NCBI GenBank assembly: GCA_030602885.1
Contig: JAUVYV010000001.1
Span: forward strand, 62,001 to 126,000
Reading direction: 5' to 3'
Length of the DNA: 64,000 bases
Source: Phycisphaerales bacterium
GTDB taxonomy: Bacteria; Planctomycetota; Phycisphaerae; Sedimentisphaerales; Anaerobacaceae
In this document: piece by piece, positions 1 through 64,000 of the stretch
How the letters are laid out: the number at the start of each line of letters is the position of its first letter
How positions within the stretch are numbered: position 1 is the stretch's first letter
Position numbers and translations under genes: made by a program
The notes under the pieces: model-generated
What the model was told of the DNA's origin: nothing
What the model saw: the letters and a program-made list of their open reading frames with translations, nothing else
Databases searched by the model: none

Positions 1-387
1 AGGAGCTACATACCGGGGAACAGGTTCAGGATGGATGCGTATCGCAAGATTGCGGTGGCAGGGACAAGCGAGGAATTGGGACAGGTTGGCAGTGAATTGG
101 CTGATGTTTATGGGCCTATACCCGAGGAGGTGAAGGTTGTTTTGGAGTTAGCGGATTTGAGGATTAGAGCGAGTAAGGCCAGCATAAAAAGTGTAACAGC
201 ACAGGCTGATAATTTGGTATTCTTATTCGCAAAGGATGCGGAGAAAAAAGCGAGAGCTTTGTTTAAGGGTGCGTCGGGCAGATTTACCGTGGCCGACGAA
301 AAGACGGTTTATCTACACTTACAGAAGAGCTATTTCGAGCCGAAGACGCTAATGAGCTTTTTGCGGAAGGTGCTTGGTGGGGCTTGA
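1..387 (+). CDS. mfd: Transcription-repair coupling factor Mfd, C-terminal end (partial)
   Basis: This is the last 128 residues of an open frame that enters the window at base 1 and stops with TGA at 385-387. The residues SYIPGNRFRMDAYRKIA at the window edge match the end of the Mfd helicase core, and the remainder matches its C-terminal TRCF domain (short helices, then a beta-rich tail). Mfd is the ATP-dependent translocase that removes stalled RNA polymerase from DNA lesions and recruits UvrA; the C-terminal domain normally masks the UvrA-binding region. An internal ATG at 31 is not the gene start. A perfect GC palindrome lies 3 bases after the stop. Confidence 0.85.
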   Translation, partial: RSYIPGNRFRMDAYRKIAVAGTSEELGQVGSELADVYGPIPEEVKVVLELADLRIRASKASIKSVTAQADNLVFLFAKDAEKKARALFKGASGRFTVADEKTVYLHLQKSYFEPKTLMSFLRKVLGGA

Positions 388-390
388 ATC

Positions 391-406
391 CCGGCGCGCC
401 GGGATA
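391..406. terminator. GC-rich palindrome after mfd
   Basis: The 16-base perfect palindrome TCCCGGCGCGCCGGGA starts 3 bases after the mfd stop. It would form a strong hairpin, but no T-run follows, so it is at best a weak or factor-assisted terminator or an mRNA 3'-end stabiliser. Confidence 0.35.
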
Positions 407-471
407 GGGCGTGGTATAAATACCGATTTTATCGGGAAAGAAAAAGGAATGGTAGTAAGGAAGTGATTGAA

Positions 472-1008
472 ATGAAGAGGTATTGGTTGCTGGGGTCAAT
501 CGTGATTGGGTGCGTTGTGCTGTTGACGGCGGCGGTATGGGCGGTAAGTCCCTGGGAGAAAAGGCAAATCGATAACTTCGGGGCCTCGACGCTAAAGGGA
601 TTAGAGACGGTGGCGGTGGAGGTGAGGGTCGCGCGGGACAGGCCCGAGACGCTCAGCTTACTCAAACAAGAGGACCTGCGGGCAGAGGTGGAGATGGCAT
701 TGCAGCGAGGCGGGCTAAAGATTCGCCGGCCTACGCCCGGCGTCGGGCTCTATATCGTTGTGGCGAAAGTGGCTACGCCCGGCGGCAGAGAAGCGAGGAC
801 GTGTGCGATACATGTTCAGTCCTCGCTGCTGCAGGTCGTGCACCTGTCGCGGGATACGACCATCCGCGCAGAATCGCAGACCTGGCCATCGGTCGGCCAC
901 GGGCGATTCGGCGTCGTCAACTACGGAATGGCGAAATCGCTTATCAGGCAGACCGTAAACGACCACGCGCAGGACTTCATCAGCGACTGGAAGGCAGCAA
1001 ACCGATAG
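472..1008 (+). CDS. Membrane-anchored hypothetical protein
   Basis: I do not recognise this protein of about 178 residues. It begins with MKRYWLL and one hydrophobic segment (about residues 4-25), which acts as an uncleaved anchor or signal peptide; the rest looks extracytoplasmic with alternating beta strands and a C-terminal helix. I chose ATG 472 because AAGGAAG at 457-463 sits 8 bases upstream; an in-frame GTG at 463 would add three residues and overlap that site. It follows mfd by about 85 bases and precedes another secreted protein on the same strand. Confidence 0.6.
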   Translation: MKRYWLLGSIVIGCVVLLTAAVWAVSPWEKRQIDNFGASTLKGLETVAVEVRVARDRPETLSLLKQEDLRAEVEMALQRGGLKIRRPTPGVGLYIVVAKVATPGGREARTCAIHVQSSLLQVVHLSRDTTIRAESQTWPSVGHGRFGVVNYGMAKSLIRQTVNDHAQDFISDWKAANR

Positions 1009-1106
1009 AAAGAGCACCGATGCACAAGAACATCGGCGCCTAAGGCTTACGGAGACGAACAGGGTCACAAACGCGAAAAGCAGATGTCGGGGTAAAGGAG
1101 CAAACG

Positions 1107-3191
1107 ATGAGTCATTCACGATTTAGTTTCTTGGTGGTGTTGGGACTGACAAGCGTGGTGTGTTTTGCGGCAGCAAAGGAAGGTTCGCCGCTGGATGAGC
1201 TGCCGTCGTATATCAGGCGGGTGATAGAGTTTGGTCAGCGGGCGGACTTTTCGCACGACGGCAAGCGGGTACTGTTTCTTGAAAAGACTTTCGGTGATGT
1301 TTATGAAGTGGAATTAGAGACGGGGAAACTGCGGGCGATGACTCACCACTACTATCATGAGGGATATACGCGGGCATTGTATCTTGCGAACGGCGACATT
1401 CTCCTGTCGGGGGCGAAGAAGTTCGATGCGGCCAATCCGAGGGCGAGCAGAAGCGGCGCCAATGCGGAGCTTTGGGTGTTGAAGAAGGATTTGTCAGGGC
1501 CTCCTGTGCAGTTGGGTGAGCACTGCTCGGAAGGGCCGGCGGTATCGCGGAGGAGGATGAGATTGGCGTGGACGATGCAGGATGAGGGGCTGATATTTAT
1601 CGGGGATATTGTCTATGTGGCCGGCGAGCCGAAGTTAGTGAATAAAAGTAAAATACTGGATGCGAAAGATATGCCCTTTGAGTGCAATTTAGAGACGCAG
1701 AACTTTCGGCCACCGGATGAAAAGGAGCTTGTTTTCAGCGCTTATATGAAGAGGTATCGGTTCTGCGAGGTGATGGGGCTGAATTTGGAGACGGGCAAGA
1801 TTGTCAACTACTCTAATGCGCCGCGAGAGTATGACGAGCCGGAGGGGATTTTTCCCGATGGCAAGCACACGTTGGTCGAGTGCGACAGGGGCAACCACAG
1901 GGGAACACAGCATATCGATATTTACAAGCTGGCCCTGGACGGTTCGGGTCGGATGGAGCGACTGACGAAGTTCGCAAACTACAAGGGTTACAAGGCGAGT
2001 AATCCGGTGGTGAGTGACGATGGGCGTTATATGGCGTTTCAGTATGCTAAGTATGGGGACATGGCGGGAGTCGGGCGGGGGATACTGTTATTTGACTTCG
2101 AGGAGTATGAGAAGGCGAAAGAGGCGGAGGCGTCGGATTTGGGAAGTAATGCGCGCAGACCTCAGACGGATGAGGAGCTTCGGTACTGGCTCTCGAATAT
2201 GGTCTGGTATCACGGGTTCAGCAACGACGAGATCAGAGTAGCTACGGGATTGACCCAAGAAGAGATTACGACTGCACTGGAGCGGTTTGATATTCGGCGT
2301 GATAATAAGCCGAGGCGTAAGACAGGAGCGCCCCTGCTTGTGCTCCCCTACCCCGGCGGACGGCATCCCCGGCTTGGGTTTTTAGATGGGGCGGTTAATC
2401 CGCAGCGGGAGACGAAGGTGAGTGTGTTCTGTCCATGGGATGGAGAAAGTTATGTGGTGGTGGATGTGCCGGAGGCGGTCTTTTCAAACCTGGGGCTGGT
2501 ATATCTGGCGCATACGCATGAGCCGTTCCCGACCGTTTGGCAAAAGCAGGGGATAGACTTGGAGAAGTTAGAGTGGAACCGGCGTGATGACGGGACATTG
2601 GATATGGAGCGGGAGCTGCCGAATGGGATAGCGTTCGGGGCGAGGGTGATACCGGGTACGGATGCGGTGCGGATGGAGCTTTGGCTGAAGAACGGGACGG
2701 GTGAGAAGCTGACGGATTTGAAGGTGCAGAACTGCGTGATGACCGGGTATGCCAAGGGTTTTGAGGAGCAGACAAACGAGAACAAGGTTTTTGCGGATCC
2801 TTATGTTGCGTGCCGGTCGAAGGACGGGGATAAGTGGATAATCACGGCGTGGGAGAACTGCGTAAATCCGTGGGCCAATCCGGACGTGCCGTGCTTTCAC
2901 TCGGACCCGCAGTTTGCGGATTGCAAACCGGGCGAGACGGTTCGGCTTGTCGGCTGGGTCTGGTTCTACGAGGGAACAGATATAGAGAGGGAATTGGCGC
3001 GGAAAAGAAAAGACGGACTGGCGGCAATAATCAAAGGCACCGGCCCGGCAACTGCGAGGTGTGGGTATGATGTGCATTTCTTTGTTGGCTCGACAATCGA
3101 AGTGGGCCGATGTTATTTGAATTTTCCGGCGAGTGTGGAGCCGAATTCGGCGGCCAGCTTGGAGGCGGTGTACTGCTCAACGTTGTCATAA
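1107..3191 (+). CDS. Secreted beta-propeller-like protein of unknown function
   Basis: A 694-residue exported protein. A signal peptide (about residues 1-23, ending in CFAAA) is followed by a region resembling TolB/WD40-like beta-propeller repeats (for example RADFSHDGKRVLFLE and NPVVSDDGRYMAFQYAK), seen roughly at residues 40-330. A linker with a helical segment around 350-400 follows, then a distinct beta-rich C-terminal domain (about 410-640) starting near the PYPGGRHPRLGF motif and rich in Trp and Cys. AAGGAG lies 6 bases before the ATG. The last 26 codons overlap the antisense lipoprotein gene ending at 3113, which is unusual. Function unknown; sensing or binding of an extracellular ligand is a guess. 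Confidence 0.7.
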   Translation: MSHSRFSFLVVLGLTSVVCFAAAKEGSPLDELPSYIRRVIEFGQRADFSHDGKRVLFLEKTFGDVYEVELETGKLRAMTHHYYHEGYTRALYLANGDILLSGAKKFDAANPRASRSGANAELWVLKKDLSGPPVQLGEHCSEGPAVSRRRMRLAWTMQDEGLIFIGDIVYVAGEPKLVNKSKILDAKDMPFECNLETQNFRPPDEKELVFSAYMKRYRFCEVMGLNLETGKIVNYSNAPREYDEPEGIFPDGKHTLVECDRGNHRGTQHIDIYKLALDGSGRMERLTKFANYKGYKASNPVVSDDGRYMAFQYAKYGDMAGVGRGILLFDFEEYEKAKEAEASDLGSNARRPQTDEELRYWLSNMVWYHGFSNDEIRVATGLTQEEITTALERFDIRRDNKPRRKTGAPLLVLPYPGGRHPRLGFLDGAVNPQRETKVSVFCPWDGESYVVVDVPEAVFSNLGLVYLAHTHEPFPTVWQKQGIDLEKLEWNRRDDGTLDMERELPNGIAFGARVIPGTDAVRMELWLKNGTGEKLTDLKVQNCVMTGYAKGFEEQTNENKVFADPYVACRSKDGDKWIITAWENCVNPWANPDVPCFHSDPQFADCKPGETVRLVGWVWFYEGTDIERELARKRKDGLAAIIKGTGPATARCGYDVHFFVGSTIEVGRCYLNFPASVEPNSAASLEAVYCSTLS

Positions 3192-3562
3192 GAAGCGGTG
3201 AGCAGGACGTTTCCGGCCCTGTCTTTTGCGGCAATGGTAACGGATTCGATGGCCTGGTTGGTGGCCGATGACTGTCGAGCACCCCAGCCCTTGGCATCGA
3301 CGGCGGCACGGTATGTCATGAAGGTCGAGCCGGTGAGTATTATATTTGCGCTGTCCTCGTCACAGAGCAGGACGCGTTTTCTTATGAATTCCTTTTCGAG
3401 GACGTCTTTTAGGACCTTGCCGACGTAGGGGTCCTGGCATTCGATAGGCGTGATATAGACGCACTTGCTCGGCATTGTTTTCAGGTGTTTTGTGGTGACG
3501 ACATCACTGTGGCAGCCGACGAAGATGGGTATGAGTGTTAGAAGCCAAAATGGCCTGTTCAT
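3113..3562 (-). CDS. Small lipoprotein of unknown function
   Basis: A 149-residue protein with a typical lipoprotein signal: short basic start MNRPF, hydrophobic core and lipobox IFVGC (Cys at about residue 17). The mature part is small and mixed alpha/beta, recalling the lipoproteins that accompany surface-assembly systems, but I cannot assign a family. The start is supported by AGGAGA 8 bases upstream of ATG. It converges with the preceding gene and the two coding regions overlap by 79 bases. There is no partner gene on its own strand. Confidence 0.6.
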   Translation of the reverse strand: MNRPFWLLTLIPIFVGCHSDVVTTKHLKTMPSKCVYITPIECQDPYVGKVLKDVLEKEFIRKRVLLCDEDSANIILTGSTFMTYRAAVDAKGWGARQSSATNQAIESVTIAAKDRAGNVLLTASYDNVEQYTASKLAAEFGSTLAGKFK

Positions 3563-3687
3563 TTTTCAGGTCTCCTAAGGAGTTTCTTCGCTGTATTAGA
3601 ATTAATCGACATATTCGCCGGTTTGCTGCAAACGTTTTTGTGGATAATGCTTTGATTTTGGCGTAAAATCGATATATTGATGGTTTG

Positions 3688-3720
3688 CCCCGTTAGAGGG
3701 GAGAAGATACTCTAACGGGG
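3688..3720. repeat. CCCCGTTAGAG inverted-repeat element before the foldase gene
   Basis: Perfect 11-base arms CCCCGTTAGAG (3688-3698) and CTCTAACGGGG (3710-3720) flank an 11-base loop. The element ends one base before the TTG start of the next gene. The same arm sequence recurs at 12963-13047, so this is a dispersed element rather than a simple terminator; it lacks a T-run. Confidence 0.75.
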
Positions 3721-3721
3721 T

Positions 3722-4879
3722 TTGCAGAAAAGCAGAGGCGAAAGAAAAATCAAAAATCAAAAATCAAAAATCGAAAATCAAATTTTGATATTGTTAGTGC
3801 TTCTGGCAGCGGCGGGATGCGGGGGGCAGAAGGCGAAGTATACGCCGGCCGAGCTCGAGCAGATGGGGTTTGTTCAAAAGGAGGGTCTGCCTGATGTCTC
3901 GGGGGGGTTTGTGCTGAGCGTGGCCGGTGAGCCGATAACCGCCGATGAGGTGATGGGGCCTGTGTTCGAGCGGCTTTCCCGTTTGGCTGCGAGGAGTGAT
4001 TTCGAGCGATTCAGGACGTTAGCGTCGCCGGCAATACAGCAGGTTCTCACGGCAAGGATATCGAATGCCGTACTGTACAGCAAGGCGAAAGAAGAGTTCG
4101 GTGAGGATGCCCAGGGCCAGATAAGCCAGGCGGCGGAGACGGAGGTGAGGCGGTTTGTGGTAAGCTTCGGCGGCGACTACGCCAAGGCCGAGCAGTCGCT
4201 CAAGCAGATGGGGCTGGACTGGGGCAGCTTCGAGGAATTTCAGAAGAAGAGGATTATGAGTCAATCGTATATAGCTCAGCAGATGCCGCAGGAGGATATG
4301 GTGACGTATAGTGAGCTTGTTGCGATGTACGACCGGATAAAGGATGAACTATATACGACGGTCGGGCGGTGTCAGTTTCAGTTGATAGACATTCAGCCGG
4401 CAAAGCTGGTGGTCGATGCCGGCAAGAGCAGATATGAGGCGGCGAGGGAGCTGGCTGAGGAGATAATCAACCGGCACAGGAGCGGAGAGGATTTTGGCGA
4501 GCTGGCGAAGCAGTATTCGCACGGGCACAGAGCGTCGATAGGAGCAGGCGGGTTATGGCAGAAGCTGGATCCGCAGTCACTGGTAAAGCCATACGATATC
4601 CTTGCCGTCGAGGCGGCCAGGGTCAGGAGCGGGCAGATAGCGGGACCGATTGAGACAGACGACCATATTTTCATAATGAAGGTTTTGGAGTACAGAGACA
4701 AGGGTGTTGAGCCGTTCGAAGATGTGCAGAACGAGCTGAAGGCGCGAATCAGATTTGAGCGTCAGCAGAAGGTCATTGAGGAGCTGAACGCCAAGCTCAT
4801 GGAACAGGCGTCGGCGGAGGACACGCGCCGGTTCGTTGACTACTGCGTGCGGGAGATTTATCGGATGGCGAACAGGTGA
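3722..4879 (+). CDS. PpiC/SurA-type peptidyl-prolyl isomerase lipoprotein
   Basis: A 385-residue lipoprotein foldase. The frame opens with TTG at 3722 and runs through a Lys/Asn/Gln/Ser-rich repeat (KIKNQKSKIENQ) into a hydrophobic core and lipobox LAAAGC (Cys near residue 33). The central region is a SurA-like helical chaperone domain. A parvulin rotamase domain follows at about residues 215-330, with the GEDFGELAKQYSHGH, GGLWQKL and GPIETDDHIFIMKV blocks typical of the family. It would assist folding of exported proteins at the outer face of the membrane. The start region is a dispersed low-complexity repeat that supplies the basic n-region of the signal peptide; later in-frame TTG codons (3785) would leave no basic residues. 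Confidence 0.75.
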   Translation: MQKSRGERKIKNQKSKIENQILILLVLLAAAGCGGQKAKYTPAELEQMGFVQKEGLPDVSGGFVLSVAGEPITADEVMGPVFERLSRLAARSDFERFRTLASPAIQQVLTARISNAVLYSKAKEEFGEDAQGQISQAAETEVRRFVVSFGGDYAKAEQSLKQMGLDWGSFEEFQKKRIMSQSYIAQQMPQEDMVTYSELVAMYDRIKDELYTTVGRCQFQLIDIQPAKLVVDAGKSRYEAARELAEEIINRHRSGEDFGELAKQYSHGHRASIGAGGLWQKLDPQSLVKPYDILAVEAARVRSGQIAGPIETDDHIFIMKVLEYRDKGVEPFEDVQNELKARIRFERQQKVIEELNAKLMEQASAEDTRRFVDYCVREIYRMANR

Positions 4880-4931
4880 ATTAGTCGTTGGTGTTTTCGC
4901 GGCAGAGCCGGAATTGGATTGCATATAACCG

Positions 4932-5336
4932 ATGGGGATTATAGCACACGGAATAGATTTGGTTGATTTTGGGCGTATAGAGCAGATGGTTGAGCGCCAC
5001 GGGGAACGTTTTCTGGACCGTGTGTTCACCGCGGCGGAACAGGCATACGCCAGCTCGAACCGCAACGGGATGGAGAAATTAGCGGGTCGGTTTGCAGCGA
5101 AGGAGGCGGTATTGAAACTGTTGGGGACTGGCTGGCGAGGCAAGATTGCGTGGACGGATATCGAGGTTGTGAATACCCAAAGCGGCCAGCCCATCGTCAG
5201 CTTGTCGGGGGAGGTGAAAAGGATTGCCGAAAGAATCGGGATTGGTCATATCAGTGTGAGCATCACGCACACGGCGAACTTTGCGATAGCGTCGGCGGTG
5301 GCGATGGCAGGGGAAGATGAAGGCGAACGAGTTTGA
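4932..5336 (+). CDS. acpS: Holo-[acyl-carrier-protein] synthase
   Basis: A 134-residue protein of the usual AcpS length. It transfers 4'-phosphopantetheine from CoA to the conserved serine of acyl carrier protein. The family motifs are intact: GIDLVDFGRIE near the start, with the Mg-binding Asp, and GRFAAKEAVLKLLG at about residues 52-65, with the second metal/catalytic Glu and Lys. The C-terminal strand ISVSITHTANFAIASAVA is also typical. Its 3' end overlaps the start of mnmG by 20 bases, so the two are translationally coupled. Confidence 0.92.
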   Translation: MGIIAHGIDLVDFGRIEQMVERHGERFLDRVFTAAEQAYASSNRNGMEKLAGRFAAKEAVLKLLGTGWRGKIAWTDIEVVNTQSGQPIVSLSGEVKRIAERIGIGHISVSITHTANFAIASAVAMAGEDEGERV

Positions 5337-7185
5337 CTGCGTAGTCATCGGGGCTGGGCACGCCGGGATAGAAGCGGCTCACGCTGCTGCGAAGATGGGT
5401 GCGAAGACCGCACTTGTGACAATTGCCAAAGACGGGATAGCGGCGATGAGCTGCAACCCCGCGATCGGGGGACTGGCAAAAGGTCAGATTGCGCGGGAGG
5501 TCGATGCGCTCGGGGGGCTGATGGGTCTTGCGACGGATGCGGCGGGCTTGCAGTTTCGGATGCTGAACCGCTCGAAGGGCCCTGCGGTTCAGGCGCCTCG
5601 GGCACAGGCGGACAAGTACCGATATCAGCGGTATATGATTGAGGCGCTGGAGCGGACGGAGAACCTGACGATTATCGAGGCCCTAGCGGGCGACATCATC
5701 GTAGAGGCAGGCAAGGTACGGGCGGTCCGGTGTAAAAACGGGCGTGATTATGCGGCGGAAGCGGTTGTGGTTGCGACGGGAACGTTTTTGCGGGGGCTGA
5801 TGCACATAGGCGCCGAGCAGTTCGAGGGCGGCAGGCGTGGTGAGCCGGCGGCGAATGAGCTGTCGGCGAGTCTGGAGCGGCTGGGACTGGTTGTAAAACG
5901 GCTCAAGACCGGCACGCCGCCGCGGCTGGATGCGTCAACCATTGATTACGAAAAGTTAGAGGCCCAGCATGGAGATGCCGAGCCGGTGCCTTTTTCGTTT
6001 ATGACCGAGCGAATAGAAACCGAGCAGATACCCTGCTGGATAACATATACGAATGACAAGATTCATCGATTGCTTCGGGACAACCTTGACAGGGCGCCGC
6101 TTTATACGGGCCAGATTCAATCGACCGGGCCGAGGTACTGCCCGAGCATCGAGACGAAGATAGTTCGCTTTGCGGACAGGTCGCGGCATCAGGTGTTTTT
6201 AGAGCCGGAGGAAGAGGAGAGAAAAGTTATCTACTGCAACGGGGTGAGCACGTCGCTGCCTGCGGATGTTCAGGACCAGATGATAAGGCTGCTGCCGGGA
6301 TGCGAAAGGGCGAAGATTTTGCACTACGGCTATGCGATTGAATATGACTACTGCCCGCCGGTACAGTTGAAGAGCAACCTTGAGACGAAGAAGATATCGG
6401 GATTGTTCTTGGCGGGACAGATAAACGGCACCAGCGGTTACGAGGAGGCGGCAGGCCAGGGGATTATGGCAGGGATGAACGCGGCCAGGAAAATACAGGG
6501 AGCGGAGCCGATTGTCTTAGGGCGGGACCAGGCATATATCGCCGTGATGATAGACGACCTGCTGACGAGGGGGCTCGGCGTAGAGCCGATGGGAATCACC
6601 GATGAACCTTACCGGATGTTTACCTCGCGGGCCGAATACCGGCTTAGCTTAAGGGCCGATAATGCGGACAGGAGATTGACACAAATCGGAAGGTCGGTCG
6701 GCGTTGTGGATGGGGCAAGGTGGGCTAAATACGAGAAAAAGCTTTGTGACATTGAAAAACTGAAAAATTATCTGACCGGGACGCGCATCGCCGGGAGGAG
6801 CTTGTGGGAGCAGCTTCGCCGGCCGAAGAATACATTGGCAGAGACAATGTCCGATAACGCGGATGTAAAAAAGATGAGTTTCGACAAAACGGTCCTGGAG
6901 GCAGTGGTTATTGATGCAAAATACGAGGGCTACTTAGCCAAGCAGCAGCGATTAGTGGCCGGGCTGAAGGCACTGGACAGAAAAGGGATACCGGCGGACC
7001 TGGACTATGATAAGATCTGCCATCTGCGTGTTGAGGCGAAAGAGAAGCTATCGGTCTTCAGGCTTGAGACGCTCGGCCAGGCGAGCAGGATAAGCGGGAT
7101 AACGCCGGCGGATATTACGGTGATACAGATACACCTGAAGAAGTACTACCACCATCGAACAGACAAAGCCCAGGCAAACGGTTAG
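5317..7185 (+). CDS. mnmG: tRNA uridine-5-carboxymethylaminomethyl modification enzyme MnmG (GidA)
   Basis: A 622-residue FAD enzyme, full length for the family. With MnmE it installs the carboxymethylaminomethyl group on wobble U34 of tRNAs. Visible hallmarks are the N-terminal dinucleotide fold GAGHAGIEAAHAAAKMG (about residues 12-28), the signature block MSCNPAIGGLAKGQIARE, the PRAQADKYRYQRYM segment, two conserved Cys regions (QSTGPRYCPSIE and EYDYCPP), the FAD-binding GLFLAGQINGTSGYEEAAGQG block and the helical C-terminal MnmE/tRNA-binding domain. No mnmE gene is in the window. It overlaps acpS and is followed 9 bases later by a radical SAM gene. Confidence 0.97.
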   Translation: MKANEFDCVVIGAGHAGIEAAHAAAKMGAKTALVTIAKDGIAAMSCNPAIGGLAKGQIAREVDALGGLMGLATDAAGLQFRMLNRSKGPAVQAPRAQADKYRYQRYMIEALERTENLTIIEALAGDIIVEAGKVRAVRCKNGRDYAAEAVVVATGTFLRGLMHIGAEQFEGGRRGEPAANELSASLERLGLVVKRLKTGTPPRLDASTIDYEKLEAQHGDAEPVPFSFMTERIETEQIPCWITYTNDKIHRLLRDNLDRAPLYTGQIQSTGPRYCPSIETKIVRFADRSRHQVFLEPEEEERKVIYCNGVSTSLPADVQDQMIRLLPGCERAKILHYGYAIEYDYCPPVQLKSNLETKKISGLFLAGQINGTSGYEEAAGQGIMAGMNAARKIQGAEPIVLGRDQAYIAVMIDDLLTRGLGVEPMGITDEPYRMFTSRAEYRLSLRADNADRRLTQIGRSVGVVDGARWAKYEKKLCDIEKLKNYLTGTRIAGRSLWEQLRRPKNTLAETMSDNADVKKMSFDKTVLEAVVIDAKYEGYLAKQQRLVAGLKALDRKGIPADLDYDKICHLRVEAKEKLSVFRLETLGQASRISGITPADITVIQIHLKKYYHHRTDKAQANG

Positions 7186-7194
7186 TGAAGGTAT

Positions 7195-8238
7195 ATGAGG
7201 CAACTGTCGGACAGTGTCTATAACAGCCAGGTCGGACGGGCCGAGGCAAAGTTCAAGCTTTGGCACAATGCCGGTCTTTTGCTGACGTACAAATGCAATG
7301 CGAGCTGTGAGTTCTGCTATTACAACTGCTCACCGCAGCAGGGTGGGCTGATGGAGGTTGAGACGGCGATTGCGAGCTGGCAGGGCCTAAGAGAACTGGC
7401 GGGTGAGGATGCGAAGATTCATATAACAGGGGGTGAGCCGTTCTTGTACTGGGAACGGATGATAGAGATACTGCAACAAGCCCAAAAGGAGAAGCTCAGG
7501 CCTTGTGACTTGATTGAGACAAATGGTTACTGGGCCACGGATGAGGCAATAGTGAGGGAGCGGCTGGGTGTTCTTGATAAGCTCGGAATGAAGCGGCTGA
7601 AGATAAGCGTGGACCCATTTCATCAGGAGTACGTTGATATTGAACCGGCTCGGCGGTTGGCACATATCGCAAAGGAGCTGTTGGGAGCCAAACGGGTGCT
7701 GGTTAGGTGGGAGAAGTATCTTGAAAATCCGATTGAGATGAAAGGTCTTTCCAAACAAGAGAAGCAGCAGCGGTACAGGGAGGCAATGAAGGATTATCCG
7801 TGTCGGTTTACAGGACGGGCGGCAGGCAAATTGGCTCGGCTGGTTGCGGGCGAAACTGTTGAAAAGATTGCGAAGACCAATTGCAGGGTGGCTTTCTTAG
7901 GGGCCAAGGGTGTGCATATAGACCCTTACGGTAACGTCTTCAGCGGGACATGCAGCGGGATTATTTTGGGTAATGTCACCGAGGATTCGCTGGGCGATAT
8001 CTGGGAGAAGTGGCAGCCGGGGGATGATGAGATAATCAATACACTTTTTTTTAGTGGGCCTGTCGGGCTGCTTGGAGAAGCTGTGAAGCTTGGGTATCGG
8101 CCGAGGGAGGTCTATGCGGGCAAGTGTCATCTTTGCACGGACGTTCGGCGGTTTCTTCTCGAGCGGGGACAGTTCAGTTCGACAATTGGACCGGCGGAAT
8201 GTTATGGGCATACAGAGGGCAGGACAGGCAACTATTGA
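7195..8238 (+). CDS. Radical SAM protein with C-terminal Cys-rich region
   Basis: A 347-residue radical SAM enzyme. The cluster motif is CNASCEFC (CX3CX2C, about residues 32-39), followed by the Gly-rich [12 protein letters not shown]-binding motif and a TIM-barrel core. The C-terminal third holds further cysteines (CRVAF, GTCSG, and CHLCTD near residue 320) in the arrangement seen in SPASM/Twitch-type maturases, with the typical phrase DPYGNVFSG...[16 protein letters not shown]. The substrate cannot be deduced; SPASM-like enzymes often modify peptides or proteins, but no precursor peptide gene is evident nearby. It follows mnmG closely and converges on the hydrogenase operon. Confidence 0.8.
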
Positions 8239-8264
8239 GAAGCCGGAAGAAGAGAGGGGAAATT

Positions 8265-8750
8265 TCAAGGGTTGGGAGGAAAGACCTGAACGAGCATTTG
8301 CGTGAGAGACCGGACGGACTCGGCGACCTTCGTTGAAAGGGGCTCTCCGAGTGTCAGGTCGGCAGGCTGAATACCAATAAGGAAGACATCAACGTCGATG
8401 CTCTGTTTGATCATATCGATGAAGATTCTCGGCGAGAGCGTGTGCGTCGAGATAACGAGAGAATTCAGGTCCTCCGGCTGGAAAATCTTTACACTGCCGG
8501 GCGTAGCGCCGAAGTCGATGGCGTCGATGATGAGCAGGTTGTCCGGCGCCTTCTTTATGATGGGCTGGATGTAGTTTTCGGGGACGGTCCCTGCATCGAT
8601 GATTTCGGCGGAGATTTTGCCCTTTAGCTCCTCGCAGATTATCGGGCCGGCTCCATCGTCGGCCTTGAGGGTGCTGCCTATTCCGACGATAAGGGTTTTC
8701 GAGCCGCGAAGCCCATTAAGCTGGTCGATAATATGTCGGTCGGTTTTCAT
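8265..8750 (-). CDS. hycI: [NiFe] hydrogenase maturation endopeptidase (HycI/HyaD family)
   Basis: A 161-residue protein of the M52 peptidase family, the last gene of the hydrogenase operon. These proteases remove the C-terminal extension of the hydrogenase large subunit after nickel insertion. The GIGSTLKADDGAGP motif (about residues 22-35) carries the Ni-binding Asp/Glu region, DAGTVPEN and IDAIDFG (about 75) hold the second ligand region, and STHTLSP (about 100) the third. The presumed target is the large subunit at 15507-16697, which has a tail of about 35 residues after DPCYSCTER. It lies about 40 bases after the NuoI-like gene. Confidence 0.88.
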   Translation of the reverse strand: MKTDRHIIDQLNGLRGSKTLIVGIGSTLKADDGAGPIICEELKGKISAEIIDAGTVPENYIQPIIKKAPDNLLIIDAIDFGATPGSVKIFQPEDLNSLVISTHTLSPRIFIDMIKQSIDVDVFLIGIQPADLTLGEPLSTKVAESVRSLTQMLVQVFPPNP

Positions 8751-8789
8751 CTGCGTACAACGGGCGATAAGATAGGCGCGACCGGGTTT

Positions 8790-9476
8790 TCAGAGTTTGA
8801 TATTGAGCTCGCACTTGCACTTGGGGCAGAGGATGCGCATAAAGTCGCGCGTCTGAGCGGGAGCTTCGGTTTTTGCCGGTTGTGCGATTTCTTCGCGTCC
8901 GGCGGCGAGCTCGCCGCCTTTTGCAATCAGCAGCGCAGGGTTGGTGTAGGCAAGCGGGCCGAGCTTTTCGTACAGCCAGAGAAGATGCTTCTTTGTTCCA
9001 ACCACCGCACCGCATTTTTCACACAGCTGCAGCTCGAACTCGTGGGTCTCGACCTCGCTGAACCTGTCGAGAGTAGCGAGGTCCCAGATTTTGGACAGCT
9101 TTATGCTTGCGCCGGTATCGGCGGTCGCGCAGTTTTGCTCGCAGTTTCCGCAGAAGATGCAGGTATAGTAATTAAGGGTTATCCTGCGAACCGGCGGTTC
9201 GGCGTCGAGGTCGTCTTCCATCTGCAGGCACACACTCGATGGGCACGTATTGACACAGGCGCCGCAGCCGATGCAGGTATCGGTGTCGAATTCGGGCTTT
9301 CCCCTGAACTTTTCAGGCACTTCGATCGGTTCTGCGGGAAAACGCGTGGTGAATCGCGGGGAAAAGACCGCAGTAACAGCTTCTTTTAGCTCTCTGAGTT
9401 TTGGCAACCACATAAAATACTCCTCAATCGTGTTTTCGTCTTTGGCCTGTCGCAGCCAATCGGCAGAAAAGCTCAC
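8790..9476 (-). CDS. 2x[4Fe-4S] hydrogenase subunit (NuoI/MbhN-like) with C-terminal zinc-ribbon tail
   Basis: A 228-residue electron-transfer subunit. Two ferredoxin motifs, CIGCGACVNTCP (about residues 70-81) and CIFCGNCEQNCA (about 108-119), should bind two [4Fe-4S] clusters as in NuoI, HyfH and MbhN, linking the membrane hydrogenase to its electron partner. After this come CEKCG and, at the very C-terminus, CPKCKCE, pairs that could form a zinc ribbon; the region between is rich in Ala and Glu. It begins with GTG, overlapping the mrpG stop as GTGA. The tail is longer than in ordinary NuoI proteins. It follows the antiporter genes, as mbhN does within mbh-type operons. Confidence 0.85.
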   Translation of the reverse strand: MSFSADWLRQAKDENTIEEYFMWLPKLRELKEAVTAVFSPRFTTRFPAEPIEVPEKFRGKPEFDTDTCIGCGACVNTCPSSVCLQMEDDLDAEPPVRRITLNYYTCIFCGNCEQNCATADTGASIKLSKIWDLATLDRFSEVETHEFELQLCEKCGAVVGTKKHLLWLYEKLGPLAYTNPALLIAKGGELAAGREEIAQPAKTEAPAQTRDFMRILCPKCKCELNIKL

Positions 9477-9811
9477 GATTCTTTTTTGCCTGCTTCTTCT
9501 GCGTATTTATCGACGACACTCTTCTCCCACAGTTTGACTCCGGAGGCGTAGGAACCTTTGGCGATAGCGTGGGCGGCGGTGGGTGAGGTTATCAGGATGA
9601 AGACGGCGCATACAACGGCTCTTGAAGCCGTTGGGCCCACGCCGCTGATGAGAGCGACACCGACGAGCAGCATGATGGTTCCGAGCGTGACGCATTTCGT
9701 CGAGGCCTGCAGCCGGTTATAGACATCGGGGAAGCGGACCAGGCCGATACAGCCGAATATGTCAAACAGGACTCCGATTGTTATCAGTATGTACCCAATT
9801 ACATCAGTCAT
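9473..9811 (-). CDS. mrpG: Mrp-type Na+/H+ antiporter subunit G
   Basis: About 112 residues with three predicted membrane helices; the sequence GCIGLVRFPDVYNRLQASTKCVTLG is the MnhG/MrpG/MbhC signature. It is a small subunit of the cation/proton antiporter module. I start it at ATG 9811 (MTDVIGY), which overlaps the mrpF stop by 8 bases; an upstream in-frame ATG adds residues that merely cover the mrpF tail. The stop overlaps the start of the NuoI-like gene. Confidence 0.9.
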   Translation of the reverse strand: MTDVIGYILITIGVLFDIFGCIGLVRFPDVYNRLQASTKCVTLGTIMLLVGVALISGVGPTASRAVVCAVFILITSPTAAHAIAKGSYASGVKLWEKSVVDKYAEEAGKKES

Positions 9812-10061
9812 CGAAACTTCTGCCCTCCAGGAATTTTGCAAGTGCTATAGTGCCGATGAAGCTCAGCAGCGCCCAGACAAGTGCGACATTAAGGTAGAAA
9901 TCCTTTCCCGTAACCAGTGACAGCAGGGCGCAGAACCCCACAATGAGAATTCCGAGGATATCAATTGCCACGGTTCTGTCGGGGGCGCTCGGGCCGCGAC
10001 CTATGCGATAGAGACACAAAAAGCAACAGATAAGCAAGCCGATGTAAAATACATTTATCAT
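9804..10061 (-). CDS. mrpF: Mrp-type Na+/H+ antiporter subunit F
   Basis: An 85-residue protein with three membrane helices and the family pattern RIGRGPSAPDRTVAIDILG, which includes the conserved Asp of MrpF/MnhF/MbhB. It lies between mrpE and mrpG, overlapping mrpG. The membrane subunit is needed for assembly of the antiporter; in Mbh-type hydrogenases the same protein forms part of the ion-translocating module. Confidence 0.9.
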   Translation of the reverse strand: MINVFYIGLLICCFLCLYRIGRGPSAPDRTVAIDILGILIVGFCALLSLVTGKDFYLNVALVWALLSFIGTIALAKFLEGRSFDD

Positions 10062-10073
10062 GGGAACCTCTTC

Positions 10074-10589
10074 TTATTCAAAAATTCTCGCGATAAACCA
10101 CTCAAACTTCTGAGCGATATGTTTGGTGGCCTGGTCGATATCGTCCGATTTTACGTTAATCCAGTGAACATAGAGAAAGCCGTCGTCGGTCAAATCAACG
10201 GTGAGTGTCCCGGGTGTCAGGGTTATGGAGTTTGCCAGAGCGGTGACGGCGGAATCGGTTTTGAGATTCGTTTTGATCTTTACAATGCCGGGGCTTATGG
10301 GCATTTTAGGGTGCAGGGCTCGATACACAACGTCGAAGTTGGCTTTGATTATGTAGTAGAAGAACACCGGGATATAGACGAGGAGCCAGAACATCCTGAC
10401 GGGCGAGACAAAGACGTGATGCTCCCTGGGGAGGATATCGTGGAAGAGAAAAGCGACGATGAGTGCGGCTATAACGCCGGCGACAAACATCTGAATGTCG
10501 ATCTTGCCGTCCGTAAAAGGCCAGGCACCGAATATCCAGATGATTAGTCCGACAACAAAATATATTGCTCTTCTTGCAATTAGTTTCAT
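10074..10589 (-). CDS. mrpE: Mrp-type Na+/H+ antiporter subunit E
   Basis: A 171-residue MrpE/MnhE/MbhA protein: two N-terminal membrane helices (about residues 8-50), then a cytoplasmic domain with the typical blocks NFDVVYRALHPKMPISPGIV and TLTPGTLTVDLTDDGFLYVHWI. It follows mrpD by 15 bases and precedes mrpF. It is one of the seven Mrp proteins present in this operon. Confidence 0.9.
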   Translation of the reverse strand: MKLIARRAIYFVVGLIIWIFGAWPFTDGKIDIQMFVAGVIAALIVAFLFHDILPREHHVFVSPVRMFWLLVYIPVFFYYIIKANFDVVYRALHPKMPISPGIVKIKTNLKTDSAVTALANSITLTPGTLTVDLTDDGFLYVHWINVKSDDIDQATKHIAQKFEWFIARIFE

Positions 10590-10604
10590 ATCACCGAACC
10601 TTCA

Positions 10605-12134
10605 TTACTTACCTATCACATTGACTGCGTAAAGAAGACCATCCGTCAGGACGTCCACAGCGGGCGTCAATACAGTGGCTCTCAAGTATGGCACCAGCAC
10701 CAGCAGGCCCATAAAGCTGCACAGTACGGCGAGCAGTACCATAGCAACAAGCATGGAACCCCTGTGCTCTTTTATTTGTTGCAGGTTTTCAGGCAGCTCG
10801 CCTAAGAACGCATATCGCTGTACCTTCAGATACATTATCAGGGTACACAAACTTACGAAGACAATTATTGCAGCGATCCAGTAGAGGCCGGCCCCAACGG
10901 CGGCGACTACGAGGATCAGCTTGCTCCAGAATCCGCTAAACGGGGGGATACCTGCAATCGAGGCCGACGCAATGGTGCAGGTGGTTCGCGTAAAGGGCAG
11001 TTTCTCTGCGAGCCCACCCATTTGTTTTAACTGCCTCGTTCCAGTTGACATCTGGACCGAGCCGCTGGTAAGGAACAGCAGCGACTTATAGACGGCGTGG
11101 TTGACGAGATGGAAGAGTCCGCCGAGAATGGCCAGTGAGGCCCAGGCAGCGTGGCCCTGGGCGAGCAGGGTAGCACCGAGGCCGAGGCCGAGAACCACGT
11201 AGCCGACCTGGCTGATACTCGAATAGGCGAGCAGCCGTTTGAAATCCCACTGTCCGAAAGCAAGAAACGCACCGACGACCATGCTGACAAGGCCCAGAAC
11301 CACTAAGAGCCAGCCGATTGTCACAGAGACACCGAAGATACAGAAGACCATTCTGGTCAGTGCGTAAACGCCGAGGGTCTTGATGAGGACGCCGGAGAGC
11401 ATAGCTGAAATCGGCGCCGGAGCCGAGGGATGTGCATCAGGCAGCCACGCGTGGAAGGGGACAAGGGCGGCCTTTAGTCCGAAGCCGGCAACAAACAAGG
11501 CCAGGGCGAATGCCAGGCCCGGGTTCAGGCCAACGGTATTGATTGCCTTCGAGGCGTATGCCATGTTCAGGGTGCCGGTGTTGCCATAGACAAGGCCGAT
11601 GCCGAAGAGCACAAACACCGATGCGATGGTGCCGAGCACCATATATTTGAATGCCGCCTCGAGCTCTTCGTTGTTACAGCCGAAACCGACAAGAGCGTAT
11701 GACGCAATCGATGCGATCTCGAGGAAGACATAAAGATTGAACAGGTCGCCCGAGAGCACCACGCCGTTCATACCCGCCACCATAAGCATAAACAGGCTCA
11801 GATACTTCGGCTTGGCGGTGTACTGTTCCATATATCGGGTGCTGAAGAGCATTGCGGCGGTGCTGACAACACCGATGGCCAGCAGCAGCAGAGAGCTGAG
11901 CCCGTCGAGGACCATATTGATTCCGATGGGAATGGACCACTTACCGATTTCATAGACCTGGATGTCCTCGCTTCGGCCGAGGGCCAGGACAGCCAGTACG
12001 AGCAGCGATATGGTCGCCAGATTGGCCAGGAGCGTTGCAAAGGACTTCGCCTTTCGCCCAAGGCCGCTGAGGATCGGCAGAAAGAACGCAGCTATCAGAG
12101 GTATGGCAACAAAGACGGGCAGCGGTATATTCAT
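10605..12134 (-). CDS. mrpD: Proton-conducting antiporter-like subunit (MrpD/NuoN/MbhH family)
   Basis: A 509-residue protein with about 14 membrane helices from the proton_antipo_M family. Key features are a Glu in helix 5 (LYVFLEIASIASYALVG), the Lys-containing GFGLKAALVPFHAWLPDAHPSAPAPISAMLSG block (about residues 215-245) and the broken-helix region around HLVNHAVYKSLLFL (about 330). These residues line the ion path in complex I and Mrp. It begins with ATG overlapping the mrpC stop as ATGA and is followed by mrpE. Confidence 0.92.
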   Translation of the reverse strand: MNIPLPVFVAIPLIAAFFLPILSGLGRKAKSFATLLANLATISLLVLAVLALGRSEDIQVYEIGKWSIPIGINMVLDGLSSLLLLAIGVVSTAAMLFSTRYMEQYTAKPKYLSLFMLMVAGMNGVVLSGDLFNLYVFLEIASIASYALVGFGCNNEELEAAFKYMVLGTIASVFVLFGIGLVYGNTGTLNMAYASKAINTVGLNPGLAFALALFVAGFGLKAALVPFHAWLPDAHPSAPAPISAMLSGVLIKTLGVYALTRMVFCIFGVSVTIGWLLVVLGLVSMVVGAFLAFGQWDFKRLLAYSSISQVGYVVLGLGLGATLLAQGHAAWASLAILGGLFHLVNHAVYKSLLFLTSGSVQMSTGTRQLKQMGGLAEKLPFTRTTCTIASASIAGIPPFSGFWSKLILVVAAVGAGLYWIAAIIVFVSLCTLIMYLKVQRYAFLGELPENLQQIKEHRGSMLVAMVLLAVLCSFMGLLVLVPYLRATVLTPAVDVLTDGLLYAVNVIGK

Positions 12135-12496
12135 CCTCGCAACCTCCTGATCTCAGTGATATCGAACGTGCCGTATCTCTCATAAGTTCTTATGCAGAGA
12201 GCAATCATCAAGGCCAGGGAGCCCAGACTGATAACGATAGAGGTCAGCACGAGGGCCTGCGGCAGCGGATCGACACAGTTGTTCACAAAGGCGGAGGTGA
12301 CCTTGTCGATTCCCGCAAGCTCGCCTTTGCCTACGATTGGAGCGACGCCGCCGATTCTGTATCCGAGCATAATCAGGAAGATGTTAACGGCATATTCCAT
12401 TATGATGATGCCGAGGACAATCTTGACCATGTTCTTTTTGACGACTGCACAATACAGCCCCGTCATAAACAATAAGAAGCACCATGCATAAGCCAT
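12131..12496 (-). CDS. mrpC: Mrp-type antiporter subunit C (NuoK-like)
   Basis: A 121-residue, three-helix NuoK/MrpC/MbhG protein. The block GIIIMEYAVNIFLIMLGY carries the conserved acidic residue in helix 2, and DPLPQALVLTSIVISLGSLALMIAL is the C-terminal signature. I place the start at ATG 12496, with AAGGAG 6 bases upstream; the frame extends further upstream, but those codons have no family resemblance and overlap mrpB. Confidence 0.9.
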   Translation of the reverse strand: MAYAWCFLLFMTGLYCAVVKKNMVKIVLGIIIMEYAVNIFLIMLGYRIGGVAPIVGKGELAGIDKVTSAFVNNCVDPLPQALVLTSIVISLGSLALMIALCIRTYERYGTFDITEIRRLRG

Positions 12497-12501
12497 ATAT
12501 T

Positions 12502-12993
12502 TTACTCCTTTTCGCCTCGCAAGTGAGCCGGCCTGAACATTGAAAGCACCAGTATTATGAGAAACAGCGACGCGCCGACTTTTATGCCGATGAAGATGTT
12601 TGAGAGAGGTATCGTACCGGCGCTGACAAGCTCGAGAGCTTTGCTCGGCAGTATTTGCTGCCGGAAGAGCCAGTTGACAAAGAAGGAGCCGCCGAGTATC
12701 AGGCCCAGGACAGCGACGAGCGCAAAGAGCAAAGCGCCGATACAATCAAATCTCGAGGCCCATCGCAGCGGCAGGTTCTCTTCAACAAATTCTCTTCCGA
12801 AGGCGAGCATAAGCAGGACATAGGAGCCGGCGATGATGACGCCGCCTGCAAATCCGCCGCCGGGGGTTAGATGGCCTGTAATGATGATATAGATGCCGAA
12901 CAGAAATATGAGCATCTTGACCCAGCTGCTTATCGTTTTGACTATTACGGTCATACCTTTGGCCCCGTTAGAAGGGCTCGAGTTCGCTGCCAT
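12502..12993 (-). CDS. mrpB: Mrp-type antiporter subunit B with repeat-derived N-terminus
   Basis: A 163-residue MnhB/MbhF protein with four membrane helices and the motif TGHLTPGGGFAGGVIIAGSYVLLM. Family members usually begin near MTVIVKT, here residue 14 (ATG 12954), but the only good ribosome-binding site (GGAGG, 13002-13006) serves ATG 12993. The additional 13 residues are partly encoded by one arm of the CCCCGTTAGAA repeat, and the ribosome-binding site and start codon lie inside the loop between its arms. Translation could therefore be affected by that stem. Confidence 0.88.
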   Translation of the reverse strand: MAANSSPSNGAKGMTVIVKTISSWVKMLIFLFGIYIIITGHLTPGGGFAGGVIIAGSYVLLMLAFGREFVEENLPLRWASRFDCIGALLFALVAVLGLILGGSFFVNWLFRQQILPSKALELVSAGTIPLSNIFIGIKVGASLFLIILVLSMFRPAHLRGEKE

Positions 12994-13047
12994 TACTATT
13001 ACCTCCTACTATGTTTCACTGTTTTATCCGTCGCGTTTCTAACGGGG
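12963..13047 (-). promoter_or_regulatory. Long-range inverted repeat enclosing the mrpB ribosome-binding site and start
   Basis: CCCCGTTAGAA (12963-12973) and TTCTAACGGGG (13037-13047) are perfectly complementary over 11 bases. In the transcript the first arm begins one base after the stop codon of the preceding gene and the second lies in codons 7-11 of mrpB. The enclosed 63 bases hold the Shine-Dalgarno GGAGG and ATG. This is the same element as at 3688-3720 but with a larger loop. A regulatory effect is inference. Confidence 0.55.
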
Positions 13048-13048
13048 T

Positions 13049-13606
13049 TCATTCGTCGAGGTCCTCCGGAAGCTTTTTTGCCTTCTTTCTCAAGATAGCG
13101 GTCGCGCCGATAATCGAGGCGAACAGGACGGTCGCCTCGCCGAGCGTGTCATAAGCACGGAAATCGAGAATAACGGAAGTGACGATGTTCGAGGCGCCGG
13201 TTTCTTCGAGGCCCCGGCTCACATAGGTTTGTGACGCGGCTTCGGGCGTTCTGGTATAGACAGCGGTGCCGAAATCAGGCAGCTGTCTGAAGATGCCGAT
13301 ACCGGCCATAAAGATGGCGAAGAGGATAACAACGGAAACGACCATTCCGAAAAATTCTCTGTCACCGCTGATGAAGGTGAGGTCTCTGGAGATAGTGGCC
13401 CTGATGAGGATAACCAGGCCCAGAACTTCGACGACTATCTGTGTCATAGCGATATCGGGGGCCTTTAGAAACAAAAATATCAAAGAGCCGCCGAAACCGA
13501 TGGCACCGACACAGATGACGGCACTAAGCAGGTTTCGCGTTTCCACGGCAATAAATGCGGCGATGAGCACAAACGCCATCAGGGCATAGAATATGAAGAG
13601 TTCCAT
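13049..13606 (-). CDS. Antiporter module subunit fusing MbhD and MbhE domains (MrpA C-terminal part)
   Basis: A 185-residue membrane protein. The first half (about residues 1-75) is a DUF4040/MbhD-like unit with the pattern FLKAPDIAMTQIVVEVLGLVIL; the second half resembles MbhE/MrpA C-terminus, with DTLGEATVLFASIIGATAILRKK. In bacterial MrpA these domains are fused to the large NuoL-like part; here the NuoL-like part is the separate gene just upstream (13614-15485), 7 bases away. The split arrangement resembles Mbh hydrogenases more than stand-alone Mrp antiporters. Confidence 0.85.
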   Translation of the reverse strand: MELFIFYALMAFVLIAAFIAVETRNLLSAVICVGAIGFGGSLIFLFLKAPDIAMTQIVVEVLGLVILIRATISRDLTFISGDREFFGMVVSVVILFAIFMAGIGIFRQLPDFGTAVYTRTPEAASQTYVSRGLEETGASNIVTSVILDFRAYDTLGEATVLFASIIGATAILRKKAKKLPEDLDE

Positions 13607-13613
13607 AACTACC

Positions 13614-15485
13614 TCACCAGATATCGCAAAGAATAAAAAGGATAATCAACAACCCGAGAGTTACCCAGGTCAGATACATCGGCAGCACGCCGGAGTGCAG
13701 CCACCTGAGAAATGCCGTTAGACCAAATCCGAGCCGCCCACCCTGGTCGTACAGGTCGAAGTAGCCCTTTTCCTGTCCCTTGTAGAGCTGCCTGAGCCCG
13801 CCCATAGACGAAACAGTCTTGTAGAAATGTGTGCCGGGGATAATCATCTGTTCGTTGTCCTGCACTTCGCCGCAGTACCAGGTAGGCACGATTCGAACTT
13901 TCTTTGCCATCAGACCTCCGACGAGCAGGATGCCCAGGCCGAGCAGAATTCCGACTATAATCAGGACGGTGGCAAGGCCCGACTGCCAGGTACCCAAAGC
14001 CGTCGTTGTGGCGGTGATGTTCAGGGCAGGGTAAATCAGCTTTTGAACCGGCACGTAGTAGAAAATTCCGAAGAAGACGCACAGGCCGGCAAGGAGGAGC
14101 ATCGGGATCCATTGAACGGCCGACGTCTCTTTTATATCTTTGAGGTCGTCAGGCAGACGGGAAAGGAATATCGAATGAATGAGCTTAACGAATGAGGCAA
14201 GGGTAAGGGCACTTCCGAACATTGCGGCGACGAGCCAGAGAGGCCAGAGCTGTGCAGCGGGGGCTGCTTTCTGAGCGCCCATTTCGATGAGGCCCTGATA
14301 AATCATCCATTTTGAGACAAAGCCGTTTAGCGGGGGTATTCCGGAAATGCTCAGGGCGGCAATAAGGCAGGCGGCGAAAGTGAGCGGCATTTTCTTGCCG
14401 AGTCCGCCGAGCCGGTCGAGCTCGGCGGTGCCGGTCTGCTGTTCAACGGCGCCGCCGCAGAGAAACAGACAGCACTTATATATGGCGTGGTTTAGCATGT
14501 GGAATACGCCACCTGCGATTCCAATGGGGGTGGCGGACGCGATGCCGAGGACCATGTAGCCGACCTGGCTGATAGCATGGTATGAGAGCAGTCTCTTTAG
14601 GTTGTGCTGCACCATTGCGACCATAACGGCAATGATGATAGTGGCGGCGCCGATGACCGACAGGACGATGGTCAAAGCTCCCGGCTGGAGGACAAAGATG
14701 TTTCTGACTATAAGGACCAGCAGGTAGATTCCGAGAAGCTTGTCGATTGCGGCAGGGAGCAAAGCCATTACGGAGGTTGGTGCGGATTCGCCGCTTGTCG
14801 GCAGCCAGGTATGCAGGGGCATAGCGCCTGCCTTGGTAATCGCCGCTGTCATAAGCAGCAGGAAAGCGATGATAGAAAGCGCCGAATCAGTTTGAATGCT
14901 GATTGCAGAGATGGACAGCGTGCCGGAAAGCGCCCACAGCATCAGGACGCCGAGTAAGAAAGCGGCGTCGGAGGCCCCTATCATTGCGAAGCTCTTGGTT
15001 GCTGCGAAGTTCGAGTTTTTGCCGCCGGTTGTTATGAGAAGGTACAATGAAGCGGTGACAATCTCCCAGAAGATGAGCATGAACAACAGGTTGTCGCAAA
15101 GCAGTATGCCCGCTGAGCCGCCTATCGTCAGCAGCACCGAGCCGTAATAAAGACCGCTCTTGTCCGTCCCGGCCCTTGACTTGAGAGAATAAACCGTTAT
15201 CAGCAGGCCAAAGCCGCAGGCGAAGAGCAGGATGAATTTACCCAGCGGCTGGACGAGCAGAACGAGTTCGAGGTCGAGCGTGCCAATCTGCAGGACAGGC
15301 CAATAGAACCCGTAGCGGTCAAACGTGAATATCCAGATGGACAATCCAAAGACCAGGGCGGAGATTAAAAGCGCCAGCACCTTCGGCAGAAGCTTCCACC
15401 TGCCGGGAGAAAACAGCAGCGCAAAGCCAACAACCATCGGCACAAAGACCGTAATGCACAGAAAGTTACAGACAGAATCAGCCAA
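13614..15485 (-). CDS. NuoL/MrpA-type proton-conducting subunit
   Basis: A 623-residue antiporter-like protein with about 16 membrane helices. Conserved features are the helix 5 Glu (FMLIFWEIVTASLYLLI), the KAGAMPLHTWLPTSGESAPTSVMALLPA block (about residues 215-245), the HxxxHxxxK-like GGVFHMLNHAIYKCCLFL segment and a hydrophilic helical C-terminal extension. It is the N-terminal, ion-pumping part of MrpA/NuoL. The start is TTG at 15485 with AAGGAAGG upstream. With mrpD it gives the complex two pump-like subunits. Confidence 0.9.
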   Translation of the reverse strand: MADSVCNFLCITVFVPMVVGFALLFSPGRWKLLPKVLALLISALVFGLSIWIFTFDRYGFYWPVLQIGTLDLELVLLVQPLGKFILLFACGFGLLITVYSLKSRAGTDKSGLYYGSVLLTIGGSAGILLCDNLLFMLIFWEIVTASLYLLITTGGKNSNFAATKSFAMIGASDAAFLLGVLMLWALSGTLSISAISIQTDSALSIIAFLLLMTAAITKAGAMPLHTWLPTSGESAPTSVMALLPAAIDKLLGIYLLVLIVRNIFVLQPGALTIVLSVIGAATIIIAVMVAMVQHNLKRLLSYHAISQVGYMVLGIASATPIGIAGGVFHMLNHAIYKCCLFLCGGAVEQQTGTAELDRLGGLGKKMPLTFAACLIAALSISGIPPLNGFVSKWMIYQGLIEMGAQKAAPAAQLWPLWLVAAMFGSALTLASFVKLIHSIFLSRLPDDLKDIKETSAVQWIPMLLLAGLCVFFGIFYYVPVQKLIYPALNITATTTALGTWQSGLATVLIIVGILLGLGILLVGGLMAKKVRIVPTWYCGEVQDNEQMIIPGTHFYKTVSSMGGLRQLYKGQEKGYFDLYDQGGRLGFGLTAFLRWLHSGVLPMYLTWVTLGLLIILFILCDIW

Positions 15486-15506
15486 TTGGGAACCTTCCTT
15501 TCACCC

Positions 15507-16697
15507 CTAAAGAATTTCCTTCTTTATCCTTGCTGTTTTTTCACGGCTTAACTTCAGCAGCGACTCGTAGTCGTGTATAACGTTATTGTGGCCGTCAACC
15601 ACGGCCAGCCGCTCGGTGCAGCTATAGCAGGGGTCAACCGCGGCCAGCGTGATGGTGACATCGGCGATGTGCTGGCCGATGCACGAGGCCCTGAATGAAG
15701 GCACGTTGACAAAGCTCGGCGCCCTGATTTTGTGCCGGACAGGCCTGTTGCCGCCGTCGCTGCGGACGTAGTGAAAAGTTTCGCCCCTCGGCGCCTCGGC
15801 ATGACCGCATCCCTCTCCGGCAGGAATTTCCTTTACTTCCATATCAATAGGCCCGTCGGGCAGCTTGTCCACGGCCTGTCTTATTATTTTGATAGATTCG
15901 AGAACCTCCAGAAGCCGCACGACCGCCTTGGCAAAGACGTCGCCTTCCGGCTGGGTTATCACGTTCCAGTCCAGATCGCTGTACGCCGCGTACGGGTCGT
16001 CGCGCCTGACATCGATAGCAATACCGCTACCCCTGGCGGTCGGGCCGGCCACCGCATACTGCCTGGCTGCCTCCTTCGTCAGCACTCCTACGCCTTTGAG
16101 CCGGGCGTGTATAACAGGGTCATCGAGCACGACCTTGACGAGCATCTCCACCTTCTTTTCGAGCTCGTCGAGTTTCTGCCTGATTTTCGGTATCATCTCG
16201 TTGGGGACATCCTCCCTGCATCCGCCCACTTTGACGTTCCCATAGTTGTTTCTGTTGCCGGTGATTTCCTCGAGGATATCGAGGACGGGCTCGCGGTATT
16301 TCCAGGCCCACATAAAGACGGTGTCGTAACCGATGAAGTGCCCTGCCAGACCGACCCACAGCATATGGCTGTGTATCCGCTCAAGCTCGTTGATGATTAC
16401 ACGGACATACTGAGCACGCTCGGGCGGTGTTATGCCGGCGATTTCCTCCACCGCGTTTACATACGCTAACGGGTGCGACGCCGAACAGATGCCGCAAACG
16501 CGGGAGACCAGAAACGGAACCTGGTCGAACTGGAGTGTCTCGCTGATTGCCTCTATGCCGCGATGGTTGTACGAAATTCGCATGTCAATATCGGTAACGA
16601 TTTCTCCGTCGAGGGTAAGCTGAAAGAATTCCGCCTCTTCCTGGAGCGGATGAAACGGGCCTACCGCAAGAACCGGCTTATTCAATATCTTTTTCAT
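15507..16697 (-). CDS. Group 4 [NiFe] hydrogenase large subunit (NuoD-like)
   Basis: A 396-residue catalytic subunit. Unlike NuoD of complex I it retains both nickel-binding motifs: RVCGICSASH (about residues 66-75) and DPCYSCTER (about 354-362). It should therefore carry a Ni-Fe site producing or oxidising H2. About 35 residues follow the second motif, a tail that the M52 protease encoded at 8265-8750 would cut. The start overlaps the end of the NuoC-like gene by 20 bases. Motif spacing and neighbours (NuoB, C, H, I and antiporter proteins) place it in group 4 membrane-bound, energy-converting hydrogenases; the subgroup needs a phylogeny. Confidence 0.93.
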   Translation of the reverse strand: MKKILNKPVLAVGPFHPLQEEAEFFQLTLDGEIVTDIDMRISYNHRGIEAISETLQFDQVPFLVSRVCGICSASHPLAYVNAVEEIAGITPPERAQYVRVIINELERIHSHMLWVGLAGHFIGYDTVFMWAWKYREPVLDILEEITGNRNNYGNVKVGGCREDVPNEMIPKIRQKLDELEKKVEMLVKVVLDDPVIHARLKGVGVLTKEAARQYAVAGPTARGSGIAIDVRRDDPYAAYSDLDWNVITQPEGDVFAKAVVRLLEVLESIKIIRQAVDKLPDGPIDMEVKEIPAGEGCGHAEAPRGETFHYVRSDGGNRPVRHKIRAPSFVNVPSFRASCIGQHIADVTITLAAVDPCYSCTERLAVVDGHNNVIHDYESLLKLSREKTARIKKEIL

Positions 16698-17178
16698 TTT
16701 TCAGTTCCTTCGTTTTGCTCCCTTCGGCAGGCTCAGGGCAGGCAGGACAAGCTTTCCTTAACGGATACACACCCTCCGGCCAGTCATCGGACAGTATCAA
16801 ACGTCTCAGGTTGGGATGATTCTTGAAATCGATTCCCAATACGTCATGAGTTTCTCTTTCTATCCACTCGGCCCCGGGTATCAAGGGCGTGATAGACTCG
16901 ATGGACGGGTTCTCATGGTCGCGTATGAACGCCCTGGTCGTCACAAACGTGCCGGTTTCGTCGTTCGCAAAATGATAGAGAATCTCGAAACAACCTTCTG
17001 CGTCAATTCCGGTCGCAATGACGAATCTGAGATTCAGCCCTTCGAAGAGGAATTTGTCCACGGCATAAGCATCTTCGGCCTCGCAGAGAAGGTATATCCT
17101 GTTGTCCCTGGGTTGTTCAATTGCGATTAGCTTATCTTTGATTTCTTCGAGCCGACTTTTCAGTTCTTCCTGCTTCAT
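16678..17178 (-). CDS. Hydrogenase NuoC-like subunit with repeat-derived C-terminus
   Basis: A 166-residue protein matching the 30 kDa NuoC/MbhK/HycE N-terminal family: ERETHDVLGIDFKNHPNLRRLILSDDWPEGVYPLRK (about residues 107-142) is the family signature, quoted in parts. Homologues end soon after YPLRK. Here the frame continues with ACPACPEPAEGSK and a Lys/Glu-rich tail. That insert matches a well-known dispersed palindromic repeat whose translation reads PEPVEGSK. It connects the catalytic large subunit to the small subunit and overlaps the large-subunit gene. Confidence 0.88.
   Translation of the reverse strand: MKQEELKSRLEEIKDKLIAIEQPRDNRIYLLCEAEDAYAVDKFLFEGLNLRFVIATGIDAEGCFEILYHFANDETGTFVTTRAFIRDHENPSIESITPLIPGAEWIERETHDVLGIDFKNHPNLRRLILSDDWPEGVYPLRKACPACPEPAEGSKTKELKNEKDIE
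16717..16750. repeat. Palindromic repeat element inside the NuoC-like gene end
   Basis: The + strand reads CCCTTCGGCAGGCTCAGGGC followed by AGGCAGGACAAG. This resembles the widespread intergenic element with the core TTCGACAGGCTCAGG. It lies within the last codons of the NuoC-like gene and supplies its stop-proximal sequence. Confidence 0.55.
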
Positions 17179-17191
17179 ATCACAGTTCCAC

Positions 17192-17620
17192 TTAGAGAAT
17201 CGCCAGTGCTTTTACGATACCGGAAATCATCGCCTCCGGCTTGGGCGGACATCCCGGAACGTATGCGATAATCACGTTCGGGTCTTCCTTTTTAAGTATT
17301 TCATCCACCGGTCCCGCCACGTGGTATCCACCGGCGAATATACCTGTTCCGATTGCGCAGGCACCAATTAAGAAAACGACGCAGGGCTTGGGCATCTGGC
17401 GATAGATTTCAAGCAGTCGCGGAACCGCCTGGCGCGTTCCCACGCCGGTTACCAAAAGGGCGTCGGCGTGACGGGGTGAGCCGACTAATTTAATGCCGAG
17501 CCGTTCGATGTCGTACTTCGGCGTAAGACAATTGACGATTTCAATATCGCAGTTGTTGCACGCACCGGTATTAACGTGGAATACCCAGGGCGATTTCTTT
17601 AACCATCTTATCCAGTTCAT
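17192..17620 (-). CDS. Hydrogenase small subunit (NuoB/MbhJ-like)
   Basis: A 142-residue protein with the cysteines that bind the proximal [4Fe-4S] cluster next to the Ni-Fe site: GACNNCDIE (about residues 19-27), GACA (about 87) and PGCPPKPE (about 125). It is short, as usual in group 4 enzymes, and lacks the distal cluster domain of uptake hydrogenases. It sits between NuoH-like and NuoC-like genes, 9 bases from the former. Confidence 0.92.
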   Translation of the reverse strand: MNWIRWLKKSPWVFHVNTGACNNCDIEIVNCLTPKYDIERLGIKLVGSPRHADALLVTGVGTRQAVPRLLEIYRQMPKPCVVFLIGACAIGTGIFAGGYHVAGPVDEILKKEDPNVIIAYVPGCPPKPEAMISGIVKALAIL

Positions 17621-17629
17621 AAACTTACC

Positions 17630-18574
17630 TTAAAGCCATGCGATGTCATAGATGTTGCCAATTGTCGCCAGCGCGACGGCAATCACCAGGGCAATACCGC
17701 AATAGACCCAGAAGAACTTCATTGCCTGGTCAATCCGTACACGCGGGTTGGTGTTCTTTATCAAAATAATTAGTACGACCACAATGACATACTTACCGAT
17801 ACCCCAGACTAAGCCGGCAAGAGTGCTGCCGAAGCCGCCCAAAAAGACCATCACAAGGAACATAGGCAGGGCGACAAGCATCATCGCGTGCATAACCTTC
17901 CAGACGGCTAACAGCGCGCCGGAATATTCCATCAAAACGCCGCTGCCGAGCTCGGTTTCCGCCTCCGCCATATCGAAGGGGACATAGCCGAGTTTGGCCT
18001 GGATACAAAGCAGGCTCATAAAAAAGGCTATAAAACCAGAGATACTACCAACAGATGCATGACTCGATATGCCCGCTAAGCTAAGCTCACCGCCCGACTT
18101 GATAATCACAACTATAAAAGCCATGACTAAAGGCAGCTCGTAACTCATTACTAACTTCATCTCGCGGGCCGCCCCTACCGCGGCGTGCGGACTGGCACTG
18201 GCGCTGGAGCCGAGAATCAATGCCAAAGACGGCAGGACCATAAGATAGATAACGACAATGATGTCGCCGACGAAGGTCTCCTGTGGCCAGAAGGCAGCTA
18301 CCCCGAGCACCGTCGAAAGCAGCAGGACACCTGCCAAACCCACGAGCGGTGCCGTAACAAATATGGCTCTGTTAGCCTCCTGCGGAATCAGGATTTCCTT
18401 TCCCATCAGTTTCATAACATCGTAGAAGGGCTGGAAAACGGGCGGGCCGACGCGGTATTGGACAAGGGCGCCGACCTTACGTACAAGATAGGTCGCAACG
18501 AGTCCCAGCGCAAACGTGAACACAAAGCCCGGAAAAATCAAAATCCAAAACGGTATCCAGAATACTTCACCCAT
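17630..18574 (-). CDS. Hydrogenase membrane anchor subunit (NuoH/HyfC/MbhM-like)
   Basis: A 314-residue protein with about eight membrane helices. The blocks RVGPPVFQPFYDVMKLMGKE, EMKLVMSYELPLVMAF and KLGYVPFDMAEAETELGSG are the NuoH family signatures, with the acidic residues thought to couple electron transfer to ion movement. It is the membrane foot on which the hydrogenase module sits. It is followed by the small-subunit gene. Confidence 0.92.
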   Translation of the reverse strand: MGEVFWIPFWILIFPGFVFTFALGLVATYLVRKVGALVQYRVGPPVFQPFYDVMKLMGKEILIPQEANRAIFVTAPLVGLAGVLLLSTVLGVAAFWPQETFVGDIIVVIYLMVLPSLALILGSSASASPHAAVGAAREMKLVMSYELPLVMAFIVVIIKSGGELSLAGISSHASVGSISGFIAFFMSLLCIQAKLGYVPFDMAEAETELGSGVLMEYSGALLAVWKVMHAMMLVALPMFLVMVFLGGFGSTLAGLVWGIGKYVIVVVLIILIKNTNPRVRIDQAMKFFWVYCGIALVIAVALATIGNIYDIAWL

Positions 18575-18592
18575 CTTACGTTTTTCCTTATT

Positions 18593-19123
18593 CTATGCTT
18601 GTGCGCCTTGGGTATCCCTCAGGAAGGGCTCCCAGAGCTGGCCGCCCTTGACCCGCACAACGATATCCTCGAAGACCTCGGTCAAATCATCCTCTTTTTC
18701 GACATCGACTTCTTTGTAATCTATGCTGCCGTCCGTGCATGTTTCGACGCATAAGGGCTTTTCGCCCGGAGCCAATCTGCCCTTGCAACGGTCGCACACA
18801 CTGCTCGGATAGCCAATCAGGTCGGTATAAATCGTCCCGAAGGGACAGGCAATGGCACACGTGCCGCAGCCGGTACACAGCATATTTGCCCGTTTGAGCG
18901 TGCCGCAGTCGTCCTCTTCGGTCTTGACCTTCTCCAAAGCCCCCTGAGGACATGCCTTGATGCACGGAGCGGAATCGCACCGTCGGCAGATAAGTGCGAA
19001 ACGAATCATCTCGAGCAGCGCATCGATACCCTGGTTCTCAGGATGGTGCTTATAGGAGCACCGCACACCGGAATCTTCCTGAAGCTCACACTTTGCCAAA
19101 TCGATTACAAGCTTTGCACTCAT
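18593..19123 (-). CDS. Multi-[4Fe-4S] electron-transfer protein (HydN/CooF-like)
   Basis: A 176-residue ferredoxin-like subunit. Cysteine clusters CRRCDSAPCIKACP (about residues 47-60), CTGCGTCAIACP (about 83-94) and CDRCKGRLAPGEKPLCVETC (about 110-129) resemble the four-cluster HycB/HydN/CooF family, although the N-terminal set (KCELQ...C) is irregular. It probably relays electrons between the beta/gamma subunits encoded upstream and the hydrogenase core. It lies between the FAD-containing gamma-like subunit and the NuoH-like gene. Confidence 0.85.
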   Translation of the reverse strand: MSAKLVIDLAKCELQEDSGVRCSYKHHPENQGIDALLEMIRFALICRRCDSAPCIKACPQGALEKVKTEEDDCGTLKRANMLCTGCGTCAIACPFGTIYTDLIGYPSSVCDRCKGRLAPGEKPLCVETCTDGSIDYKEVDVEKEDDLTEVFEDIVVRVKGGQLWEPFLRDTQGAQA

Positions 19124-19165
19124 ATTTTTTCTCTTATTGCTGGTTGCCCCTGTCGTGTCCTCTAA

Positions 19166-19987
19166 TTAATCCCATATCTTGGGGTATTTCTTTATCTGGT
19201 CATAAGTAAAGACCGGCCCGTCCTTGCACACATAGTACTTCCCAATCATACAATGGCCGCACTTACCGAAACCGCAGCTCATATTCTTTTCCATAGACAG
19301 GTATATCTGCTCGTCGGCAAAACCGAACTCGAGCAGCTTCAACGTTGCAAACTTCATCATAATCGGCGGCCCGCAAACCACGGCGACGGCGTTCTTGATG
19401 TTCACATCGTCGCCCTTCAGGATAGTAGTGACCACACCCACGTTGCCCTTCCAGTCGCCGTTTGCCTTATCGACGGTGAGTTTGATATCGACGCCGTCGA
19501 TTTTCTGCCACTTGCCGTGAAGTGTTTTCTTGTAGATGAAATCCTCGGGTGTCCTGGCCCCGTAACGGCAAACGATGGATTTGAAGTCCTTTGCCCTCTC
19601 GACTAATGTCAGAAACAGCGAGCGTATCGGCGCCAGGCCGACTCCGCCGCCGACGATATAGACGTCCTTGCCTACGAAATCCTCAATGGGATAGCCGTTT
19701 CCGAAGGGACCTCGAATACCGACCTTCTGCCCTTTTCCGCACTTATGAAGCAGATTCGTAACCCGCCCTGCATTCATAATGCTTATTTCCATCTTCTCGG
19801 TATCGTTCGGCGACGACGAAGGTGTGAACGGCGCTTCGCCTTCACCCGGCAGGGTCAATTCGACAAACTGGCCGGTTTCGAACTTAAACGGGCCGTTTGT
19901 TACGACGACAAAAGTCTTTATCGTTGGCGACTCATCTATGATGTCGATGATTTCACTGTCTATCGGCTGGTATGGATTTTCGCTCAT
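19166..19987 (-). CDS. hydG: FAD/NAD(P)-binding oxidoreductase (sulfhydrogenase gamma / AsrB-like)
   Basis: A 273-residue ferredoxin-NADP reductase-like protein. An FAD domain (about residues 10-105, GQFVELTLPGEGEAPF and IRGPFGNGYP) is followed by an NAD(P)-binding domain starting at YIVGGGVGLAPIRSL (about 110-125). A C-terminal cysteine cluster, MSCGFGKCGHCMIGKYYVCKDGPVF, would bind a [2Fe-2S] centre as in PyrK, AsrB and the gamma subunit of Pyrococcus sulfhydrogenase. It would pass electrons between NAD(P)H and the beta-like subunit encoded just upstream, with which it overlaps (ATGA). Its presence with a group 4 hydrogenase is unusual. Confidence 0.88.
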   Translation of the reverse strand: MSENPYQPIDSEIIDIIDESPTIKTFVVVTNGPFKFETGQFVELTLPGEGEAPFTPSSSPNDTEKMEISIMNAGRVTNLLHKCGKGQKVGIRGPFGNGYPIEDFVGKDVYIVGGGVGLAPIRSLFLTLVERAKDFKSIVCRYGARTPEDFIYKKTLHGKWQKIDGVDIKLTVDKANGDWKGNVGVVTTILKGDDVNIKNAVAVVCGPPIMMKFATLKLLEFGFADEQIYLSMEKNMSCGFGKCGHCMIGKYYVCKDGPVFTYDQIKKYPKIWD

Positions 19988-21039
19988 TTTGATACCTTAG
20001 TTAGCTTACTGTCTCTGTCCTTGAGTTCCTGGTAAAGTTTTTTCATTATCTCTCTGATATCCACCTCGCCCGCCTCGGCATCGACGCATCTGCCGCAGCC
20101 GACGCACATATTAATCCCATATCTGTCGAGGAAATAAACGAATTTATGCATAAGACGATGTTTGATTCGGTCGCCGAGTATCTTGTTGGGGTTTGCACCG
20201 CCTGCTACGGCGGCGTAGGCCTGACGCATACAACTGTCCCACATCTTCATCTTGCTGAAGTAGTCTTTCTGCTTCGTATCGTAGAGATAGAAGCAGTGAC
20301 AAGTCGGGCAGATACGGGTGCAGGCCTGACACTCAACGCAGGTCTTTGCCTCGATGTCATAGACTTCCGAATCCTCGCTGCTGTCAAAAATCTCCCTCAC
20401 CGGACAATCGAATTTCATCTCGGCGTTTTGCTCGGCAAGCTGTTTTTTTGTCTCAGTTCTGTTCTTTTTTCGCTCGTCTAATGCATTTTCCGGCAGGTTT
20501 TTGAAAATATTTGAATGTTTTTTTACGAATTCGTCACCTTTTTCAGACCCGATTTCAACGATAAATCCCCCTTCAACCTGCGATATATTCAGATCGAACC
20601 CCTTGTCGGCAAAGGGCTTACCGTCCATCACGTTACAGAAGCAGCTCCCCGCCGGCTCAAAACAGTCCGAGGCAATTATAAACATATTTTCCCGCCTCTT
20701 AACATAGAACGGGTCCCGGAAGTCCTTTTCTATAAAGACTTTATCGAGCACATCGAGTGCTCGCAGGTCGCAGTCCTTCAGCCCGAATACCGCAAACGGC
20801 TTAACCTCCTCCGCCTCGGCCGCCTCGGGAAATACCGCCGCAAGCTCGCGAACAGGAAAAAGAAAGTCCTTTAACGGAGTGCAGGCGCGTATGTTGTTGA
20901 ACTCGATGGTCTGCCCTGATGCAGGGTCATATTTGATAAATACATAGAACTCGCCGCTTTTCTTCGGAATATAGAGCTCCATCTGCTGTGAGACGGCATC
21001 GAGCAACGGCTTTAAGTCGGTTGTGAAAACGGTTTCCAT
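19984..21039 (-). CDS. hydB: Iron-sulfur oxidoreductase (sulfhydrogenase beta / AsrA-like)
   Basis: A 351-residue protein of the 4Fe-4S dicluster family that includes the beta subunit of Pyrococcus sulfhydrogenase and AsrA of anaerobic sulfite reductase. An N-terminal domain with FAVFGLKDCDLRALDVLDKVF and IASDCFEPAGSCFCN is followed by two ferredoxin-type clusters, CVECQACTRICPTCHCF (about residues 236-252) and CVGCGRCVD (about 315-323). It should pass electrons between the FAD/NAD(P) gamma-like subunit and the iron-sulfur proteins of the hydrogenase. It is the first structural gene of the operon, 26 bases after rex. Confidence 0.86.
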   Translation of the reverse strand: METVFTTDLKPLLDAVSQQMELYIPKKSGEFYVFIKYDPASGQTIEFNNIRACTPLKDFLFPVRELAAVFPEAAEAEEVKPFAVFGLKDCDLRALDVLDKVFIEKDFRDPFYVKRRENMFIIASDCFEPAGSCFCNVMDGKPFADKGFDLNISQVEGGFIVEIGSEKGDEFVKKHSNIFKNLPENALDERKKNRTETKKQLAEQNAEMKFDCPVREIFDSSEDSEVYDIEAKTCVECQACTRICPTCHCFYLYDTKQKDYFSKMKMWDSCMRQAYAAVAGGANPNKILGDRIKHRLMHKFVYFLDRYGINMCVGCGRCVDAEAGEVDIREIMKKLYQELKDRDSKLTKVSK

Positions 21040-21065
21040 ATTTTTCTCACCTTGGCTTTCGCCGC

Positions 21066-21689
21066 TCAGCTTGCAGGCATATAGTAAGGCAAGCGAGCAA
21101 GATCCATAGCGATCTCAATTGTTATGACCTTGACTTTCTTAGGCACTATAACATGGACGGGCGAAAAATTCAAAATACCTTTTACCCCGGCCCCAACAAG
21201 CGCGTCGGCAATCTGTTGAGCGGCACTTCCCGGAACAGCAACAATAGCGAGGTGGACATCACGTTCTCTCAGGGTACAAATCTTTGACACATCCTCAATT
21301 TCTATGCCTTCAATTGTATTACCTATCTTTTCCGGGTCGCTGTCGAAGGCAGCGGTGATGTAAAAGCCATAAGTCTTGAATCCCGGATAAGCCAGGACAG
21401 CTGAACCCAAATTTCCAACGCCCACAAGGGCGGTTTTGTTCACCACATCCAGTCTCAGAATCTTCCTGATGTGTTTTTCGAGCTTATCGATGCTGTAGCC
21501 GACGCCGCGGGTGCCAAAGTCGCCGAAGTACGAGAAGTCCTTTCTTATCTGCCAGGGATTTACGTTCACCAAATCTGCGAAAGCACGGCTGGAAACGCTC
21601 TGCCGGCCTTGCTCGGACAGCCGGAGCAACCCCCGCAGGTATATTGGCAGTCGATGAACAGTCTCATTAGGAATCCTGTGATACCGCAT
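21066..21689 (-). CDS. rex: Redox-sensing transcriptional repressor Rex
   Basis: A 207-residue Rex protein of usual length: an N-terminal winged-helix domain (about residues 1-80, with SSRAFADLVNVNPWQIRKDFSYFGDFGTRGVGY) and a Rossmann domain with GVGNLGSAVL that binds NAD(H). Rex leaves DNA when NADH/NAD+ rises. It is the first gene of the hydrogenase operon and a Rex-type operator lies about 25-43 bases upstream of its start, which argues for autoregulation and NADH-dependent control of the whole operon. The protein continues to MPAS at its C-terminus with no obvious defect. Confidence 0.95.
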   Translation of the reverse strand: MRYHRIPNETVHRLPIYLRGLLRLSEQGRQSVSSRAFADLVNVNPWQIRKDFSYFGDFGTRGVGYSIDKLEKHIRKILRLDVVNKTALVGVGNLGSAVLAYPGFKTYGFYITAAFDSDPEKIGNTIEGIEIEDVSKICTLRERDVHLAIVAVPGSAAQQIADALVGAGVKGILNFSPVHVIVPKKVKVITIEIAMDLARLPYYMPAS

Positions 21690-21714
21690 ATTATTCGCTA
21701 CGAAAACTTCGAGC

Positions 21715-21732
21715 TTGTGTTCACATTCACAA
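21715..21732. promoter_or_regulatory. Rex operator
   Basis: TTGTGTTCACATTCACAA matches the Rex consensus TTGTGAA-N4-TTCACAA at 12 of 14 defined positions. It is an inverted repeat just upstream of rex, in the only plausible promoter region for the 13 kb operon. Confidence 0.8.
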
Positions 21733-22091
21733 AGTCAAACGAAATGTAGTTTAGGAAATTGCCGTAGGTTGTGTCAAGAGAATTCGCGATTTTGGTAAAT
21801 TAAATTGCACTTGGTAACCCCTTTATTTACAAAATCTTACGAAAGATACCCCGACAAGAGACAAAAATTTTTCCCCGGCTGACTGTGTTCGCTGGAACAT
21901 CCTGGGCATCGATGGAATATGGCCGCCACTGTGAAAAATTTCTCGGCTCATAAGGCATGTTGAACCGGTCTCGAGCCGTAGGAGATTTGGTATTATGTCC
22001 GCAAATAGCCATCTAAGCGCTTTACAGACAAGCAGTTATTGACACGCGAGGCGGCGGGCGGGCCGATACGGGGCGAGACGCCGAACATCTC
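21733..22091. other. Intergenic region with possible structured RNA
   Basis: No convincing gene. Around 21933-21990 an imperfect long hairpin can be drawn: CGGCTC pairs with GAGCCG and the flanks TCT/AGA and AAA/TTT extend it with bulges. A further GGA-CAT/ATGTCC pairing surrounds it. A short frame on the minus strand (21827-22012) looks spurious. I could not match the region to 6S, SRP or RNase P RNA. Confidence 0.2.
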
Positions 22092-23495
22092 TCAGCGATG
22101 CTGGTCCACAAAGGAGCGTGATAGGCCGTATTTTTTGAGCTTTCTGTAGAGTGTTGCTTCGCTTATGCCAAGCTGCCTTGCGGCATCGGGGACGTTGTTG
22201 GACGTTAATTGAAGTGCCCTTAAGATAAGGTCGTGCTCCATCTGCTCGATTGAGGGAATGGTTTGAGTGATAGCGCCATCAGATTCTGTCATTGCGGCCG
22301 CAGGGCGTTTGGATGTCCCCTCGACTATTTCAGCGGGCAGCATATCGGCTGTGAGCTCGGTGGCATTATTTGTAATGACAATCTGGTCGATAAGATGTTC
22401 AAGCTGGCGAACGTTGCCCGGCCAATCGCAGGCTTCGAGCATTTTCATTGCCTCGGGTGAGACGGAGGCCATGTTCTTGCCGTATTTGGCGGAGTTGAGG
22501 TCGAGCAAGTACCGCGCCAGCAGGGCGATGTCACCTGGTCGCTGCCTCAAGGGGATAAGCTCGATACTGACGACACTTAAGCGATAGTAGAAATCCTCTC
22601 TAAGCTTGTTGTTCGGTATCTGGACGGCGGGGTCACGATTCGTGGCGGCGATGACTCTGACGTCAACGGCCTTCGAAGATTTTGCGCCGACTCTTTGTAT
22701 TACGTGGTCTTCGAGGAATCTGAGCAGCTTGGCCTGGACGTTGTAGTCCATCTCGCAGATTTCATCGAGGAACAATGTGCCGCCGTCTGCCTGCTCGCAG
22801 AACCCGATATGTCTTTCGTGGGCCCCTGTGAAGGCGCCTTTTTCATGGCCGAACAGGGCGCTTTCGATAAGCTCATGGGGAATAGCGGGGGCGTTGACGG
22901 CAACGAAAGGACCGTCGCTGCGTTTGCTGCACTCGTGTATCGCCCTGGCGGCAAGCTCCTTGCCGGTGCCGGTTTCGCCGAGGATCAGAACGGATGCGTC
23001 GGTAGGGGCAACGGTTTCGATGAGTCGGTATGCCTTTCGCATTGGCTCGCTTCGACCTACCATTCCGTGGAAGTCGGGGCGTCGGGTGGCGGACTGGAAG
23101 GCCTCGACCTGAAGTGAGAGACGATGCTGTCTGACGGCCTTGTCGATCTCAATATGGAGCCGGTCAAAATCAAACGGCTTACAGATGAAATCGTAGGCGC
23201 CGCTTTTCAGACTCCTTACCGCGGTTTCAATCGTTGCATGAGCGGTGATTACAATCACGGGAACACTGGGAAATCGCTGGCTGATTTCAGGTATCAGTGT
23301 AGTACCGTCGATGTCACCTAATGCAACATCGAGGAGGATGACACTTGGGATTACGCGTTTGAGCAGCCGCCACATGTCGGCCGCTCTGGTGGCACCGCGG
23401 TGTTTGTATCCCCACTGCCGCACGTTGCTTTCTATGAGAGAAATCAGGTGCGGGTCGTCGTCAACCGTCAGAATGAAAGGCACCAATTCAGCCAT
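22092..23495 (-). CDS. Sigma-54-dependent response regulator (NtrC family)
   Basis: A protein of about 467 residues from ATG 23495. A receiver domain (about residues 1-120, with VDDDP and the phospho-acceptor Asp in ILLDVALGD) is followed by a sigma-54 AAA+ domain with Walker A GETGTGKE, the GAFTGA loop that contacts sigma-54, Walker B GGTLFLDEI and the arginine-finger region. A Fis-type helix-turn-helix (AARQLGISEATLYRKLKKYG) ends the protein. I chose ATG 23495 because it overlaps the stop of the HPt gene by 8 bases (ATGGCTGA). The sensor kinase is not in the window; targets are unknown. Confidence 0.92.
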   Translation of the reverse strand: MAELVPFILTVDDDPHLISLIESNVRQWGYKHRGATRAADMWRLLKRVIPSVILLDVALGDIDGTTLIPEISQRFPSVPVIVITAHATIETAVRSLKSGAYDFICKPFDFDRLHIEIDKAVRQHRLSLQVEAFQSATRRPDFHGMVGRSEPMRKAYRLIETVAPTDASVLILGETGTGKELAARAIHECSKRSDGPFVAVNAPAIPHELIESALFGHEKGAFTGAHERHIGFCEQADGGTLFLDEICEMDYNVQAKLLRFLEDHVIQRVGAKSSKAVDVRVIAATNRDPAVQIPNNKLREDFYYRLSVVSIELIPLRQRPGDIALLARYLLDLNSAKYGKNMASVSPEAMKMLEACDWPGNVRQLEHLIDQIVITNNATELTADMLPAEIVEGTSKRPAAAMTESDGAITQTIPSIEQMEHDLILRALQLTSNNVPDAARQLGISEATLYRKLKKYGLSRSFVDQHR

Positions 23496-23907
23496 TCCGG
23501 TTGGTTTCCTCCCCGTGCGACGAGGCGGTCTGGATCTCAAGTCTTGTTGTTTCCATCTCGATGAGTCGTTTGACCTCCTTTATGGCGGTGCCAACCCTGT
23601 CAGGATTGCGGCTGTCAGCCAGGCGTTCAAGCCGTTCGGCGCCTCTGGAGATGGTTTCAAGCTGGTAGGTGCCTGAGGTGCCTTTAATGCGGTGGGCGTG
23701 AGTCTTGATTTTCTTGTAGTCCCGCAGCTCCAATATTCGCGTGATGCTGTCGAGCTGCCGGGGCAAGTCGGTGAGGTATTTGGCCGTGAGACGCGCCCAG
23801 GCGGGATTATCGGCAAGCGCCGGCCGCGTACGGCTGTTAACCAGAGAATCGGGTGTTTTGGCGTCATGTCGCATTGGCCAGAAATACCCCGAATACGCAT
23901 TTGGCAT
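23488..23907 (-). CDS. Histidine phosphotransfer (HPt) domain protein
   Basis: A protein of up to 139 residues; an internal ATG at 23874 (MRHDAK) is an equally good start. A four-helix HPt domain contains the phospho-acceptor His in HAHRIKGTSGTYQLE. Such proteins shuttle phosphate between a hybrid histidine kinase and a response regulator, and its translational overlap with the NtrC-type regulator makes that the likely partner. A consensus sigma-70 promoter lies upstream at 24022-24050. Confidence 0.8.
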   Translation of the reverse strand: MPNAYSGYFWPMRHDAKTPDSLVNSRTRPALADNPAWARLTAKYLTDLPRQLDSITRILELRDYKKIKTHAHRIKGTSGTYQLETISRGAERLERLADSRNPDRVGTAIKEVKRLIEMETTRLEIQTASSHGEETNRNG

Positions 23908-24021
23908 CGTCGGTCAGCTAAAAGGCCGCAACCTCAGGCAGTTATTGAACTTAGAACTCCCTTAGACGACCGACGACGCTTTCTGTTTTTTTCAGCCTTC
24001 ACAGGCCTTCTAAGTAATCCA

Positions 24022-24050
24022 ATTCTATCTGTTTGCGGCATTTCTGTCAA
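24022..24050 (-). promoter_or_regulatory. Sigma-70 promoter for the HPt/response regulator operon
   Basis: On the minus strand, TTGACA (complement of 24045-24050) and TAGAAT (complement of 24022-24027) are separated by exactly 17 bases. This lies 115 bases before the longest HPt start. Confidence 0.65.
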
Positions 24051-24089
24051 GTCAATTTGCCCGGCGGTGGCGTTGGGGTGCACTTCATG

Positions 24090-24171
24090 TTTGTAGGTAA
24101 ATTTTTTAGGCAGCCAAGGGCTTGTTTTGCCATAATTGCTTCTATCTATCGTTCAGCGAAAGGAGCCCTCG
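24090..24171 (+). repeat. Left-end region of an IS110-type element
   Basis: This segment precedes the transposase fragment at 24172. It shares about three quarters of its bases with 50545-50612, including GCCATAATTGCT and the preceding GCAGC-AAGGG. It ends in an AGGAG ribosome-binding site for the transposase start. Confidence 0.5.
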
Positions 24172-24252
24172 ATGACTACATATTATATAGGAGCAGACGT
24201 GCATAACAACAGCACAGAACGGGCAATCGAAAAAAGAAATAAAATCATTACA
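24172..24252 (+). pseudogene. IS110-family transposase, N-terminal fragment
   Basis: ATG 24172 begins MTTYYIGADVHNNSTERAIE, the start of the DEDD-type RuvC-like domain of IS110 transposases (the conserved Asp in GADVH). After about 25 codons the frame runs into an unrelated dispersed repeat, so only a fragment of the usual 300-400 residues remains. An AGGAG ribosome-binding site at 24161 is intact. Confidence 0.55.
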
Positions 24253-24500
24253 AACCCAATTTTGGCAAGGTCAACAATGAACTTAACTCTATACCTGAAA
24301 AGGGTTTACGAAAAATATTTACCCCTCCGGACAATGAAAAACGAACCCAAAACGAACCCAATTTTCAAGCGACCCGACAGGGTCGCGCCGAACCCCGCAC
24401 CCATTGTGGTGCGGGGGCCCGTCACGCCACTGGCCCGTTTTTTCGGTCGTCTTTTACCGAAAAACCGCGACTGTCCCGCCAGACCAAATTCTGCCTTGAA
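24253..24500 (+). repeat. Dispersed composite repeat (copy 1) upstream of pgsA
   Basis: Two parts recur at 33383-33740. The first is an A-rich part around AACTTAACTCTATACC (24279 onward). The second is a GC-rich part (24379-24441) with a perfect 9-base hairpin CCCCGCACC/GGTGCGGGG (24393-24401 and 24408-24416) and a T-run soon after. The A-rich part contains repeats of an AAACCCAATT-like unit. It holds no convincing gene. Confidence 0.7.
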
Positions 24501-24530
24501 TTGTGCCGCCGGGCAGCTACACTTATCGCC

Positions 24531-25130
24531 ATGATAAAACAGATTCCGAACATCCTGACCTTAGGCCGACTCGTACTCACCATCATCTTCCTCGCCATGA
24601 TTCTCTACTCACCGCGCGTGGACAACCGCCCCTTCTTCCTCGACGTTGCATTCGTCATCTTCCTCGTCGCAGGTCTTACCGATATCGCCGACGGCCCCAT
24701 CGCCAGAAAGCTCGGCGTCGCAAGCAAGTTCGGACGAATGCTTGACCCCCTCGCTGACAAAGTCCTCGTCTGCGGTGCATTCATCTGCTTTGCAATCATC
24801 GGCGAACCTTTCCTCTTCAACCTGCCCCACTCAACCCAGGCCGTCATCCACTGGTCCGTCGCCGCCGTCCTGATTCTAAGGGAAGGATACGTCACCGCGC
24901 TGCGCCATATCTACGAAGCAAAAGGCATCGACTTCCGAGCCGTCGCCTCCGGAAAAATCAAAATGTTCATCCAGTCCTTCGCCATCGGAACCGTCGTCAT
25001 AAAAGCCGCCCACGTCCCCACCGCAACCTGGGGCTGCTGGTTCACTACAATCACCTTCGCAATTATGATTATCACCACCGTCGTCTCCGGCCTCTACGCC
25101 ACCAGAAGAACCGAAAAAACAACAACCTAA
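24531..25130 (+). CDS. pgsA: CDP-diacylglycerol-glycerol-3-phosphate 3-phosphatidyltransferase
   Basis: A 199-residue integral membrane enzyme making phosphatidylglycerol phosphate. The CDP-alcohol phosphatidyltransferase motif DG-x2-AR-x8-G-x3-D-x3-D is present as DGPIARKLGVASKFGRMLDPLAD (residues about 57-79, quoted here in spaced form: DGPIAR, FGRML, DPLAD). About six membrane helices are predicted. ATG 24531 gives the typical N-terminus MIKQIPNILTLGRL. The coding strand is very C-rich, unlike + strand genes in the first 8 kb. Confidence 0.9.
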   Translation: MIKQIPNILTLGRLVLTIIFLAMILYSPRVDNRPFFLDVAFVIFLVAGLTDIADGPIARKLGVASKFGRMLDPLADKVLVCGAFICFAIIGEPFLFNLPHSTQAVIHWSVAAVLILREGYVTALRHIYEAKGIDFRAVASGKIKMFIQSFAIGTVVIKAAHVPTATWGCWFTTITFAIMIITTVVSGLYATRRTEKTTT

Positions 25131-25147
25131 CACCCCCAAAAGGATTG

Positions 25148-26422
25148 CTAATCAACCACACTCCTCAAACGCCCCTTCGCATCGCACGCGCACTTGATCA
25201 ATCTCTCCCCATACTCCCCGCCATGACCACTCCAAACCCAGTTCAGAACTTTCTCTATCCTTTCCTCGCCCAGCTCGCGCCGGTCACCGAAGCGCAGCTC
25301 ACTCGGCAGCCCATATTCATCCGCCCGCTCCAAAAGCACCGCAACCCCCGCCATCGCACCAGCCGCCATATTCACCGGCTCTATTCCCTCCTCCAGAGCC
25401 ACACTCATCGTCCCGAATATCCGGTCGTTTATACCTAATTTGCGCACCACGTCCCGTGTAGTCCGCTCCACCGTGTCACCAAGATACGGATTCGTCATCC
25501 GCTCCAATAAATCCTCCGCGAATCCCCTGTACCCATCCTCCGTAAAAAGCTCGTCACCTAAGTTGGCATACTTTCTCACAAGCGCCCCGCCACTCTCTCT
25601 CAAAAACGCCTCTCTGCCAATTGCCATAACTGCTGCATCATCCTTCAGCTCCGCCATTTTTTTATAGCCCTTAACAGCCCCTATAAACCCAAGCAGCGCG
25701 TGTATCGCGTTATGGCCGTAAAGCTTCGCCTCCTCGAACGGCAGTAAATCATCCTTCTCGATAAACACCTCAACCCCAGGCTTGAATCCTTCAATTGTAG
25801 TCCGTGTCACAAAAATCTTGTTGAACTCCTCCACTAAAAACGCCCGCCCAATCCCAGGCGCTATCGGCGCCAACTCCCGCTCCGCTATCTCAGCCGCATT
25901 CGTAACGACCTGGCTCATCTTCCCTATCACAGTATTCAAAAACTGGACCTTTTTACCCTTCAGCCCGCCTGCCTTCCGCCTCACCGCCTCGGCGAGTATC
26001 TCCGCCGCGCGGTTGTCGTTCTCCGCCGTATAGATTATCGTCGCCTCCGCCTCGTTCTTTCTAAGCCCCTCTGCTGTCAGCGAAGCAACGTTGTTGTCGC
26101 CGCCCGTATCAAAGAATTTCACCGATGGCAGACTCGTCACTATCTCCGTGCTCTGGGCCAGTGCCTCAAGCAAAATATCTTTGTCTTTCTCGACGTTCGG
26201 ATTGACCAACTCAACGCCATCGACCTTCAGCTTATCAATACCGCCGGCCCCCGCCACATTCACATAATAGCTGCCACCGTTTGCCCGCACCGCCTCGACC
26301 AGCTCGCCGTCTATCTCCGAGACCACCATCCGCGAAAAATTCCCGCTCTCGAACGCCTCCTTGACGAAAAGCCCCGCTTGTATAGGCCCAAATCCGAATC
26401 CGCAAAGTATATGTCCCGACAT
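25148..26422 (-). CDS. Mannitol dehydrogenase family protein (long form)
   Basis: A protein of about 424 residues. The N-terminal Rossmann fold begins GHILCGFGFGPIQAG; the C-terminal mannitol-dehydrogenase domain carries the family catalytic pattern in KLYGHNAIHALLGF (Lys with downstream Asn and His, about residues 235-248). It would oxidise a polyol phosphate or polyol with NAD(P). ATG 26422 is the preferred start; GTG 26434 would add four residues. It is the last gene of a four-gene operon, 11-23 bases after the kinase. It is clearly different from the other MtlD-like gene of the operon, so the two probably act on different substrates or form one complex. Confidence 0.75.
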   Translation of the reverse strand: MSGHILCGFGFGPIQAGLFVKEAFESGNFSRMVVSEIDGELVEAVRANGGSYYVNVAGAGGIDKLKVDGVELVNPNVEKDKDILLEALAQSTEIVTSLPSVKFFDTGGDNNVASLTAEGLRKNEAEATIIYTAENDNRAAEILAEAVRRKAGGLKGKKVQFLNTVIGKMSQVVTNAAEIAERELAPIAPGIGRAFLVEEFNKIFVTRTTIEGFKPGVEVFIEKDDLLPFEEAKLYGHNAIHALLGFIGAVKGYKKMAELKDDAAVMAIGREAFLRESGGALVRKYANLGDELFTEDGYRGFAEDLLERMTNPYLGDTVERTTRDVVRKLGINDRIFGTMSVALEEGIEPVNMAAGAMAGVAVLLERADEYGLPSELRFGDRRELGEERIEKVLNWVWSGHGGEYGERLIKCACDAKGRLRSVVD

Positions 26423-26445
26423 AGAAACCTGCACAAAGAATTGAA

Positions 26446-27648
26446 TTACCTAAGCGCCTTCTCCAGCGCCTCGAAGCTCGCAAAATCCTCGCCGCTGTGC
26501 ACCACGCCCAGCATCTTCTCATAACTCCTGCTCTTGTACCTGTCACTAAGCGGCGCCTTTATATAGACCGATGCGAAAAGATTGCCCATCCCGACCGCCT
26601 CACTAAAATCCATCGACCCGTCTCGGAACGCATCGAGATTGTTGGCGATATACGTAAGCAGTCCCGCACGAAACGAATCCCCCGCACCGACCAGGTCCAC
26701 AACCTCACCCGCCATGAACCGTGACTCAATCTTCTCCGCACCGCTCGTCTCACCGCCCGCACTCGAGTGCTTCTCGTATGCCCCGTCGCTCACCGTCACA
26801 CCGAACATCCGCGTCCGTCTCTCATCATCCCGGAACCTCTCCGTCAGAAAATCCAGAAACTCTACTATTGCCTTGTCCTCCTCAATTTTCTCCCAGTCCT
26901 TCGCCGCTCGCAGCGTATTCTCTATCATCTTCGCCTCATCGCTCGATGTAAAAAACAAATCAAGCTCGCCCAGCAACGGCTCCAAAAGTCGATACTCCTT
27001 CACCGCCTTGCCCGACTTAATCAACCCGACCGGGTCACCCGTCAGCGTATGACTATCCACTATAGTGACAGCCCCCTTGTCCCTGCACCACCTGATAAAC
27101 TCCGCCAGGTCCCTCCCGCCGTTCGCATCACCCCTCGCACTCAGGCCCGAATACATATAATACACAATTTTGGGCCCAAGCCGCTCCGCCGTCCCTTTGT
27201 GTATCTCGAAATCGAAATCGTCGTTCGCTCCCGGAAAATACGCTATCCCGCCTCGCTCGCCGCCGCTCGTTGCGTGAATATACGTCGTCCCCGTCGGCAA
27301 ATCGGGATGCACGTATGTCCCCGACATATCAATACCGTTGGCAGCCATCACGTTATAGAAGAACCGCCCCTGGGCATCTAACCCGTCGTAGTCGCCCTTG
27401 CCGAGGTTGACCCCCAGAGCCACAGAAAGCCCCGCCTTCGCCATCAAAGGCGCCGTATTGCCGGGCCCGCCCGCCGTCGCACAACCCTGCTCTATCCATT
27501 CGCGCAACTGTTCCTGCGAATAATCCGGCGCATCAGCCGTCCCGCACTTCGCAAGACCACCTCTGCCCACAAGAGCGTCCGCAAAATCAAAATCCCCACG
27601 CCGAAAATCCGCCACCGCCGTATTCAATACCAATACATCACAACCCAT
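26446..27648 (-). CDS. PfkB-family carbohydrate kinase
   Basis: A 400-residue ribokinase/fructokinase-fold protein, long for the family. The ATP-site motif VDLVGAGDSFRAGLL (about residues 317-331) holds the catalytic Asp and the anion hole; GGPGNTAPLMAKAG near residue 58 is the substrate-side glycine motif. GGAGG lies 5 bases upstream of ATG. It would phosphorylate a sugar released by the dehydrogenase or isomerase of the same operon. An inserted helical segment around residues 235-280 is not typical of bacterial fructokinases. Confidence 0.82.
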   Translation of the reverse strand: MGCDVLVLNTAVADFRRGDFDFADALVGRGGLAKCGTADAPDYSQEQLREWIEQGCATAGGPGNTAPLMAKAGLSVALGVNLGKGDYDGLDAQGRFFYNVMAANGIDMSGTYVHPDLPTGTTYIHATSGGERGGIAYFPGANDDFDFEIHKGTAERLGPKIVYYMYSGLSARGDANGGRDLAEFIRWCRDKGAVTIVDSHTLTGDPVGLIKSGKAVKEYRLLEPLLGELDLFFTSSDEAKMIENTLRAAKDWEKIEEDKAIVEFLDFLTERFRDDERRTRMFGVTVSDGAYEKHSSAGGETSGAEKIESRFMAGEVVDLVGAGDSFRAGLLTYIANNLDAFRDGSMDFSEAVGMGNLFASVYIKAPLSDRYKSRSYEKMLGVVHSGEDFASFEALEKALR

Positions 27649-27710
27649 CTTTCCTCCGCTGTCCGCTCGATACTGAACGCCGCCCGCTACACGCTGTCCG
27701 CTGAACGCTG

Positions 27711-28745
27711 CTATTTACCCATCAAATGATTGATTATCAGCATATCCAGCTCTTCGTAGTCACGCTGCGAGACCAGCTCATCAACTCGTCTTTCGTCTAA
27801 GCTCCGCACAAGCTCTAACAGCCGCAGGAATATCTCCTTGCTGTTCGACAAATGCTTCGTCGCTACCTCCTGCTTCTGCGTCCGCATCGCCTTCACATCC
27901 AGCCCGACGAACTGACCGGCCTTGCCGTAGTCGTACTTATCCAATATCCGAACCTGATTGAACGCCCTCCGCAAATCGACCGCACCAAACGCCTTGTCCT
28001 CGTCGAACTTCAAACCGTTCTGGTCGTTAAGGTGCACGCTGAACAGCTTGTCATACGCAAGTGCAAAACCCATCTCGTCCGAAGGATCCAGATTCGCCAA
28101 AATCACATGTGCCGTCTCGATATTCACGCCCACTCTTTCAGGATAGTCGGTCATATACCCGAGCGCAATCGCGTGACCCGTCGTCGGTATATACGCCTGG
28201 TCCATCGGCTCATTCGGCTTCGGCTCTATCGCTATCCGTATCTCCTTGTCGTAGCTCAGCATATCATTCAGCGCCGCCGCAAGCCGCTCAACAGCCACCT
28301 TACTGTCCTTTGCCTCGCGAATATAAGTCCCCTCACGCGCATACCAAACCACAACCAGCTTTGTCCCCAGTGCACGAGCGACATCGACGCACTTTCTCGA
28401 ACGCTCCTTCGCATATGTCCTGCACGCAGCATCGTTCGCCGTGTACCCTCCGTCAATCGTCTTCGCGTCCTCCCATAATCGCGGCGCCGAAAACTCCGCC
28501 ACAAGACCCTCCGTCTCTAACATCTTGCGGACCTCCTCGGCCCTGGCGATTACCTGCTTCGCCGTCAAAGCGTCTATGCCCGGAACAGCATCGTCGTCGT
28601 GAAACTGCACACCGTCAAAGCCAAGCTTCTTATACTCTTTGAGCTTCTTCGAAAACTCAATCGTATCTCGCACCGCCGGCCCGAACGGGTCCGCCCCCTC
28701 ATGAATATTCCACGGACCAAAAGTAAACCTGTACACACCTGCCAT
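27711..28745 (-). CDS. Xylose isomerase homologue with a changed metal ligand
   Basis: A 344-residue TIM-barrel protein closely resembling class I xylose isomerases: TFGPWNIHEGADPFG at the start, FHDDD (catalytic His/Asp), AIEPKPNEP (Glu and Lys), and a Glu...His pair in NIETAH. FDEDKAFG keeps the two Asp metal ligands, and a later Asp (LDVKAMRT) is also kept. In actinobacterial XylA the strand reads HIDLNGQNG; here it reads SVHLNDQNG, replacing a metal-binding Asp by His. Substrate may therefore be a different sugar. AAGGAG is well placed before ATG. Second gene of the sugar operon. Confidence 0.82.
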   Translation of the reverse strand: MAGVYRFTFGPWNIHEGADPFGPAVRDTIEFSKKLKEYKKLGFDGVQFHDDDAVPGIDALTAKQVIARAEEVRKMLETEGLVAEFSAPRLWEDAKTIDGGYTANDAACRTYAKERSRKCVDVARALGTKLVVVWYAREGTYIREAKDSKVAVERLAAALNDMLSYDKEIRIAIEPKPNEPMDQAYIPTTGHAIALGYMTDYPERVGVNIETAHVILANLDPSDEMGFALAYDKLFSVHLNDQNGLKFDEDKAFGAVDLRRAFNQVRILDKYDYGKAGQFVGLDVKAMRTQKQEVATKHLSNSKEIFLRLLELVRSLDERRVDELVSQRDYEELDMLIINHLMGK

Positions 28746-28757
28746 ATTTATCTCCTT

Positions 28758-28817
28758 AATTTTACATTTTGCATTTTGATTTTTACACTCTCAAACTGAC
28801 CATCGGTCAGTTTGAGT
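28758..28817. repeat. 60-base repeat with 12-base palindrome (copy 1)
   Basis: This stretch differs by one base from 30149-30208. It includes the palindrome CTCAAACTGACC-ATC-GGTCAGTTTGAG at 28790-28816. It sits in the 86-base gap upstream of the isomerase gene, suggesting an operator for a dimeric repressor (TetR-like symmetry) or a small mobile repeat. Confidence 0.75.
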
Positions 28818-28831
28818 TACTATTATATCAC

Positions 28832-29968
28832 TTACGAACACTTGTCTTTTTCAACAATCCGCTCATACGCCCTCACACACTCCGCATAAAGCCGCTCATC
28901 TTTCCCAAACCCACATACATTCTCCAGAACTGTCCCCACACCCTTGTCCTCTATCATTTTCTCAAGCTCAACACTCTCAGTATCTTCCGCATCACGATAA
29001 CACATCGCCGCTGCGATAACCCTGCTTATCTCTTCGCCCGGCAGATTGTGACGCTCCAGCATCCGTGCCACGCCAACAAGCCGCTCCTTCGGCCCCAGCT
29101 TGCGAAGCGGACTCCGCGCGACCCGCCTGATTGTATCAGCTAACGCCCGGTTTGAGTACCGCCAATCCAAAAGCTCCGCGATATGCCCATCCAGCTCCGC
29201 CGCCTCCATCTCGAAACTTCGCAAAAAACCATCCCGCACAACATCAAGCAATTCCGTCAAATGCTTCCGTATCTCCGCCTCCTCCATCGCCTCATAGATA
29301 TATTCGCACCCACGCAGATACCCTAAATACGCCAGAACCGCATGACCAAGATTACTCGTATAAAGCTTCCTCGCATAATACGCCTCGATGTTGTCGGTGA
29401 AAACAAACCCGTCGATGTCCGGCCTGTCCCCTGCCCACGCCTTTGCGTCGGCGTAAACCGCTGTCCCCGGCTCCGCAACAACATCCGGCGACCCCTCAAC
29501 CCGCCGAGCCATCTTCTCTACCGAACAGCTCACGCAACTAAGCTCCTCCCTCTCGCAACCTGTCCCGGCAATCGCCTCTTCGAGAACCTTCTCCGCTTCA
29601 GGCCAGTTCTCACACACCAATATATTCAATACCCCCTCCCGCTTCTCCAATCCCGACTTCACTGACCCCGCCACCTTACCAAGATTCTGCCCCCCAACCG
29701 ACGTAACCATAAACGCACATCCGCAAATCGCCCCCGCTACCTTCTCTCCGTCACCCGCCGCCAAAACCTCGTAACCCCTTACCTCACATTCGCGCTGCTC
29801 TTTCCCAGCCACGCGCACCGTGTACCCGCCCGCCTCGCCGAGTCCCTCCACCAGCCCGCGGTCTGCATCGACAAAAACTAACCCAAAACCATTCTCGCTC
29901 AGCACCCTTCCAATCAAACCTCGCCCAACCGCACCCCCACCGAATATCACAACTCTATCACCTGCCAT
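28832..29968 (-). CDS. mtlD: Mannitol-1-phosphate 5-dehydrogenase-like protein
   Basis: A 378-residue protein of MtlD length. The NAD-binding start VIFGGGAVGRGLIGRVLSENGF (GxGxxGRG) and the C-terminal block KLYTSNLGHAVLAYLGYL, with the Lys/Asn/His catalytic set, are characteristic. It would interconvert mannitol 1-phosphate, or a related hexitol phosphate, and fructose 6-phosphate. First gene of the four-gene operon; no PTS transporter gene for mannitol is nearby, so the substrate may arise inside the cell through the kinase. The coding strand is G-rich. Confidence 0.8.
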   Translation of the reverse strand: MAGDRVVIFGGGAVGRGLIGRVLSENGFGLVFVDADRGLVEGLGEAGGYTVRVAGKEQRECEVRGYEVLAAGDGEKVAGAICGCAFMVTSVGGQNLGKVAGSVKSGLEKREGVLNILVCENWPEAEKVLEEAIAGTGCEREELSCVSCSVEKMARRVEGSPDVVAEPGTAVYADAKAWAGDRPDIDGFVFTDNIEAYYARKLYTSNLGHAVLAYLGYLRGCEYIYEAMEEAEIRKHLTELLDVVRDGFLRSFEMEAAELDGHIAELLDWRYSNRALADTIRRVARSPLRKLGPKERLVGVARMLERHNLPGEEISRVIAAAMCYRDAEDTESVELEKMIEDKGVGTVLENVCGFGKDERLYAECVRAYERIVEKDKCS

Positions 29969-30037
29969 CAGCCGCTCTCTTGCTGCGTTTTACACCTTTA
30001 CACAATCACCGTCGAACTTCAAGAATCCACTATAATA

Positions 30038-30049
30038 CTCAAACTGACC
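30038..30049. promoter_or_regulatory. Single operator half-site upstream of the sugar operon
   Basis: CTCAAACTGACC is identical to one arm of the 27-base palindromes at 28790 and 30181. Here the second arm is missing and a GTTTTGCAGAC follows. It lies 70 bases upstream of the mtlD-like start, in a probable promoter region (minus-strand TATTAT nearby). Confidence 0.45.
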
Positions 30050-30127
30050 GTTTTGCAGACAAAAATTAACGTAACCTTTTATTCGCTAATATGTTCTGCG
30101 TTACAAAAAATACGATAAAATCAGCCG

Positions 30128-30306
30128 TCCGCCGCAGGCGGATTCAACAATTTTACATTTTGCATTTTGATTTTTACACTCTCAAATTGACCATCGGTCA
30201 GTTTGAGTATAATATCAACAAATCCCCTCCCACGCAACAAGCGCACCTCCTCACCCTAATCGCCTGTCCCGCAGGCGAAATATATAGCCTCGGCCTTTGG
30301 CCGAGG
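30128..30306. repeat. Series of short GC hairpins upstream of darTG
   Basis: TCCGCC/GGCGGA (30128-30133/30137-30142), CGCCTG/CAGGCG (30261-30266/30272-30277) and CCTCGGCC/GGCCGAGG (30288-30295/30299-30306) are perfect hairpins with short loops. The stretch 29969-30487 holds no convincing gene, only these hairpins, the 60-base repeat and a run of GAGATACGAAATACGAGATA-like units near 30390-30415. Confidence 0.55.
30149..30208. repeat. 60-base repeat with 12-base palindrome (copy 2)
   Basis: This is a near-identical copy of 28758-28817. Its palindrome is at 30181-30207; the left arm reads CTCAAATTGACC (one change), the right arm GGTCAGTTTGAG. Confidence 0.75.
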
Positions 30307-30487
30307 GCACATCCGAAAACGCTGACGCCTTCACAACGACTTTGTCATTCCCAGCTTCGCCGAAGGCTACGCCGCGGCAAGCCGGACGAAATGCGAGATA
30401 CGAAATACGAGATACGAGGCAATTTTCCTTGCTTTCCCCCTCGGCCTGTGCTAACTTACCGCTGGAAAGACCCCCGACAGGAGCGCA

Positions 30488-31150
30488 ATTATCAAAGCTG
30501 CCAAAAGCCAATTCCAGGAGAAGCCATACATATATCATATAACTCCTGTGGAGAATCTGCAGAGTATAATTGAAAATGGCGGATTGTACTCGGATGCGAA
30601 GAGAATTTCCCTTGGACTGGACAACTGCAATATCGGCATGAACGCTATTAAACAGCGCAGATTGAGCCTCGCGGTACATTGTCATCCCGGAACCAATGTT
30701 GGGCGGTATGTTCCTTTTTACTTTTGCCCTCGGTCTGTCATGCTTTACTTGCTACACAGGGGCAATCATCCTGATCTTACGTACAGCGGCGGCCAAAGCC
30801 CAATTATTCACCTGGTCTCTCCACTGAAGGATGTGGTGAAATATTGTGACCAGAATGACATCAAATGGGCGTTCACAGCCACCAATGCAGGAGCAACATA
30901 CACCCAGTTCTACGGTGACTTGTCGGATCTTGGAGAGATCAGCTGGAAGGCTGTCAGCGCCACTGACTTTCGTGATCCCGAAATCAAGGAAGGTAAGCAG
31001 GCGGAGTTTCTCGTGTTTGATTTCTTCCCTTGGGCACTCGTTTCTGGAATTGGCGTGCAAAACCAAGCAATCTGTGATAGAGTAAGGATTGCTCTGGAAC
31101 GAACAGACCAGAAGCCGGCGGTGAACGTCAAGAGCGACTGGTATTATTAG
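30488..31150 (+). CDS. darT: DarT-type DNA ADP-ribosyltransferase toxin, non-canonical or damaged start
   Basis: DarT transfers ADP-ribose from NAD+ to a thymidine base in single-stranded DNA. The family start YIYHITPVENLQSIIENGGL is encoded from 30527, followed by RYVPFYFCPRSVMLY (NAD-binding loop, catalytic Arg region) and KQAEFLVFDFFPW with the expected catalytic Glu. The first ATG/GTG/TTG in frame is GTG 30548, which would cut away the YHIT strand. The frame is open back to a TAA at 30452 with no standard start, so I place the start at ATT 30488, behind AGGAG. Either an AUU start or 5' damage is possible. darG follows 16 bases later. Confidence 0.75.
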   Translation: MIKAAKSQFQEKPYIYHITPVENLQSIIENGGLYSDAKRISLGLDNCNIGMNAIKQRRLSLAVHCHPGTNVGRYVPFYFCPRSVMLYLLHRGNHPDLTYSGGQSPIIHLVSPLKDVVKYCDQNDIKWAFTATNAGATYTQFYGDLSDLGEISWKAVSATDFRDPEIKEGKQAEFLVFDFFPWALVSGIGVQNQAICDRVRIALERTDQKPAVNVKSDWYY

Positions 31151-31166
31151 GAACGCTGAAGTAGCC

Positions 31167-32213
31167 ATGATTCACATTAAACACGGAAACATACTCAAGG
31201 CAGATACTGAGGCTCTGGTCAATACAGTCAACTGTGTGGGGATTATGGGCCGGGGGATTGCCCTGCAGTTCAAGAAAGCCTATCCTGAGAATTTTGAGGC
31301 CTACTCAAAAACCTGCAAAGAAAAGAAGCTGCATCCGGGAATGGTCTATAGTTACAGGCTCCCCACCCTTGGTGGCCCGAAGTACATCATCAATTTCCCA
31401 ACGAAGCGGCATTGGAAGGGCAAGGCTAAGGTTGTGGACATACAGGAGGGGCTGGTAGCCCTAGTCCAAAAGGTCAAAAAGCTTGGCATCAGGAGTATAT
31501 CTATCCCACCGCTTGGGTGTGGGTTGGGAGGGCTCAACTGGGAGACGGTGCGTCCAATTATGGAAGGTGCTCTCAGCAGTCTGGCAGATGTGGAGGTTTA
31601 CCTATATGAACCGCTGGGCGCTCCAGAAGCTCAGGAAATGGTGAATCGGACCGAGAGACCCAGAATGACCGTTGCCCGCGCTTCACTGGTTGGCCTGATC
31701 AAGAGATACTTGGAGGCTATGTTGGATGATTCTATAACACTTCTGGAAATCCACAAGTTGATGTATTTCATGCAGGAAGCAGGCGAGAAGCTCCGTCTCA
31801 ATTTCAAAGTCGCACCCTATGGCCCCTACGCTGAGAACCTCCGACACCTACTGATCTTGATTGAAGGACATTTGATTCAGGGTTTCGGTGAAGGAAAGGA
31901 TGACCCTGAGAAGTCAATATCTGTATTGCCAGAAGCATACTCACTGGCAGAGTCACATCTGCAGGAGCATCCTGCAACGCAGGAACGGTTGAATAAGGTG
32001 AGACAGTTGATTGAAGGCTTTGAAACTCCTTATGGAATGGAACTGCTATCAACAGTTCATTGGGTCGCAACCCACAAGAAGCCAAAGGAACTGAAACGTC
32101 TAACCTCCCTCGTGCATAGGTGGTCTAATAGGAAAAGGACCGTTATGAAAGACGAACATATTGAGATCGCATTAGAGAGACTGAAAGAGCTGGGATGGAT
32201 CAACGCGAACTGA
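31167..32213 (+). CDS. darG: DarG-type antitoxin (macrodomain DNA ADP-ribosyl glycohydrolase)
   Basis: A 348-residue protein. The N-terminal macrodomain (about residues 1-150) has GNILKADTEALVNTVNCVGIMG, in parts, and IPPLGCGLGGLNW, the ADP-ribose-binding loops; it removes ADP-ribose from DNA. The C-terminal domain (about 170-348), with ITLLEIHKLMYFMQEAGEKL, matches the DarT-binding/neutralising region of DarG. It is coupled to darT, forming a DarTG toxin-antitoxin/phage-defence pair. Its length and motifs appear intact, which argues that the toxin is still produced. Confidence 0.9.
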   Translation: MIHIKHGNILKADTEALVNTVNCVGIMGRGIALQFKKAYPENFEAYSKTCKEKKLHPGMVYSYRLPTLGGPKYIINFPTKRHWKGKAKVVDIQEGLVALVQKVKKLGIRSISIPPLGCGLGGLNWETVRPIMEGALSSLADVEVYLYEPLGAPEAQEMVNRTERPRMTVARASLVGLIKRYLEAMLDDSITLLEIHKLMYFMQEAGEKLRLNFKVAPYGPYAENLRHLLILIEGHLIQGFGEGKDDPEKSISVLPEAYSLAESHLQEHPATQERLNKVRQLIEGFETPYGMELLSTVHWVATHKKPKELKRLTSLVHRWSNRKRTVMKDEHIEIALERLKELGWINAN

Positions 32214-32325
32214 CACAAGCAATGAATACATCGACAGGGAGAGCGACTTATTCTTGCAGAGATGGGATGGGATTCCGAGTCCGGCTCCGTCGGCTTGCAA
32301 ATCACCAGTTAACCACTCACGAATA

Positions 32326-32394
32326 CTACTCCCACTCGATCGTTGCGGGTGGTTTGTTGGAGATGTCATAGACGACGCGGTTTATGCCTTCGAC
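32326..32394 (-). pseudogene. guaA: 3' fragment of GMP synthase gene (guaA)
   Basis: On the minus strand the last 20 codons before TAG read [19 protein letters not shown], preceded by VVEG: the highly conserved C-terminus of GuaA. Upstream of these codons the frame is unrelated low-complexity sequence, so the rest of guaA is missing from here. It probably marks a recombination breakpoint. Confidence 0.6.
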
Positions 32395-32561
32395 AACCCT
32401 GAACCCCCCCGCCTCCCTGCTTCCCCTCTTCGAGGCCGTAACATCTGCCTTAACTTGTCCCAGGCTTGTCAGGGATCCGTGTCCACAAAACGAACTACGC
32501 AATACGCGATACGAACCCAATCTGTGTCAATCCCACTTATAAGCAAACAAACGCATTATTT

Positions 32562-32665
32562 CAGTCGGCTTTTTATAAAGAGCGAAGCTCTTGTGGACGA
32601 AGACGTAACGTTCTGAAGAAGCTTGCTTCGTGAAGAACGTTTGTCGAGAACACTAAGCCGATCTG
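32562..32665 (+). other. Structured repeat element A
   Basis: Outer stem TCGGCTT/AAGCCGA (32565-32571/32655-32661) with CAG/CTG beyond it. A 6-base A/T linker leads to hairpin 1, AAGAGC-GAA-GCTCTT (32578-32592). The 13-base strand GTGGACGAAGACG follows directly (32593-32605). Hairpin 2 is AACGTTCT/AGAACGTT (32607-32614/32634-32641), with an inner GAAG-CTTG-CTTC hairpin (32618-32629). The same plan recurs in elements B and C. Confidence 0.6.
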
Positions 32666-32748
32666 CCCGCTGTAATCTTCGTGGCCGGAGTTTACCCGCT
32701 CAAGCCCCTCTGGCGCACCCCTCCCAGCGATCTCATGGTCCAGACTTC

Positions 32749-32871
32749 GTTCAGCCGGTCAAAAATGGAAGCGCACGCTTCCGTGAGCGAAGGCGTGCCG
32801 TTTCGAAGAAGCTTGCTTCGAGAGAAACGCCCGCCAAGAGCTTGTGCCATAGGTGCACAAACCGGCTGAAC
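32749..32871 (+). other. Structured repeat element B
   Basis: Outer stem GTTCAGCCGGT/ACCGGCTGAAC (32749-32759/32861-32871), 11 perfect pairs. A 7-base A-rich linker leads to hairpin 1, GGAAGC-GCAC-GCTTCC (32767-32782). Conserved strand GTGAGCGAAGGCG (32783-32795). Hairpin 2 is CGTTTC/GAAACG (32799-32804/32824-32829), with the same inner GAAG-CTTG-CTTC. An additional hairpin TTGTGC/GCACAA (32842-32847/32855-32860) abuts the outer stem. Confidence 0.6.
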
Positions 32872-33019
32872 ACCTGTGTTCCTCTTCACCTAATAAAAAA
32901 TCTGAGTTAATCAGTGTGAATCTGTGTCCAAGAAAAAAACTCTCTGTGGTCTCTGTGACCTCTGTGGCTACAAAATTTCTTAGTGTCTTTGAGTCTTGGT
33001 GGTGAACCAAAGATTTCAC

Positions 33020-33048
33020 TTGACATCTAACTTCCCATGTTGTATAAT
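33020..33048 (+). promoter_or_regulatory. Perfect-consensus sigma-70 promoter
   Basis: TTGACA (33020-33025) and TATAAT (33043-33048) with a 17-base spacer. No protein gene follows within 700 bases; the first structure downstream is element C, whose outer stem begins about 50 bases past the likely transcription start. Confidence 0.7.
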
Positions 33049-33104
33049 ACCCAGCTAACATATGAAAGCTTGATAAAAAACTGAAACTCGGAACCTAAAA
33101 ATGT

Positions 33105-33217
33105 TTGTTCAGTCAGCTAATACAGTGAGCAACGCTCACGTGGACGAAGGCGAAGGGCCTGCGCACAAACCACGTTTGGAGCAAGGCCCGCGCCGAGTAC
33201 ACCTGCTGACTGAACAA
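33105..33217 (+). ncRNA. Structured element C, candidate small RNA
   Basis: Outer stem TTGTTCAGTCAGC/GCTGACTGAACAA (33105-33117/33205-33217), 13 perfect pairs. A 7-base linker leads to hairpin 1, GTGAGC-AAC-GCTCAC (33125-33139). Conserved strand GTGGACGAAGGCG (33140-33152). Hairpin 2 is GGGCCT/AGGCCC (33155-33160/33184-33189), enclosing CAAAC-CAC-GTTTG (33166-33178). A consensus promoter lies 57 bases upstream. Hairpin 2 has a different sequence from A and B but the same position. RNA status is inference from structure and promoter. Confidence 0.45.
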
Positions 33218-33248
33218 CTCAGCGCTCTCGGCGTCCTCGGCGGTAAAA

Positions 33249-33285
33249 AATCCGTGCAAATCCGTGTCTATCCGTGGTTAAACCC
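33249..33285. repeat. ATCCGTG-type tandem dispersed repeat
   Basis: Imperfect tandem units of AATCCGTGNNNATCCGTGG type, a kind of intergenic filler seen in many bacterial genomes. Similar low-complexity runs (CTCTGTGGTCTCTGTGACC) lie at 32941-32970. Apart from the items listed, 32214-33795 holds no gene I can support. Confidence 0.5.
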
Positions 33286-33382
33286 CTTCTCTCTAAGGAC
33301 TTACAACTCTACAGCTGTAAAGAACTCTCTACAAATCGCACTTTTTATGCAAAACAAACCCAATGTCAAAATTATTAGACAA

Positions 33383-33740
33383 CATTTAACTCTATGCGCA
33401 AAAAGGACTTACAGAAAATTTCTTGGAAAATGCGGCAAAAAAGCAAACCCAAACAAACCCAATTCAAACCCAAAACAAACCCAATCTCCGAAAACCCCAA
33501 AATGAACCTAACCCTATACAATAAAAGAGATTACGAGAAAAATAGCCCCTTCGGCCCGCAAAAAACAAACCCAATTCAAACCCAATTTTCAAGCTGCCGG
33601 AGCCTGTCGAGGGCAGCGCAGATCCCCGAGAAGCTCCTCCAATGGCCCAGCAGCAGGGGACCCAACGCCAGGGTCGCGCAGAACCCCGCACCCATCGTGG
33701 TGCTGGGCCCGTTTCCCCACTGACCCGTTTTTCGCCCGGG
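33383..33740 (+). repeat. Dispersed composite repeat (copies 2 and 3) upstream of lpxB
   Basis: Two A-rich units (33383-33430 and 33502-33545) resemble 24279-24330, and a GC-rich unit (33669-33731) resembles 24379-24441 at roughly 85% by eye, again ending in a T-run. Between them are runs of AAACCCAATT-like units. As with copy 1, the next gene on the + strand begins within about 100 bases. Confidence 0.7.
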
Positions 33741-33795
33741 AATTCACCTTTTTCCCTTTTACTTTTTCCTTCTCACTCTCTAAAATACCGCACTT

Positions 33796-34947
33796 ATGCC
33801 CGACCAGAGCAGAAAATACCGCATCTTTCTAAGCGCTGCCGAGCCCAGCGCCGACGCCCACTGCGCAGGCCTCATAACCGCCTTGCAGCAAACACCTTAC
33901 GACATCGAATGTGTCGGCGTCGGAGGCCAGAAAATGGCTCACGCGGGCTGCAATCTGCTCGAAAATACCATCTCACACGCCGCCATGGCCTACAACGCAT
34001 TCGCGCACCTCGCACACTTCTACAAGCTCATCAAACGCATAACCCGTTATCTGCAAACAAATAACGTCGACCTCGTCGTCGTCTGCGACTCACCCGCATT
34101 CAACTTACCTCTCGCAAAAGCCGCAAAAAAACTCGCCATCCCAACCCTCTTCTACGTCGCCCCACAACTCTGGGCCTGGGCACCCTGGCGAATCAGAAAA
34201 CTGCGAAAATACTGCGATAAGCTCTGCTGCATCTTACCCTTTGAGCAGCAATGGTTTACCTCTCGCGGCCTTGACACCACCTTCGTCGGAAACCCCCTTT
34301 TCGACGAGCTCAATATTGCCCCAGCCAAGGCCAGCCGACGCGATTATGCCGCTTTCAACACTGATAACGCCAAAATCGCCATTATGCCCGGCTCGCGAAC
34401 CGCCGAAATCCGCTCACTCTGGCGGCCGATGCAGCAAATCGCAATTGCCCTGCGAAAAAAACACCGCAACGCCTCGTTCACCACCGTCGCCCTTGACGAA
34501 AAAACACAACAAGCCCTTGATTCCGCGCGACTTATGGACTTCCGCTGCAAATATGAAATCGGCTCAGTTTACCAAGCCGCCATCAACAGCGATTTTGCGA
34601 TTGTGGCAAGCGGCAGCGCCACTCTCCAGGTAGCCGCCGCCGGCTGTCCTATGGTCATTATGTATCACTCAAACCGTCTCCTCTGGCATCTCATTGGCCG
34701 ATGGCTCGTCACCAGCAAGTATCTGTCCCTGGTCAATATATTAGCGCAACGTGCGCTGGTGCCGGAGCTTATGCCGCATTACGGCTCAGTCGAATCAGTC
34801 GCCGAGACGGTGGAAAAGCTGCTCGCAGACCCACAGCGGCTTGCCCGGACAAGCGCCGAGCTTATCGACCTTGTCAGGCCATTAGCTGAAAAAAAGGCCG
34901 CCCCGGCAGTTGCGCAGATCGCAATCGATATGCTAAACCAAAGCTAG
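33796..34947 (+). CDS. lpxB: Lipid-A-disaccharide synthase
   Basis: A 383-residue GT19 glycosyltransferase, normal length. It condenses UDP-2,3-diacylglucosamine and lipid X into the lipid A disaccharide. Visible family blocks: FLSAAEPSADAHCAGLI near the start, VVVCDSPAFNLPLAKAAKK, YVAPQLWAWAPWRIRKLRKYCD in parts, LPFEQQWFTSRGL, FVGNPLFDE, and MPGSRTAEI with the C-terminal nucleotide-sugar site. Its presence implies an outer membrane with lipid A. The coding strand is C-rich, as in pgsA. Confidence 0.93.
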   Translation: MPDQSRKYRIFLSAAEPSADAHCAGLITALQQTPYDIECVGVGGQKMAHAGCNLLENTISHAAMAYNAFAHLAHFYKLIKRITRYLQTNNVDLVVVCDSPAFNLPLAKAAKKLAIPTLFYVAPQLWAWAPWRIRKLRKYCDKLCCILPFEQQWFTSRGLDTTFVGNPLFDELNIAPAKASRRDYAAFNTDNAKIAIMPGSRTAEIRSLWRPMQQIAIALRKKHRNASFTTVALDEKTQQALDSARLMDFRCKYEIGSVYQAAINSDFAIVASGSATLQVAAAGCPMVIMYHSNRLLWHLIGRWLVTSKYLSLVNILAQRALVPELMPHYGSVESVAETVEKLLADPQRLARTSAELIDLVRPLAEKKAAPAVAQIAIDMLNQS

Positions 34948-35082
34948 GCCACGCCTTAGTAGATTCTGCCGGCTCTGGTATGCAGTTCAAGCTGTGCAAT
35001 AAGCAAGCGACAGCGATTCATTGTCGCCGTCGTTGGCGTCATCAATGGCGGATTGAATGGCGGGCGCAGGGTGCAATTTCGC

Positions 35083-35757
35083 TCATAGATATTGGGTTTC
35101 GACGGTGTGAGGCAGCCGGTTCAGGGGGCAATCTTCACACTTGGGTTTCGGTTTGCAGAATTCTTTTCCGACTCTTACAAGCAGGGCGTGGTACTCATTG
35201 AACAGTTGGGTCTCTTCGTCGAGGTTTGACTGGAACAGCTCTCGTATTTGCTCGTAATCGGCATCGGTATCGATGAGCCCATGACGGGTCATTATGCGGG
35301 CGGTATAGGCATCGACGACGAAGACGGGCCTGTTTAGGGCGTAGAGCAGGATGGAATCGGCGGTTTCTCTGCCGACGCCTTTTATTTCGAGCAACTCGCG
35401 GCGCAGCAGGTCTGTTGGTATCTCATTTAGGTTGTTCAGTTGGCCGTCGTGGTTTTCGAAGAGCCAGGCGAGGAAGTTTTTCAATCGTCTTGCCTTTATG
35501 TTGTAGTAGCCGGCCGGTCGGATGAGCTCGGCGAGCTTTTCGATTTCGATCTCGTAGAGCCGTCTGGGACAGAGCAGATTAGCGGCCTTGAGGGTGGAGA
35601 TTGCCTTTTCGACGTTTGCCCAGTTTGTGTTCTGGGTAAGTATTGCGCCGACGATGATTTCGAATTGCGTTTCGCCGGGCCACCAGTGCTGCGGGCCGAA
35701 GCGTTCGAAGAGTCGCTGATAAATTTCGTTTAGCTGTTCGCTGGTCATAAGTCTCAA
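35083..35757 (-). CDS. Endonuclease III-like DNA glycosylase (HhH-GPD family)
   Basis: A 224-residue base-excision-repair protein. AILTQNTNWANVEKAI (about residues 36-51) and the helix-hairpin-helix LLEIKGVGRETADSILLYAL are followed by VVDAYTARIM, which carries the catalytic Asp. The usual endonuclease III Lys position within the HhH is not clear here (GVGRETA). The C-terminal cysteines form CKPKPKCEDC, three rather than four, so the [4Fe-4S] cluster may be absent or changed, as in MagIII/HP0602-type 3-methyladenine glycosylases. I favour that subfamily over true Nth. Confidence 0.82.
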   Translation of the reverse strand: MRLMTSEQLNEIYQRLFERFGPQHWWPGETQFEIIVGAILTQNTNWANVEKAISTLKAANLLCPRRLYEIEIEKLAELIRPAGYYNIKARRLKNFLAWLFENHDGQLNNLNEIPTDLLRRELLEIKGVGRETADSILLYALNRPVFVVDAYTARIMTRHGLIDTDADYEQIRELFQSNLDEETQLFNEYHALLVRVGKEFCKPKPKCEDCPLNRLPHTVETQYL

Positions 35758-35868
35758 CCGTCTGCAGTGAGAAGCTCTGCGTTCTTGAGTATTGTAATTT
35801 CCGCTCGGCTGAAGTAAACTCTGAAAACGCTGAAACAGTAAACTAAGTATGGTGTCGAAGGGACGGCA

Positions 35869-36780
35869 GTGACCAAGGCAATGGCGGACAAGTTCAGGTT
35901 CAGCACCAGTCAGGTATTCAATTTCGCACCGGATTCGTACCTTGAGCGGACGAGCCGGCCGGTGTATGCGGTGGTTTTTCTACTCCCCTTTATCATCTTC
36001 TACGAGCTCGGGACGATTCTGATCAATACCGATGTGCTCAATCGCAGCCAGGTGCGTGTAGTCGCGTTTGTGTGGCTTCAGAATTTTCTTGAGTACGTGG
36101 GTTTTGGGGGCAAGAGTATCTGGGCGGCGCCCGCTCTTGTGGTGGTGGTGATTTTACTTGCGTTTCAGGTGGCGTCCGGCAAGCGTTGGCGTGTCTGGTT
36201 TGCTGATATGTTGCCTATGACGGTCGAGTGCGTTCTGCTCGCGGTGCCGCTTATTGTATTGAGTTTGATATTGCACAGCTCGGGTTCGCCAGGTGCCGAT
36301 GTCACCGTTGACGGAAGCTGGGCTGTGCCGCACATTGAGGGGCCGATGTCAAGCTGTGCGACGATTGCCGGAAGTGGCGCCGGCGGGCCGGCGGTTGCGG
36401 CAGGTCAGGGCTCTGTTATGGCCGATGTTGTCACCGGCGTCGGGGCGGGAATCTATGAGGAGCTGGTATTTCGATTGATTCTGATATGTGCGCTGATGAT
36501 GGTGTTGCAGGACGTCTTGAGGTTCAGCAGGATAAGAGCGGTCATAATTTCGGTTTTGATTTCGGCGGCTCTGTTCAGTGCGCATCACCACCTTGATTTG
36601 GTTAGCGGGCGGCTTAACGAGCACGACGTATTCGACTGGGCGAAGTTCACATTCCGGACGATTGCGGGTGCTTATTTTGCGGTTTTGTTTGCGATACGGG
36701 GCTTTGGAATAACGGCTGGGACGCACGCTTTTTACGATATAATCGCAACCTGCCTGAACGCATTCATGTTCGGCAGATAA
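35869..36780 (+). CDS. CPBP-family intramembrane metalloprotease
   Basis: A 303-residue protein with about seven or eight membrane helices. The Rce1/CAAX-like motifs are present: EELVFR (about residue 202; EExxxR) and HHHL (about 243; HxxxN/B-type). These proteases act within the membrane, and bacterial members serve in bacteriocin self-protection or protein sorting; the target here is unknown. GTG 35869 has AGGGACGG upstream; ATG 35881 is an alternative. It diverges from the glycosylase gene across a 111-base gap. Confidence 0.8.
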   Translation: MTKAMADKFRFSTSQVFNFAPDSYLERTSRPVYAVVFLLPFIIFYELGTILINTDVLNRSQVRVVAFVWLQNFLEYVGFGGKSIWAAPALVVVVILLAFQVASGKRWRVWFADMLPMTVECVLLAVPLIVLSLILHSSGSPGADVTVDGSWAVPHIEGPMSSCATIAGSGAGGPAVAAGQGSVMADVVTGVGAGIYEELVFRLILICALMMVLQDVLRFSRIRAVIISVLISAALFSAHHHLDLVSGRLNEHDVFDWAKFTFRTIAGAYFAVLFAIRGFGITAGTHAFYDIIATCLNAFMFGR

Positions 36781-36915
36781 AAACTTTTGCAGATTTCGCG
36801 GCTTTTGCGGTTTTTTGAAAAAAACTTCACTTCTGTTAGTCTTTTGGTTTTCACAACTTGCGAAATAACAGTCCTATAAGCGTCTGGAAAGGCCTTATCA
36901 GTATTGATACGGCCC

Positions 36916-36945
36916 TTGAATTGGTTAGGGCCATTTTTGTATAAT
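36916..36945 (+). promoter_or_regulatory. Sigma-70-like promoter
   Basis: TTGAAT (36916-36921), 18-base spacer, TATAAT (36940-36945), 60 bases upstream of the next + strand start. Confidence 0.55.
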
Positions 36946-37005
36946 GAGGGTGTGGACAGAGATGACAACAGTTGGTTTACAGTAGCTTTTAGGGTTGACT
37001 AATCA

Positions 37006-37551
37006 ATGGAATCACCGCAGATCAATATAGCTATCGAAGAGTTATCATTCAGCCTGTTTCAACGCCCCTTACATCCTGAATTGTTCAGTATATATGCAAG
37101 CAGGAAGTTGAGGACGGAGAAATACGAAGCGCTAATCTGGGTGACCGGATGCACTCATGTTGTGAGTGTTTTTGCCGGTGATGTGTGCCTGACGGAAGTT
37201 ATCAGCGCACCGGGGCAGATGCTTCCGCAGCGTGGGCTGATAGAGCGTTTTCAGTTCCGCGGGTCGCGTTCGCATAAGTGCACGTTGAGCAGGGGGGTCA
37301 GCTATATGACCGATTTTCAGGTTGAGCGGATGAGCACCAATCTGTATCGGCAGAGTCATACCGACCTTGAGCGGTTCGGCAGGGACCGCGGTGTCTTTGT
37401 CAAGTTCCCGGAGCTGGAGATAGACGGCCTTCAGCCGTTCTGCTATATCGACTTCGAAGCGAGAAAAACCGAGCTGCACATTCATACCTTTGCCGCATAC
37501 CCCGACCAGATTGCGATGATCAAAACGCAGTCCCTGTTCGACTTTCAATAA
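37006..37551 (+). CDS. DUF2617-like conserved hypothetical protein
   Basis: A 181-residue protein without signal peptide or membrane segment. The order of blocks (start, IWVTGCTHVVSVFAGDVCLTEV, GVSYMTDFQVERMS, and a C-terminal IDFEARKTELHIHTFAAYPDQIAMIKTQSLFD, in parts) recalls the DUF2617 family found in planctomycetes; this assignment is from memory of the pattern. Function unknown. It has its own promoter-like sequence and lies alone between a protease and a convergent membrane protein. Confidence 0.6.
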   Translation: MESPQINIAIEELSFSLFQRPLHPELFSIYASRKLRTEKYEALIWVTGCTHVVSVFAGDVCLTEVISAPGQMLPQRGLIERFQFRGSRSHKCTLSRGVSYMTDFQVERMSTNLYRQSHTDLERFGRDRGVFVKFPELEIDGLQPFCYIDFEARKTELHIHTFAAYPDQIAMIKTQSLFDFQ

Positions 37552-37612
37552 GAGACGCTCTGCAAGTTGGCAGGGCCGGGTGAGTGGCGACATGCATACC
37601 GTGACACAGCGA

Positions 37613-38602
37613 TTATGTCTTTGGCTGTTGCTGCCGGGCGTTTTGTTCGATGATGTGGATTTTTTCGCGGATTTCTTCGGCCATTCTGCTGTTAGGGAAG
37701 TCACGAATGATTTCGCGTCCGGTTTCGAGCGCTCTTGGCCACTGCTTTCCCGAGACGGCGAGCGAGAACTGAACGCCGAGGTTGTGCAGTTTTGATCTAA
37801 AGATGTCCCTTGCGCCTTCCTGTAAGGCCAGTCCTTCGTTTGGCGTGAGGTACTGGTCGAGCTCACGGAGGATTTCAAGACTTCGGTCCGTGGCCTGTCT
37901 TTTCACGGCATCGTCCCAGGCGTTGAGCAGGACCTTTTTGCGTTCCGCTTTTTTGTCGGTGAGTTTCTGGCGCAGCTCCTTTGCCTTTTCGGAGTCAGGG
38001 TATGCCTGTATGAGGCGTTCTATGTGTGTGCTTGCCTTTGCCCACTGATGCTCTTTGAGGAGTTTGTCGATGTGGGCGATGACCTGACTCATCCTTTCGG
38101 CGTCGGTGGCGTCGCGGTACTTATCCGCCTGGTTTTTCAACTGCTCGGCCAGCTTCTTATAACCCGTTCGATGTACGATTTCATCGATGATTTCATAAGC
38201 AGTCTCGAAGTCTTTCTGCTGGAGCTTGTCGAAGACAACGTCCTGAAAGGTCTGTCTTTCGGCGTCGCGGAATGCGATTGCCTTTGCCGTTTCAGTCAGT
38301 CGCGTGCCCTGGTTTACCTGCGTCAGCAGCTCTCTGGTTTTGGTAATTTCGCCGGAAAGCTTGTCGATTTGCGAGCTGCTTTCGTCTATGGTATCGAGTA
38401 TTTTGAGAATGGCCATAAGCATAATGACCAGCACGGCGAGAGCTGCGAAGCCGATGAGCAGCCATAGGACGGACAGGAGCTTTGCCTCGGCCCGGTCGAA
38501 GACGCCGGTTAAGAGCACAACGGCCACAACTGCGATTATGACGCCGTAAATGATGAGCATGTTTCTGAACTTGAATACGGAACTGTCTTTTCCCAGGCCC
38601 AT
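37613..38602 (-). CDS. Membrane protein with helical-repeat cytoplasmic domain
   Basis: About 329 residues from ATG 38602 (MGLGKDS); an ATG five codons upstream is possible. Two membrane helices (about residues 15-37 and 48-70) are followed by a coiled coil (about 75-110) and TPR-like helix pairs (about 140-325) with repeats such as WAKASTHIERLIQAYPDSEKAKEL and WPRALETGREIIRDFPNSRMAEEI, in parts. The C-terminus is Gln-rich. Probably a scaffold; function unknown. A strong minus-strand sigma-70 promoter is at 38646-38675. Confidence 0.65.
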   Translation of the reverse strand: MGLGKDSSVFKFRNMLIIYGVIIAVVAVVLLTGVFDRAEAKLLSVLWLLIGFAALAVLVIMLMAILKILDTIDESSSQIDKLSGEITKTRELLTQVNQGTRLTETAKAIAFRDAERQTFQDVVFDKLQQKDFETAYEIIDEIVHRTGYKKLAEQLKNQADKYRDATDAERMSQVIAHIDKLLKEHQWAKASTHIERLIQAYPDSEKAKELRQKLTDKKAERKKVLLNAWDDAVKRQATDRSLEILRELDQYLTPNEGLALQEGARDIFRSKLHNLGVQFSLAVSGKQWPRALETGREIIRDFPNSRMAEEIREKIHIIEQNARQQQPKT

Positions 38603-38645
38603 AATCGCCCCTTCCAAAAATAGATTTTCTTACCGCTACTATCGT

Positions 38646-38675
38646 ATTATAATGGTTTTACTTTGGCCGTGTCAA
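38646..38675 (-). promoter_or_regulatory. Consensus sigma-70 promoter
   Basis: On the minus strand TTGACA (complement of 38670-38675), 18-base spacer, TATAAT (complement of 38646-38651), 44 bases before the start of the TPR-like membrane protein gene. Confidence 0.7.
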
Positions 38676-38732
38676 TATCAAAGGCGAGCAGCCAAAAAAG
38701 TGCAAAGCGTATGGCGATAAGGGGTAAAGCAA

Positions 38733-39992
38733 ATGAAGCGGGTCAGTTACGCATTTATTCTGGTTTTCATGCTGGTGACGGGGCTGTCCGGCCAGGTGAA
38801 GGCCGCTGCGCAGACAGTTGAACAAACGATCGCGGAGGGCAACAACCGCTTTGCCTTTGGGCTTTATGAGAAGCTGCGAAACCAGAAAGGCAATTTGTTT
38901 TTTTCTCCGTACAGTATCTCAACGGCTTTGGCTATGGCCTACGCGGGAGCAGGAGGCGAGACCGCCGGCCAGATGGGCCAGGTCCTGGGCTTTGCGGGTG
39001 CGCCGAAGGCGACGGCCCTTGCGCTGGCGGATGCGGCACCGCACAAAAAGGAGATTCACGAAGCGTTTGGGCAGATTATCAAAGACTTGAATGCGAGAGG
39101 TGCCAAGGGTGCGTACGAGCTTGTGGTGGCGAATGCTTTGTGGGGACAGAAGGGACACGAGTTTTTGGAAGATTTTCTTGAGCTTGTGAAGACCAATTAT
39201 GACGGTAAGCTGCAGGAGCTTGATTTTGCAGCCGACAGCGAAGGTGCGCGCAAGACAATCAATGCATGGGTTGAGCAGAAGACCAGGGACAAGATAAAGG
39301 AGCTTATCAAGCAGGGCTCGTTAGGACCCATGACGCGACTGGTGCTGACGAATGCGATTTACTTCAAGGGTAACTGGGCCAGACAGTTCAAACCGGAGAT
39401 GACCATACAGGAGCCGTTTACCCTGCTGAGCGGGAAAAAGGTGGATGTCCCTATGATGCGCCAGGATGATAAGCGGAGCGGCTACGCTGAAAACGAGGTT
39501 TGTCAGATTCTCGAAATGCCTTATGTTGATGATGAACTGTCGATGGTGGTCTTACTGCCAAAAAGGGTTGACGGCGTGAAGGCACTGGCCGAAGAGCTTA
39601 CGAGTGAAAACGTTGCGAAGTGGCTTGGCAAGCTTCGCAAGCGCGAGGTGAAAGTTTTCTTTCCGAAGTTTAAGATGACCAGTGAATTTGGCCTGTCGGA
39701 TGTATTGAGCTCAATGGGGATGGCGGACGCATTTTCACCGAACAAAGCTGATTTTTCTGGTATGACAGGCAAGAGGGACCTTTTCATTTCGGCGGTTATT
39801 CATAAGGCATACGTGGACGTAAACGAGGAGGGCACCGAGGCGGCTGCGGCAACTGGAGTGGTGATGAAGCTGACGTCGGTAGGACCTGTGATGCCGGTTT
39901 TCCGTGCGGATCATCCGTTTATTTTTCTGATACGTGACAACTGTTTGGGCAGCATCTTGTTCATCGGCCGGGTAATGGACCCAAAGAGCTGA
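38733..39992 (+). CDS. Secreted serpin (serine protease inhibitor)
   Basis: A 419-residue protein with a signal peptide (about residues 1-25, ending GQVKAAA) and a full serpin domain: NLFFSPYSISTALAMAYAGAGG, VLTNAIYFKGNW, the breach/shutter residues, and the C-terminal FIFLIRDNCLGSILFIGRV. The reactive-loop hinge EEGTEAAAATGVV has the small residues of inhibitory serpins. Counting from the hinge puts Thr-Ser at P1-P1', with Lys two residues before, so target preference is unclear. It likely protects surface or secreted proteins from foreign proteases. Confidence 0.93.
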   Translation: MKRVSYAFILVFMLVTGLSGQVKAAAQTVEQTIAEGNNRFAFGLYEKLRNQKGNLFFSPYSISTALAMAYAGAGGETAGQMGQVLGFAGAPKATALALADAAPHKKEIHEAFGQIIKDLNARGAKGAYELVVANALWGQKGHEFLEDFLELVKTNYDGKLQELDFAADSEGARKTINAWVEQKTRDKIKELIKQGSLGPMTRLVLTNAIYFKGNWARQFKPEMTIQEPFTLLSGKKVDVPMMRQDDKRSGYAENEVCQILEMPYVDDELSMVVLLPKRVDGVKALAEELTSENVAKWLGKLRKREVKVFFPKFKMTSEFGLSDVLSSMGMADAFSPNKADFSGMTGKRDLFISAVIHKAYVDVNEEGTEAAAATGVVMKLTSVGPVMPVFRADHPFIFLIRDNCLGSILFIGRVMDPKS

Positions 39993-40059
39993 GCAGTCGG
40001 TGAGGTGCGCGAAGATTCATTTCGAGGGCACATCACAGCCAGTGGTGTTTCATTAGTCG

Positions 40060-40088
40060 TTGACAGTTCCTGCTGTCCGCAATACATT
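40060..40088 (+). promoter_or_regulatory. Sigma-70 promoter for the sulfatase gene
   Basis: TTGACA (40060-40065), 17-base spacer, TACATT (40083-40088), ending 33 bases upstream of ATG. Confidence 0.6.
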
Positions 40089-40121
40089 ACATTTTCTTTC
40101 TTTCGGTAAGGAGATAAGGAT

Positions 40122-41651
40122 ATGCAGACAAGAAGAGAATTCTTGAAGAAGGTCGGGTATGCTGCGGCGTCGGCAGGGGGCTTGTCATTCTTGACCGGCT
40201 GTGCCACTACTGGTCGGATGACCAGTGCCGGCAAAGCTCGGCCTAATATCGTGTTTATCATGACCGATGACCACGCTTCCCATGCCCTCAGTTGCTATGG
40301 CAGCAGGATTAACAAGACGCCGAACCTCGACCGAATTGCAAATGAGGGGATGCGCTTCGATAACTGCTTCTGCACGAACTCGATTTGTGCGCCGAGCAGG
40401 GCGGTGATTTTGACGGGCAAGTACAGCCATATCAACGGCGTGATTGACAACAAGGTCAGGTTCGACGGCAGCCAGCAGATCTTCCCCAAATTGCTGCAAA
40501 AAGCGGGCTACGAGACAGCGATGATAGGCAAGTGGCACTTGAAGAGTTCTCCGACGGGGTTTGACTACTGGTGCGTCCTGCCGGGCCAGGGTGACTATCA
40601 TAATCCGAGTTTCATCGAGATGGACGCTAAAAGGCGATACAGGGGTTATGTCACGGATATCATAACCGACAAGTCTATTGAGTGGTTAAAAAAACGCGAT
40701 GGTCGTAAGCCGTTTTGTCTTATGTATCAGCACAAGGCGCCGCATCGAAACTGGCAGCCCGATGAGAAGCACGCGAAAATGTATGAGGATATAGATATTC
40801 CGCTGCCGGAGACATTCGACGATGACTGGAGCACTCGAAGTGACGCGGCCCGCGAGCAGGAGATGACAATCGAGCATCACCTGACGCCTGGGGATTTGAA
40901 GGTGCCGCCTCCGCCCGGACTCAAGGGTCAGGCACTTAAAAAATGGAAGTACGAGCGATATATCAAGGACTACCTGCGCTGCATCGCCTCGGTGGATGAT
41001 AACGTCGGTCGGTTCCTGGATTATCTCGACGAGGCCGGTTTGGCGGAGAACACGGTTGTGGTCTATACATCCGATCAGGGCTTCTATCTTGGCGACCACG
41101 GCTGGTTCGATAAACGGTTCATGTATGAAGAATCGCTTCGGATGCCGTTTCTTATCCGCTATCCGAAGGAGATAAAACCGGGTTCGGTGAATGAGGATAT
41201 TGTTGTGAACATTGATTTTGCCCCGACGTTTCTCGGTTTCGCCGGCGTCAACGCACCCTCTGACATGCAGGGCGAGAGCATTCGGTCGATTTTGAGAGGA
41301 CAGACACCGAGCGACTGGCGCAAGAGCATGTACTATCATTACTATGAATACCCCGGCTGGCACATGGTCAAACGCCACTACGGCGTGCGGACCGAACGAT
41401 ATAAACTGATGCACTTCTATTACGACATCGATGCGTGGGAGCTCTATGATTTACAAAAGGATCCGAACGAACTGAATAACGTTTACGAAGATCCCGCCTA
41501 TGCCGATATCATAACCGACCTGAAGGCCGAGCTGAAGCGCCTGCAGAAAAAATACGGTGACAGCGACGAGCTTGCCCGCAAGTACATTCAAGAGAACCCC
41601 GAAGGAGACATGCCCGCAAACCGGCAAAAAAGAGGCCCTGCACGCAAGTGA
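40122..41651 (+). CDS. Sulfatase (formylglycine-dependent), exported lipoprotein
   Basis: A 509-residue alkaline-phosphatase-superfamily enzyme hydrolysing sulfate esters. The signal [10 protein letters not shown] has a Tat-like twin arginine and ends in a lipobox FLTGC (Cys near residue 26). [19 protein letters not shown] holds the first Ca-binding Asp pair. CAPSR at residue 89-93 is the C-x-P-S-R motif whose Cys becomes formylglycine; GKWHLK and [15 protein letters not shown] carry the remaining active-site residues. The maturase gene is not here. It fits growth on sulfated polysaccharides together with the GH29 gene 5 kb downstream; the substrate class needs SulfAtlas-type comparison. Confidence 0.92.
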
Positions 41652-41683
41652 GGTCCCTTTTTGAACGGCTTGTTGCTGCTGAT

Positions 41684-43555
41684 TTAATTTTGCGGCTGAG
41701 TTGGCGGCGGTGGCGGCATTGACGGCGGCTGATTCTGGTCCATTTGCTGCATCTGCTGTTGCTGCTGCATCTTCTGAAATACCGTCGTAATCTCCGTCAG
41801 GTGCTGTTTCGGCACTGCGATATCCAGTGTGAACGTACCCTCGCCCACTCTGCCCGCAAAGGCCAGGTTGCTGTTGGTGGGGACATCCGGCAAAGCCGGT
41901 ATTGGTATTGGCATCGGTATAAATGCCTTGACCATCGACACGGCGCGAATAAGGTTCAGCGTGGCAAAAAAGTTTGCCTTCTCGGCGTTCGGAATAAGCT
42001 TCATGGCCTCGGTGACTTCCGAGCAGACCCCGGTCGGCCCGCCCGCCTTGGCAACGTCGATAAGTTTGCGAATTGATGCGTCAGGATTGCCGCCAATGGT
42101 CATCAAAAGGTTCTTATCAACGATGCCATATCTGTAATCGAAACCTTCTCCGTACATTGTATTTATCATCATAGCTTCAGGTGAATTCGCGTCGGTCATT
42201 TTCATACTAAATCTCATCTTACTGATAAGGACATCCTTGTATGTATCAATATTTGATTCAAAGCTGAAGGATTGTTTGATTCCCATCTGACTATACATGT
42301 CGCTGAAGTTGCTGTCCCATAGCGTAACTGACTGCTCAAAAAGCTCCATATATTTTTCTGTGTTCTTTAGTGCAACGACGTATTTGACCGCAAAGGGCGG
42401 CTTGGCCTGGGCATTTGCAGAAAAACTCATGGCGGCTTTACCCGCTGTTTGCTCAGCCATCTTGACAGTGATATCCACCATCCTGGCCCAATCTTCACTG
42501 CCAATCTCCTGGCCCATCATTTGGCCGACCCACTGCATCATTTCTTTGTTGAAATTTGCCCAGGATTGCGGGTCGAAATTCGTCGCCGCATTCGCAATCA
42601 TGCCGTCTTCGAGGTAGCCGAGCATTTTCTTGTCCATAGCCGGCGCTGCAGGGCCCGTGAACATCCCTGCCATTTCGCTGCCGTCCATCGCCGTAAGAGA
42701 TGCCGAGATACTCAGCACGCTCATCTGTGGATTGACCGCAACGGTGACGGACTTACTCTCGTCGAGAATGGCCTTGAACATTTTTGCCTGCATCTCTATC
42801 GCCTGGGCCGCCTTGTTGGGGTCGCCCATTGACGGAGGGCATTCGCCTGATTCTATCTTTCTCTTAAGCTCTGCCTTTTGCTCTTCCATTGCCGCCGTCA
42901 TCACAGGGCCATAGGTCTTTGCAATCTGCTCGATATCCACGTATGCCCAGATACGCTCGGCGGTGGCGGCTTTGTTTTGGGCGGCGCTGAGTTTCGATGT
43001 CAGGCCGGTCGCTGCGTCGAACTTCTTCGCCAGCGTTTTGGCATCGTCCTCGGGAGCAAACATGACTGCGTAATTGCCGATATTGAGGGTCCGGCCCTTA
43101 GGGGCCTGCATTACGGTTACCGTTGAGATTCCGTTTCCATCCGGGGCGGAGACATTGGGATTGCCATCGACGAACTGCTTATAGTCAGTGATAGGAAAGA
43201 GGAAGAAAACATTGGGTTGAGTAGAGCCGGGTTCAAGTGTCGCGCCTGCGGCAAAGTTGCCGGCCGTGTTGATGCCGGCCAGTTCCGGGCTGCCGAACAA
43301 TTGCGCAAGCTGCATCCTTGCCATCATCGATATGCCAAGCGGCATAGGAGAAGCACCGGCGAGGAACTGGTCGAGCTGGCCGGCTGTGTAGTCGAAGTTG
43401 TTTATTCGAACGCAGAACAGTACATCGGCCGGTATCAGATTCAACAGTTCATCATCATTTGACTCGGCTGAGAAGGCAGGGCCGAAGGAGAACGAGAGCA
43501 GCAGAGCAGTGACGAGAATAGTCAGCGAGCGTTTTGGGTTGGACATAGCGGGCAC
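41684..43555 (-). CDS. Large exported hypothetical protein with Q/P-rich tail
   Basis: A 623-residue protein with a signal peptide (about residues 1-30, ending FGPAFSAES). The body begins LLNLIPADVLFCVRINNFDYTAGQLDQFL, a pattern seen in planctomycete exported proteins of DUF3352 type, and contains long Met/Ala-rich helical stretches. The C-terminus is low complexity: runs of Gln and Met, then PPSMPPPPP. No catalytic motif was found. A poly-G tract sits in the 5' untranslated region and a probable promoter further upstream. Confidence 0.6.
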   Translation of the reverse strand: MPAMSNPKRSLTILVTALLLSFSFGPAFSAESNDDELLNLIPADVLFCVRINNFDYTAGQLDQFLAGASPMPLGISMMARMQLAQLFGSPELAGINTAGNFAAGATLEPGSTQPNVFFLFPITDYKQFVDGNPNVSAPDGNGISTVTVMQAPKGRTLNIGNYAVMFAPEDDAKTLAKKFDAATGLTSKLSAAQNKAATAERIWAYVDIEQIAKTYGPVMTAAMEEQKAELKRKIESGECPPSMGDPNKAAQAIEMQAKMFKAILDESKSVTVAVNPQMSVLSISASLTAMDGSEMAGMFTGPAAPAMDKKMLGYLEDGMIANAATNFDPQSWANFNKEMMQWVGQMMGQEIGSEDWARMVDITVKMAEQTAGKAAMSFSANAQAKPPFAVKYVVALKNTEKYMELFEQSVTLWDSNFSDMYSQMGIKQSFSFESNIDTYKDVLISKMRFSMKMTDANSPEAMMINTMYGEGFDYRYGIVDKNLLMTIGGNPDASIRKLIDVAKAGGPTGVCSEVTEAMKLIPNAEKANFFATLNLIRAVSMVKAFIPMPIPIPALPDVPTNSNLAFAGRVGEGTFTLDIAVPKQHLTEITTVFQKMQQQQQMQQMDQNQPPSMPPPPPTQPQN

Positions 43556-43591
43556 CTCCTTAATTCATAATTTCGACAAATTATTCACACG

Positions 43592-43600
43592 CCCCCCCCC
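43592..43600. repeat. Nine-base homopolymeric C/G tract
   Basis: Nine C on the + strand, nine G in the transcript sense, 37-45 bases upstream of the start of the 623-residue exported protein and downstream of its probable promoter. Confidence 0.9.
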
Positions 43601-43615
43601 ATCCTCAAGTTCGTC

Positions 43616-43645
43616 TTTATACCCTATAAGACGCGCATAATGCAA
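43616..43645 (-). promoter_or_regulatory. Probable promoter of the 623-residue exported protein gene
   Basis: On the minus strand TTGCAT (complement of 43640-43645), 18-base spacer, TATAAA (complement of 43616-43621), upstream of the G9 tract. Confidence 0.45.
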
Positions 43646-43922
43646 GAATCTTGCGCAAAAGTATTAGTTTGTTAAGAGAATTCGGCCGTTTTTGCACGGT
43701 TTTGAGTGCATTCCGCGGCGCAGGTGCTGTTTCTTGGGCCATAAATGCCGATTTGGGGCGGACAGGTAAAAAGTCTAACGGTGTTTTTGTCGATAAAACG
43801 AAGGAGTCCCGTATCGCCGGCAGGCGAAGCCCCTGAGATGAACAGAAGGGGGGTTTTCAGCATATATAGAGATTAGGCGAGCGGCTTTGAGAGCCGGGAC
43901 GGGTGTTTACGGCGGCTGCGTG

Positions 43923-43950
43923 TTGACAGTCTTTGGGGTTGATGTATAAT
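43923..43950 (+). promoter_or_regulatory. Sigma-70 promoter of clpC
   Basis: TTGACA (43923-43928), 16-base spacer, TATAAT (43945-43950), 107 bases upstream of the clpC start. Apart from this promoter and the G9 tract, 43556-44056 holds only weak hairpins, one (CCCCT/AGGGG, 43830-43834/43847-43851) followed by TTTT. I saw no CIRCE-like or CtsR-like operator. Confidence 0.7.
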
Positions 43951-44056
43951 GGACTTGAGCCGGTTAATGTCAATCTTGGGAGCGGAGAATCAGAAGAGGT
44001 GGTGCCGGGATGTCGGTGATTTGGGTTGGTTTGTTGAATTAGTGTTGAGGTGACAG

Positions 44057-46579
44057 ATGTTTGAACGTTTTACGGACCGGGCACGCAAGGTAATGGCGCT
44101 GGCCAATCAGGAGGCGCAGCGATTCAACCACGAATACATAGGGACCGAGCACATCCTGTTGGGTTTGGTCAAGGAGGGCAGCGGGGTCGGTGCGACGGTG
44201 TTGAAGAATCTTGATGTGGATGTCAAGAAACTTCGGCTCGAAGTTGAGAAGATGGTCAAAAGCGGCCCGGATATGGTGACGATGGGCAAGCTGCCTCAGA
44301 CGCCTCGCTCGAAGAAGGTTATCGAGTATGCGATCGAAGAGGCGCGGGCGCTTAACCACAACTATGTCGGGACGGAGCATATACTGCTTGGCCTTTTGCG
44401 CGAGACGGAGGGGATAGCGGCCCAGGTTCTGATGAATCTCGGGTTGAAGCTTGAAGACGTTCGGCAGGAGGTTTTGAATCTTCTTGGTGCGGGAGTTGAC
44501 AGTGAGCCGGCGGATCTGGGAATGAAGCTGGGCCCCGCTGTGTCCGCAAAAGCGAAGAGCAAGACGCCGGCCCTGGATAGTTTCGGGCGCGACCTGACTC
44601 AACTGGCTGCGGACGATGAGCTTGACCCTGTAATCGGCAGAAAAAGAGAGATTGAGCGGCTGATTCAAATACTCTGCAGGCGTACGAAGAACAACCCCGT
44701 TCTTCTTGGGGAAGCGGGCGTCGGCAAGACCGCCATAGTGGAGGGGCTCAGCCAGCAGATAGTCAACAAGCAGGTGCCGGAGCTTTTGAAGGACAATCGC
44801 ATCGTAGTGCTGGACCTGGCGATGATGGTTGCGGGGACAAAGTACCGCGGGCAGTTCGAGGAGCGCATCAAGGCCGTCATCAACGAGGTCAGACGAGCCA
44901 AGAACGTTATCTTGTTTATAGACGAGCTTCATACGCTTGTCGGAGCGGGTGGGGCCGAAGGTGCTATCGATGCGTCCAATGTGCTCAAGCCAGCCCTTGC
45001 ACGAGGCGAGGTGCAGTGCATCGGTGCGACTACACTCGACGAATACAGAAAGCATATTGAAAAGGACGGGGCACTCGAGAGACGTTTTCAGACGATAATC
45101 GTGGAGCCGCCTTCCAAGGATGAGACCCTGGATATACTTCGGGGGCTGCAGGATCGTTACGAGGCGCACCACAAAGTTCGGTTCACAGAAGAGGCGATTT
45201 ACCAGGCCGTCGAGCTTTCGACACGATACATAACCGGAAGGTGTCTGCCGGATAAGGCGATAGACGTGGTGGACGAGTCGGGGGCGAGGGTGCGATTGAA
45301 GAATATGACGCCTCCACCAGATCTGACCGAGCTTGAAGAGAGAATTGAGAAGATGCAGAGGGAAAAGGACGAGGCGGTCCGAAATGCCGACTATGAGCGG
45401 GCGGCGGCTTTGAGGGATGATGCGCAGCGGCGCGTGGAGGAGAAGACGCGGATTCAGAAAAAATGGTACGAGGAGAATAAAGAGGCGACCGGCGTAGTGG
45501 ATGAGGAGGTGATAGCCGAGGTTGTGAGCAATATGACGGGCGTTCCGCTGACACGACTCGAGAAGAAGGAGACTCAGCGTTTGCTGGAGCTTGAGCAAGA
45601 GCTTCACAAGACGGTGGTGTCGCAGGACGAAGCGATAACCGCCGTTGCCAAGGCGGTGCGCCGCAGCCGAAGCGGGATGAAAGACCCGAATCGTCCGATG
45701 GGCTGCTTCATATTACTTGGCCCGAGCGGTGTGGGCAAGACGCTTTTGGCTCAGGCGCTGGCGGAGTTTATGTTCAGTGACAGGAATTCTCTTATCCGGC
45801 TGGATATGAGCGAGTTTATGGAGAAGCACAATGTCAGTCGGCTGGTTGGCGCACCTCCCGGCTATGTTGGTTATGAGGAAGGTGGTCAGCTCACTGAGCG
45901 GATAAGGCGTCGACCTTATGCGGTACTGCTTCTGGATGAGATAGAGAAGGCGCATCCGGATGTCTATAATATACTGCTGCAGATAATGGATGAGGGTCGG
46001 CTGACCGACAGCTTTGGGCGGAGCATTGACTTTAAGAACGTGATTTTGATTATGACCAGCAACATCGGCGCCGAGCTTATAAAGAACAGCGGCGGTTTTG
46101 GTTTTGGCAAGAAGACAACCGAGGCGAGCTACGAGAAGATGAAGGATATGCTGCAAAAGGAGGTGGAGCGTCACTTCAGGCCTGAGTTTTTGAACAGGGT
46201 GGATGACGTTATTGTGTTCAAGTCGCTGACCAGAAAGGACCTGCAGACGATAGTGGATTACGAGCTTGCGAAGGTGTTTAAGCGTCTGACGGAGCGCGGC
46301 TTTAAGCTCGAGCTGACCGAGCAGGCAAAGGAATTCCTTATTGATAAGGGTTACAATCCTGAGTTCGGTGCCCGACCTCTGCGAAGGGCGATTGAACATT
46401 ACCTTGAGGACCCGCTCTCTGAGGCGGTGCTGCGGGGTGAGTTCAAGGGCAAGAGCTGGATAAAGGTTGATGTGCAGGATGAGGAGCACCTTAAGCTCGA
46501 GGGTGCATCGCAGCAGGGTGCGGGTGATAGTAAGAGTAAGTCAACCAAGGAGGTGGGCGCAGCGAAAACTAAACAGTAG
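44057..46579 (+). CDS. clpC: AAA+ chaperone ClpC
   Basis: An 840-residue Hsp100 protein that unfolds proteins for ClpP. Two Clp-N repeats (about residues 1-145, each with [11 protein letters not shown] or [11 protein letters not shown]) are followed by NBD1 (Walker A GEAGVGKT at about 218, Walker [10 protein letters not shown]). A middle domain contains a UVR-like segment (about 430-465, [16 protein letters not shown]). NBD2 has Walker A GPSGVGKT at about 555, and a C-terminal D2-small domain follows. The UVR-type linker and N-repeats make it ClpC rather than ClpB or ClpA. The tail is Lys/Ser-rich. A consensus promoter precedes it and a terminator follows. Confidence 0.95.
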
Positions 46580-46620
46580 TGCGGCGTTTTGCTGAGCGGG
46601 CATATTGGCAGGCGTTAGAG

Positions 46621-46652
46621 AGCCATCCCAGTATCCGGATGGCTTTTTTTTT
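46621..46652 (+). terminator. Rho-independent terminator after clpC
   Basis: Stem AGCCATCC (46621-46628) / GGATGGCT (46637-46644), 8 perfect pairs with an 8-base loop, followed by nine T. It lies 41 bases after the clpC stop, between convergent genes. Confidence 0.9.
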
Positions 46653-46672
46653 ATCCTGTTGGTTGTGGCGTG

Positions 46673-48088
46673 CTATTTGAGCTCGATTTCGAAGACGGTG
46701 TCGGTTTCATCAGGTAAGTTGTAGGTTTTGTATGTCGGGGCTTTTATGTTGACGAAGAAGCTGTCGGCGGAGCTGTCGCCCCACCATTGAGTGGCGACAG
46801 CTGCTCCGGTACCGGTGCTGAGCAGCTGCACCTTTTCGACTTTGTCGGCGAATCCTTTGAGGTTGATGTGGCCGATGTGGGGGTTCATCAGGTGGGCATA
46901 AAGGAATCCTCCATTCTGAGTAAAGCGTCCCCATTCGGGTTTTGGCAGCTCGGCGGCACCGCAGTTATAGATGCTTCTGTGGTTGCCTTTCATCCACTTG
47001 CCGACTTCCTTTAGGATGCGCACCGATTCTTCCGGAATATTGCCTTTTGCATCGGGGCCTACGTTGAGCAAGAGGTTTCCGTTCTTGCTGACGCAGTTAA
47101 CAAGCGTGTGGATAATCAGCCGGGGTGACTTCCATTCGTTGTCGGCGAGGTTGTATCCCCAACTGTTATTCATTGTCAGACAGGCCTCCCAGGGGATGGG
47201 TCGTCCGAGACCATCGATTCTGGGTGTGTCGGGGATTCCCTGTTCGGGGGTATCGAAGTCACCGAGTGAGGCGCCCGCGGCGAGAGTGGTAGCGCCGTCT
47301 CCGGCGAGTCGATTGTTGAGGATGATATCGGGCTGGTATTCTCTTATCATATTGACCAGGTCGGTTGCTCTCCACTTTTCGCCTCGCATTTGGCCGTATG
47401 AGAAGTCAAGCCAGAGGATGTCGATTCGGTCGTATTCGGTGACGAGCTCTTTGACCTGGGCATGCATAAAATCTAAATATCTGTCCCAGTTGTGCTCTGC
47501 GCCCTTGAATTCGGGATTGTCTCTCATGGGGTGGTGCGGATCGCCATAGTGCGGATAATCCGGGTGATGCCAGTCGATTATCGAATAGTAAAGCCCAACC
47601 TTGAGGCCCTCGTCGTGAAAAGCATCGAGAAACTCACGAACCAAATCACGTTTTTTGTATTTATAGTCGGAAACCTTACTGTCAAACATGCAGAAACCAT
47701 CGTGATGCCTTGAGGTCATGACCGCGTATTTCATACCTGCTTCTTTGGCGAGCCTGGCCAATGCTTTCGCATCGAAATCGACGGGGTCAAATTCATCGAC
47801 GAACTTCTGATATTGCTCGTTGCTCATCTTCTCGACGCTCTTGACCCATTCGCCTCTTGCAGGGATTGAGTATGCGCCGAAATGGATGAACATTCCGAAG
47901 CGTGCTTTTGTGAACCATTCGGTGCGTTTTTGCCGCTGGGCGTATGCCGAGTCGGATTGCGTGCTAATATCCGCAAAGGCCTCGGCGAGCAGCATGTTAA
48001 AGACGAGCAGCAGGCAGCAAAGGCGCATGACAGATGCGCTTGCGGGGATTACGCAGATGCTGTAAGCCGGGACGGTCTTGCTTGTCAT
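46673..48088 (-). CDS. Alpha-L-fucosidase (GH29)
   Basis: A secreted glycoside hydrolase of about 471 residues. WFTKARFGMFIHFGAYSIPARGEWV (in parts) and YAVMTSRHHDGFCMFDS are the GH29 active-site blocks; IDILWLDFSYG holds the Asp nucleophile. The TIM barrel is followed by a small beta domain at the C-terminus. It would release L-fucose from host glycans or algal fucans. I prefer ATG 48088, preceded by AAGGAAAG; a TTG two codons upstream and an internal ATG (48028), which starts a cleaner signal peptide (MRLCCLLLVFNMLLAEAFA), are alternatives. Confidence 0.92.
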   Translation of the reverse strand: MTSKTVPAYSICVIPASASVMRLCCLLLVFNMLLAEAFADISTQSDSAYAQRQKRTEWFTKARFGMFIHFGAYSIPARGEWVKSVEKMSNEQYQKFVDEFDPVDFDAKALARLAKEAGMKYAVMTSRHHDGFCMFDSKVSDYKYKKRDLVREFLDAFHDEGLKVGLYYSIIDWHHPDYPHYGDPHHPMRDNPEFKGAEHNWDRYLDFMHAQVKELVTEYDRIDILWLDFSYGQMRGEKWRATDLVNMIREYQPDIILNNRLAGDGATTLAAGASLGDFDTPEQGIPDTPRIDGLGRPIPWEACLTMNNSWGYNLADNEWKSPRLIIHTLVNCVSKNGNLLLNVGPDAKGNIPEESVRILKEVGKWMKGNHRSIYNCGAAELPKPEWGRFTQNGGFLYAHLMNPHIGHINLKGFADKVEKVQLLSTGTGAAVATQWWGDSSADSFFVNIKAPTYKTYNLPDETDTVFEIELK

Positions 48089-48100
48089 GTTCAACTTTCC

Positions 48101-48550
48101 TTACTCCTTTGTCATTTCGATTTCGAGCGGGCTCTGCTGGCTTGTTAGGAGTGTTTCGAAGGTTTTCTTGTCCATCCACTCGATGCGTCCGTCGAATCTG
48201 AGTACCACATATCCGCTTCGAAAGAGCAGAGAATGGTATTGCTTTCCTGCGTAGGCAAGGATTTCGTCAGGGGTGGAGTCGAGGTCAATCCATCGAGCCC
48301 GGTAGTAGAGTTTTCCGAGACGGACACCGCCCTGCAGTTCTTTTTTGATGGCATCGACGTAGGATTCGGGCGGGACAATGCCGTTGTCTTGACGATATTT
48401 GAATATTATCTGGCCGAGGTGCTCCATCGCCCTCATTGCCTCGGAGCGATTGACCGAGTTTTTGAGCTCGACCATGGCGACAACGGCAACTGCCGTGACG
48501 GCTATCACAATGGCGAAGTTTGTCACGATGTTTTTCTGCCGTTTATTCAT
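48101..48550 (-). CDS. Single-pass membrane protein, hypothetical
   Basis: A 149-residue protein with an N-terminal basic stretch (MNKRQKN) and one membrane helix (about residues 9-28), then a soluble domain with the pattern AMEHLGQIIFKYRQDNGIVPPESYVDAIKKEL, in parts, which recalls pseudopilin-like or Sec-anchored planctomycete proteins. No prepilin cleavage motif is evident. It lies 12 bases upstream of the fucosidase start on the same strand, so it may be cotranscribed. Confidence 0.6.
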   Translation of the reverse strand: MNKRQKNIVTNFAIVIAVTAVAVVAMVELKNSVNRSEAMRAMEHLGQIIFKYRQDNGIVPPESYVDAIKKELQGGVRLGKLYYRARWIDLDSTPDEILAYAGKQYHSLLFRSGYVVLRFDGRIEWMDKKTFETLLTSQQSPLEIEMTKE

Positions 48551-48577
48551 GTCTTGGCCGGATTCACAGTTTCAGTG

Positions 48578-49675
48578 TTACGATTTAACCTTGACCACTC
48601 CATTGCTGACGAACAGGCGGTTTTCCGCGAAGAGTCTAATGGCCTGCGGATACGCGATACATTCCTGCTCAAAGACTCTGGCGGCAAGGGTGTCGGGGTC
48701 GTCGTTGTCTTTTACGGGGCAGGTTCTCTGGATGATGATTGGGCCGGCATCGTATTCGTTGGTGCAGAAATGGACGGTGCAGCCGCTCACTTTGCATCCG
48801 GCTTTGAGAACGGCCTCATGGACGTGGTGTCCCCACATGCCTTTGCCGCCGAAGCTCGGCAGCAGGGCGGGGTGAATGTTCATTACCTTGTTTTCGTATC
48901 GCGGGGGGATTTGCCACAGACAGAGCCAGCCACCCTGGATGACGAGGTCCACATCCGCGGCGGTCAGCTCTTCCTCGATTTGTTTGCTGAGCTCGTCGAT
49001 ATCGGGGTAGTCCTTCTTTCGAATGATTTTGACGTTGAGACCTGCGTTTTTTGCCCGTTCGACGCCGGTGACGGTTGAGCGTGAGCTTATAACGATTGGG
49101 ATTTCGGCGTTTAGTTTCTTCTGTTTGATATATTCAAGTATGTTCATCAGCGTAGTGCCGCCGCCGCTGATGAGGACGCCGAGTCGAATTCGTTTCTTAT
49201 TGGCTCGGGGATCCGCTTTTATTTCGATATCCCTCTGGAGATTCAATGCGCGGTTTACGAGCTCATCGGCCTGAGTGTTTTTGTCTCTGGTTACGTGTTT
49301 TACCTTCCAGTTATCGAAAGAGTCAAGCAGCTCGATGGTTTTGCCAAAGAGAGGCCTGATTTGGTCGCTTTTTACCTTGTATTGGCCGTTTATCTGTCTT
49401 ACGAGCAGCTCACTGTCACTGAAGACGGTTATTGATTTGGCGGCGTTTTCTTTAGCGGCCTCGAGGGCTTTTTGCACGGCGGTATATTCAGCGACGTTGT
49501 TTGTTGTTTGACCAAGGTAGAAGGCCCTGGCCTGTAATTGCGTTCCCGCATCGTCGGTCAGGACAAACGCAGCGGCGGCAGGGCCGGGATTTCCTCTGCT
49601 TCCGCCGTCGGTATAAGCAGTTACACTTTCAGACAAGGCATCCTCTCCGGTTTCATATAACGGTTGGCAGCTCAA
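48578..49675 (-). CDS. purN: RNase HI-like domain fused to PurN formyltransferase
   Basis: A 365-residue two-domain protein. Residues about 18-145 form an RNase HI fold with all four catalytic acids in place: YTDGGSRGNPGP (Asp), NNVAEY (Glu), FSDSELL (Asp) and DKNTQADELVNRAL (Asp). Residues about 160-365 form phosphoribosylglycinamide formyltransferase: LISGGGTTLMNILEYI, VMNIHPALLPSF (catalytic Asn and His) and DAGPIIIQ (Asp). PurN transfers the formyl group of 10-formyl-THF in purine synthesis. One open frame with no internal start of note covers both. The IQGGWLCLW segment differs from the common LAGFMRIL. I know of no reason for the fusion. Confidence 0.88.
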   Translation of the reverse strand: MSCQPLYETGEDALSESVTAYTDGGSRGNPGPAAAAFVLTDDAGTQLQARAFYLGQTTNNVAEYTAVQKALEAAKENAAKSITVFSDSELLVRQINGQYKVKSDQIRPLFGKTIELLDSFDNWKVKHVTRDKNTQADELVNRALNLQRDIEIKADPRANKKRIRLGVLISGGGTTLMNILEYIKQKKLNAEIPIVISSRSTVTGVERAKNAGLNVKIIRKKDYPDIDELSKQIEEELTAADVDLVIQGGWLCLWQIPPRYENKVMNIHPALLPSFGGKGMWGHHVHEAVLKAGCKVSGCTVHFCTNEYDAGPIIIQRTCPVKDNDDPDTLAARVFEQECIAYPQAIRLFAENRLFVSNGVVKVKS

Positions 49676-49699
49676 CGAGCTTGTCGAAACGGTCTTTTC

Positions 49700-50434
49700 T
49701 TACTCTTGTGAGCTACTCAGCACGAGTATCCGAGTGCAGTTGGGGCAGCGTATTATCTCATCTCTTGTCATCAGCAGGTTGACGGACTCGGCGGTGACGC
49801 CCATGAAGCAGCCGCCGCAGGTGTATGTGGCGGTTTTGCCTTCCTGCTGCTCGATGACGGCGAGGGCTTCACCGTCGTAGGTTTCGGCGACACGTTTGAA
49901 GGTTTCGAGGAATTCGCCCGGTATGTCTTTGGCGGCCTGGTCCCACTCGAGCTGTATTTCTTCGATTTCCTTCTCGTATTTTTCCGCTAACTGCTCTGAT
50001 TCTTTCCGAATTTCTTCGAGTTTCTGTTTTTGTTCTTCTATTTGCTGCTGCATTTGCAGGCACTCGGCCTGGTCGGCTTCGATATCCTTCATCAGTTCCA
50101 GGATTTGGGTTTCGATTTTGGAGTTGTCGGCTTTTGTGGTGTTGAGCTGCGTCAGAACGGCTGCATACTCTTTGTTTGTCTTGGCTGAATTCAGGGATGC
50201 GCGGAGCTTTGCGATTTGCTCGTCTCTGCTCTTGAGCTCAAGCTCAAGACGGTCTGACTGGATGGTTGTGAGCTGAATCTCTTCCTTTTTGGCTTCGAGG
50301 GCGTTTTGAAGAGTTCTGACCTGGTTTTCCTGAATGATGACGTTTCGCCTGCATCTGGTGAGCTTGGCCTTTGCGGCTCGCAGCCGGTTCTCAACACTTT
50401 GAAGTTTTGTCAGCCCCTGTAATACGGAACCCAT
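49700..50434 (-). CDS. C4-type zinc ribbon coiled-coil protein
   Basis: A 244-residue protein. A long antiparallel coiled coil (about residues 10-180, with SLNSAKTNKEYAAVLTQL at the middle turn) is followed by a zinc ribbon at the C-terminus with the pairs CGGC and CPNC. This is the DUF164/zf-RING_7 family, found in most bacteria and linked to ribosome or secretion functions in some (CdsZ in chlamydiae). It lies 24 bases upstream of the RNase H-PurN gene on the same strand. Confidence 0.82.
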   Translation of the reverse strand: MGSVLQGLTKLQSVENRLRAAKAKLTRCRRNVIIQENQVRTLQNALEAKKEEIQLTTIQSDRLELELKSRDEQIAKLRASLNSAKTNKEYAAVLTQLNTTKADNSKIETQILELMKDIEADQAECLQMQQQIEEQKQKLEEIRKESEQLAEKYEKEIEEIQLEWDQAAKDIPGEFLETFKRVAETYDGEALAVIEQQEGKTATYTCGGCFMGVTAESVNLLMTRDEIIRCPNCTRILVLSSSQE

Positions 50435-50544
50435 TTACACTCCTTCGTGCCGTACATCAAATGACTAAAACCTGTAGTATGCCTTCATTAGTACTTTGAT
50501 GCAATGAAAAAGTTTGATTTTTTGTAACCGGGGTGCGTGTCGAG

Positions 50545-50612
50545 ATTGTAGGTACTTTTTTATGCAGCTAAGGGTTTTTCTGCCATAATTGCTCCCATCT
50601 GTTGTTGAGCCA
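50545..50612 (+). repeat. Second IS110-type left-end remnant
   Basis: About three quarters of the bases match 24092-24160, including TGTAGGTA, TGCAGC-AAGGG and GCCATAATTGCT. Unlike the first copy, no transposase codons follow; unrelated sequence and a GGDEF fragment do. Confidence 0.45.
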
Positions 50613-50765
50613 GGTCGTTCGTAAAGCCGGCACCGGAGCCTATATCATAATCCTTTTCATGAAATACGTCATAACGCATTTGTTACCTTGTGTCCTGTGA
50701 TAATTGAACAGCCGGATAACTCGTGTGTGACTACATATTCTGGCGGTTATGCGGATAGCTTTTTC

Positions 50766-51032
50766 CGGGCTGCTGTCCGCGTCATACTGCCCGAGGCCGA
50801 TGCTAACGGATACGGCGATGTCGTCCTTCTCCCAGCCTATCGGCGTCCTTGCCACGGCATTGACAATACGCTCTGCCACAACAGCAGCGTCGGTAAGCGA
50901 AGTATTCGGCAGTATCACAGCGAACTCATCGCCCCCGTACCGGGCCGCCACGCCTGTATTTAACATCCCCCGGTGGCTTTTCAGCCGAAATACTTGATTT
51001 GCCGGGACTTGCGCAGTACTATCACGCGGCAA
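50766..51032 (-). pseudogene. GGDEF (diguanylate cyclase) domain fragment
   Basis: The minus-strand frame contains AARYGGDEFAVILPNTSLTDA and VSVSIGLGQYDADSSPEKAI, the active-site half of a GGDEF domain. The domain's N-terminal half (the VND..GH region) is missing, and after KAI the frame lacks the usual ADxALYxAK ending. It lies next to an insertion-sequence remnant and is almost surely a decayed gene piece. Confidence 0.7.
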
Positions 51033-51094
51033 ATCACAGTCTTTAACTTGATTAACGGGTCAGGGAGGTGGCGAATCGGTAGGCGGCCAAACGG

Positions 51095-51901
51095 GTGGCA
51101 ATGAATAAAGACAATTCACGTAACGCCAATGTCAAAAGGGACTTAGGCAAGCCGGGCGGGGACAACATAGGCAGTGATGGATCGGCTAAGCCGCTGATAT
51201 TGGCGGTTGAGACGAGCGGGCGGATGGGCTCGGTGGCGTTAGCGGCTGGGCCACAATTGCTTGGGCAACAGGAGTTTAGCGCGCCGATGCGGCACAGCGC
51301 CGAGCTTTTTCCTGCTATCTGTAGGTTACTTAAGGACTTCGGCAAGGAGGCGAATGAGATTGAGCAGGTTTATGTGTCGATTGGGCCAGGTAGCTTTACG
51401 GGGCTGCGGATAGCGGCGACGTTAGCGAAGACGATGCACTTAGCCAGTGGGGCGAGGATTGTAACGGTGGATACGTTGGACGTAATTGCTGCTAATATAA
51501 CGGTTTACGATTATGGGCAACAGAAAGGTATGCCGGATGTGGAGAGGGTTGCGGTAGTGCTGGATGCCAAGCGGGGGCAGTTTTTTGCCGCGGCGTATGA
51601 GAAGCGTAAAGGCCTGTGGGAAAAGACTTTAGAGGACTGTTTGCTGACGGCGGAGCAGCTTTTAGCCAGGTTCGCAGGTGGTGAAAAGCCGATTTGGCTC
51701 TTGGGTGAGGGGCTGGTATATTATAGCGCAAATCTTGCTGGGAAGGGGATTTACGTACTCGGCGGGGAGTACTGGAATCCGCAAGCCCAGAGGGTGTATC
51801 TGTTGGGGTGGGCCAAGGCGGCGCGGGGCGAGTTTGCCGAGCCTATCTCCTTGACACCAAAGTATTTACGTCGGCTTGATGTGAAGGTGAAAAAGCGATA
51901 A
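51095..51901 (+). CDS. tsaB: tRNA threonylcarbamoyladenosine biosynthesis protein TsaB
   Basis: A 268-residue ASKHA-fold protein that partners TsaD in forming t6A37 of tRNA. Family features are ILAVETSGRMGSVALA (about residues 35-50), the MRHSAELFPAICRLL block, and VSIGPGSFTGLRIAATLAKTMHLA, the signature. The first 30 residues (Lys, Asn, Gly-rich) precede the conserved core and may be partly untranslated; no better start codon was seen between 51095 and the core. Coding strand strongly G-rich. Confidence 0.9.
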   Translation: MAMNKDNSRNANVKRDLGKPGGDNIGSDGSAKPLILAVETSGRMGSVALAAGPQLLGQQEFSAPMRHSAELFPAICRLLKDFGKEANEIEQVYVSIGPGSFTGLRIAATLAKTMHLASGARIVTVDTLDVIAANITVYDYGQQKGMPDVERVAVVLDAKRGQFFAAAYEKRKGLWEKTLEDCLLTAEQLLARFAGGEKPIWLLGEGLVYYSANLAGKGIYVLGGEYWNPQAQRVYLLGWAKAARGEFAEPISLTPKYLRRLDVKVKKR

Positions 51902-51967
51902 TCCGATTGGCGATTGGACATGTGGTTATTAGGACAGCACCGCTGTTTTCACCTCAAAAACGTCCCC

Positions 51968-53185
51968 TCATTTCCTTATTTTATGTTTTCTCAGCCAGTG
52001 CCTTACCCACCGTTCCGCCTGTCCTTTCGTACCTATAACCCCTTCTAACTGCGCTATGTACATCTCCTCAGCCAACTGGCCGACCTGTGGCCCGGCTGCC
52101 GCCCCTAACCGCATAAGCTCATGGCCATTAAGCAGCGGTTTGGGCCTTAGCTCAACGTCACCAAGTTCATCAATCCTCCTCCGCAACCTTATAAGTGCCG
52201 CTAAGCTCTTTACTTGCGCTCGCTGAATCGCTCGCTGAAGTCCAAACAGGTCCCAGAAATACGGCTTGCCCAGAATCAGTTTCAATTGCGCCAGCGACAT
52301 CTGCTCGGCAAGCAACTTACCTCTCTCGGACAGCAAAAACCTCAGATGTCTCCCTTGATTTCTGCTGAGCTTCAGAATCCGGCAGCGCTCAAGCGCAAAC
52401 GCAGTCTCGCAACCGGCGAAGAAAGCCGCCAGTGCCAATGGAAAATCAACATTTCTCCGAAGACGGCTCAGCACCTTGCTCCCGAACTCGGCACGTGAGC
52501 CCGCAAAGCCGGGAAAAACGGCCTCAGCCAAACCCGTCTCAACAAGCAGCGACGCACCGGCGGCACGATTGGGGTTGCTCAGCATCCCTTCCAGCTCCAT
52601 CGCAATCCGCTCGCCGCTTATTCTGACGATATTACGCGCACCTTTACAGATCGCATCCCTTGTTCTCGGCTCAATCACAAAGCCAAGCTGTGTTGAGAAC
52701 CTTACCGCCCGCAGCATCCGCAGATAGTCCTCAGCGAATCGTTCAGCCGGGTCGCCGACAGTCCTGATAATCTTCCTTCTCAGGTCTTGTTGTCCCCCAA
52801 AATAATCGATCACCTTCTTCTCGAGGGGGTCGTAGAACATCGCATTGACGGTAAAGTCTCGCCGAGCGGCATCCTCTTTTGCAGTAGCAAATTTGACTGC
52901 CGACGGGTGCCGGCCGTCGGCATAACCGGCCTCGACCCTGAACGTAGCTACCTCGACCTGAGTGTTACCAAGCAGAACAATCACCACCCCAAACTTCGCT
53001 CCAACCTTAAGCGTCCGCTTAAACAGCCTTGTCACGTCCGCCGGTTTGGCATCTGTTGCAACGTCGAAATCATGCGCCCGTCTTTTCAATAACATGTCAC
53101 GGACACATCCGCCGGCCAGCAACGCTTCATATCTGTTGCTTCGCAAACGCTTCACTATCTTCATGGCTGCCTGCCTGTTCGTCAT
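51968..53185 (-). CDS. tRNA nucleotidyltransferase / poly(A) polymerase family protein
   Basis: A protein of about 405 residues of the class II nucleotidyltransferase family. LLAGGCVRDMLLKRRAHDFDVATDA holds the GG and the DxD catalytic pair (about residues 25-49 from ATG 53185), followed by RRDFTVNAMFYDP and the RNA-binding RAVRFSTQLGF region. It either adds CCA to tRNA 3' ends or acts as PcnB; no HD domain is seen. The start ATG 53185 overlaps the rsmD stop as ATGA; a start 14 codons upstream is possible but less likely. Confidence 0.85.
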   Translation of the reverse strand: MTNRQAAMKIVKRLRSNRYEALLAGGCVRDMLLKRRAHDFDVATDAKPADVTRLFKRTLKVGAKFGVVIVLLGNTQVEVATFRVEAGYADGRHPSAVKFATAKEDAARRDFTVNAMFYDPLEKKVIDYFGGQQDLRRKIIRTVGDPAERFAEDYLRMLRAVRFSTQLGFVIEPRTRDAICKGARNIVRISGERIAMELEGMLSNPNRAAGASLLVETGLAEAVFPGFAGSRAEFGSKVLSRLRRNVDFPLALAAFFAGCETAFALERCRILKLSRNQGRHLRFLLSERGKLLAEQMSLAQLKLILGKPYFWDLFGLQRAIQRAQVKSLAALIRLRRRIDELGDVELRPKPLLNGHELMRLGAAAGPQVGQLAEEMYIAQLEGVIGTKGQAERWVRHWLRKHKIRK

Positions 53186-53760
53186 TCGCCGCCCCGCTGC
53201 AATATCGACACCGCCATTGTCCCCCACTGCCGCCGTTCAACAACCGACAACTCGCTGTAACGGTCTAACAGCACCACGCTTCTCTCCGTCCTGACCACAA
53301 CAAAACCTGCCTGCCCAACCTGGCCCGAAATAACATCCAACAAACCTGCCAGAACTGAACCGGCGTCCGCCTGTCTCGTCCTCACATAAGGCGGGTCAAC
53401 AAAAACTAAGTCGTATTTCCCTTTGTCAAAATCCGGCGGCGCACCCAGCTTGAAGGCATTGGCCCTCACGATTTTTGACTGTCCGGCGAAACCCGCCTTT
53501 TCTACGTTTCTCTCCAGGACCGCAACGGTTTTTGGGTCCCGTTCAACAAAAGTCACAAACTCAGCCCCCCTGCTCAACGCTTCCAGACCAAGCGATCCGA
53601 CGCTGGCAAACAGGTCTGCGACGATTTTGCCAGCCGGCAGCTCGTATTTGTACAGGACACTGAAAAGCGACTCTTTGACCCTGTCGGTAATGGGCCGAGA
53701 GTCCCAGCCTTTTGGACTGAGCAACTTCATACCGCGTTTTGAACCGGCAATTATCCTCAT
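53182..53760 (-). CDS. rsmD: 16S rRNA (guanine966-N2)-methyltransferase RsmD
   Basis: A 192-residue SAM-dependent methyltransferase of normal length. RIIAGSKRGMKLLSPKG at the start, VADLFASVGSLGLEALSRGA (SAM loop; the usual LFAGSGSLG here reads LFASVGSLG) and DLVFVDPPY (catalytic NPPY-like motif) are present. It methylates G966 of 16S rRNA during 30S assembly. Coupled to the downstream nucleotidyltransferase gene by an ATGA overlap. Confidence 0.92.
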   Translation of the reverse strand: MRIIAGSKRGMKLLSPKGWDSRPITDRVKESLFSVLYKYELPAGKIVADLFASVGSLGLEALSRGAEFVTFVERDPKTVAVLERNVEKAGFAGQSKIVRANAFKLGAPPDFDKGKYDLVFVDPPYVRTRQADAGSVLAGLLDVISGQVGQAGFVVVRTERSVVLLDRYSELSVVERRQWGTMAVSILQRGGE

Positions 53761-54061
53761 ACACCGCCAATACCTGGTTCATTTTCCCGAAAAGCACGTA
53801 GATTGTAGCAGCAACCCCATTTGCAGTCTATTCCAAAAATCCATGCCACCCACCCCGCCAATTAAGCCCTTTACGCACCGCACACAGGAGTTATAATTGA
53901 CACATTGAACAGGCATATAAACCCAAGCCGCTTCGATACTAACTGCGCCTGCTCCTGCGGTACAAGCCGAACATCTGTGTAACACATGCGTAACAGACAA
54001 TGAAGGCCGACCGGTGAAAAAGGCCAACCGATAATGTAAACGTTTATGAAAGGACGGGACG

Positions 54062-54685
54062 ATGAAGAAAATATTCTTGGCAATCATAGCGGTTTCAATA
54101 CTTGCCGCTTCCGCGGCATCCGCCGACGAGAACAAAAAGGGAAAACCACAACCAGACAACGCGCCTTCACAGGCAAAAAAAGCCCCTACCTTCACACTCA
54201 AAGACCATAACGGAAAAACCATAGCCCTCCGGGATTACAAAGGAAAAATCGTCGTCCTCGAGTGGTTCAACTATGAATGCCCATTTGTAAGGTACCACTA
54301 CGAAAAGAAACCCACCATGGTCAATCTTGCCAAAAAGTACAAGGGCAAGAATGTCGTCTGGCTGGCCGTCAACAGCACAAGCCACCTCAAAACGAGCAAG
54401 AACAGGGATTTCGCCGAAAAGAACAAGGTTCCCTATCCGATTCTGGACGACCGCTCGGGCAAAACGGGCCGTGCTTACAAGGCACAAACTACTCCCCACA
54501 TCTTTATCGTAGATACTAAAGGCAACATAGCCTACAACGGCGCAATCGATGATTCACCCCTCGGAAAGAAGAAGGATGGCATCGTCAACTATGTTGACAA
54601 GGCACTCGCCGAGCTTACCGCCGGTAAGGAATTGACAATCAAGAAGACAACTCCCTATGGCTGCACCATCAAGTACGCCAAGTAA
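54062..54685 (+). CDS. Exported thioredoxin-fold protein (AhpC/TSA-like)
   Basis: A 207-residue exported redoxin. A signal peptide (about residues 1-21, ending ASAASA) is followed by a Lys-rich linker and a peroxiredoxin/TlpA-like fold: APTFTLKDHNGKTIALRDYKGKIVVLEWFNYECPFVRYHY. The single motif Cys (CPF) would be the peroxidatic or reactive Cys; no CxxC pair is present. GRAYKAQTTPHIFIVDTKGNIAYNGAIDD is the cis-Pro strand region. Likely an extracytoplasmic thiol peroxidase or disulfide-handling protein. Confidence 0.8.
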   Translation: MKKIFLAIIAVSILAASAASADENKKGKPQPDNAPSQAKKAPTFTLKDHNGKTIALRDYKGKIVVLEWFNYECPFVRYHYEKKPTMVNLAKKYKGKNVVWLAVNSTSHLKTSKNRDFAEKNKVPYPILDDRSGKTGRAYKAQTTPHIFIVDTKGNIAYNGAIDDSPLGKKKDGIVNYVDKALAELTAGKELTIKKTTPYGCTIKYAK

Positions 54686-54819
54686 GCTCACCACCACTGT
54701 ATCTCTATTAAGCGCACCAGACCGAACTAATGATATCACAAGGTACTCTTCTACCACTACCACTCGAAGGGCAGAGCAATCCACTGCAATCAGCACAGCC
54801 CCATCGGGAAAAATCAGAG

Positions 54820-55335
54820 TCAAAGAAGTAACGCCCGAATCTCTACTGCACACTGCCTGAACTTCTCTGCAGGTAGTGTCACCGTCTTCCATTTCGGACT
54901 GCGCCGCTTCATGTACTTCACGTAGTCGTCCAGCGCAACTGCGAGGAACACATATTTGTTATTCTCGAACTCGAGGACCTCCCGGCCGTCTGGATCAAAG
55001 TCAATGTTATCCATCTTGTAGGCAAAGACAAAAAAGGCCTTGTGTCCTTCGCCAAACGCCTGCTGCCAGGCAGCCAGGCCATCGACATCCTCGGCGGTTA
55101 CCCAGCACTCCAGACCGACCAACCCCTGCAGGCTTGTCCCGGTGAACTTCCTGCCCTTGACCTCAGCAATGACTATGCGATCATCGGGCAGATAAAGCAG
55201 GAAGTCAAAGCTCTTTATCTCCGTCTGGTCGAAAACCGCTCTCTTGTGCTCGTCCATCGACACATACTTGATATGATTATCGATGAGCCAGTTTTCAAAG
55301 GCCCGCTCGTAATGGTTGGCTGTGGTATCTCGCAT
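54820..55335 (-). CDS. PD-(D/E)XK nuclease-like protein of HYExAFE type
   Basis: About 171 residues. Near the start is HYERAFENWL, the HYExAFE signature seen in planctomycete proteins, and at about residues 45-62 FDFLLYLPDDRIVIAEVKGRKF, which gives the D...ExK set of the restriction-endonuclease-like fold. A nuclease role is inference. ATG 55335 follows the hisS stop by a few bases (a TTG two codons upstream is possible), so it is probably cotranscribed with hisS. Confidence 0.65.
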   Translation of the reverse strand: MRDTTANHYERAFENWLIDNHIKYVSMDEHKRAVFDQTEIKSFDFLLYLPDDRIVIAEVKGRKFTGTSLQGLVGLECWVTAEDVDGLAAWQQAFGEGHKAFFVFAYKMDNIDFDPDGREVLEFENNKYVFLAVALDDYVKYMKRRSPKWKTVTLPAEKFRQCAVEIRALLL

Positions 55336-55341
55336 TATCAA

Positions 55342-56661
55342 TTAAGCCTGAAGCTGTTTCAGAAGCTCATCAAGCTTGACAAGCTCCTGCTCTCCCGTGG
55401 CCATATCCTTGACCACAAGCTCGCCGTTCTTGAACTCATCACCGATGATTATGCATTTCTTCGCATTTCGGCTGGAAGCTTCCTTAAGCTGCTTGCCCAA
55501 GCCTGCAGATTTGTAGCTGAACTCCGCGCTAAGACCCAAGCTTCGCAATCGGGCAGTGAGCCTGACCGCTTCGTCCTCTGATAACACACCGTCGCTATCC
55601 CGTCTCTCCACGGTCAAGTCTATTACAAAGAAGTCCAGTTCCTTGCGCAAAACCGATTCATCGAGCAACCCCTTTTCTCTCAGCAATATCTCCAGCACGC
55701 AGTCGCCCATACCCATACCCGTCGCGGGAATACTGGGGCCGCCAAAATCATGCAGCAAATTGTCAAAGCGTCCGCCTCCACCGATGGCCCGAAGCTGGCC
55801 CACAACATCATGGACTTCAAAGACGATACCCGTATAGTATGCCAGCCCGCGAACAATGCTCGGATCAAATACGCAATAGTCCCCCACATCCATTATGTCC
55901 AGCAAACGAATACACTCGGCCATTTCGTTGATTGCATCATCAACGTCACTGCCCATCTTGTAAGGAACCACATTCTTTATCTCACTAACGTTCTTCAACT
56001 CCACAAACGCTCTGACCTTCTCGGCCCGAGCCGCGTCGGGGACCTGCTCTGCAAGCAAAGCAGAAAACGTCTCGGCAGGCAGCTTGGCTTTCTTGTCCAG
56101 CAGTGCGTAGAGCGAGTCGAATTGCTCTTTGGCAACGCCGACCTTTGTCAGCACAGCAGCCAGCAGTTTCCTGCTCGATATCTTGACCTTTATATCGCTG
56201 CTCGTCAGCCCCACATCGCGCAGATAATCGACGGTTGTGAATATCACCTCCGCATCGGCCAGGACATCGTCGATGCCGATTATGTCTATGTTCCACTGGA
56301 AAAATTCCCGCAGCCGGCCCTTCTGAGGCCGCTCGGCGCGGCATAGTCGCGGGACAGAGAACCACTTGATGGGCCTTGGCAGCGAGTTTATCTGCTGATT
56401 GACCATCCTCGCCAGCGTCGGCGTAATCTCCGGTCTTATCGCAAGGTCCCGCCCACCCCTGTCCTGAAAGGAAAAGAGCTGCTCGGCTATCTCGTCGCCG
56501 CTTTTTATCTGAAACATCTTAAGATACTCAAATATCGGCCCGTCATATTCCTCAAAGCCGTTGCGCAGCGAGACCCGCTTCCAGCCGTCGATTATCCAGT
56601 TCCGCACGGCCATCCCGGCAGGGTAAAAATCTCTCGTCCCTTTGACAGGCGGTATCTTCAT
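55342..56661 (-). CDS. hisS: Histidyl-tRNA synthetase
   Basis: A 439-residue class II synthetase. KGTRDFYP at the start, LAIRPEITPTLARM (motif 2 side), FQWNIDIIGID, and the histidine-specific LAYYTGIVFEV plus GGGGRFDNLL and motif 3 GMGMGDCVLEILL are all present. A C-terminal anticodon-binding domain (about 345-439) follows. It overlaps the start of the downstream nuclease-like gene region and begins within the last codons of the YkgJ-type gene (ATGA). Confidence 0.96.
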   Translation of the reverse strand: MKIPPVKGTRDFYPAGMAVRNWIIDGWKRVSLRNGFEEYDGPIFEYLKMFQIKSGDEIAEQLFSFQDRGGRDLAIRPEITPTLARMVNQQINSLPRPIKWFSVPRLCRAERPQKGRLREFFQWNIDIIGIDDVLADAEVIFTTVDYLRDVGLTSSDIKVKISSRKLLAAVLTKVGVAKEQFDSLYALLDKKAKLPAETFSALLAEQVPDAARAEKVRAFVELKNVSEIKNVVPYKMGSDVDDAINEMAECIRLLDIMDVGDYCVFDPSIVRGLAYYTGIVFEVHDVVGQLRAIGGGGRFDNLLHDFGGPSIPATGMGMGDCVLEILLREKGLLDESVLRKELDFFVIDLTVERRDSDGVLSEDEAVRLTARLRSLGLSAEFSYKSAGLGKQLKEASSRNAKKCIIIGDEFKNGELVVKDMATGEQELVKLDELLKQLQA

Positions 56662-57077
56662 CTCTGACCCTTCTTTGCCTTCGCGTTCTTCCGCTTCAGC
56701 TTCTTTTTCTCTTTCACGTTATTGTGAAACTTGATCTTGATATACTCGGCCATTTGCTTGTCGTTGGTAAAGTGCAGCTCATAATCATACTCACCCTCGA
56801 CGTAATCGCACGTACCGTGCCTGTATCCCCTGCAAATCCTCGGCCGTTTGTCATATATCAGACAGCGATGATCCTTCCCCGAAAGATGCCTGCACTTGTT
56901 CTTTACGTTAAGATACCAGTCCCCGTCCTCTACGAAAACTGTAATGTCCTTATGGCACAGATACCACCGTATATCATCATAGTCGCCTTTATCTTCGGGC
57001 GTTTCAATCGGAAGCGCAAAATACCGACAGCACAACCCACTACATTCTTCACACTGATCCTTGCTCTTCTTGGCCAT
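56658..57077 (-). CDS. YkgJ-family cysteine cluster protein
   Basis: About 139 residues from ATG 57077. The cysteine pattern CEECSGLCCRYF at the start, a central CRHLSGKDHRCLIYDKRPRICRGY and a later C form the YkgJ/Fe-S or zinc cluster family. Function unknown; such proteins may bind a metal-sulfur cluster. The C-terminus is strongly basic (KKKLKRKNAKAKKGQR), suggesting nucleic-acid or ribosome contact. Translationally coupled to hisS. Confidence 0.75.
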   Translation of the reverse strand: MAKKSKDQCEECSGLCCRYFALPIETPEDKGDYDDIRWYLCHKDITVFVEDGDWYLNVKNKCRHLSGKDHRCLIYDKRPRICRGYRHGTCDYVEGEYDYELHFTNDKQMAEYIKIKFHNNVKEKKKLKRKNAKAKKGQR

Positions 57078-57182
57078 TAAAACAAACTCCGAATACAACA
57101 CTATACGTCAAACATTAAACGCTGTAGAATATAAGCTATCGGCCACAGCCCGTCAAGAACCCCGGCAACCTAAGAGAGCCAA

Positions 57183-57986
57183 ATGACAGAAAACAAAATC
57201 GAGATAATATACGAGGATAACGATATGCTTGTTATCAACAAGCACTCGGGCATATCCGTCACAAAGGACCGCGCAGGCCTGCCTCAGCTCATCGACTTAC
57301 TCAATGAGCAATTGGGCCCTCAGCCGACGAAGCTGCGCCTTGTCCACCGGCTCGACAAGGATACTTCCGGCGTCATGATTCTGGCCCGAAACAAGGCGGC
57401 CCAAACACTGTTCTCAGGCTACTTCGAAGACAGACGGGTCAGGAAAACATATCTCACCTTAGTCAGAGGCGCACTGATCGAGCAGCAAGGCACAATAAGC
57501 GCACCGCTGGCCAGAAACCGAAAAAATACCGAGTTTATGCGGATCGACTTCAACAAAGGTAAAGATTCGATTACCGATTGGCGGCTCCTGGCCGATTTCG
57601 GCGATGTTGCCCTGCTGGCGGTTCATCCCCTCACCGGCAGAACACATCAGATTCGCGTACACCTGCCCAGCATCTCCCTGCCCCTGCTTATCGACCCGGC
57701 CTATGGCGCGGGCCTGCCGCTGTATCTGTCCGATTTCAAGCCCAACTACCGGCTCGCAAAGGGCAAAACTGAAAGGCCACTTATTGACCGCCTTACCCTC
57801 CACGCATATCAGCTCGAACTGCCCGACCAGCACGGCCACCGCCCGAGTCTTTTTATCGCCGGCCTCGATAAGAAATTCAAAGCCGCACTCAAAATGCTCA
57901 CAAAGCACAACCCAAAAGGCCCCGCCGCATTTCTCAATACCGACGACTTCGAGTGTATTATCAATGGGCGAATGCTGCAAAGCTAA
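57183..57986 (+). CDS. RluA-family RNA pseudouridine synthase
   Basis: A 267-residue protein. The catalytic motif is HRLDKDTSGVMILARN (about residues 57-72, Asp nucleophile in RLDKDTS), with HPLTGRTHQIRVHL (about 145-158) binding the substrate RNA. No N-terminal S4 domain is present. It isomerises specific uridines in rRNA or tRNA; the exact site cannot be read from the sequence. Confidence 0.92.
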   Translation: MTENKIEIIYEDNDMLVINKHSGISVTKDRAGLPQLIDLLNEQLGPQPTKLRLVHRLDKDTSGVMILARNKAAQTLFSGYFEDRRVRKTYLTLVRGALIEQQGTISAPLARNRKNTEFMRIDFNKGKDSITDWRLLADFGDVALLAVHPLTGRTHQIRVHLPSISLPLLIDPAYGAGLPLYLSDFKPNYRLAKGKTERPLIDRLTLHAYQLELPDQHGHRPSLFIAGLDKKFKAALKMLTKHNPKGPAAFLNTDDFECIINGRMLQS

Positions 57987-58036
57987 CCCAGCAACTGCCC
58001 GATCACCGGTTTTGACCGAACGGCGACAATTGCGTA

Positions 58037-58065
58037 TTGACTAACAAATCGGTAACTGCTATCGT
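58037..58065 (+). promoter_or_regulatory. Sigma-70-like promoter of the hom operon
   Basis: TTGACT (58037-58042), 17-base spacer, TATCGT (58060-58065), 26-50 bases upstream of the possible hom starts. Confidence 0.5.
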
Positions 58066-58115
58066 ATCGGTCTTGTGCAAACAGACATGAAATGCCAATA
58101 AAGAGATACGATAAT

Positions 58116-59441
58116 ATGGCTGAAAAAAGCGTAAAAGTAGGGCTTGTTGGCTTCGGTACCGTCGGCAGCGGTGTTGCGAAAATCCTGCTGGCCGATGCCG
58201 ACGCCATCGCCGCCAAGACTCACCTGCGCCTTGAGCTGGCGTGCGTGGTGGACAAAGACACCGAGTCAGCCCGGCCGGTCAAGCTCCCCGACGGTGTATT
58301 GACCAACGACCTGAACAAGCTGCTGAACAACGACAGTATTCAAATCGGCGTCGAGCTTGTCGGCGGAACCACAATAGCAAAGGATATTCAGCTCAAGATG
58401 CTTGCCGCCGGCAAAGACGTTGTAACCGCCAACAAGGCCCTGTTAGCCGAACACGGCAGCGAACTATATGAAACCGCATACAAGAACAATCGCTGCATCG
58501 CCTTCGAGGCAAGCTGCGCAGGCGGAATTCCTATCATTTCAGGGATACGCACCGGCCTGGCCGCCAACAACATCACCGCTATGTACGGCATCGTGAATGG
58601 AACCTGCAATTACATACTCTCGAATATGACCACCAAAGGCGAGGACTTCGCCGAGGTGCTTGCCCAGGCCCAGCAAAGAGGTTTCGCCGAGGCCGACCCA
58701 ACCCTCGATATCAGCGGAGGTGACAGCGCCCATAAGCTTGCAATACTTGCATCTATTGCTTTCGGCTGTGAAATCCTGCTCCAAGACGTCTTCGTCGAGG
58801 GCATTGGGGAAGTCTCGAAAGATGATATCCGGTTTGGCGGTGAGATGGGTTACGTACTAAAGCTTCTGGCAATTGCACAGAAGGACGGTGAAAATCGAAT
58901 CTCACTGCGGGTGCATCCGTCATTCATCTCGAAAGACAATCATCTCGCTGATGTCAACGGCTCATTCAATGCTGTCAGCATATTCGGTACCGCCGTCGGC
59001 CAGGTTATGTACTACGGCCGCGGTGCTGGAATGATGCCAACCGCAAGTGCTGTCGTGGCAGATATAATCGAAGTTGCCCTCGGAAACTCCGCCACCATTT
59101 TCAGGCAACTGCGCCTGAAACCGCGAAATGAAGTAGAGCCGCTCATAAATAAAATCGACAACCTAGTAAGTCGTTTCTACGTCCGCCTGATGGTAAAGGA
59201 CCAGCCGGGCGTCTTTGCAGAAATCGGCAGAATACTCGCCGAAAATGCCATCAGCATCTCCGGCGTCCTCCAGCACGAAGGCCAAGGCCCGGACAATGCG
59301 GTTCCCGTTGTCATTACAACCCACCCGACCCGGCAAAACAAGGTAACGGCGGCGCTTAACGACCTCGGCGAGCTGAACACCGTCTGCACCAGGCCCGTCT
59401 GCATAAGAATCGTCGATATCCCGGAGGACAAGGACTCGTGA
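58116..59441 (+). CDS. hom: Homoserine dehydrogenase with C-terminal ACT domain
   Basis: About 441 residues from ATG 58116 (MAEKSVKVG); ATG 58092 would add eight residues. An N-terminal Rossmann domain (KVGLVGFGTVGSGVAKIL), the catalytic domain with SCAGGIPIISGIRTGLAANNI (in parts), and a C-terminal ACT domain (about 355-441, FYVRLMVKDQPGVFAEIGRIL) are present. It reduces aspartate semialdehyde to homoserine, the branch to threonine and methionine; the ACT domain usually gives threonine feedback. The stop overlaps the next gene's GTG (GTGA). Confidence 0.95.
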   Translation: MAEKSVKVGLVGFGTVGSGVAKILLADADAIAAKTHLRLELACVVDKDTESARPVKLPDGVLTNDLNKLLNNDSIQIGVELVGGTTIAKDIQLKMLAAGKDVVTANKALLAEHGSELYETAYKNNRCIAFEASCAGGIPIISGIRTGLAANNITAMYGIVNGTCNYILSNMTTKGEDFAEVLAQAQQRGFAEADPTLDISGGDSAHKLAILASIAFGCEILLQDVFVEGIGEVSKDDIRFGGEMGYVLKLLAIAQKDGENRISLRVHPSFISKDNHLADVNGSFNAVSIFGTAVGQVMYYGRGAGMMPTASAVVADIIEVALGNSATIFRQLRLKPRNEVEPLINKIDNLVSRFYVRLMVKDQPGVFAEIGRILAENAISISGVLQHEGQGPDNAVPVVITTHPTRQNKVTAALNDLGELNTVCTRPVCIRIVDIPEDKDS

Positions 59442-60625
59442 CAAAGTACGCCATCATAGTTCCCGACGGCGCTGCAGATGAACCACTGGCCGAGTTTGAC
59501 AACAAGACGGCCCTCGAAGCCGCTCAAATCCCCAATATGGACAAAATCAGCATCGAGGGGCGACAGGGACTCGTCAGGACCGTACCGCAGGGCATGGACC
59601 CCGGCAGCGACGTCGCACAGATGACCCTGCTCGGCTACGACCCCAAACGTTACTACACCGGCAGAGCGCCCATCGAGGCCGTTGCAAGAAACGTTCAGCT
59701 CTCGCCGCACGACTGGGTCTTCCGGTGCAACTTTGTCACCATTGCAGACGGCAAAATGGTTGACCACAGCGCCGGGCACATCTCGACAGAAGAGGGCGCG
59801 CAACTGATAAGAGACCTCAACGAACATCTTGGCAGTGACAATATCCGCTTCTATACCGGCGTAAGCTACAGACACCTGCTCGTATTCAAAGGGCTCGATT
59901 TCGATGTCCAAACATATCCGCCGCACGACCACATCGGCCAGCCGGTCGAGAAAATTTTGCCGCGGGGAAGAGGTGCCGAACTGCTCATCGACCTCATGGC
60001 GCGTTCCCAGCATCTGTTCGACAATCACGACATCAACAAAGTCAGAACAGACCTCGGCGAAAATCAAGTCAGCTCAATCTGGCTCTGGGGGCAGGGCAAA
60101 AAGGCCAAAATGGAGAGCTTCGAGAAGCGATTCGCAATCAAAGGAGCCGCCATTACTGCCGTGGACCTCGTCAGAGGCCTGGCAAAGCTGATCGGCTTTT
60201 CGCTCATAGATGTGCCCGGTGCGACCGGTTTTGTCGATACCAACTACGCAGGCAAGGGCGCCGCTGCGATCGGCGCCCTGGATGAATACGACCTCGTCTT
60301 TGTCCATATCGAAGCTCCCGACGAAGCGGGACACAACGGCAACGCCGAGCTGAAGAAAAAGGCCATCGAGCAAATCGATAAATACATCGTAGGCCCCGTA
60401 TACCTGGCACTCCAAAAATATGACACCTGGAGAATGCTCATCCTGCCCGACCATCCGACACCAGTCAGCACCCGTGCCCATGCCCTCGAGCCCGTGCCCT
60501 TCGCTATGGCAGGGGCCGACGTCAAAGGCATTCTACACGCCGGATTCTCCGAGGCAAATGCTGCAAAATCCGGCTTTAGAATTGACAACGGCTTCGAACT
60601 TATGGAATACTTCTTTAAGAGTTGA
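59438..60625 (+). CDS. ApgM-family phosphoglycerate mutase, proposed homoserine kinase
   Basis: A 395-residue alkaline-phosphatase-superfamily protein of the cofactor-independent (archaeal-type) phosphoglycerate mutase family: IIVPDGAADEP at the start, GSDVAQMTLLGYDP, and DEAGHNG and ILPDHPTP metal-binding motifs. Its position, overlapping hom and followed by lysC, matches the hom-linked branch annotated in bacteria as proposed homoserine kinase (TIGR02535). That role completes the threonine branch. The start GTG overlaps the hom stop. A plain mutase role cannot be ruled out. Confidence 0.85.
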   Translation: MTKYAIIVPDGAADEPLAEFDNKTALEAAQIPNMDKISIEGRQGLVRTVPQGMDPGSDVAQMTLLGYDPKRYYTGRAPIEAVARNVQLSPHDWVFRCNFVTIADGKMVDHSAGHISTEEGAQLIRDLNEHLGSDNIRFYTGVSYRHLLVFKGLDFDVQTYPPHDHIGQPVEKILPRGRGAELLIDLMARSQHLFDNHDINKVRTDLGENQVSSIWLWGQGKKAKMESFEKRFAIKGAAITAVDLVRGLAKLIGFSLIDVPGATGFVDTNYAGKGAAAIGALDEYDLVFVHIEAPDEAGHNGNAELKKKAIEQIDKYIVGPVYLALQKYDTWRMLILPDHPTPVSTRAHALEPVPFAMAGADVKGILHAGFSEANAAKSGFRIDNGFELMEYFFKS

Positions 60626-60683
60626 ACGAGCGAATCCTGAGATTCGCACAGTAGATGACTACTCGAATCTTGGTAAGGTGACT

Positions 60684-61919
60684 ATGGCTGTAATCGTACA
60701 AAAATTCGGCGGTACTTCCGTGGCCGACGCGGCAAAAATCCGCAGGGCTGCCGAACGTGTAATCAACGCCGCCAAGATGGGCCTTCAGGTCGTTGTTGTC
60801 GCCTCCGCCCGCGGCAAGCAGACAGACCAGCTCGTCGCCGATGCGCTCGAGCTCAACCCTAATCCGCCAAAACGCGAGATGGACCAGCTTCTCAGCACAG
60901 GCGAGCAGCAGTCGGTCTCTTTGCTCGCTATGGCCCTTGACGCCACCGGATACGACGCCATCAGCTTCACAGGTGGCCAAATCAGAATGCTCACCGACAG
61001 CGCCCACACAAAGGCCAGGATAAAAAGCATCGACGCTCAGCGCATACACAAACAGCTTGATAAAGGTAAAATTGTCATTGTCGCCGGCTTTCAGGGCATC
61101 GACGAAGACGAAAACATTACCACACTTGGAAGAGGAGGATCCGACACCACAGCAGTCGCAATAGCAGCGGCGCTTGGTGCCGACGAGTGTGAGATATATA
61201 CCGACGTCGATGGAATATACACCACCGATCCGAGAATCTACGCCAAGGCGGCAAAAATAAAACAGATCAGCTACGACGAAATGCTCGAGCTGGCAAGTCT
61301 CGGTGCCGGTGTTATGCACAGCCGCGCAATCGAGTTCGGAAAAAAATACGATGTCAAAATCCACGTAAGAAGCAGTAACAAAGAAACCGAAGGTACTATT
61401 ATTACTCACGAGGTGCCCCAAATGGAAGGTGTAGTCGTCTCAGGCGCAACTATACAGGAAGATATGGCCAAAGTGACTCTTGTCGGTCTTGGAAACAGAC
61501 CCGGAAACGCCGCAAGTATCTTCGCAAAACTGGCAAACGCAAAGGTCGTCATCAACGACATCATGCAGACCGAGGTCAGCAAAGAAAAGGCCAACCTCTC
61601 TTTCACCATCAGCGCCTCCGACCTCAGTGCCGCTAAGCAGGCCGTAGAAGACATAAAGGACCAGGTCGCCTGCGACAGCATCTTTGTCAGAGATGATATT
61701 GCAGAGGTCTCCGTGGTCGGCGTCGGAATGCGAAACCACTATGGCGTCGCCGAAAAGATGTTCGGTGCCCTCGCCGAAGCCCAGGTCAACATCGACTCGA
61801 TAACCACCAGCGAAATCCGAATAAGCTGCATCGTGGACAAAGACCAGGGACAAGCAGCTCTCACTGCCGTCTGTGATGCATTCGAGCTGGATAAATCCGC
61901 CGAACAAAGAAGCAAGTAA
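60684..61919 (+). CDS. lysC: Aspartate kinase
   Basis: A 411-residue aspartokinase. IVQKFGGTSVADAAKI at the start, GRGGSDTTAVAIAAALGADECEIYTDVDGIYTTDPR (in parts) for the catalytic and aspartate-binding sites, then two ACT domains (about 265-411) that usually sense lysine and/or threonine. ATG 60684 with AAGGTG upstream gives the conserved start; the frame is open further upstream into the preceding gene but those codons are not family sequence. It lies 58 bases after the proposed homoserine kinase. Confidence 0.95.
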   Translation: MAVIVQKFGGTSVADAAKIRRAAERVINAAKMGLQVVVVASARGKQTDQLVADALELNPNPPKREMDQLLSTGEQQSVSLLAMALDATGYDAISFTGGQIRMLTDSAHTKARIKSIDAQRIHKQLDKGKIVIVAGFQGIDEDENITTLGRGGSDTTAVAIAAALGADECEIYTDVDGIYTTDPRIYAKAAKIKQISYDEMLELASLGAGVMHSRAIEFGKKYDVKIHVRSSNKETEGTIITHEVPQMEGVVVSGATIQEDMAKVTLVGLGNRPGNAASIFAKLANAKVVINDIMQTEVSKEKANLSFTISASDLSAAKQAVEDIKDQVACDSIFVRDDIAEVSVVGVGMRNHYGVAEKMFGALAEAQVNIDSITTSEIRISCIVDKDQGQAALTAVCDAFELDKSAEQRSK

Positions 61920-61959
61920 AAACTCGCCGCAGAAAATCGAAAACTACATACTGCGAATT

Positions 61960-62607
61960 ATGAGCCGTTACGCAATGAGCAGACGCAGATGCACAACTAT
62001 CCTTGTCGCCTGCGTCTTTCTCGTGCTCGCCCTGGTATGGCTCGACCGCACGCAACTTACCCCAAAGCGTCAATCCGCACCCGCAACTGCCCAACAGCAA
62101 AGTGCCGGCGATTTCCAGAAGTATCACTCAAAAACCCTCAAGGTCATAAACGTCGTCGATGGTGACACCATCGATATTGATGTCGGCGACGACAAATACG
62201 ACCACACACGAATCCGTCTGTGGGGCATCGACACACCTGAAACGAAAAATCCCAAAACCGGCCCGATGTACTTCGGAAAAGAAGCAGCCGAATTTACAGC
62301 CACCCTCTGTCTGGGTAAAGATGTAACTATATACCTCGACAGGAACAACCGCACAAGAGGATACTATGGCCGACTCCTCGCCTACATCCAACTGCCCGAC
62401 AGAAGCTTTCTCAATGAAGTACTGCTTAGCGAGGGCCTTGCATACGCAGACCTCAGATTCAAGCACAGCTTATACAACAAGTACAAGCAGCTTGAAGCTT
62501 CTGCACGAAGCCGACAAAAAGGACTCTGGGAAAACGTAACTTACGACCAGCTCCCCGAATGGCTCCGGAAAAGTAAACCTAACCTCAAACTCAGCGAAAA
62601 ACCTTAA
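61960..62607 (+). CDS. Thermonuclease-family (SNase) protein, membrane anchored
   Basis: About 215 residues. A basic start (MSRYAMSRRR) and one hydrophobic helix (about residues 13-28) act as signal or anchor. The nuclease domain contains VVDGDTIDI, IRLWGIDTPET (Ca-binding and catalytic Arg), and YGRLLAYIQLPDRSFLNEVLLSEGLAYA (in parts) with the second Arg and Glu region. It cuts DNA or RNA outside the cytoplasm. An upstream in-frame ATG (61873) lies inside lysC and is less likely. Confidence 0.88.
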   Translation: MSRYAMSRRRCTTILVACVFLVLALVWLDRTQLTPKRQSAPATAQQQSAGDFQKYHSKTLKVINVVDGDTIDIDVGDDKYDHTRIRLWGIDTPETKNPKTGPMYFGKEAAEFTATLCLGKDVTIYLDRNNRTRGYYGRLLAYIQLPDRSFLNEVLLSEGLAYADLRFKHSLYNKYKQLEASARSRQKGLWENVTYDQLPEWLRKSKPNLKLSEKP

Positions 62608-62729
62608 TTGAAACTGCGTAAAATCCGCCCTTCGGCCCACAAAGGCCGACACAGGTGGCTGCGAGCTAAAGAAATCCCCTCGAAAAGGCCGAAAACACTC
62701 TATGCAGTAAAAAACCGAAAGGAAACACT

Positions 62730-63611
62730 ATGAGAACTACAATCAAAGACGAAACTCAAACCCAACGGGCGGATATAAACGAATACACGACTGTCAAATC
62801 ATCACCCCAGCACAAAACCGAGAGCCAGACCGAAAAACAATCACCGATTAACACTGAGCACGAGAAGAGAACCGCAAAAGTCGAACCTCCCAGCACACTT
62901 GACATCGCCGCGGATACCGAGCTCGACGATACTCACGTCATTGCGCGCGAAGAGCTGCTGCAGAGATTGCTGGTGACAGCCGAAACAGGGGCCCAAAGAG
63001 TCGAGCTTTCTCACAGAAAATGGCAGTTAGCTTCTCTGGTCTCGATACTGCTGCTTATCCCCACCTTGGCCGTCACCGTCTGGCTGTTCGTGGACACAAG
63101 CACAATGAGAATGGAACAAGCCCGATTAAGAATGGACAACTACACCTTTACCGAACAGTTGCAGACATCCAGCTTTCAACTCGACAACCTTACCCGCCGG
63201 CTCGACCTGCTCACAAACCAGAACATCCGGCTCACGGTTGAGAACTCGCGATTGAAAACCCGCCAGGGTTCACCCCTCCGCAGTGCACAGTCCCCTGCTC
63301 CACCACTGCAGCCCGTCCGCTCAAAAACCGTTGCCGGCAAACCTCAGCCCGAACTGATACCCACACCGCAAATTCGGACAGTTCAAGCGACGCAGCAGAC
63401 ACCGGCTCCGGCACAACTCAGGAAAAGACGACTCGATGACATAAAGGCAGGAGCATTCCCAGCTAACATGACAAAGCCGGAACTCGTCGCCGCGATCGGC
63501 CAACCAGACCGCGTGTATAAATCAAATATCTACGAACAGCTACTTTACTTCAACCGTTCACCCGGACGATTCTGGTTCACAGACAACCTCTTCATCAGCG
63601 CTGCCAAGTAG
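62730..63611 (+). CDS. Single-pass membrane protein with coiled coil, hypothetical
   Basis: A 293-residue protein. A polar N-terminal region rich in Thr/Gln/Glu (about residues 1-95) precedes one membrane helix (about 100-122). A coiled coil (about 125-170) and a Pro/Gln/Ala-rich linker (about 175-230) follow. The C-terminal domain (about 235-293) has MTKPELVAAIGQPDRVYKSN, in a pattern like SmpA/OmlA-type small domains. GAAAGGAAAC lies before the ATG. Function unknown. Confidence 0.6.
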   Translation: MRTTIKDETQTQRADINEYTTVKSSPQHKTESQTEKQSPINTEHEKRTAKVEPPSTLDIAADTELDDTHVIAREELLQRLLVTAETGAQRVELSHRKWQLASLVSILLLIPTLAVTVWLFVDTSTMRMEQARLRMDNYTFTEQLQTSSFQLDNLTRRLDLLTNQNIRLTVENSRLKTRQGSPLRSAQSPAPPLQPVRSKTVAGKPQPELIPTPQIRTVQATQQTPAPAQLRKRRLDDIKAGAFPANMTKPELVAAIGQPDRVYKSNIYEQLLYFNRSPGRFWFTDNLFISAAK

Positions 63612-63665
63612 AGCCGAAAACAGCGCCTTTGTTTTCCCCCTTCCTCGGGTACGGTAATGCCGCAG

Positions 63666-64000
63666 TCAGATATTGTATTCCCTTATCTTGCGGTAAAGGG
63701 TTCTTTCGCCAATACCGAGTATCCTCGCTGCCTTCTCACGGTTGTCACCTGTCTTTGCAAGAGTATCGATAATGGCCTGTTTTTCCAGTTCATTCAACGA
63801 CACACCGCCCAAATCACCCGCTCGCCCGCTGCCGGGCAGCCGCCGCACCTCGTGTATCTCAGGCGGTATGTCCTGCACATCGAGCTTGCCCTTCTCGCAC
63901 ATGACAACCATAGTCCTGATACAATTGCGAAGCTGCCTTATGTTGCCGGGCCATTCGTAACCGGCAAGGATTTCAATTGCTGCATCTGTGATACCTTTGA
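63666..64000 (-). CDS. Sigma-54-dependent transcriptional activator, C-terminal end (partial)
   Basis: Minus-strand frame running off the right edge. It reads GYEWPGNIRQLRNCIRTMVV, the end of the sigma-54 AAA+ domain, then a linker and a Fis-type helix-turn-helix AARILGIGERTLYRKIREY. An ATG at 63911 is internal. It is distinct from the response regulator at 22-23.5 kb. Confidence 0.88.
   Translation of the reverse strand, partial: KGITDAAIEILAGYEWPGNIRQLRNCIRTMVVMCEKGKLDVQDIPPEIHEVRRLPGSGRAGDLGGVSLNELEKQAIIDTLAKTGDNREKAARILGIGERTLYRKIREYNI

Follow-up and report, generated by a model that had tools for sequence, protein, structure and literature searches.

A MITE-like mobile palindrome at the start of mrpB probably provides the gene's present start codon

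Rickettsia palindromic elements (RPEs) are short palindromic repeats that have entered protein genes in frame and are translated with them (PMC10969869, PMC2229807, both in excerpt). The excerpted accounts give them a length of about 150 bp, conserved peptides and ten families (PMC10969869), and a 12-bp TIR, with the target duplication marked by a question mark (PMC2229807). Start codons have been described in other bacterial repeats: MITEAba12 has them near its ends, where they could allow fusions (PMC6382973, in excerpt), and some copies of the pneumococcal BOX element hold one, with no good Shine-Dalgarno (SD) sequence in the excerpt of PMC3049150. The excerpt of PMC5678879 has IS1272 inserting by replacement of inverted repeats, without duplication.

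Here we describe a palindrome at the start of the antiporter gene mrpB in a window of 64,000 nt (the whole stretch of DNA analysed) from a Phycisphaerales bacterium. We give a probability of roughly 80% to the reading that a MITE-like mobile palindrome entered the mrpB start at ATGAA and duplicated TGAA, translation now most likely beginning at an ATG carried in the loop of the element.

A palindrome inserted in the mrpB start codon

The two arms of the element are 11 nt each, 100% complementary and separated by a 63-nt loop that holds a GGAGG and an ATG, with a spacer of 8 nt between them (minus strand; Table 1). The frame from the loop ATG crosses the right arm as ..SSPSNGAKG.. and continues as the MnhB protein, whose Pfam domain (E 9.8e-27) begins at residue 17 of ORF 12502-12993. 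On the other side the upstream ORF ends in a TGA (13049-13051), so that the element occupies the whole gap to mrpB. The initial annotation had claimed this layout, with arms that bracket the GGAGG and ATG of mrpB, one arm translated into extra N-terminal residues and an element filling the gap between two genes, and it stands on all of these points.

Table 1. Positions of the mrpB element, of the signals around it and of the second copy in the window
Feature	Position	Strand	Basis
Inserted palindromic element, 85 nt (arms and loop)	12963..13047	minus	Sequence; arms missing at 29/29 relative loci
5' arm CCCCGTTAGAA, mRNA sense	13037..13047	minus	Sequence
3' arm TTCTAACGGGG, mRNA sense, coding for part of P-S-N-G	12963..12973	minus	Sequence, ORF translation
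Loop GGAGG, Shine-Dalgarno candidate, anti-SD duplex energy -11.5	13002..13006	minus	Sequence
Loop ATG, most likely the present mrpB start, 21 nt 5' of TCTAACGGGG as in other copies	12991..12993	minus	ORF, family register
mrpB/mnhB, 163 aa counted from the loop ATG	12502..12993	minus	ORF list, Pfam
Upstream antiporter-operon gene, 185 aa	13049..13606	minus	ORF list
Left target-duplication copy, TGAA	13048..13051	minus	Sequence and family rule
Right target-duplication copy, now CCAA (probable decay)	12959..12962	minus	Sequence, against relatives reading ATGAAAGG
Native mrpB ATG (13050-13052), opening the 17-codon frame MNPVRNATDKTVKHSRR	12999..13052	minus	Sequence
Old Shine-Dalgarno GGAGG 5' of the native start	13063..13067	minus	Sequence; relatives have GGAGG at the same position
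Second family copy, 33 nt, TTTG on both flanks	3688..3720		Sequence

Related genomes have mrpB without the element. The gene was matched 34 times in 33 of the 89 genomes of the window's family (its own included), and 29 relative matches were compared, four further, weaker ones being left out. The comparison with relatives that had been proposed at the outset gave a uniform answer: arms are present at 0 of the 29 loci and the extra N-terminal residues in none of the 29 proteins. All 29 starts are readable, 28 as M-[KRS]-G-M and one (L075) as MTVIV, and in 21 of the 29 the ATG shares an ATGA with the stop codon that ends a long upstream frame. The window reads ..GGAGGACCTCGACGAATGAA, then the element, then CCAAAGGTATGACC.., so that the element interrupts the ancestral ATGAAAGGTATG; 85 bp are inserted within the ATGAA of the mrpB start, with an imperfect target duplication, TGAA/CCAA. 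By the rule of the family described below, the duplicated target would be TGAA, with the right copy turned into CCAA by two substitutions. The mrpB insertion is present in one genome only; with its decayed duplication and two mismatches in its 13-bp ends, it looks old.

The native SD and ATG both survive in the window, and the native frame terminates at a TAA that adjoins the new GGAGG. With its duplication the insert would amount to 89 nt, no multiple of 3 and including an in-frame stop, which cuts the native ATG off from mrpB. In the mechanism that we propose, the palindrome would have inserted in the start codon and copied the 4-nt TGAA of ATGAA, translation would have shifted to the ATG that stands 8 nt after the loop GGAGG, and MAANSSPSNGA would have replaced the first Met of native MrpB, a net gain of 10 residues. 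The first suggestion, that a repeat has captured the translation signals of mrpB, is supported by the comparison with relatives, by this block and by parallel cases in other genes.

A family of target-duplicating palindromes

The initial annotation had treated the palindrome as a dispersed repeat; beyond that, it is a target-duplicating mobile element found in many phyla. Its family has ends made of a fixed CCCCGTTAGA plus 3 bp that vary yet stay paired, giving a paired end of 13 bp. All four letters occur at positions 11, 12 and 13, yet these positions pair in 104, 95 and 77 of the 108 cross-phylum copies with a length of 44+ nt, against 41, 53 and 39 in shuffles, pairing at position 14 is at shuffle level, and the first 10 end letters were imposed by the search pattern. 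Copies are 29-122 nt long with no transposase gene inside, and their interiors (253 distinct among 262 copies) form, by eye, small subfamilies only.

Several observations bear on mobility. First, a 4-nt direct repeat stands just outside the arms in 153 of 262 distinct copies (109 are without a perfect repeat), and 152 of the 153 duplications fit YNNR, as do 23% of background 4-mers. Within the family set of 110 copies, 61 have such a duplication against 4.1 in shuffles, there is no repeat excess at 2, 3, 6, 7 or 8 nt, and 5-nt repeats number 2 against 0.07; the cross-phylum and viral set gives 80 of 132 copies against 13.0. Second, empty sites are found at 29 of 29 relative mrpB loci and at 27 of 30 readable purQ loci, which are without SNG. 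The ends and the fixed-length duplications suggest insertion by an integrase or transposase that would act on the ends in trans.

No autonomous parent with the same ends appeared in 18 long spans or at 37 transposase loci. The spans were those of 140-5000 nt with family-like ends (at most 1 mismatch) and matching YNNR flanks, and inspection by eye of how the longest ORF begins showed no transposase in any of the 18. The Pfam transposase families tried were PF01797, PF01609, PF13701 and PF13751. PF01797 (Y1_Tnp) occurs in 77 of 89 genomes, element-rich or not; PF01609 occurs in 7 of 14 and is missing from the element-rich G010, G019, G023 and G070; PF13701 occurs in 5 of 15 and PF13751 in 6 of 22. 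The 37 Y1 and PF01609 loci yielded a variant arm pair at one (L333) and a single near-match at two. At 20 DDE loci (17 PF01609, 3 PF13701), inverted 11-mers 900-3000 nt apart were of other sequence among the matches listed, and 7 of the 20 had no inverted 11-mers.

Two of these loci can be described individually. L333 (G027:C668), a locus of 3.4 kb, combines a variant pair of the TCCC type, TCCCGTTAGA..TCTAACGGGA, with a Y1 transposase gene and is the sole Y1 locus with an arm pair among 20 examined. The window's own genome has an IS1380-type (PF13701) transposase at G000:C1:7890-9254 (L353), with inverted ends CCCGCATTTCTCACA that are unlike those of the palindrome.

The word dispersed is justified mainly by other genomes. 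In the 3.2-Mb draft genome to which the window belongs, the exact 10-mer occurs four times, always within the window, as two inverted pairs, and single 10-mers are neither above chance in the window (5 at no more than 1 mismatch, 3.1 expected) nor enriched genome-wide (4 against 14 for the reversed control). The long-loop pair occurs in 14 of 89 genomes of the window's family and the short-loop pair in 7 of 60, its own genome included each time and with 0 control hits for both. Arms are counted at 80+86 in G023 (reversed-pattern controls 3+2), 84+83 in G072 (9+5) and 61+55 in G003 (3+5); they are not abundant in some of the 12 genomes searched, such as G080 (1+3 against 10+3) and G009 (11+6 against 3+11). 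A phylum-wide draw gave the pair at a gap of 15-45 nt, a range outside which the gaps of the window's genome fall, in just 6 of 294 genomes, which indicates a patchy distribution. A scan of species genomes returned at least 115 stretches with the pair, in many uncultivated phyla; hosts among the matches listed (80 of at least 115) are Patescibacteria groups, Omnitrophota, Phycisphaerae/Sedimentisphaerales, Brocadiaceae, Nitrospirae, Deltaproteobacteria, Cloacimonadota, Bacteroidetes, Nitrospinae, Elusimicrobia, Riflebacteria, Stahlbacteria and WOR-3. Viral contigs have the pair in 8 stretches, where most instances may be ordinary hairpins, since only 2 of 9 copies show the 4-nt duplication.

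The second copy in the window ends directly before the TTG that opens a 385-aa ORF (3722-4879) with a lipoprotein-like start, SurA/PpiC-like by eye. This TTG lies within the duplicated TTTG, and the second copy, too, may shape a gene start. At another recurrent location, in several phyla (L055, L130, L229, L247), copies occur in genes for prepilin-like proteins, at the GF-T-L-x-E leader, where the arm encodes LTG (or LSG) immediately 5' of FTL; the TTTA/TTCA of the G-F-T codons matches the YNNR target.

Gene-start insertions and the choice of start codon

The length of the element fits with translation. It equals 2 modulo 3 in 175 of 253 distinct copies, in which element and duplication together make a multiple of 3 (the binomial p of 4e-31 is optimistic, as copies are related), and at such lengths two of the three frames traverse both arms (PVR..SNG and PL..LTG). 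Of the 76 frame-keeping copies in the family set, long open frames contain 18, and a further 23 are at the 5' side of one and 6 at the 3' side; the corresponding numbers for the 34 other copies are 1, 2 and 0, and most other family-set copies are intergenic or within short frames. Random windows fall 57% inside long frames, 13% at the 5' side and 13% at the 3' side, and by this measure the copies avoid gene interiors and prefer the 5' side to the 3' side. Placement no more than 7 nt downstream of an ATG that opens an ORF of 70+ codons, seen in 20 of 272 copies, is about three times commoner than at control sites, whether random (316 of 10840, 2.9%) or matched by 4-mer (85 of 3473, 2.4%).

Insertions at starts number 22 with variant ends included, some of them orthologous (L153, L161). 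In ten, the frame of the native ATG runs on through the element. The other 12 block the native ATG, and an in-frame start lies downstream in each. In four blocked cases, mrpB, gyrA (L065), formate-tetrahydrofolate ligase (L128) and L015, a loop ATG stands 21 nt before the right-arm motif; variant GGGA ends remake an ATG at the junction in L151, L255 and L333, and L129 has an ATG inside the duplicated target. More loop-ATG cases occur in purQ (L014, L150, L167), purH (L188), kdsB (L152) and lysS (L157), with no left arm recognised at L152 or L157. Pfam confirms mrpB, gyrA, purQ, purH, formate-tetrahydrofolate ligase, kdsB, lysS, bioD and uvrA; it found nothing at L160, and feoB was identified by eye.

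The purQ insertion, 97 nt, is common to G023, G013 and G095. Its copies differ at 14-17 positions in the 66 nt 5' of the ATG and at 0-3 in the 31 nt that run from the ATG to the arm, the pattern that translation of the second part would produce. Against use of the new starts, purQ of G094, which belongs to the genus of G023, has no insertion. G013:C122 and G009:C385 (L014, L067), of two genera, carry one and the same insertion in purQ, and their match figures are identical; a second purQ of G009 (C274) is without it. What G013 and G009 have in common would be shared contamination or recent transfer.

That the loop ATG would be the start used in mrpB is suggested by its register and by its SD sequence. 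At 249 arms from loci fetched without an ATG pattern, an ATG stands at -21 in 13, the other 34 offsets averaging 2.4 with a largest value of 7, and the mrpB loop ATG is in this -21 register; across 89 genomes ATG-N18-TCTAACGGGG occurs 61 times, in 17 of them, against 7 reversed controls. SD strength is greater at the 16 loop ATGs that head a long ORF, which include related cases, than at the 29 others (medians -5.4 and -1.7, p 0.0004) or than with shuffled upstreams (p 4e-5). The individual values are -11.5 in mrpB and only -2.8 in gyrA, and native mrpB starts of relatives have a median of -9.3 (n=27). The mrpB loop is without the CAAAAA block of the loop-ATG subfamily and resembles that subfamily moderately, 0.7% of shuffled loops scoring as high. 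An ATG in 29 of 45 CAAAAA-subfamily loops was set aside as a figure from an ATG-biased sample, many loci having been fetched by an ATG pattern. An SD as a fixed trait of this subfamily was rejected, SD 4-mers occurring in 8 of 45 against 9.5 in shuffles.

The parallel cases could instead start at a junction GTG, formed by the last G of the element and the duplicated TGA, which would make loop ATGs mostly incidental. Such a GTG accompanies the loop ATG in gyrA, whose loop-ATG SD is weak, and in formate-tetrahydrofolate ligase, L015 and purH; it is the only such start, with no loop ATG in frame, in four blocked cases, bioD and feoB (L252, Omnitrophota), uvrA (L291) and L025, and AGGAGG, GGGAGG and GAGAGG precede it in L252 and L291. 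This start is impossible for mrpB, where GCC stands in place of the GTG, and for purQ, kdsB and lysS, and as an account of the parallel cases we consider it plausible while leaning against it.

A different start in mrpB itself, Met14 (GMTVIV) downstream of the same insertion, would leave the loop ATG unused. Relative L075 naturally starts at this Met, GGGGCCAAAGGTATG lies directly 5' of it, and the GGGG of the arm or an AAAGG might serve as a weak SD. This is unlikely, as the loop ATG has by far the better SD and sits in the ATG register of the family, and as purQ, kdsB and lysS have by eye no comparable start nearby downstream.

The initial annotation also noted that the start region would sit in the loop of the stem if that stem forms in the mRNA. 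An 11-bp stem with SD and ATG inside is indeed predicted in mrpB mRNA, in both the MFE and the centroid structure; its stability is ordinary (z -0.40, 65 of 200 shuffles folding as well), nothing shows that the stem matters, and a host-kept device or a role in mRNA is unsupported. A regulatory hairpin, riboswitch-like or terminator-like, kept by the host to control mrpB translation would accord with that prediction and with the three variable end positions staying paired in most copies. It is very improbable given the ordinary fold, no Rfam family match in positions 1-20000 of the window, copies at unrelated genes with direct repeats of their targets, and the purQ element, in which the upstream arm has decayed in 2 of 3 copies (1 mismatch each) and the coding arm is unchanged. 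Chance, as two unrelated complementary 11-mers flanking an ordinary start, would suit the chance-level frequency of single 10-mers in this genome and is next to impossible, with 0 control hits for the paired pattern in 89 genomes and exactly this insert missing from relatives.

Significance and comparison with described elements

The mobile-palindrome reading of mrpB points to a concrete way, used repeatedly, in which mobile DNA can give conserved genes a new beginning. Odd N-termini in genomes of uncultivated phyla that may be taken as native, such as ..ISNGV.. or an LTG directly ahead of FTL in prepilin-like leaders, would find an explanation here. The reading also raises the question of which enzyme could mobilise, in so many phyla, a palindrome whose ends are only 13 bp and whose interior is almost unconstrained. 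More tentatively, and with the odds somewhat against it, the family might consist of horizontally spread minimal mobile palindromes that evolved to be harmless to translation, with start codons as safe landing sites and the element as a portable translation-initiation cassette. Harmlessness would come from a length that, with the duplication, preserves the frame and from ends open in two of three frames. At ATGAA-type sites the last base and the duplicated TGA could recreate the start, as GTG where the ends are GGGG and as ATG where they are the variant GGGA; alternatively, the loop could bring its own SD and ATG.

We found no description of the element family in the open-licence PMC literature, by which its absence from print is not established; there the arm letters returned no bacterial-repeat paper by title among the matches listed, and the element peptide letters an unrelated match only. 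We call the element MITE-like and assign it to no named family, because we found no parent element and the copies have no common interior. Like bacterial MITEs (Correia/NEMIS, ERIC, RUP, MITEAba12, QMITE), which are short, with terminal inverted repeats and target duplications and no transposase gene, it is short and without a transposase and has 13-bp inverted ends, a 4-nt duplication (imperfect at mrpB) and empty sites. Unlike them, it has no interior common to most copies (253 distinct of 262) and no parent IS that we found, it has a frame-keeping length, and it recurs at starts in conserved genes with an SD.

IS1272 shares with it the link between palindromes and an IS in the excerpted account (PMC5678879), where the IS replaces the palindrome, whereas in the present family it is the palindrome that inserts and duplicates its target. 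REP/RAYT sequences resemble it as small dispersed palindromes, going by the excerpt of PMC3733652. Unlike REP/RAYT, the present element makes true 4-nt duplications, and Y1_Tnp does not track it, G019 (genome 74% complete) having 50 arms and 0 Y1 matches. To our knowledge, target duplications are not expected of Y1 transposition.

The closest likeness in behaviour, on our best reading, would be to the RPEs. Compared by description, the present family differs from them in its clear 4-nt YNNR duplications, 13-bp ends and mostly unrelated interiors, in hosts that span many phyla and in favouring start codons as sites. What it has in common with them is in-frame insertion into protein genes, as seen in the frame-keeping copies inside long frames and at their 5' side.

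Follow-up and report, generated by a model that had tools for sequence, protein, structure and literature searches.

The closest described relatives of the element reported here are the attC sites of integrons and CALIN arrays, the REP/BIME repeats (RAYT, Y1, IS200/IS605-like), the MITEs, and the candidate structured RNAs of Rfam, including tandem and mobile-element-associated motifs. Like attC and CALIN sites, the element is a folded repeat whose stem sequence varies; it forms arrays on a single strand and borders small cargo genes that are often defence-related. It differs from them in its three-way junction with a conserved internal-loop core, where attC has R and L boxes and extrahelical bases, and in its dispersal over the genome beside 10-bp arrays, with no integron integrase in the copy-rich genomes. 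REP/BIME repeats are likewise intergenic, dispersed, foldable and high in copy number, and some REPs share the GTGG tetranucleotide that the element carries beside a hairpin. A REP, however, is a single hairpin of 20–40 nt, whereas the element is a three-way junction of ~110 nt, and several copy-rich genomes have no Y1 transposase. The perfect terminal inverted repeats (the outer stem) of a non-coding, multi-copy and polymorphic sequence recall MITEs, but target-site duplications are absent, the interior structure covaries, and the orientation is fixed at repeat arrays. With the Rfam candidates the element has in common a covariation-supported, clade-limited intergenic structure, but it has no Rfam 15 match and no general promoter or gene association.

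We analysed a 64,000-nt stretch of a Phycisphaerales genome assembly (hereafter the window), in which three tandem copies of the element, A, B and C, lie on the + strand between a toxin-antitoxin pair and a core gene, and we followed the family through related genomes.

Results

Architecture of the three elements

The features of the locus are given below. R1 is a covariance model built from eight copies of the same genome, and R2 is a refined covariance model.

30548–32213, + strand, toxin-antitoxin pair, the cargo 5' of the cluster: DarT (30548–31150) and DarG macro-domain protein (31167–32213) (Pfam; PADLOC DarG E=2.7e-131)
32562–32664, + strand, element A (R1 83.8 bits, R2 88.0 bits)
32748–32872, + strand, element B (R1 79.6 bits, R2 72.8 bits)
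32900–32971, + strand, repeat tail of 10-bp/9-bp units 3' of B (AATCTGAGTTAATCAGTGTGAATCTGTGTCC ... CTCTGTGGTCTCTGTGACCTCTGTGGCTA)
33020–33048, + strand, sigma-70-type consensus promoter TTGACA-17-TATAAT upstream of C
33104–33218, + strand, element C (R1 124.8 bits, R2 101 bits)
33218–33277, + strand, repeat tail of period 10 3' of C (CTCAGCGCTCTCGGCGTCCTCGGCGG ... AATCCGTGCAAATCCGTGTCTATCCGTGG)
33796–34947, + strand, LpxB, a core gene 3' of the cluster (Pfam; no PADLOC match)

The initial annotation described in each copy an outer stem, a linker, a 6-pair hairpin, a conserved strand and a two-part hairpin, and every one of these parts was recovered in place. The outer stem of A is formed by 7 pairs (GTCGGCTT/AAGCCGAT), its short hairpin is AAGAGC-GAA-GCTCTT, and its second hairpin is capped by a G(CTTG)C loop. 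Element B is closed by 11 pairs (GTTCAGCCGGT/ACCGGCTGAAC) and has an additional hairpin, GAGCTTGTGCCATAGGTGCACAA, inserted close to the 3' arm. In element C, the outer stem reaches 13 bp (TTGTTCAGTCAGC/GCTGACTGAACAA, 33105–33117/33205–33217), the short hairpin is GTGAGC-AAC-GCTCAC, and the partner of the conserved strand is CGCCGAGTACAC. RNA folding gives z-scores of -3.7 for A, -5.4 for B and -6.9 for C. Element A is a mosaic that combines two subfamilies, since its left half and upstream flank are common to the copies at loci L075 and L076 and its right half resembles that at L086.

The conserved strand, GTGRRCGAAGRCG (GTG-RR-CGAAG-RCG), is located at 32593–32605 in A, 32783–32795 in B and 33140–33152 in C, and these are its only exact matches in the window. 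It had been taken to be single-stranded, and this point needs correction. About 55 nt downstream lies a second conserved strand, CGYCRAGWACAC (CGY-C-RAGWA-CAC), and the two pair around an internal loop through its CRAGWACAC stretch, GUG with CAC and C with G, and through RCG with CGY. The fold plan as modelled is a three-way junction composed of the outer stem, the short hairpin and the long two-part hairpin, with the conserved internal loop near the base of the last.

Conservation of the fold

Selection on structure had been proposed from A, B and C, and the wider family bears this out, with covariation across 94 copies far above that of shuffled alignments and of slid pairing partners. In this alignment (A3), which was fitted to the covariance model and so leans toward structure, 92.2% of the cells are paired, both sides have changed in 34 of the 35 pairs, and double-change cells number 745 against 200 after shuffling, a margin that is nonetheless very large. 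None of the 500 shuffles reached any of the five covariation measures, and sliding the partners by 1–3 columns lowered the paired cells from 92% to 34–44% (~43% for one column). The element is therefore structured and under selection. The outer stem, typically 8–14 bp, amounts to terminal inverted repeats whose ends differ between subfamilies (TTTTAGCC, AAGCAGTC, ATTCAGTC and CAGATTGG).

At paired positions, G-U outnumbers A-C by 151 to 60, although the covariance model itself prefers G-U, and the apex of the long hairpin is frequently G(CUYG)C (CTCG 23 times, CTTG 6 times). The G-U excess and this apex suggest that the + strand is the folded strand, and they are compatible both with RNA and with single-stranded DNA.

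Distribution of the family

The 13-mer of the conserved strand was counted 14 times in the genome, against 2 for the reversed control, and about ten of these occurrences were judged real copies by structure. R1 found 34 places in the same genome, 32 of full length and two that are fragments at contig ends, and it matched 34 of the 89 genomes of the same taxonomic family. R2 matched 42 of 161 genomes (MAGs) of the order Sedimentisphaerales, in 25 of 84 genera, with up to about two dozen matches in a relative; among related genomes, the copy number ranges from 0 to ~34. When the collection of named genomes was scanned with a sequence pattern, 25 stretches were returned, whose titles are Phycisphaerae, Sedimentisphaerales or Planctomycetota save for one Caulobacterales and one 'uncultured bacterium'. 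The Caulobacterales match had no support from the model, and the model backed none of the pattern matches from three viral scans. Similarity searches of plasmids and of phages found no similar DNA in either.

These searches answer the question of whether further copies exist with their stems kept, as they do, and they justify the planctomycete label of the initial annotation, since almost all the matches in the genome collection are Phycisphaerae or Planctomycetota MAGs. That the family was not recognised at first reading also agrees with Rfam 15, which gave the window no match at the gathering score, only chance-level matches at a permissive threshold, and only a tRNA on loci from five relatives. 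A literature search that covered the decamers, repeats in Sedimentisphaerales, integrons of Planctomycetes and structured three-way junctions yielded no description of the element. The family of ~110-nt elements is real, uncatalogued, clade-limited and multi-copy.

Placement beside decamer arrays

Copies are mostly intergenic, with a median of 365–425 nt to the nearest ORFs, and their orientation relative to the flanking genes is mixed, and a cis-regulatory role was rejected on this ground. No protein family recurs beside them, and the 'ORFs' that seemed to recur are read-through of repeats. A general promoter was also rejected, as it was found upstream of 5 of 118 copies in the forward direction versus 11 in the reverse; the perfect sigma-70 promoter that precedes C is common to only two other copies of its genome.

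What the copies do share is a set of degenerate 10-bp repeats (AATCCGTGTx..., for example AATCCGTGCAAATCCGTGTCTATCCGTGG and CTCTGTGTCCTCTGTGG) that follows directly on the 3' side and on the same strand. In the first 50 nt 3' of the copies, decamer cores occur at 50/kb, compared with 2–3/kb in the background and 0.9/kb on the opposite strand. A core lies within 40 nt on the 3' side in 94 of 112 copies (84%, versus 15% of control stretches) and within 22 nt on the 5' side in 34 of 112 (control 7%), and, by reading, several copies in genus g6 appear to split a decamer triple (AATCCGTGT, element, CAGTGTTAATCCGTGTCT). Within the window, only two arrays have at least three decamer units, one after B and the other after C. 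The arrays extend beyond the element: they were found in 53 of 246 Planctomycetota genomes, also in genomes without a known element, and often form the arms of a palindromic repeat that has no element. Neighbouring copies less than 1 kb apart lie on the same strand in 26 cases against 0, even where different subfamilies are 5–8 nt apart. Target-site duplications of k=2–9 showed no excess over the control.

Cargo and core genes on either side

The window places a toxin-antitoxin system 5' of the cluster and a core gene 3' of it, and this polarity recurs. PADLOC searches match the 59 nearest 5'-side ORFs to 232 families and the 49 nearest 3'-side ORFs to 5; counted by protein in a systematic sample, matches were obtained for 11 of 30 on the 5' side and for no more than 6 of 49 on the 3' side (Fisher P=0.012), in a contrast of modest numbers whose nearest ORFs were picked mechanically. 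Among members that were chosen, and so are not fully random, Pfam assigns Eco57I methylases, GmrSD, Mrr, HSDR_N, AAA_13, KAP NTPase, DUF4062, PIN-like DUF4411 and DUF488 to the 5' side, and MutS, PurL, NadC, GpsA, ribosomal-S1-like, UbiA and MiaB-like proteins to the 3' side. The element thus marks a boundary, with variable and often defence genes 5' and core genes 3'. Directly before DarT, a 160-aa ORF (30091–30573) has no Pfam match and possibly belongs to the same cargo.

Sister species of genus g6 differ at corresponding loci. One pair of conserved genes is separated in G040 by only 163 nt, which contain decamers, and in G005 by ~1.8 kb that holds an element and two ORFs, a filled site of element plus ~1.6 kb of cargo (L101/L107). 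At the adjoining locus, the two genomes have an element at the same place and in the same orientation, but of different subfamilies and with different cargo. At pgi, G040 and G005 have wholly different genes upstream of their elements, and the ~1.5 kb adjoining pgi in G042 contain no element. Downstream of rpsA, a stretch that measures 386 nt in G005 extends over ~2.5 kb in G040, with decamers, an element and a gene for a DUF4062-TPR protein, and neither G041 nor G042 has an element there. Upstream of purL, the G005 element is inside ~396 nt that are missing from G040, an insert without cargo whose boundaries are wider than the element, while G042 has decamers and no element. These differences indicate that elements and cargo come and go. 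The inserted blocks include other sequence, and none of the sister-species loci compared offers a base-exact empty site. In L107 (G005), around 3032–3160 on the reverse complement, the 3' end of a methyltransferase gene at the far cargo edge is partly duplicated ~94 bp apart, and this duplication might resemble an attachment site.

Candidate enzymes

The integron integrase model TIGR02249 scored above its cut-off in 9 of the 89 family genomes, of which only G012 carries elements, and found nothing above cut-off in the copy-rich genomes. Y1_Tnp (PF01797) is absent from the copy-rich genomes G005, G040, G041, G042, G069 and G072. In the loci examined, no transposase or integrase gene adjoins the copies, save for one weak match in L127. 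For a contig of the genome of the window that is bounded by inverted copies (G000:C22), a composite transposon was considered and rejected, as by reading the interior holds FtsW- and MurG-like ORFs. Tyrosine-recombinase-like matches number 24 in the genome of the window, compared with mostly 1–8 in its relatives.

Discussion

We favour a mobile or recombination-site function over a regulatory RNA and, with about even confidence, regard the elements as a new family of interspersed sequences, ~110 nt long and foldable, that are mobile or recombination-associated. The initial annotation offered three guesses, of which ends of a mobile element or recombination sites fit the context best; ordinary attC sites of integrons and IS200/IS605 ends do not pass the tests applied here, and a small RNA is a lesser possibility that lacks a general promoter. 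A possible sequence of events is that a trans-acting enzyme would recognise the folded + strand, as single-stranded DNA or RNA, and might place the element directionally at decamer arrays, where the element could serve as, or travel with, an acquisition site or the end of gene cargo. Several results weigh against the mobile or recombination-associated reading: neither a target-site duplication nor a base-exact empty site is present, no transposase or integrase gene adjoins the copies in the loci examined, and decamer arrays are present as well in genomes with no known copy. In addition, hypervariable intergenic regions could gather repeats and defence genes independently, though such gathering alone does not predict the 5'/3' polarity. 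Homologous recombination between dispersed copies is a possible and simpler driver.

The gathering of repeats leads to the view of a passive, REP- or MITE-like selfish repeat that accumulates in permissive hypervariable regions alongside defence genes. The copies are multiple, intergenic and mosaic and share their regions with several other repeats, as this view expects, but their orientation is fixed with respect to both cargo/core and decamers, target duplications are absent, and several copy-rich genomes lack Y1 transposases, the enzymes by which REP-like elements are driven. We consider it improbable. A functional non-coding RNA family, transcribed from many loci, acting in trans (for example by binding protein) and multiplied by chance, would explain the very strong structure conservation, the excess of G-U over A-C, the common rRNA-type tetraloop at the apex, and the perfect promoter before C and two other copies. 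Promoters are not general, however, G-T wobble is tolerated in DNA too and is preferred as G-U by the covariance model, the copy number varies from none to dozens in related genomes, and copies at the same locus are polymorphic between sister species. We rate such an RNA as rather unlikely, if a serious candidate.

The remaining alternatives resemble integrons. Ordinary attC sites or IS200/IS605-type ends would account for a folded repeat in directional arrays with cassette-like cargo, but the attC core boxes RYYYAAC/GTTRRRY are not conserved at the stem base, TIGR02249 scores above its cut-off in none of the copy-rich genomes, and Y1_Tnp is missing from six of them, so that this identification is very improbable. 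An integron-like cassette system with a putative recombinase of its own, with one folded site per cargo block inserted directionally beside a decamer anchor, fares better. It is in keeping with the same-strand arrays, the single element that borders variable cargo at one end, the abundance of defence and orphan genes in that cargo, the empty site with decamers and its filled counterpart, and stems that vary in sequence while keeping their structure, as in attC. Nevertheless, the outer stem has no conserved attC-type R boxes, canonical integrases coincide with the element in a single genome of the family, no recombinase gene adjoins the copies in the loci examined, and the purL insert brings no cargo and exceeds the element at its boundaries. 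Such a system seems unlikely. The boldest reading, likewise unlikely, is that Phycisphaerae possess a gene-capture system that does not depend on integron integrases. Its site, a three-way junction of ~110 nt read as a folded single strand, would direct the orientation-specific integration of mostly defence cassettes beside 10-bp repeat anchors.

As a structure-conserved repeat at the junction of core genes with defence or orphan cargo, the element would provide a sequence handle for finding planctomycete defence genes. If it is a recombination site, the integron would no longer be the only gene-capture system that works through a folded strand. The element can also be used to test what determines the positions of the strand-specific 10-bp arrays across Planctomycetota.

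Other repeats and genes

A palindromic intergenic repeat of several Planctomycetota (L203–L222), widespread in the phylum with 53 of 246 genomes, consists of two arms of three 10-bp units each around a loop (CCACAGATTnnCACAGATTnACACnGAT and ATCnGTGnnAATCTGTGnAATCTGTGG). In the genome of the window, a module consisting of a perfect sigma-70 promoter (TTGACATCTAACTTCCCATNNNGTATAAT), a ribosome-binding site, an ATG and a short ORF (MTTHLQDVIFCFSALELFQ...) that runs into the decamer array is found at 33020–33048 of the window and at L178, L186, L198, L200 and L202. A hairpin-like insert of ~46 nt (GAAGTTTACCCTCGAGTGCCTGCTACCTTG...CAACAGAGGG), possibly a nested small repeat, breaks the decamer tails of several copies at the same point (L004, L006 and other loci of this genome, for example 3' of the copies in L084, L076 and L077). 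At 33340–33600, CAAACCCAA repeat units, which are also found near elements in relatives, give rise to read-through 'proteins' (MQNKPN..., CKTNPI...). Further along the window, at 38733–39992, lies a full-length serpin gene (Pfam E=7e-128), here in a planctomycete.
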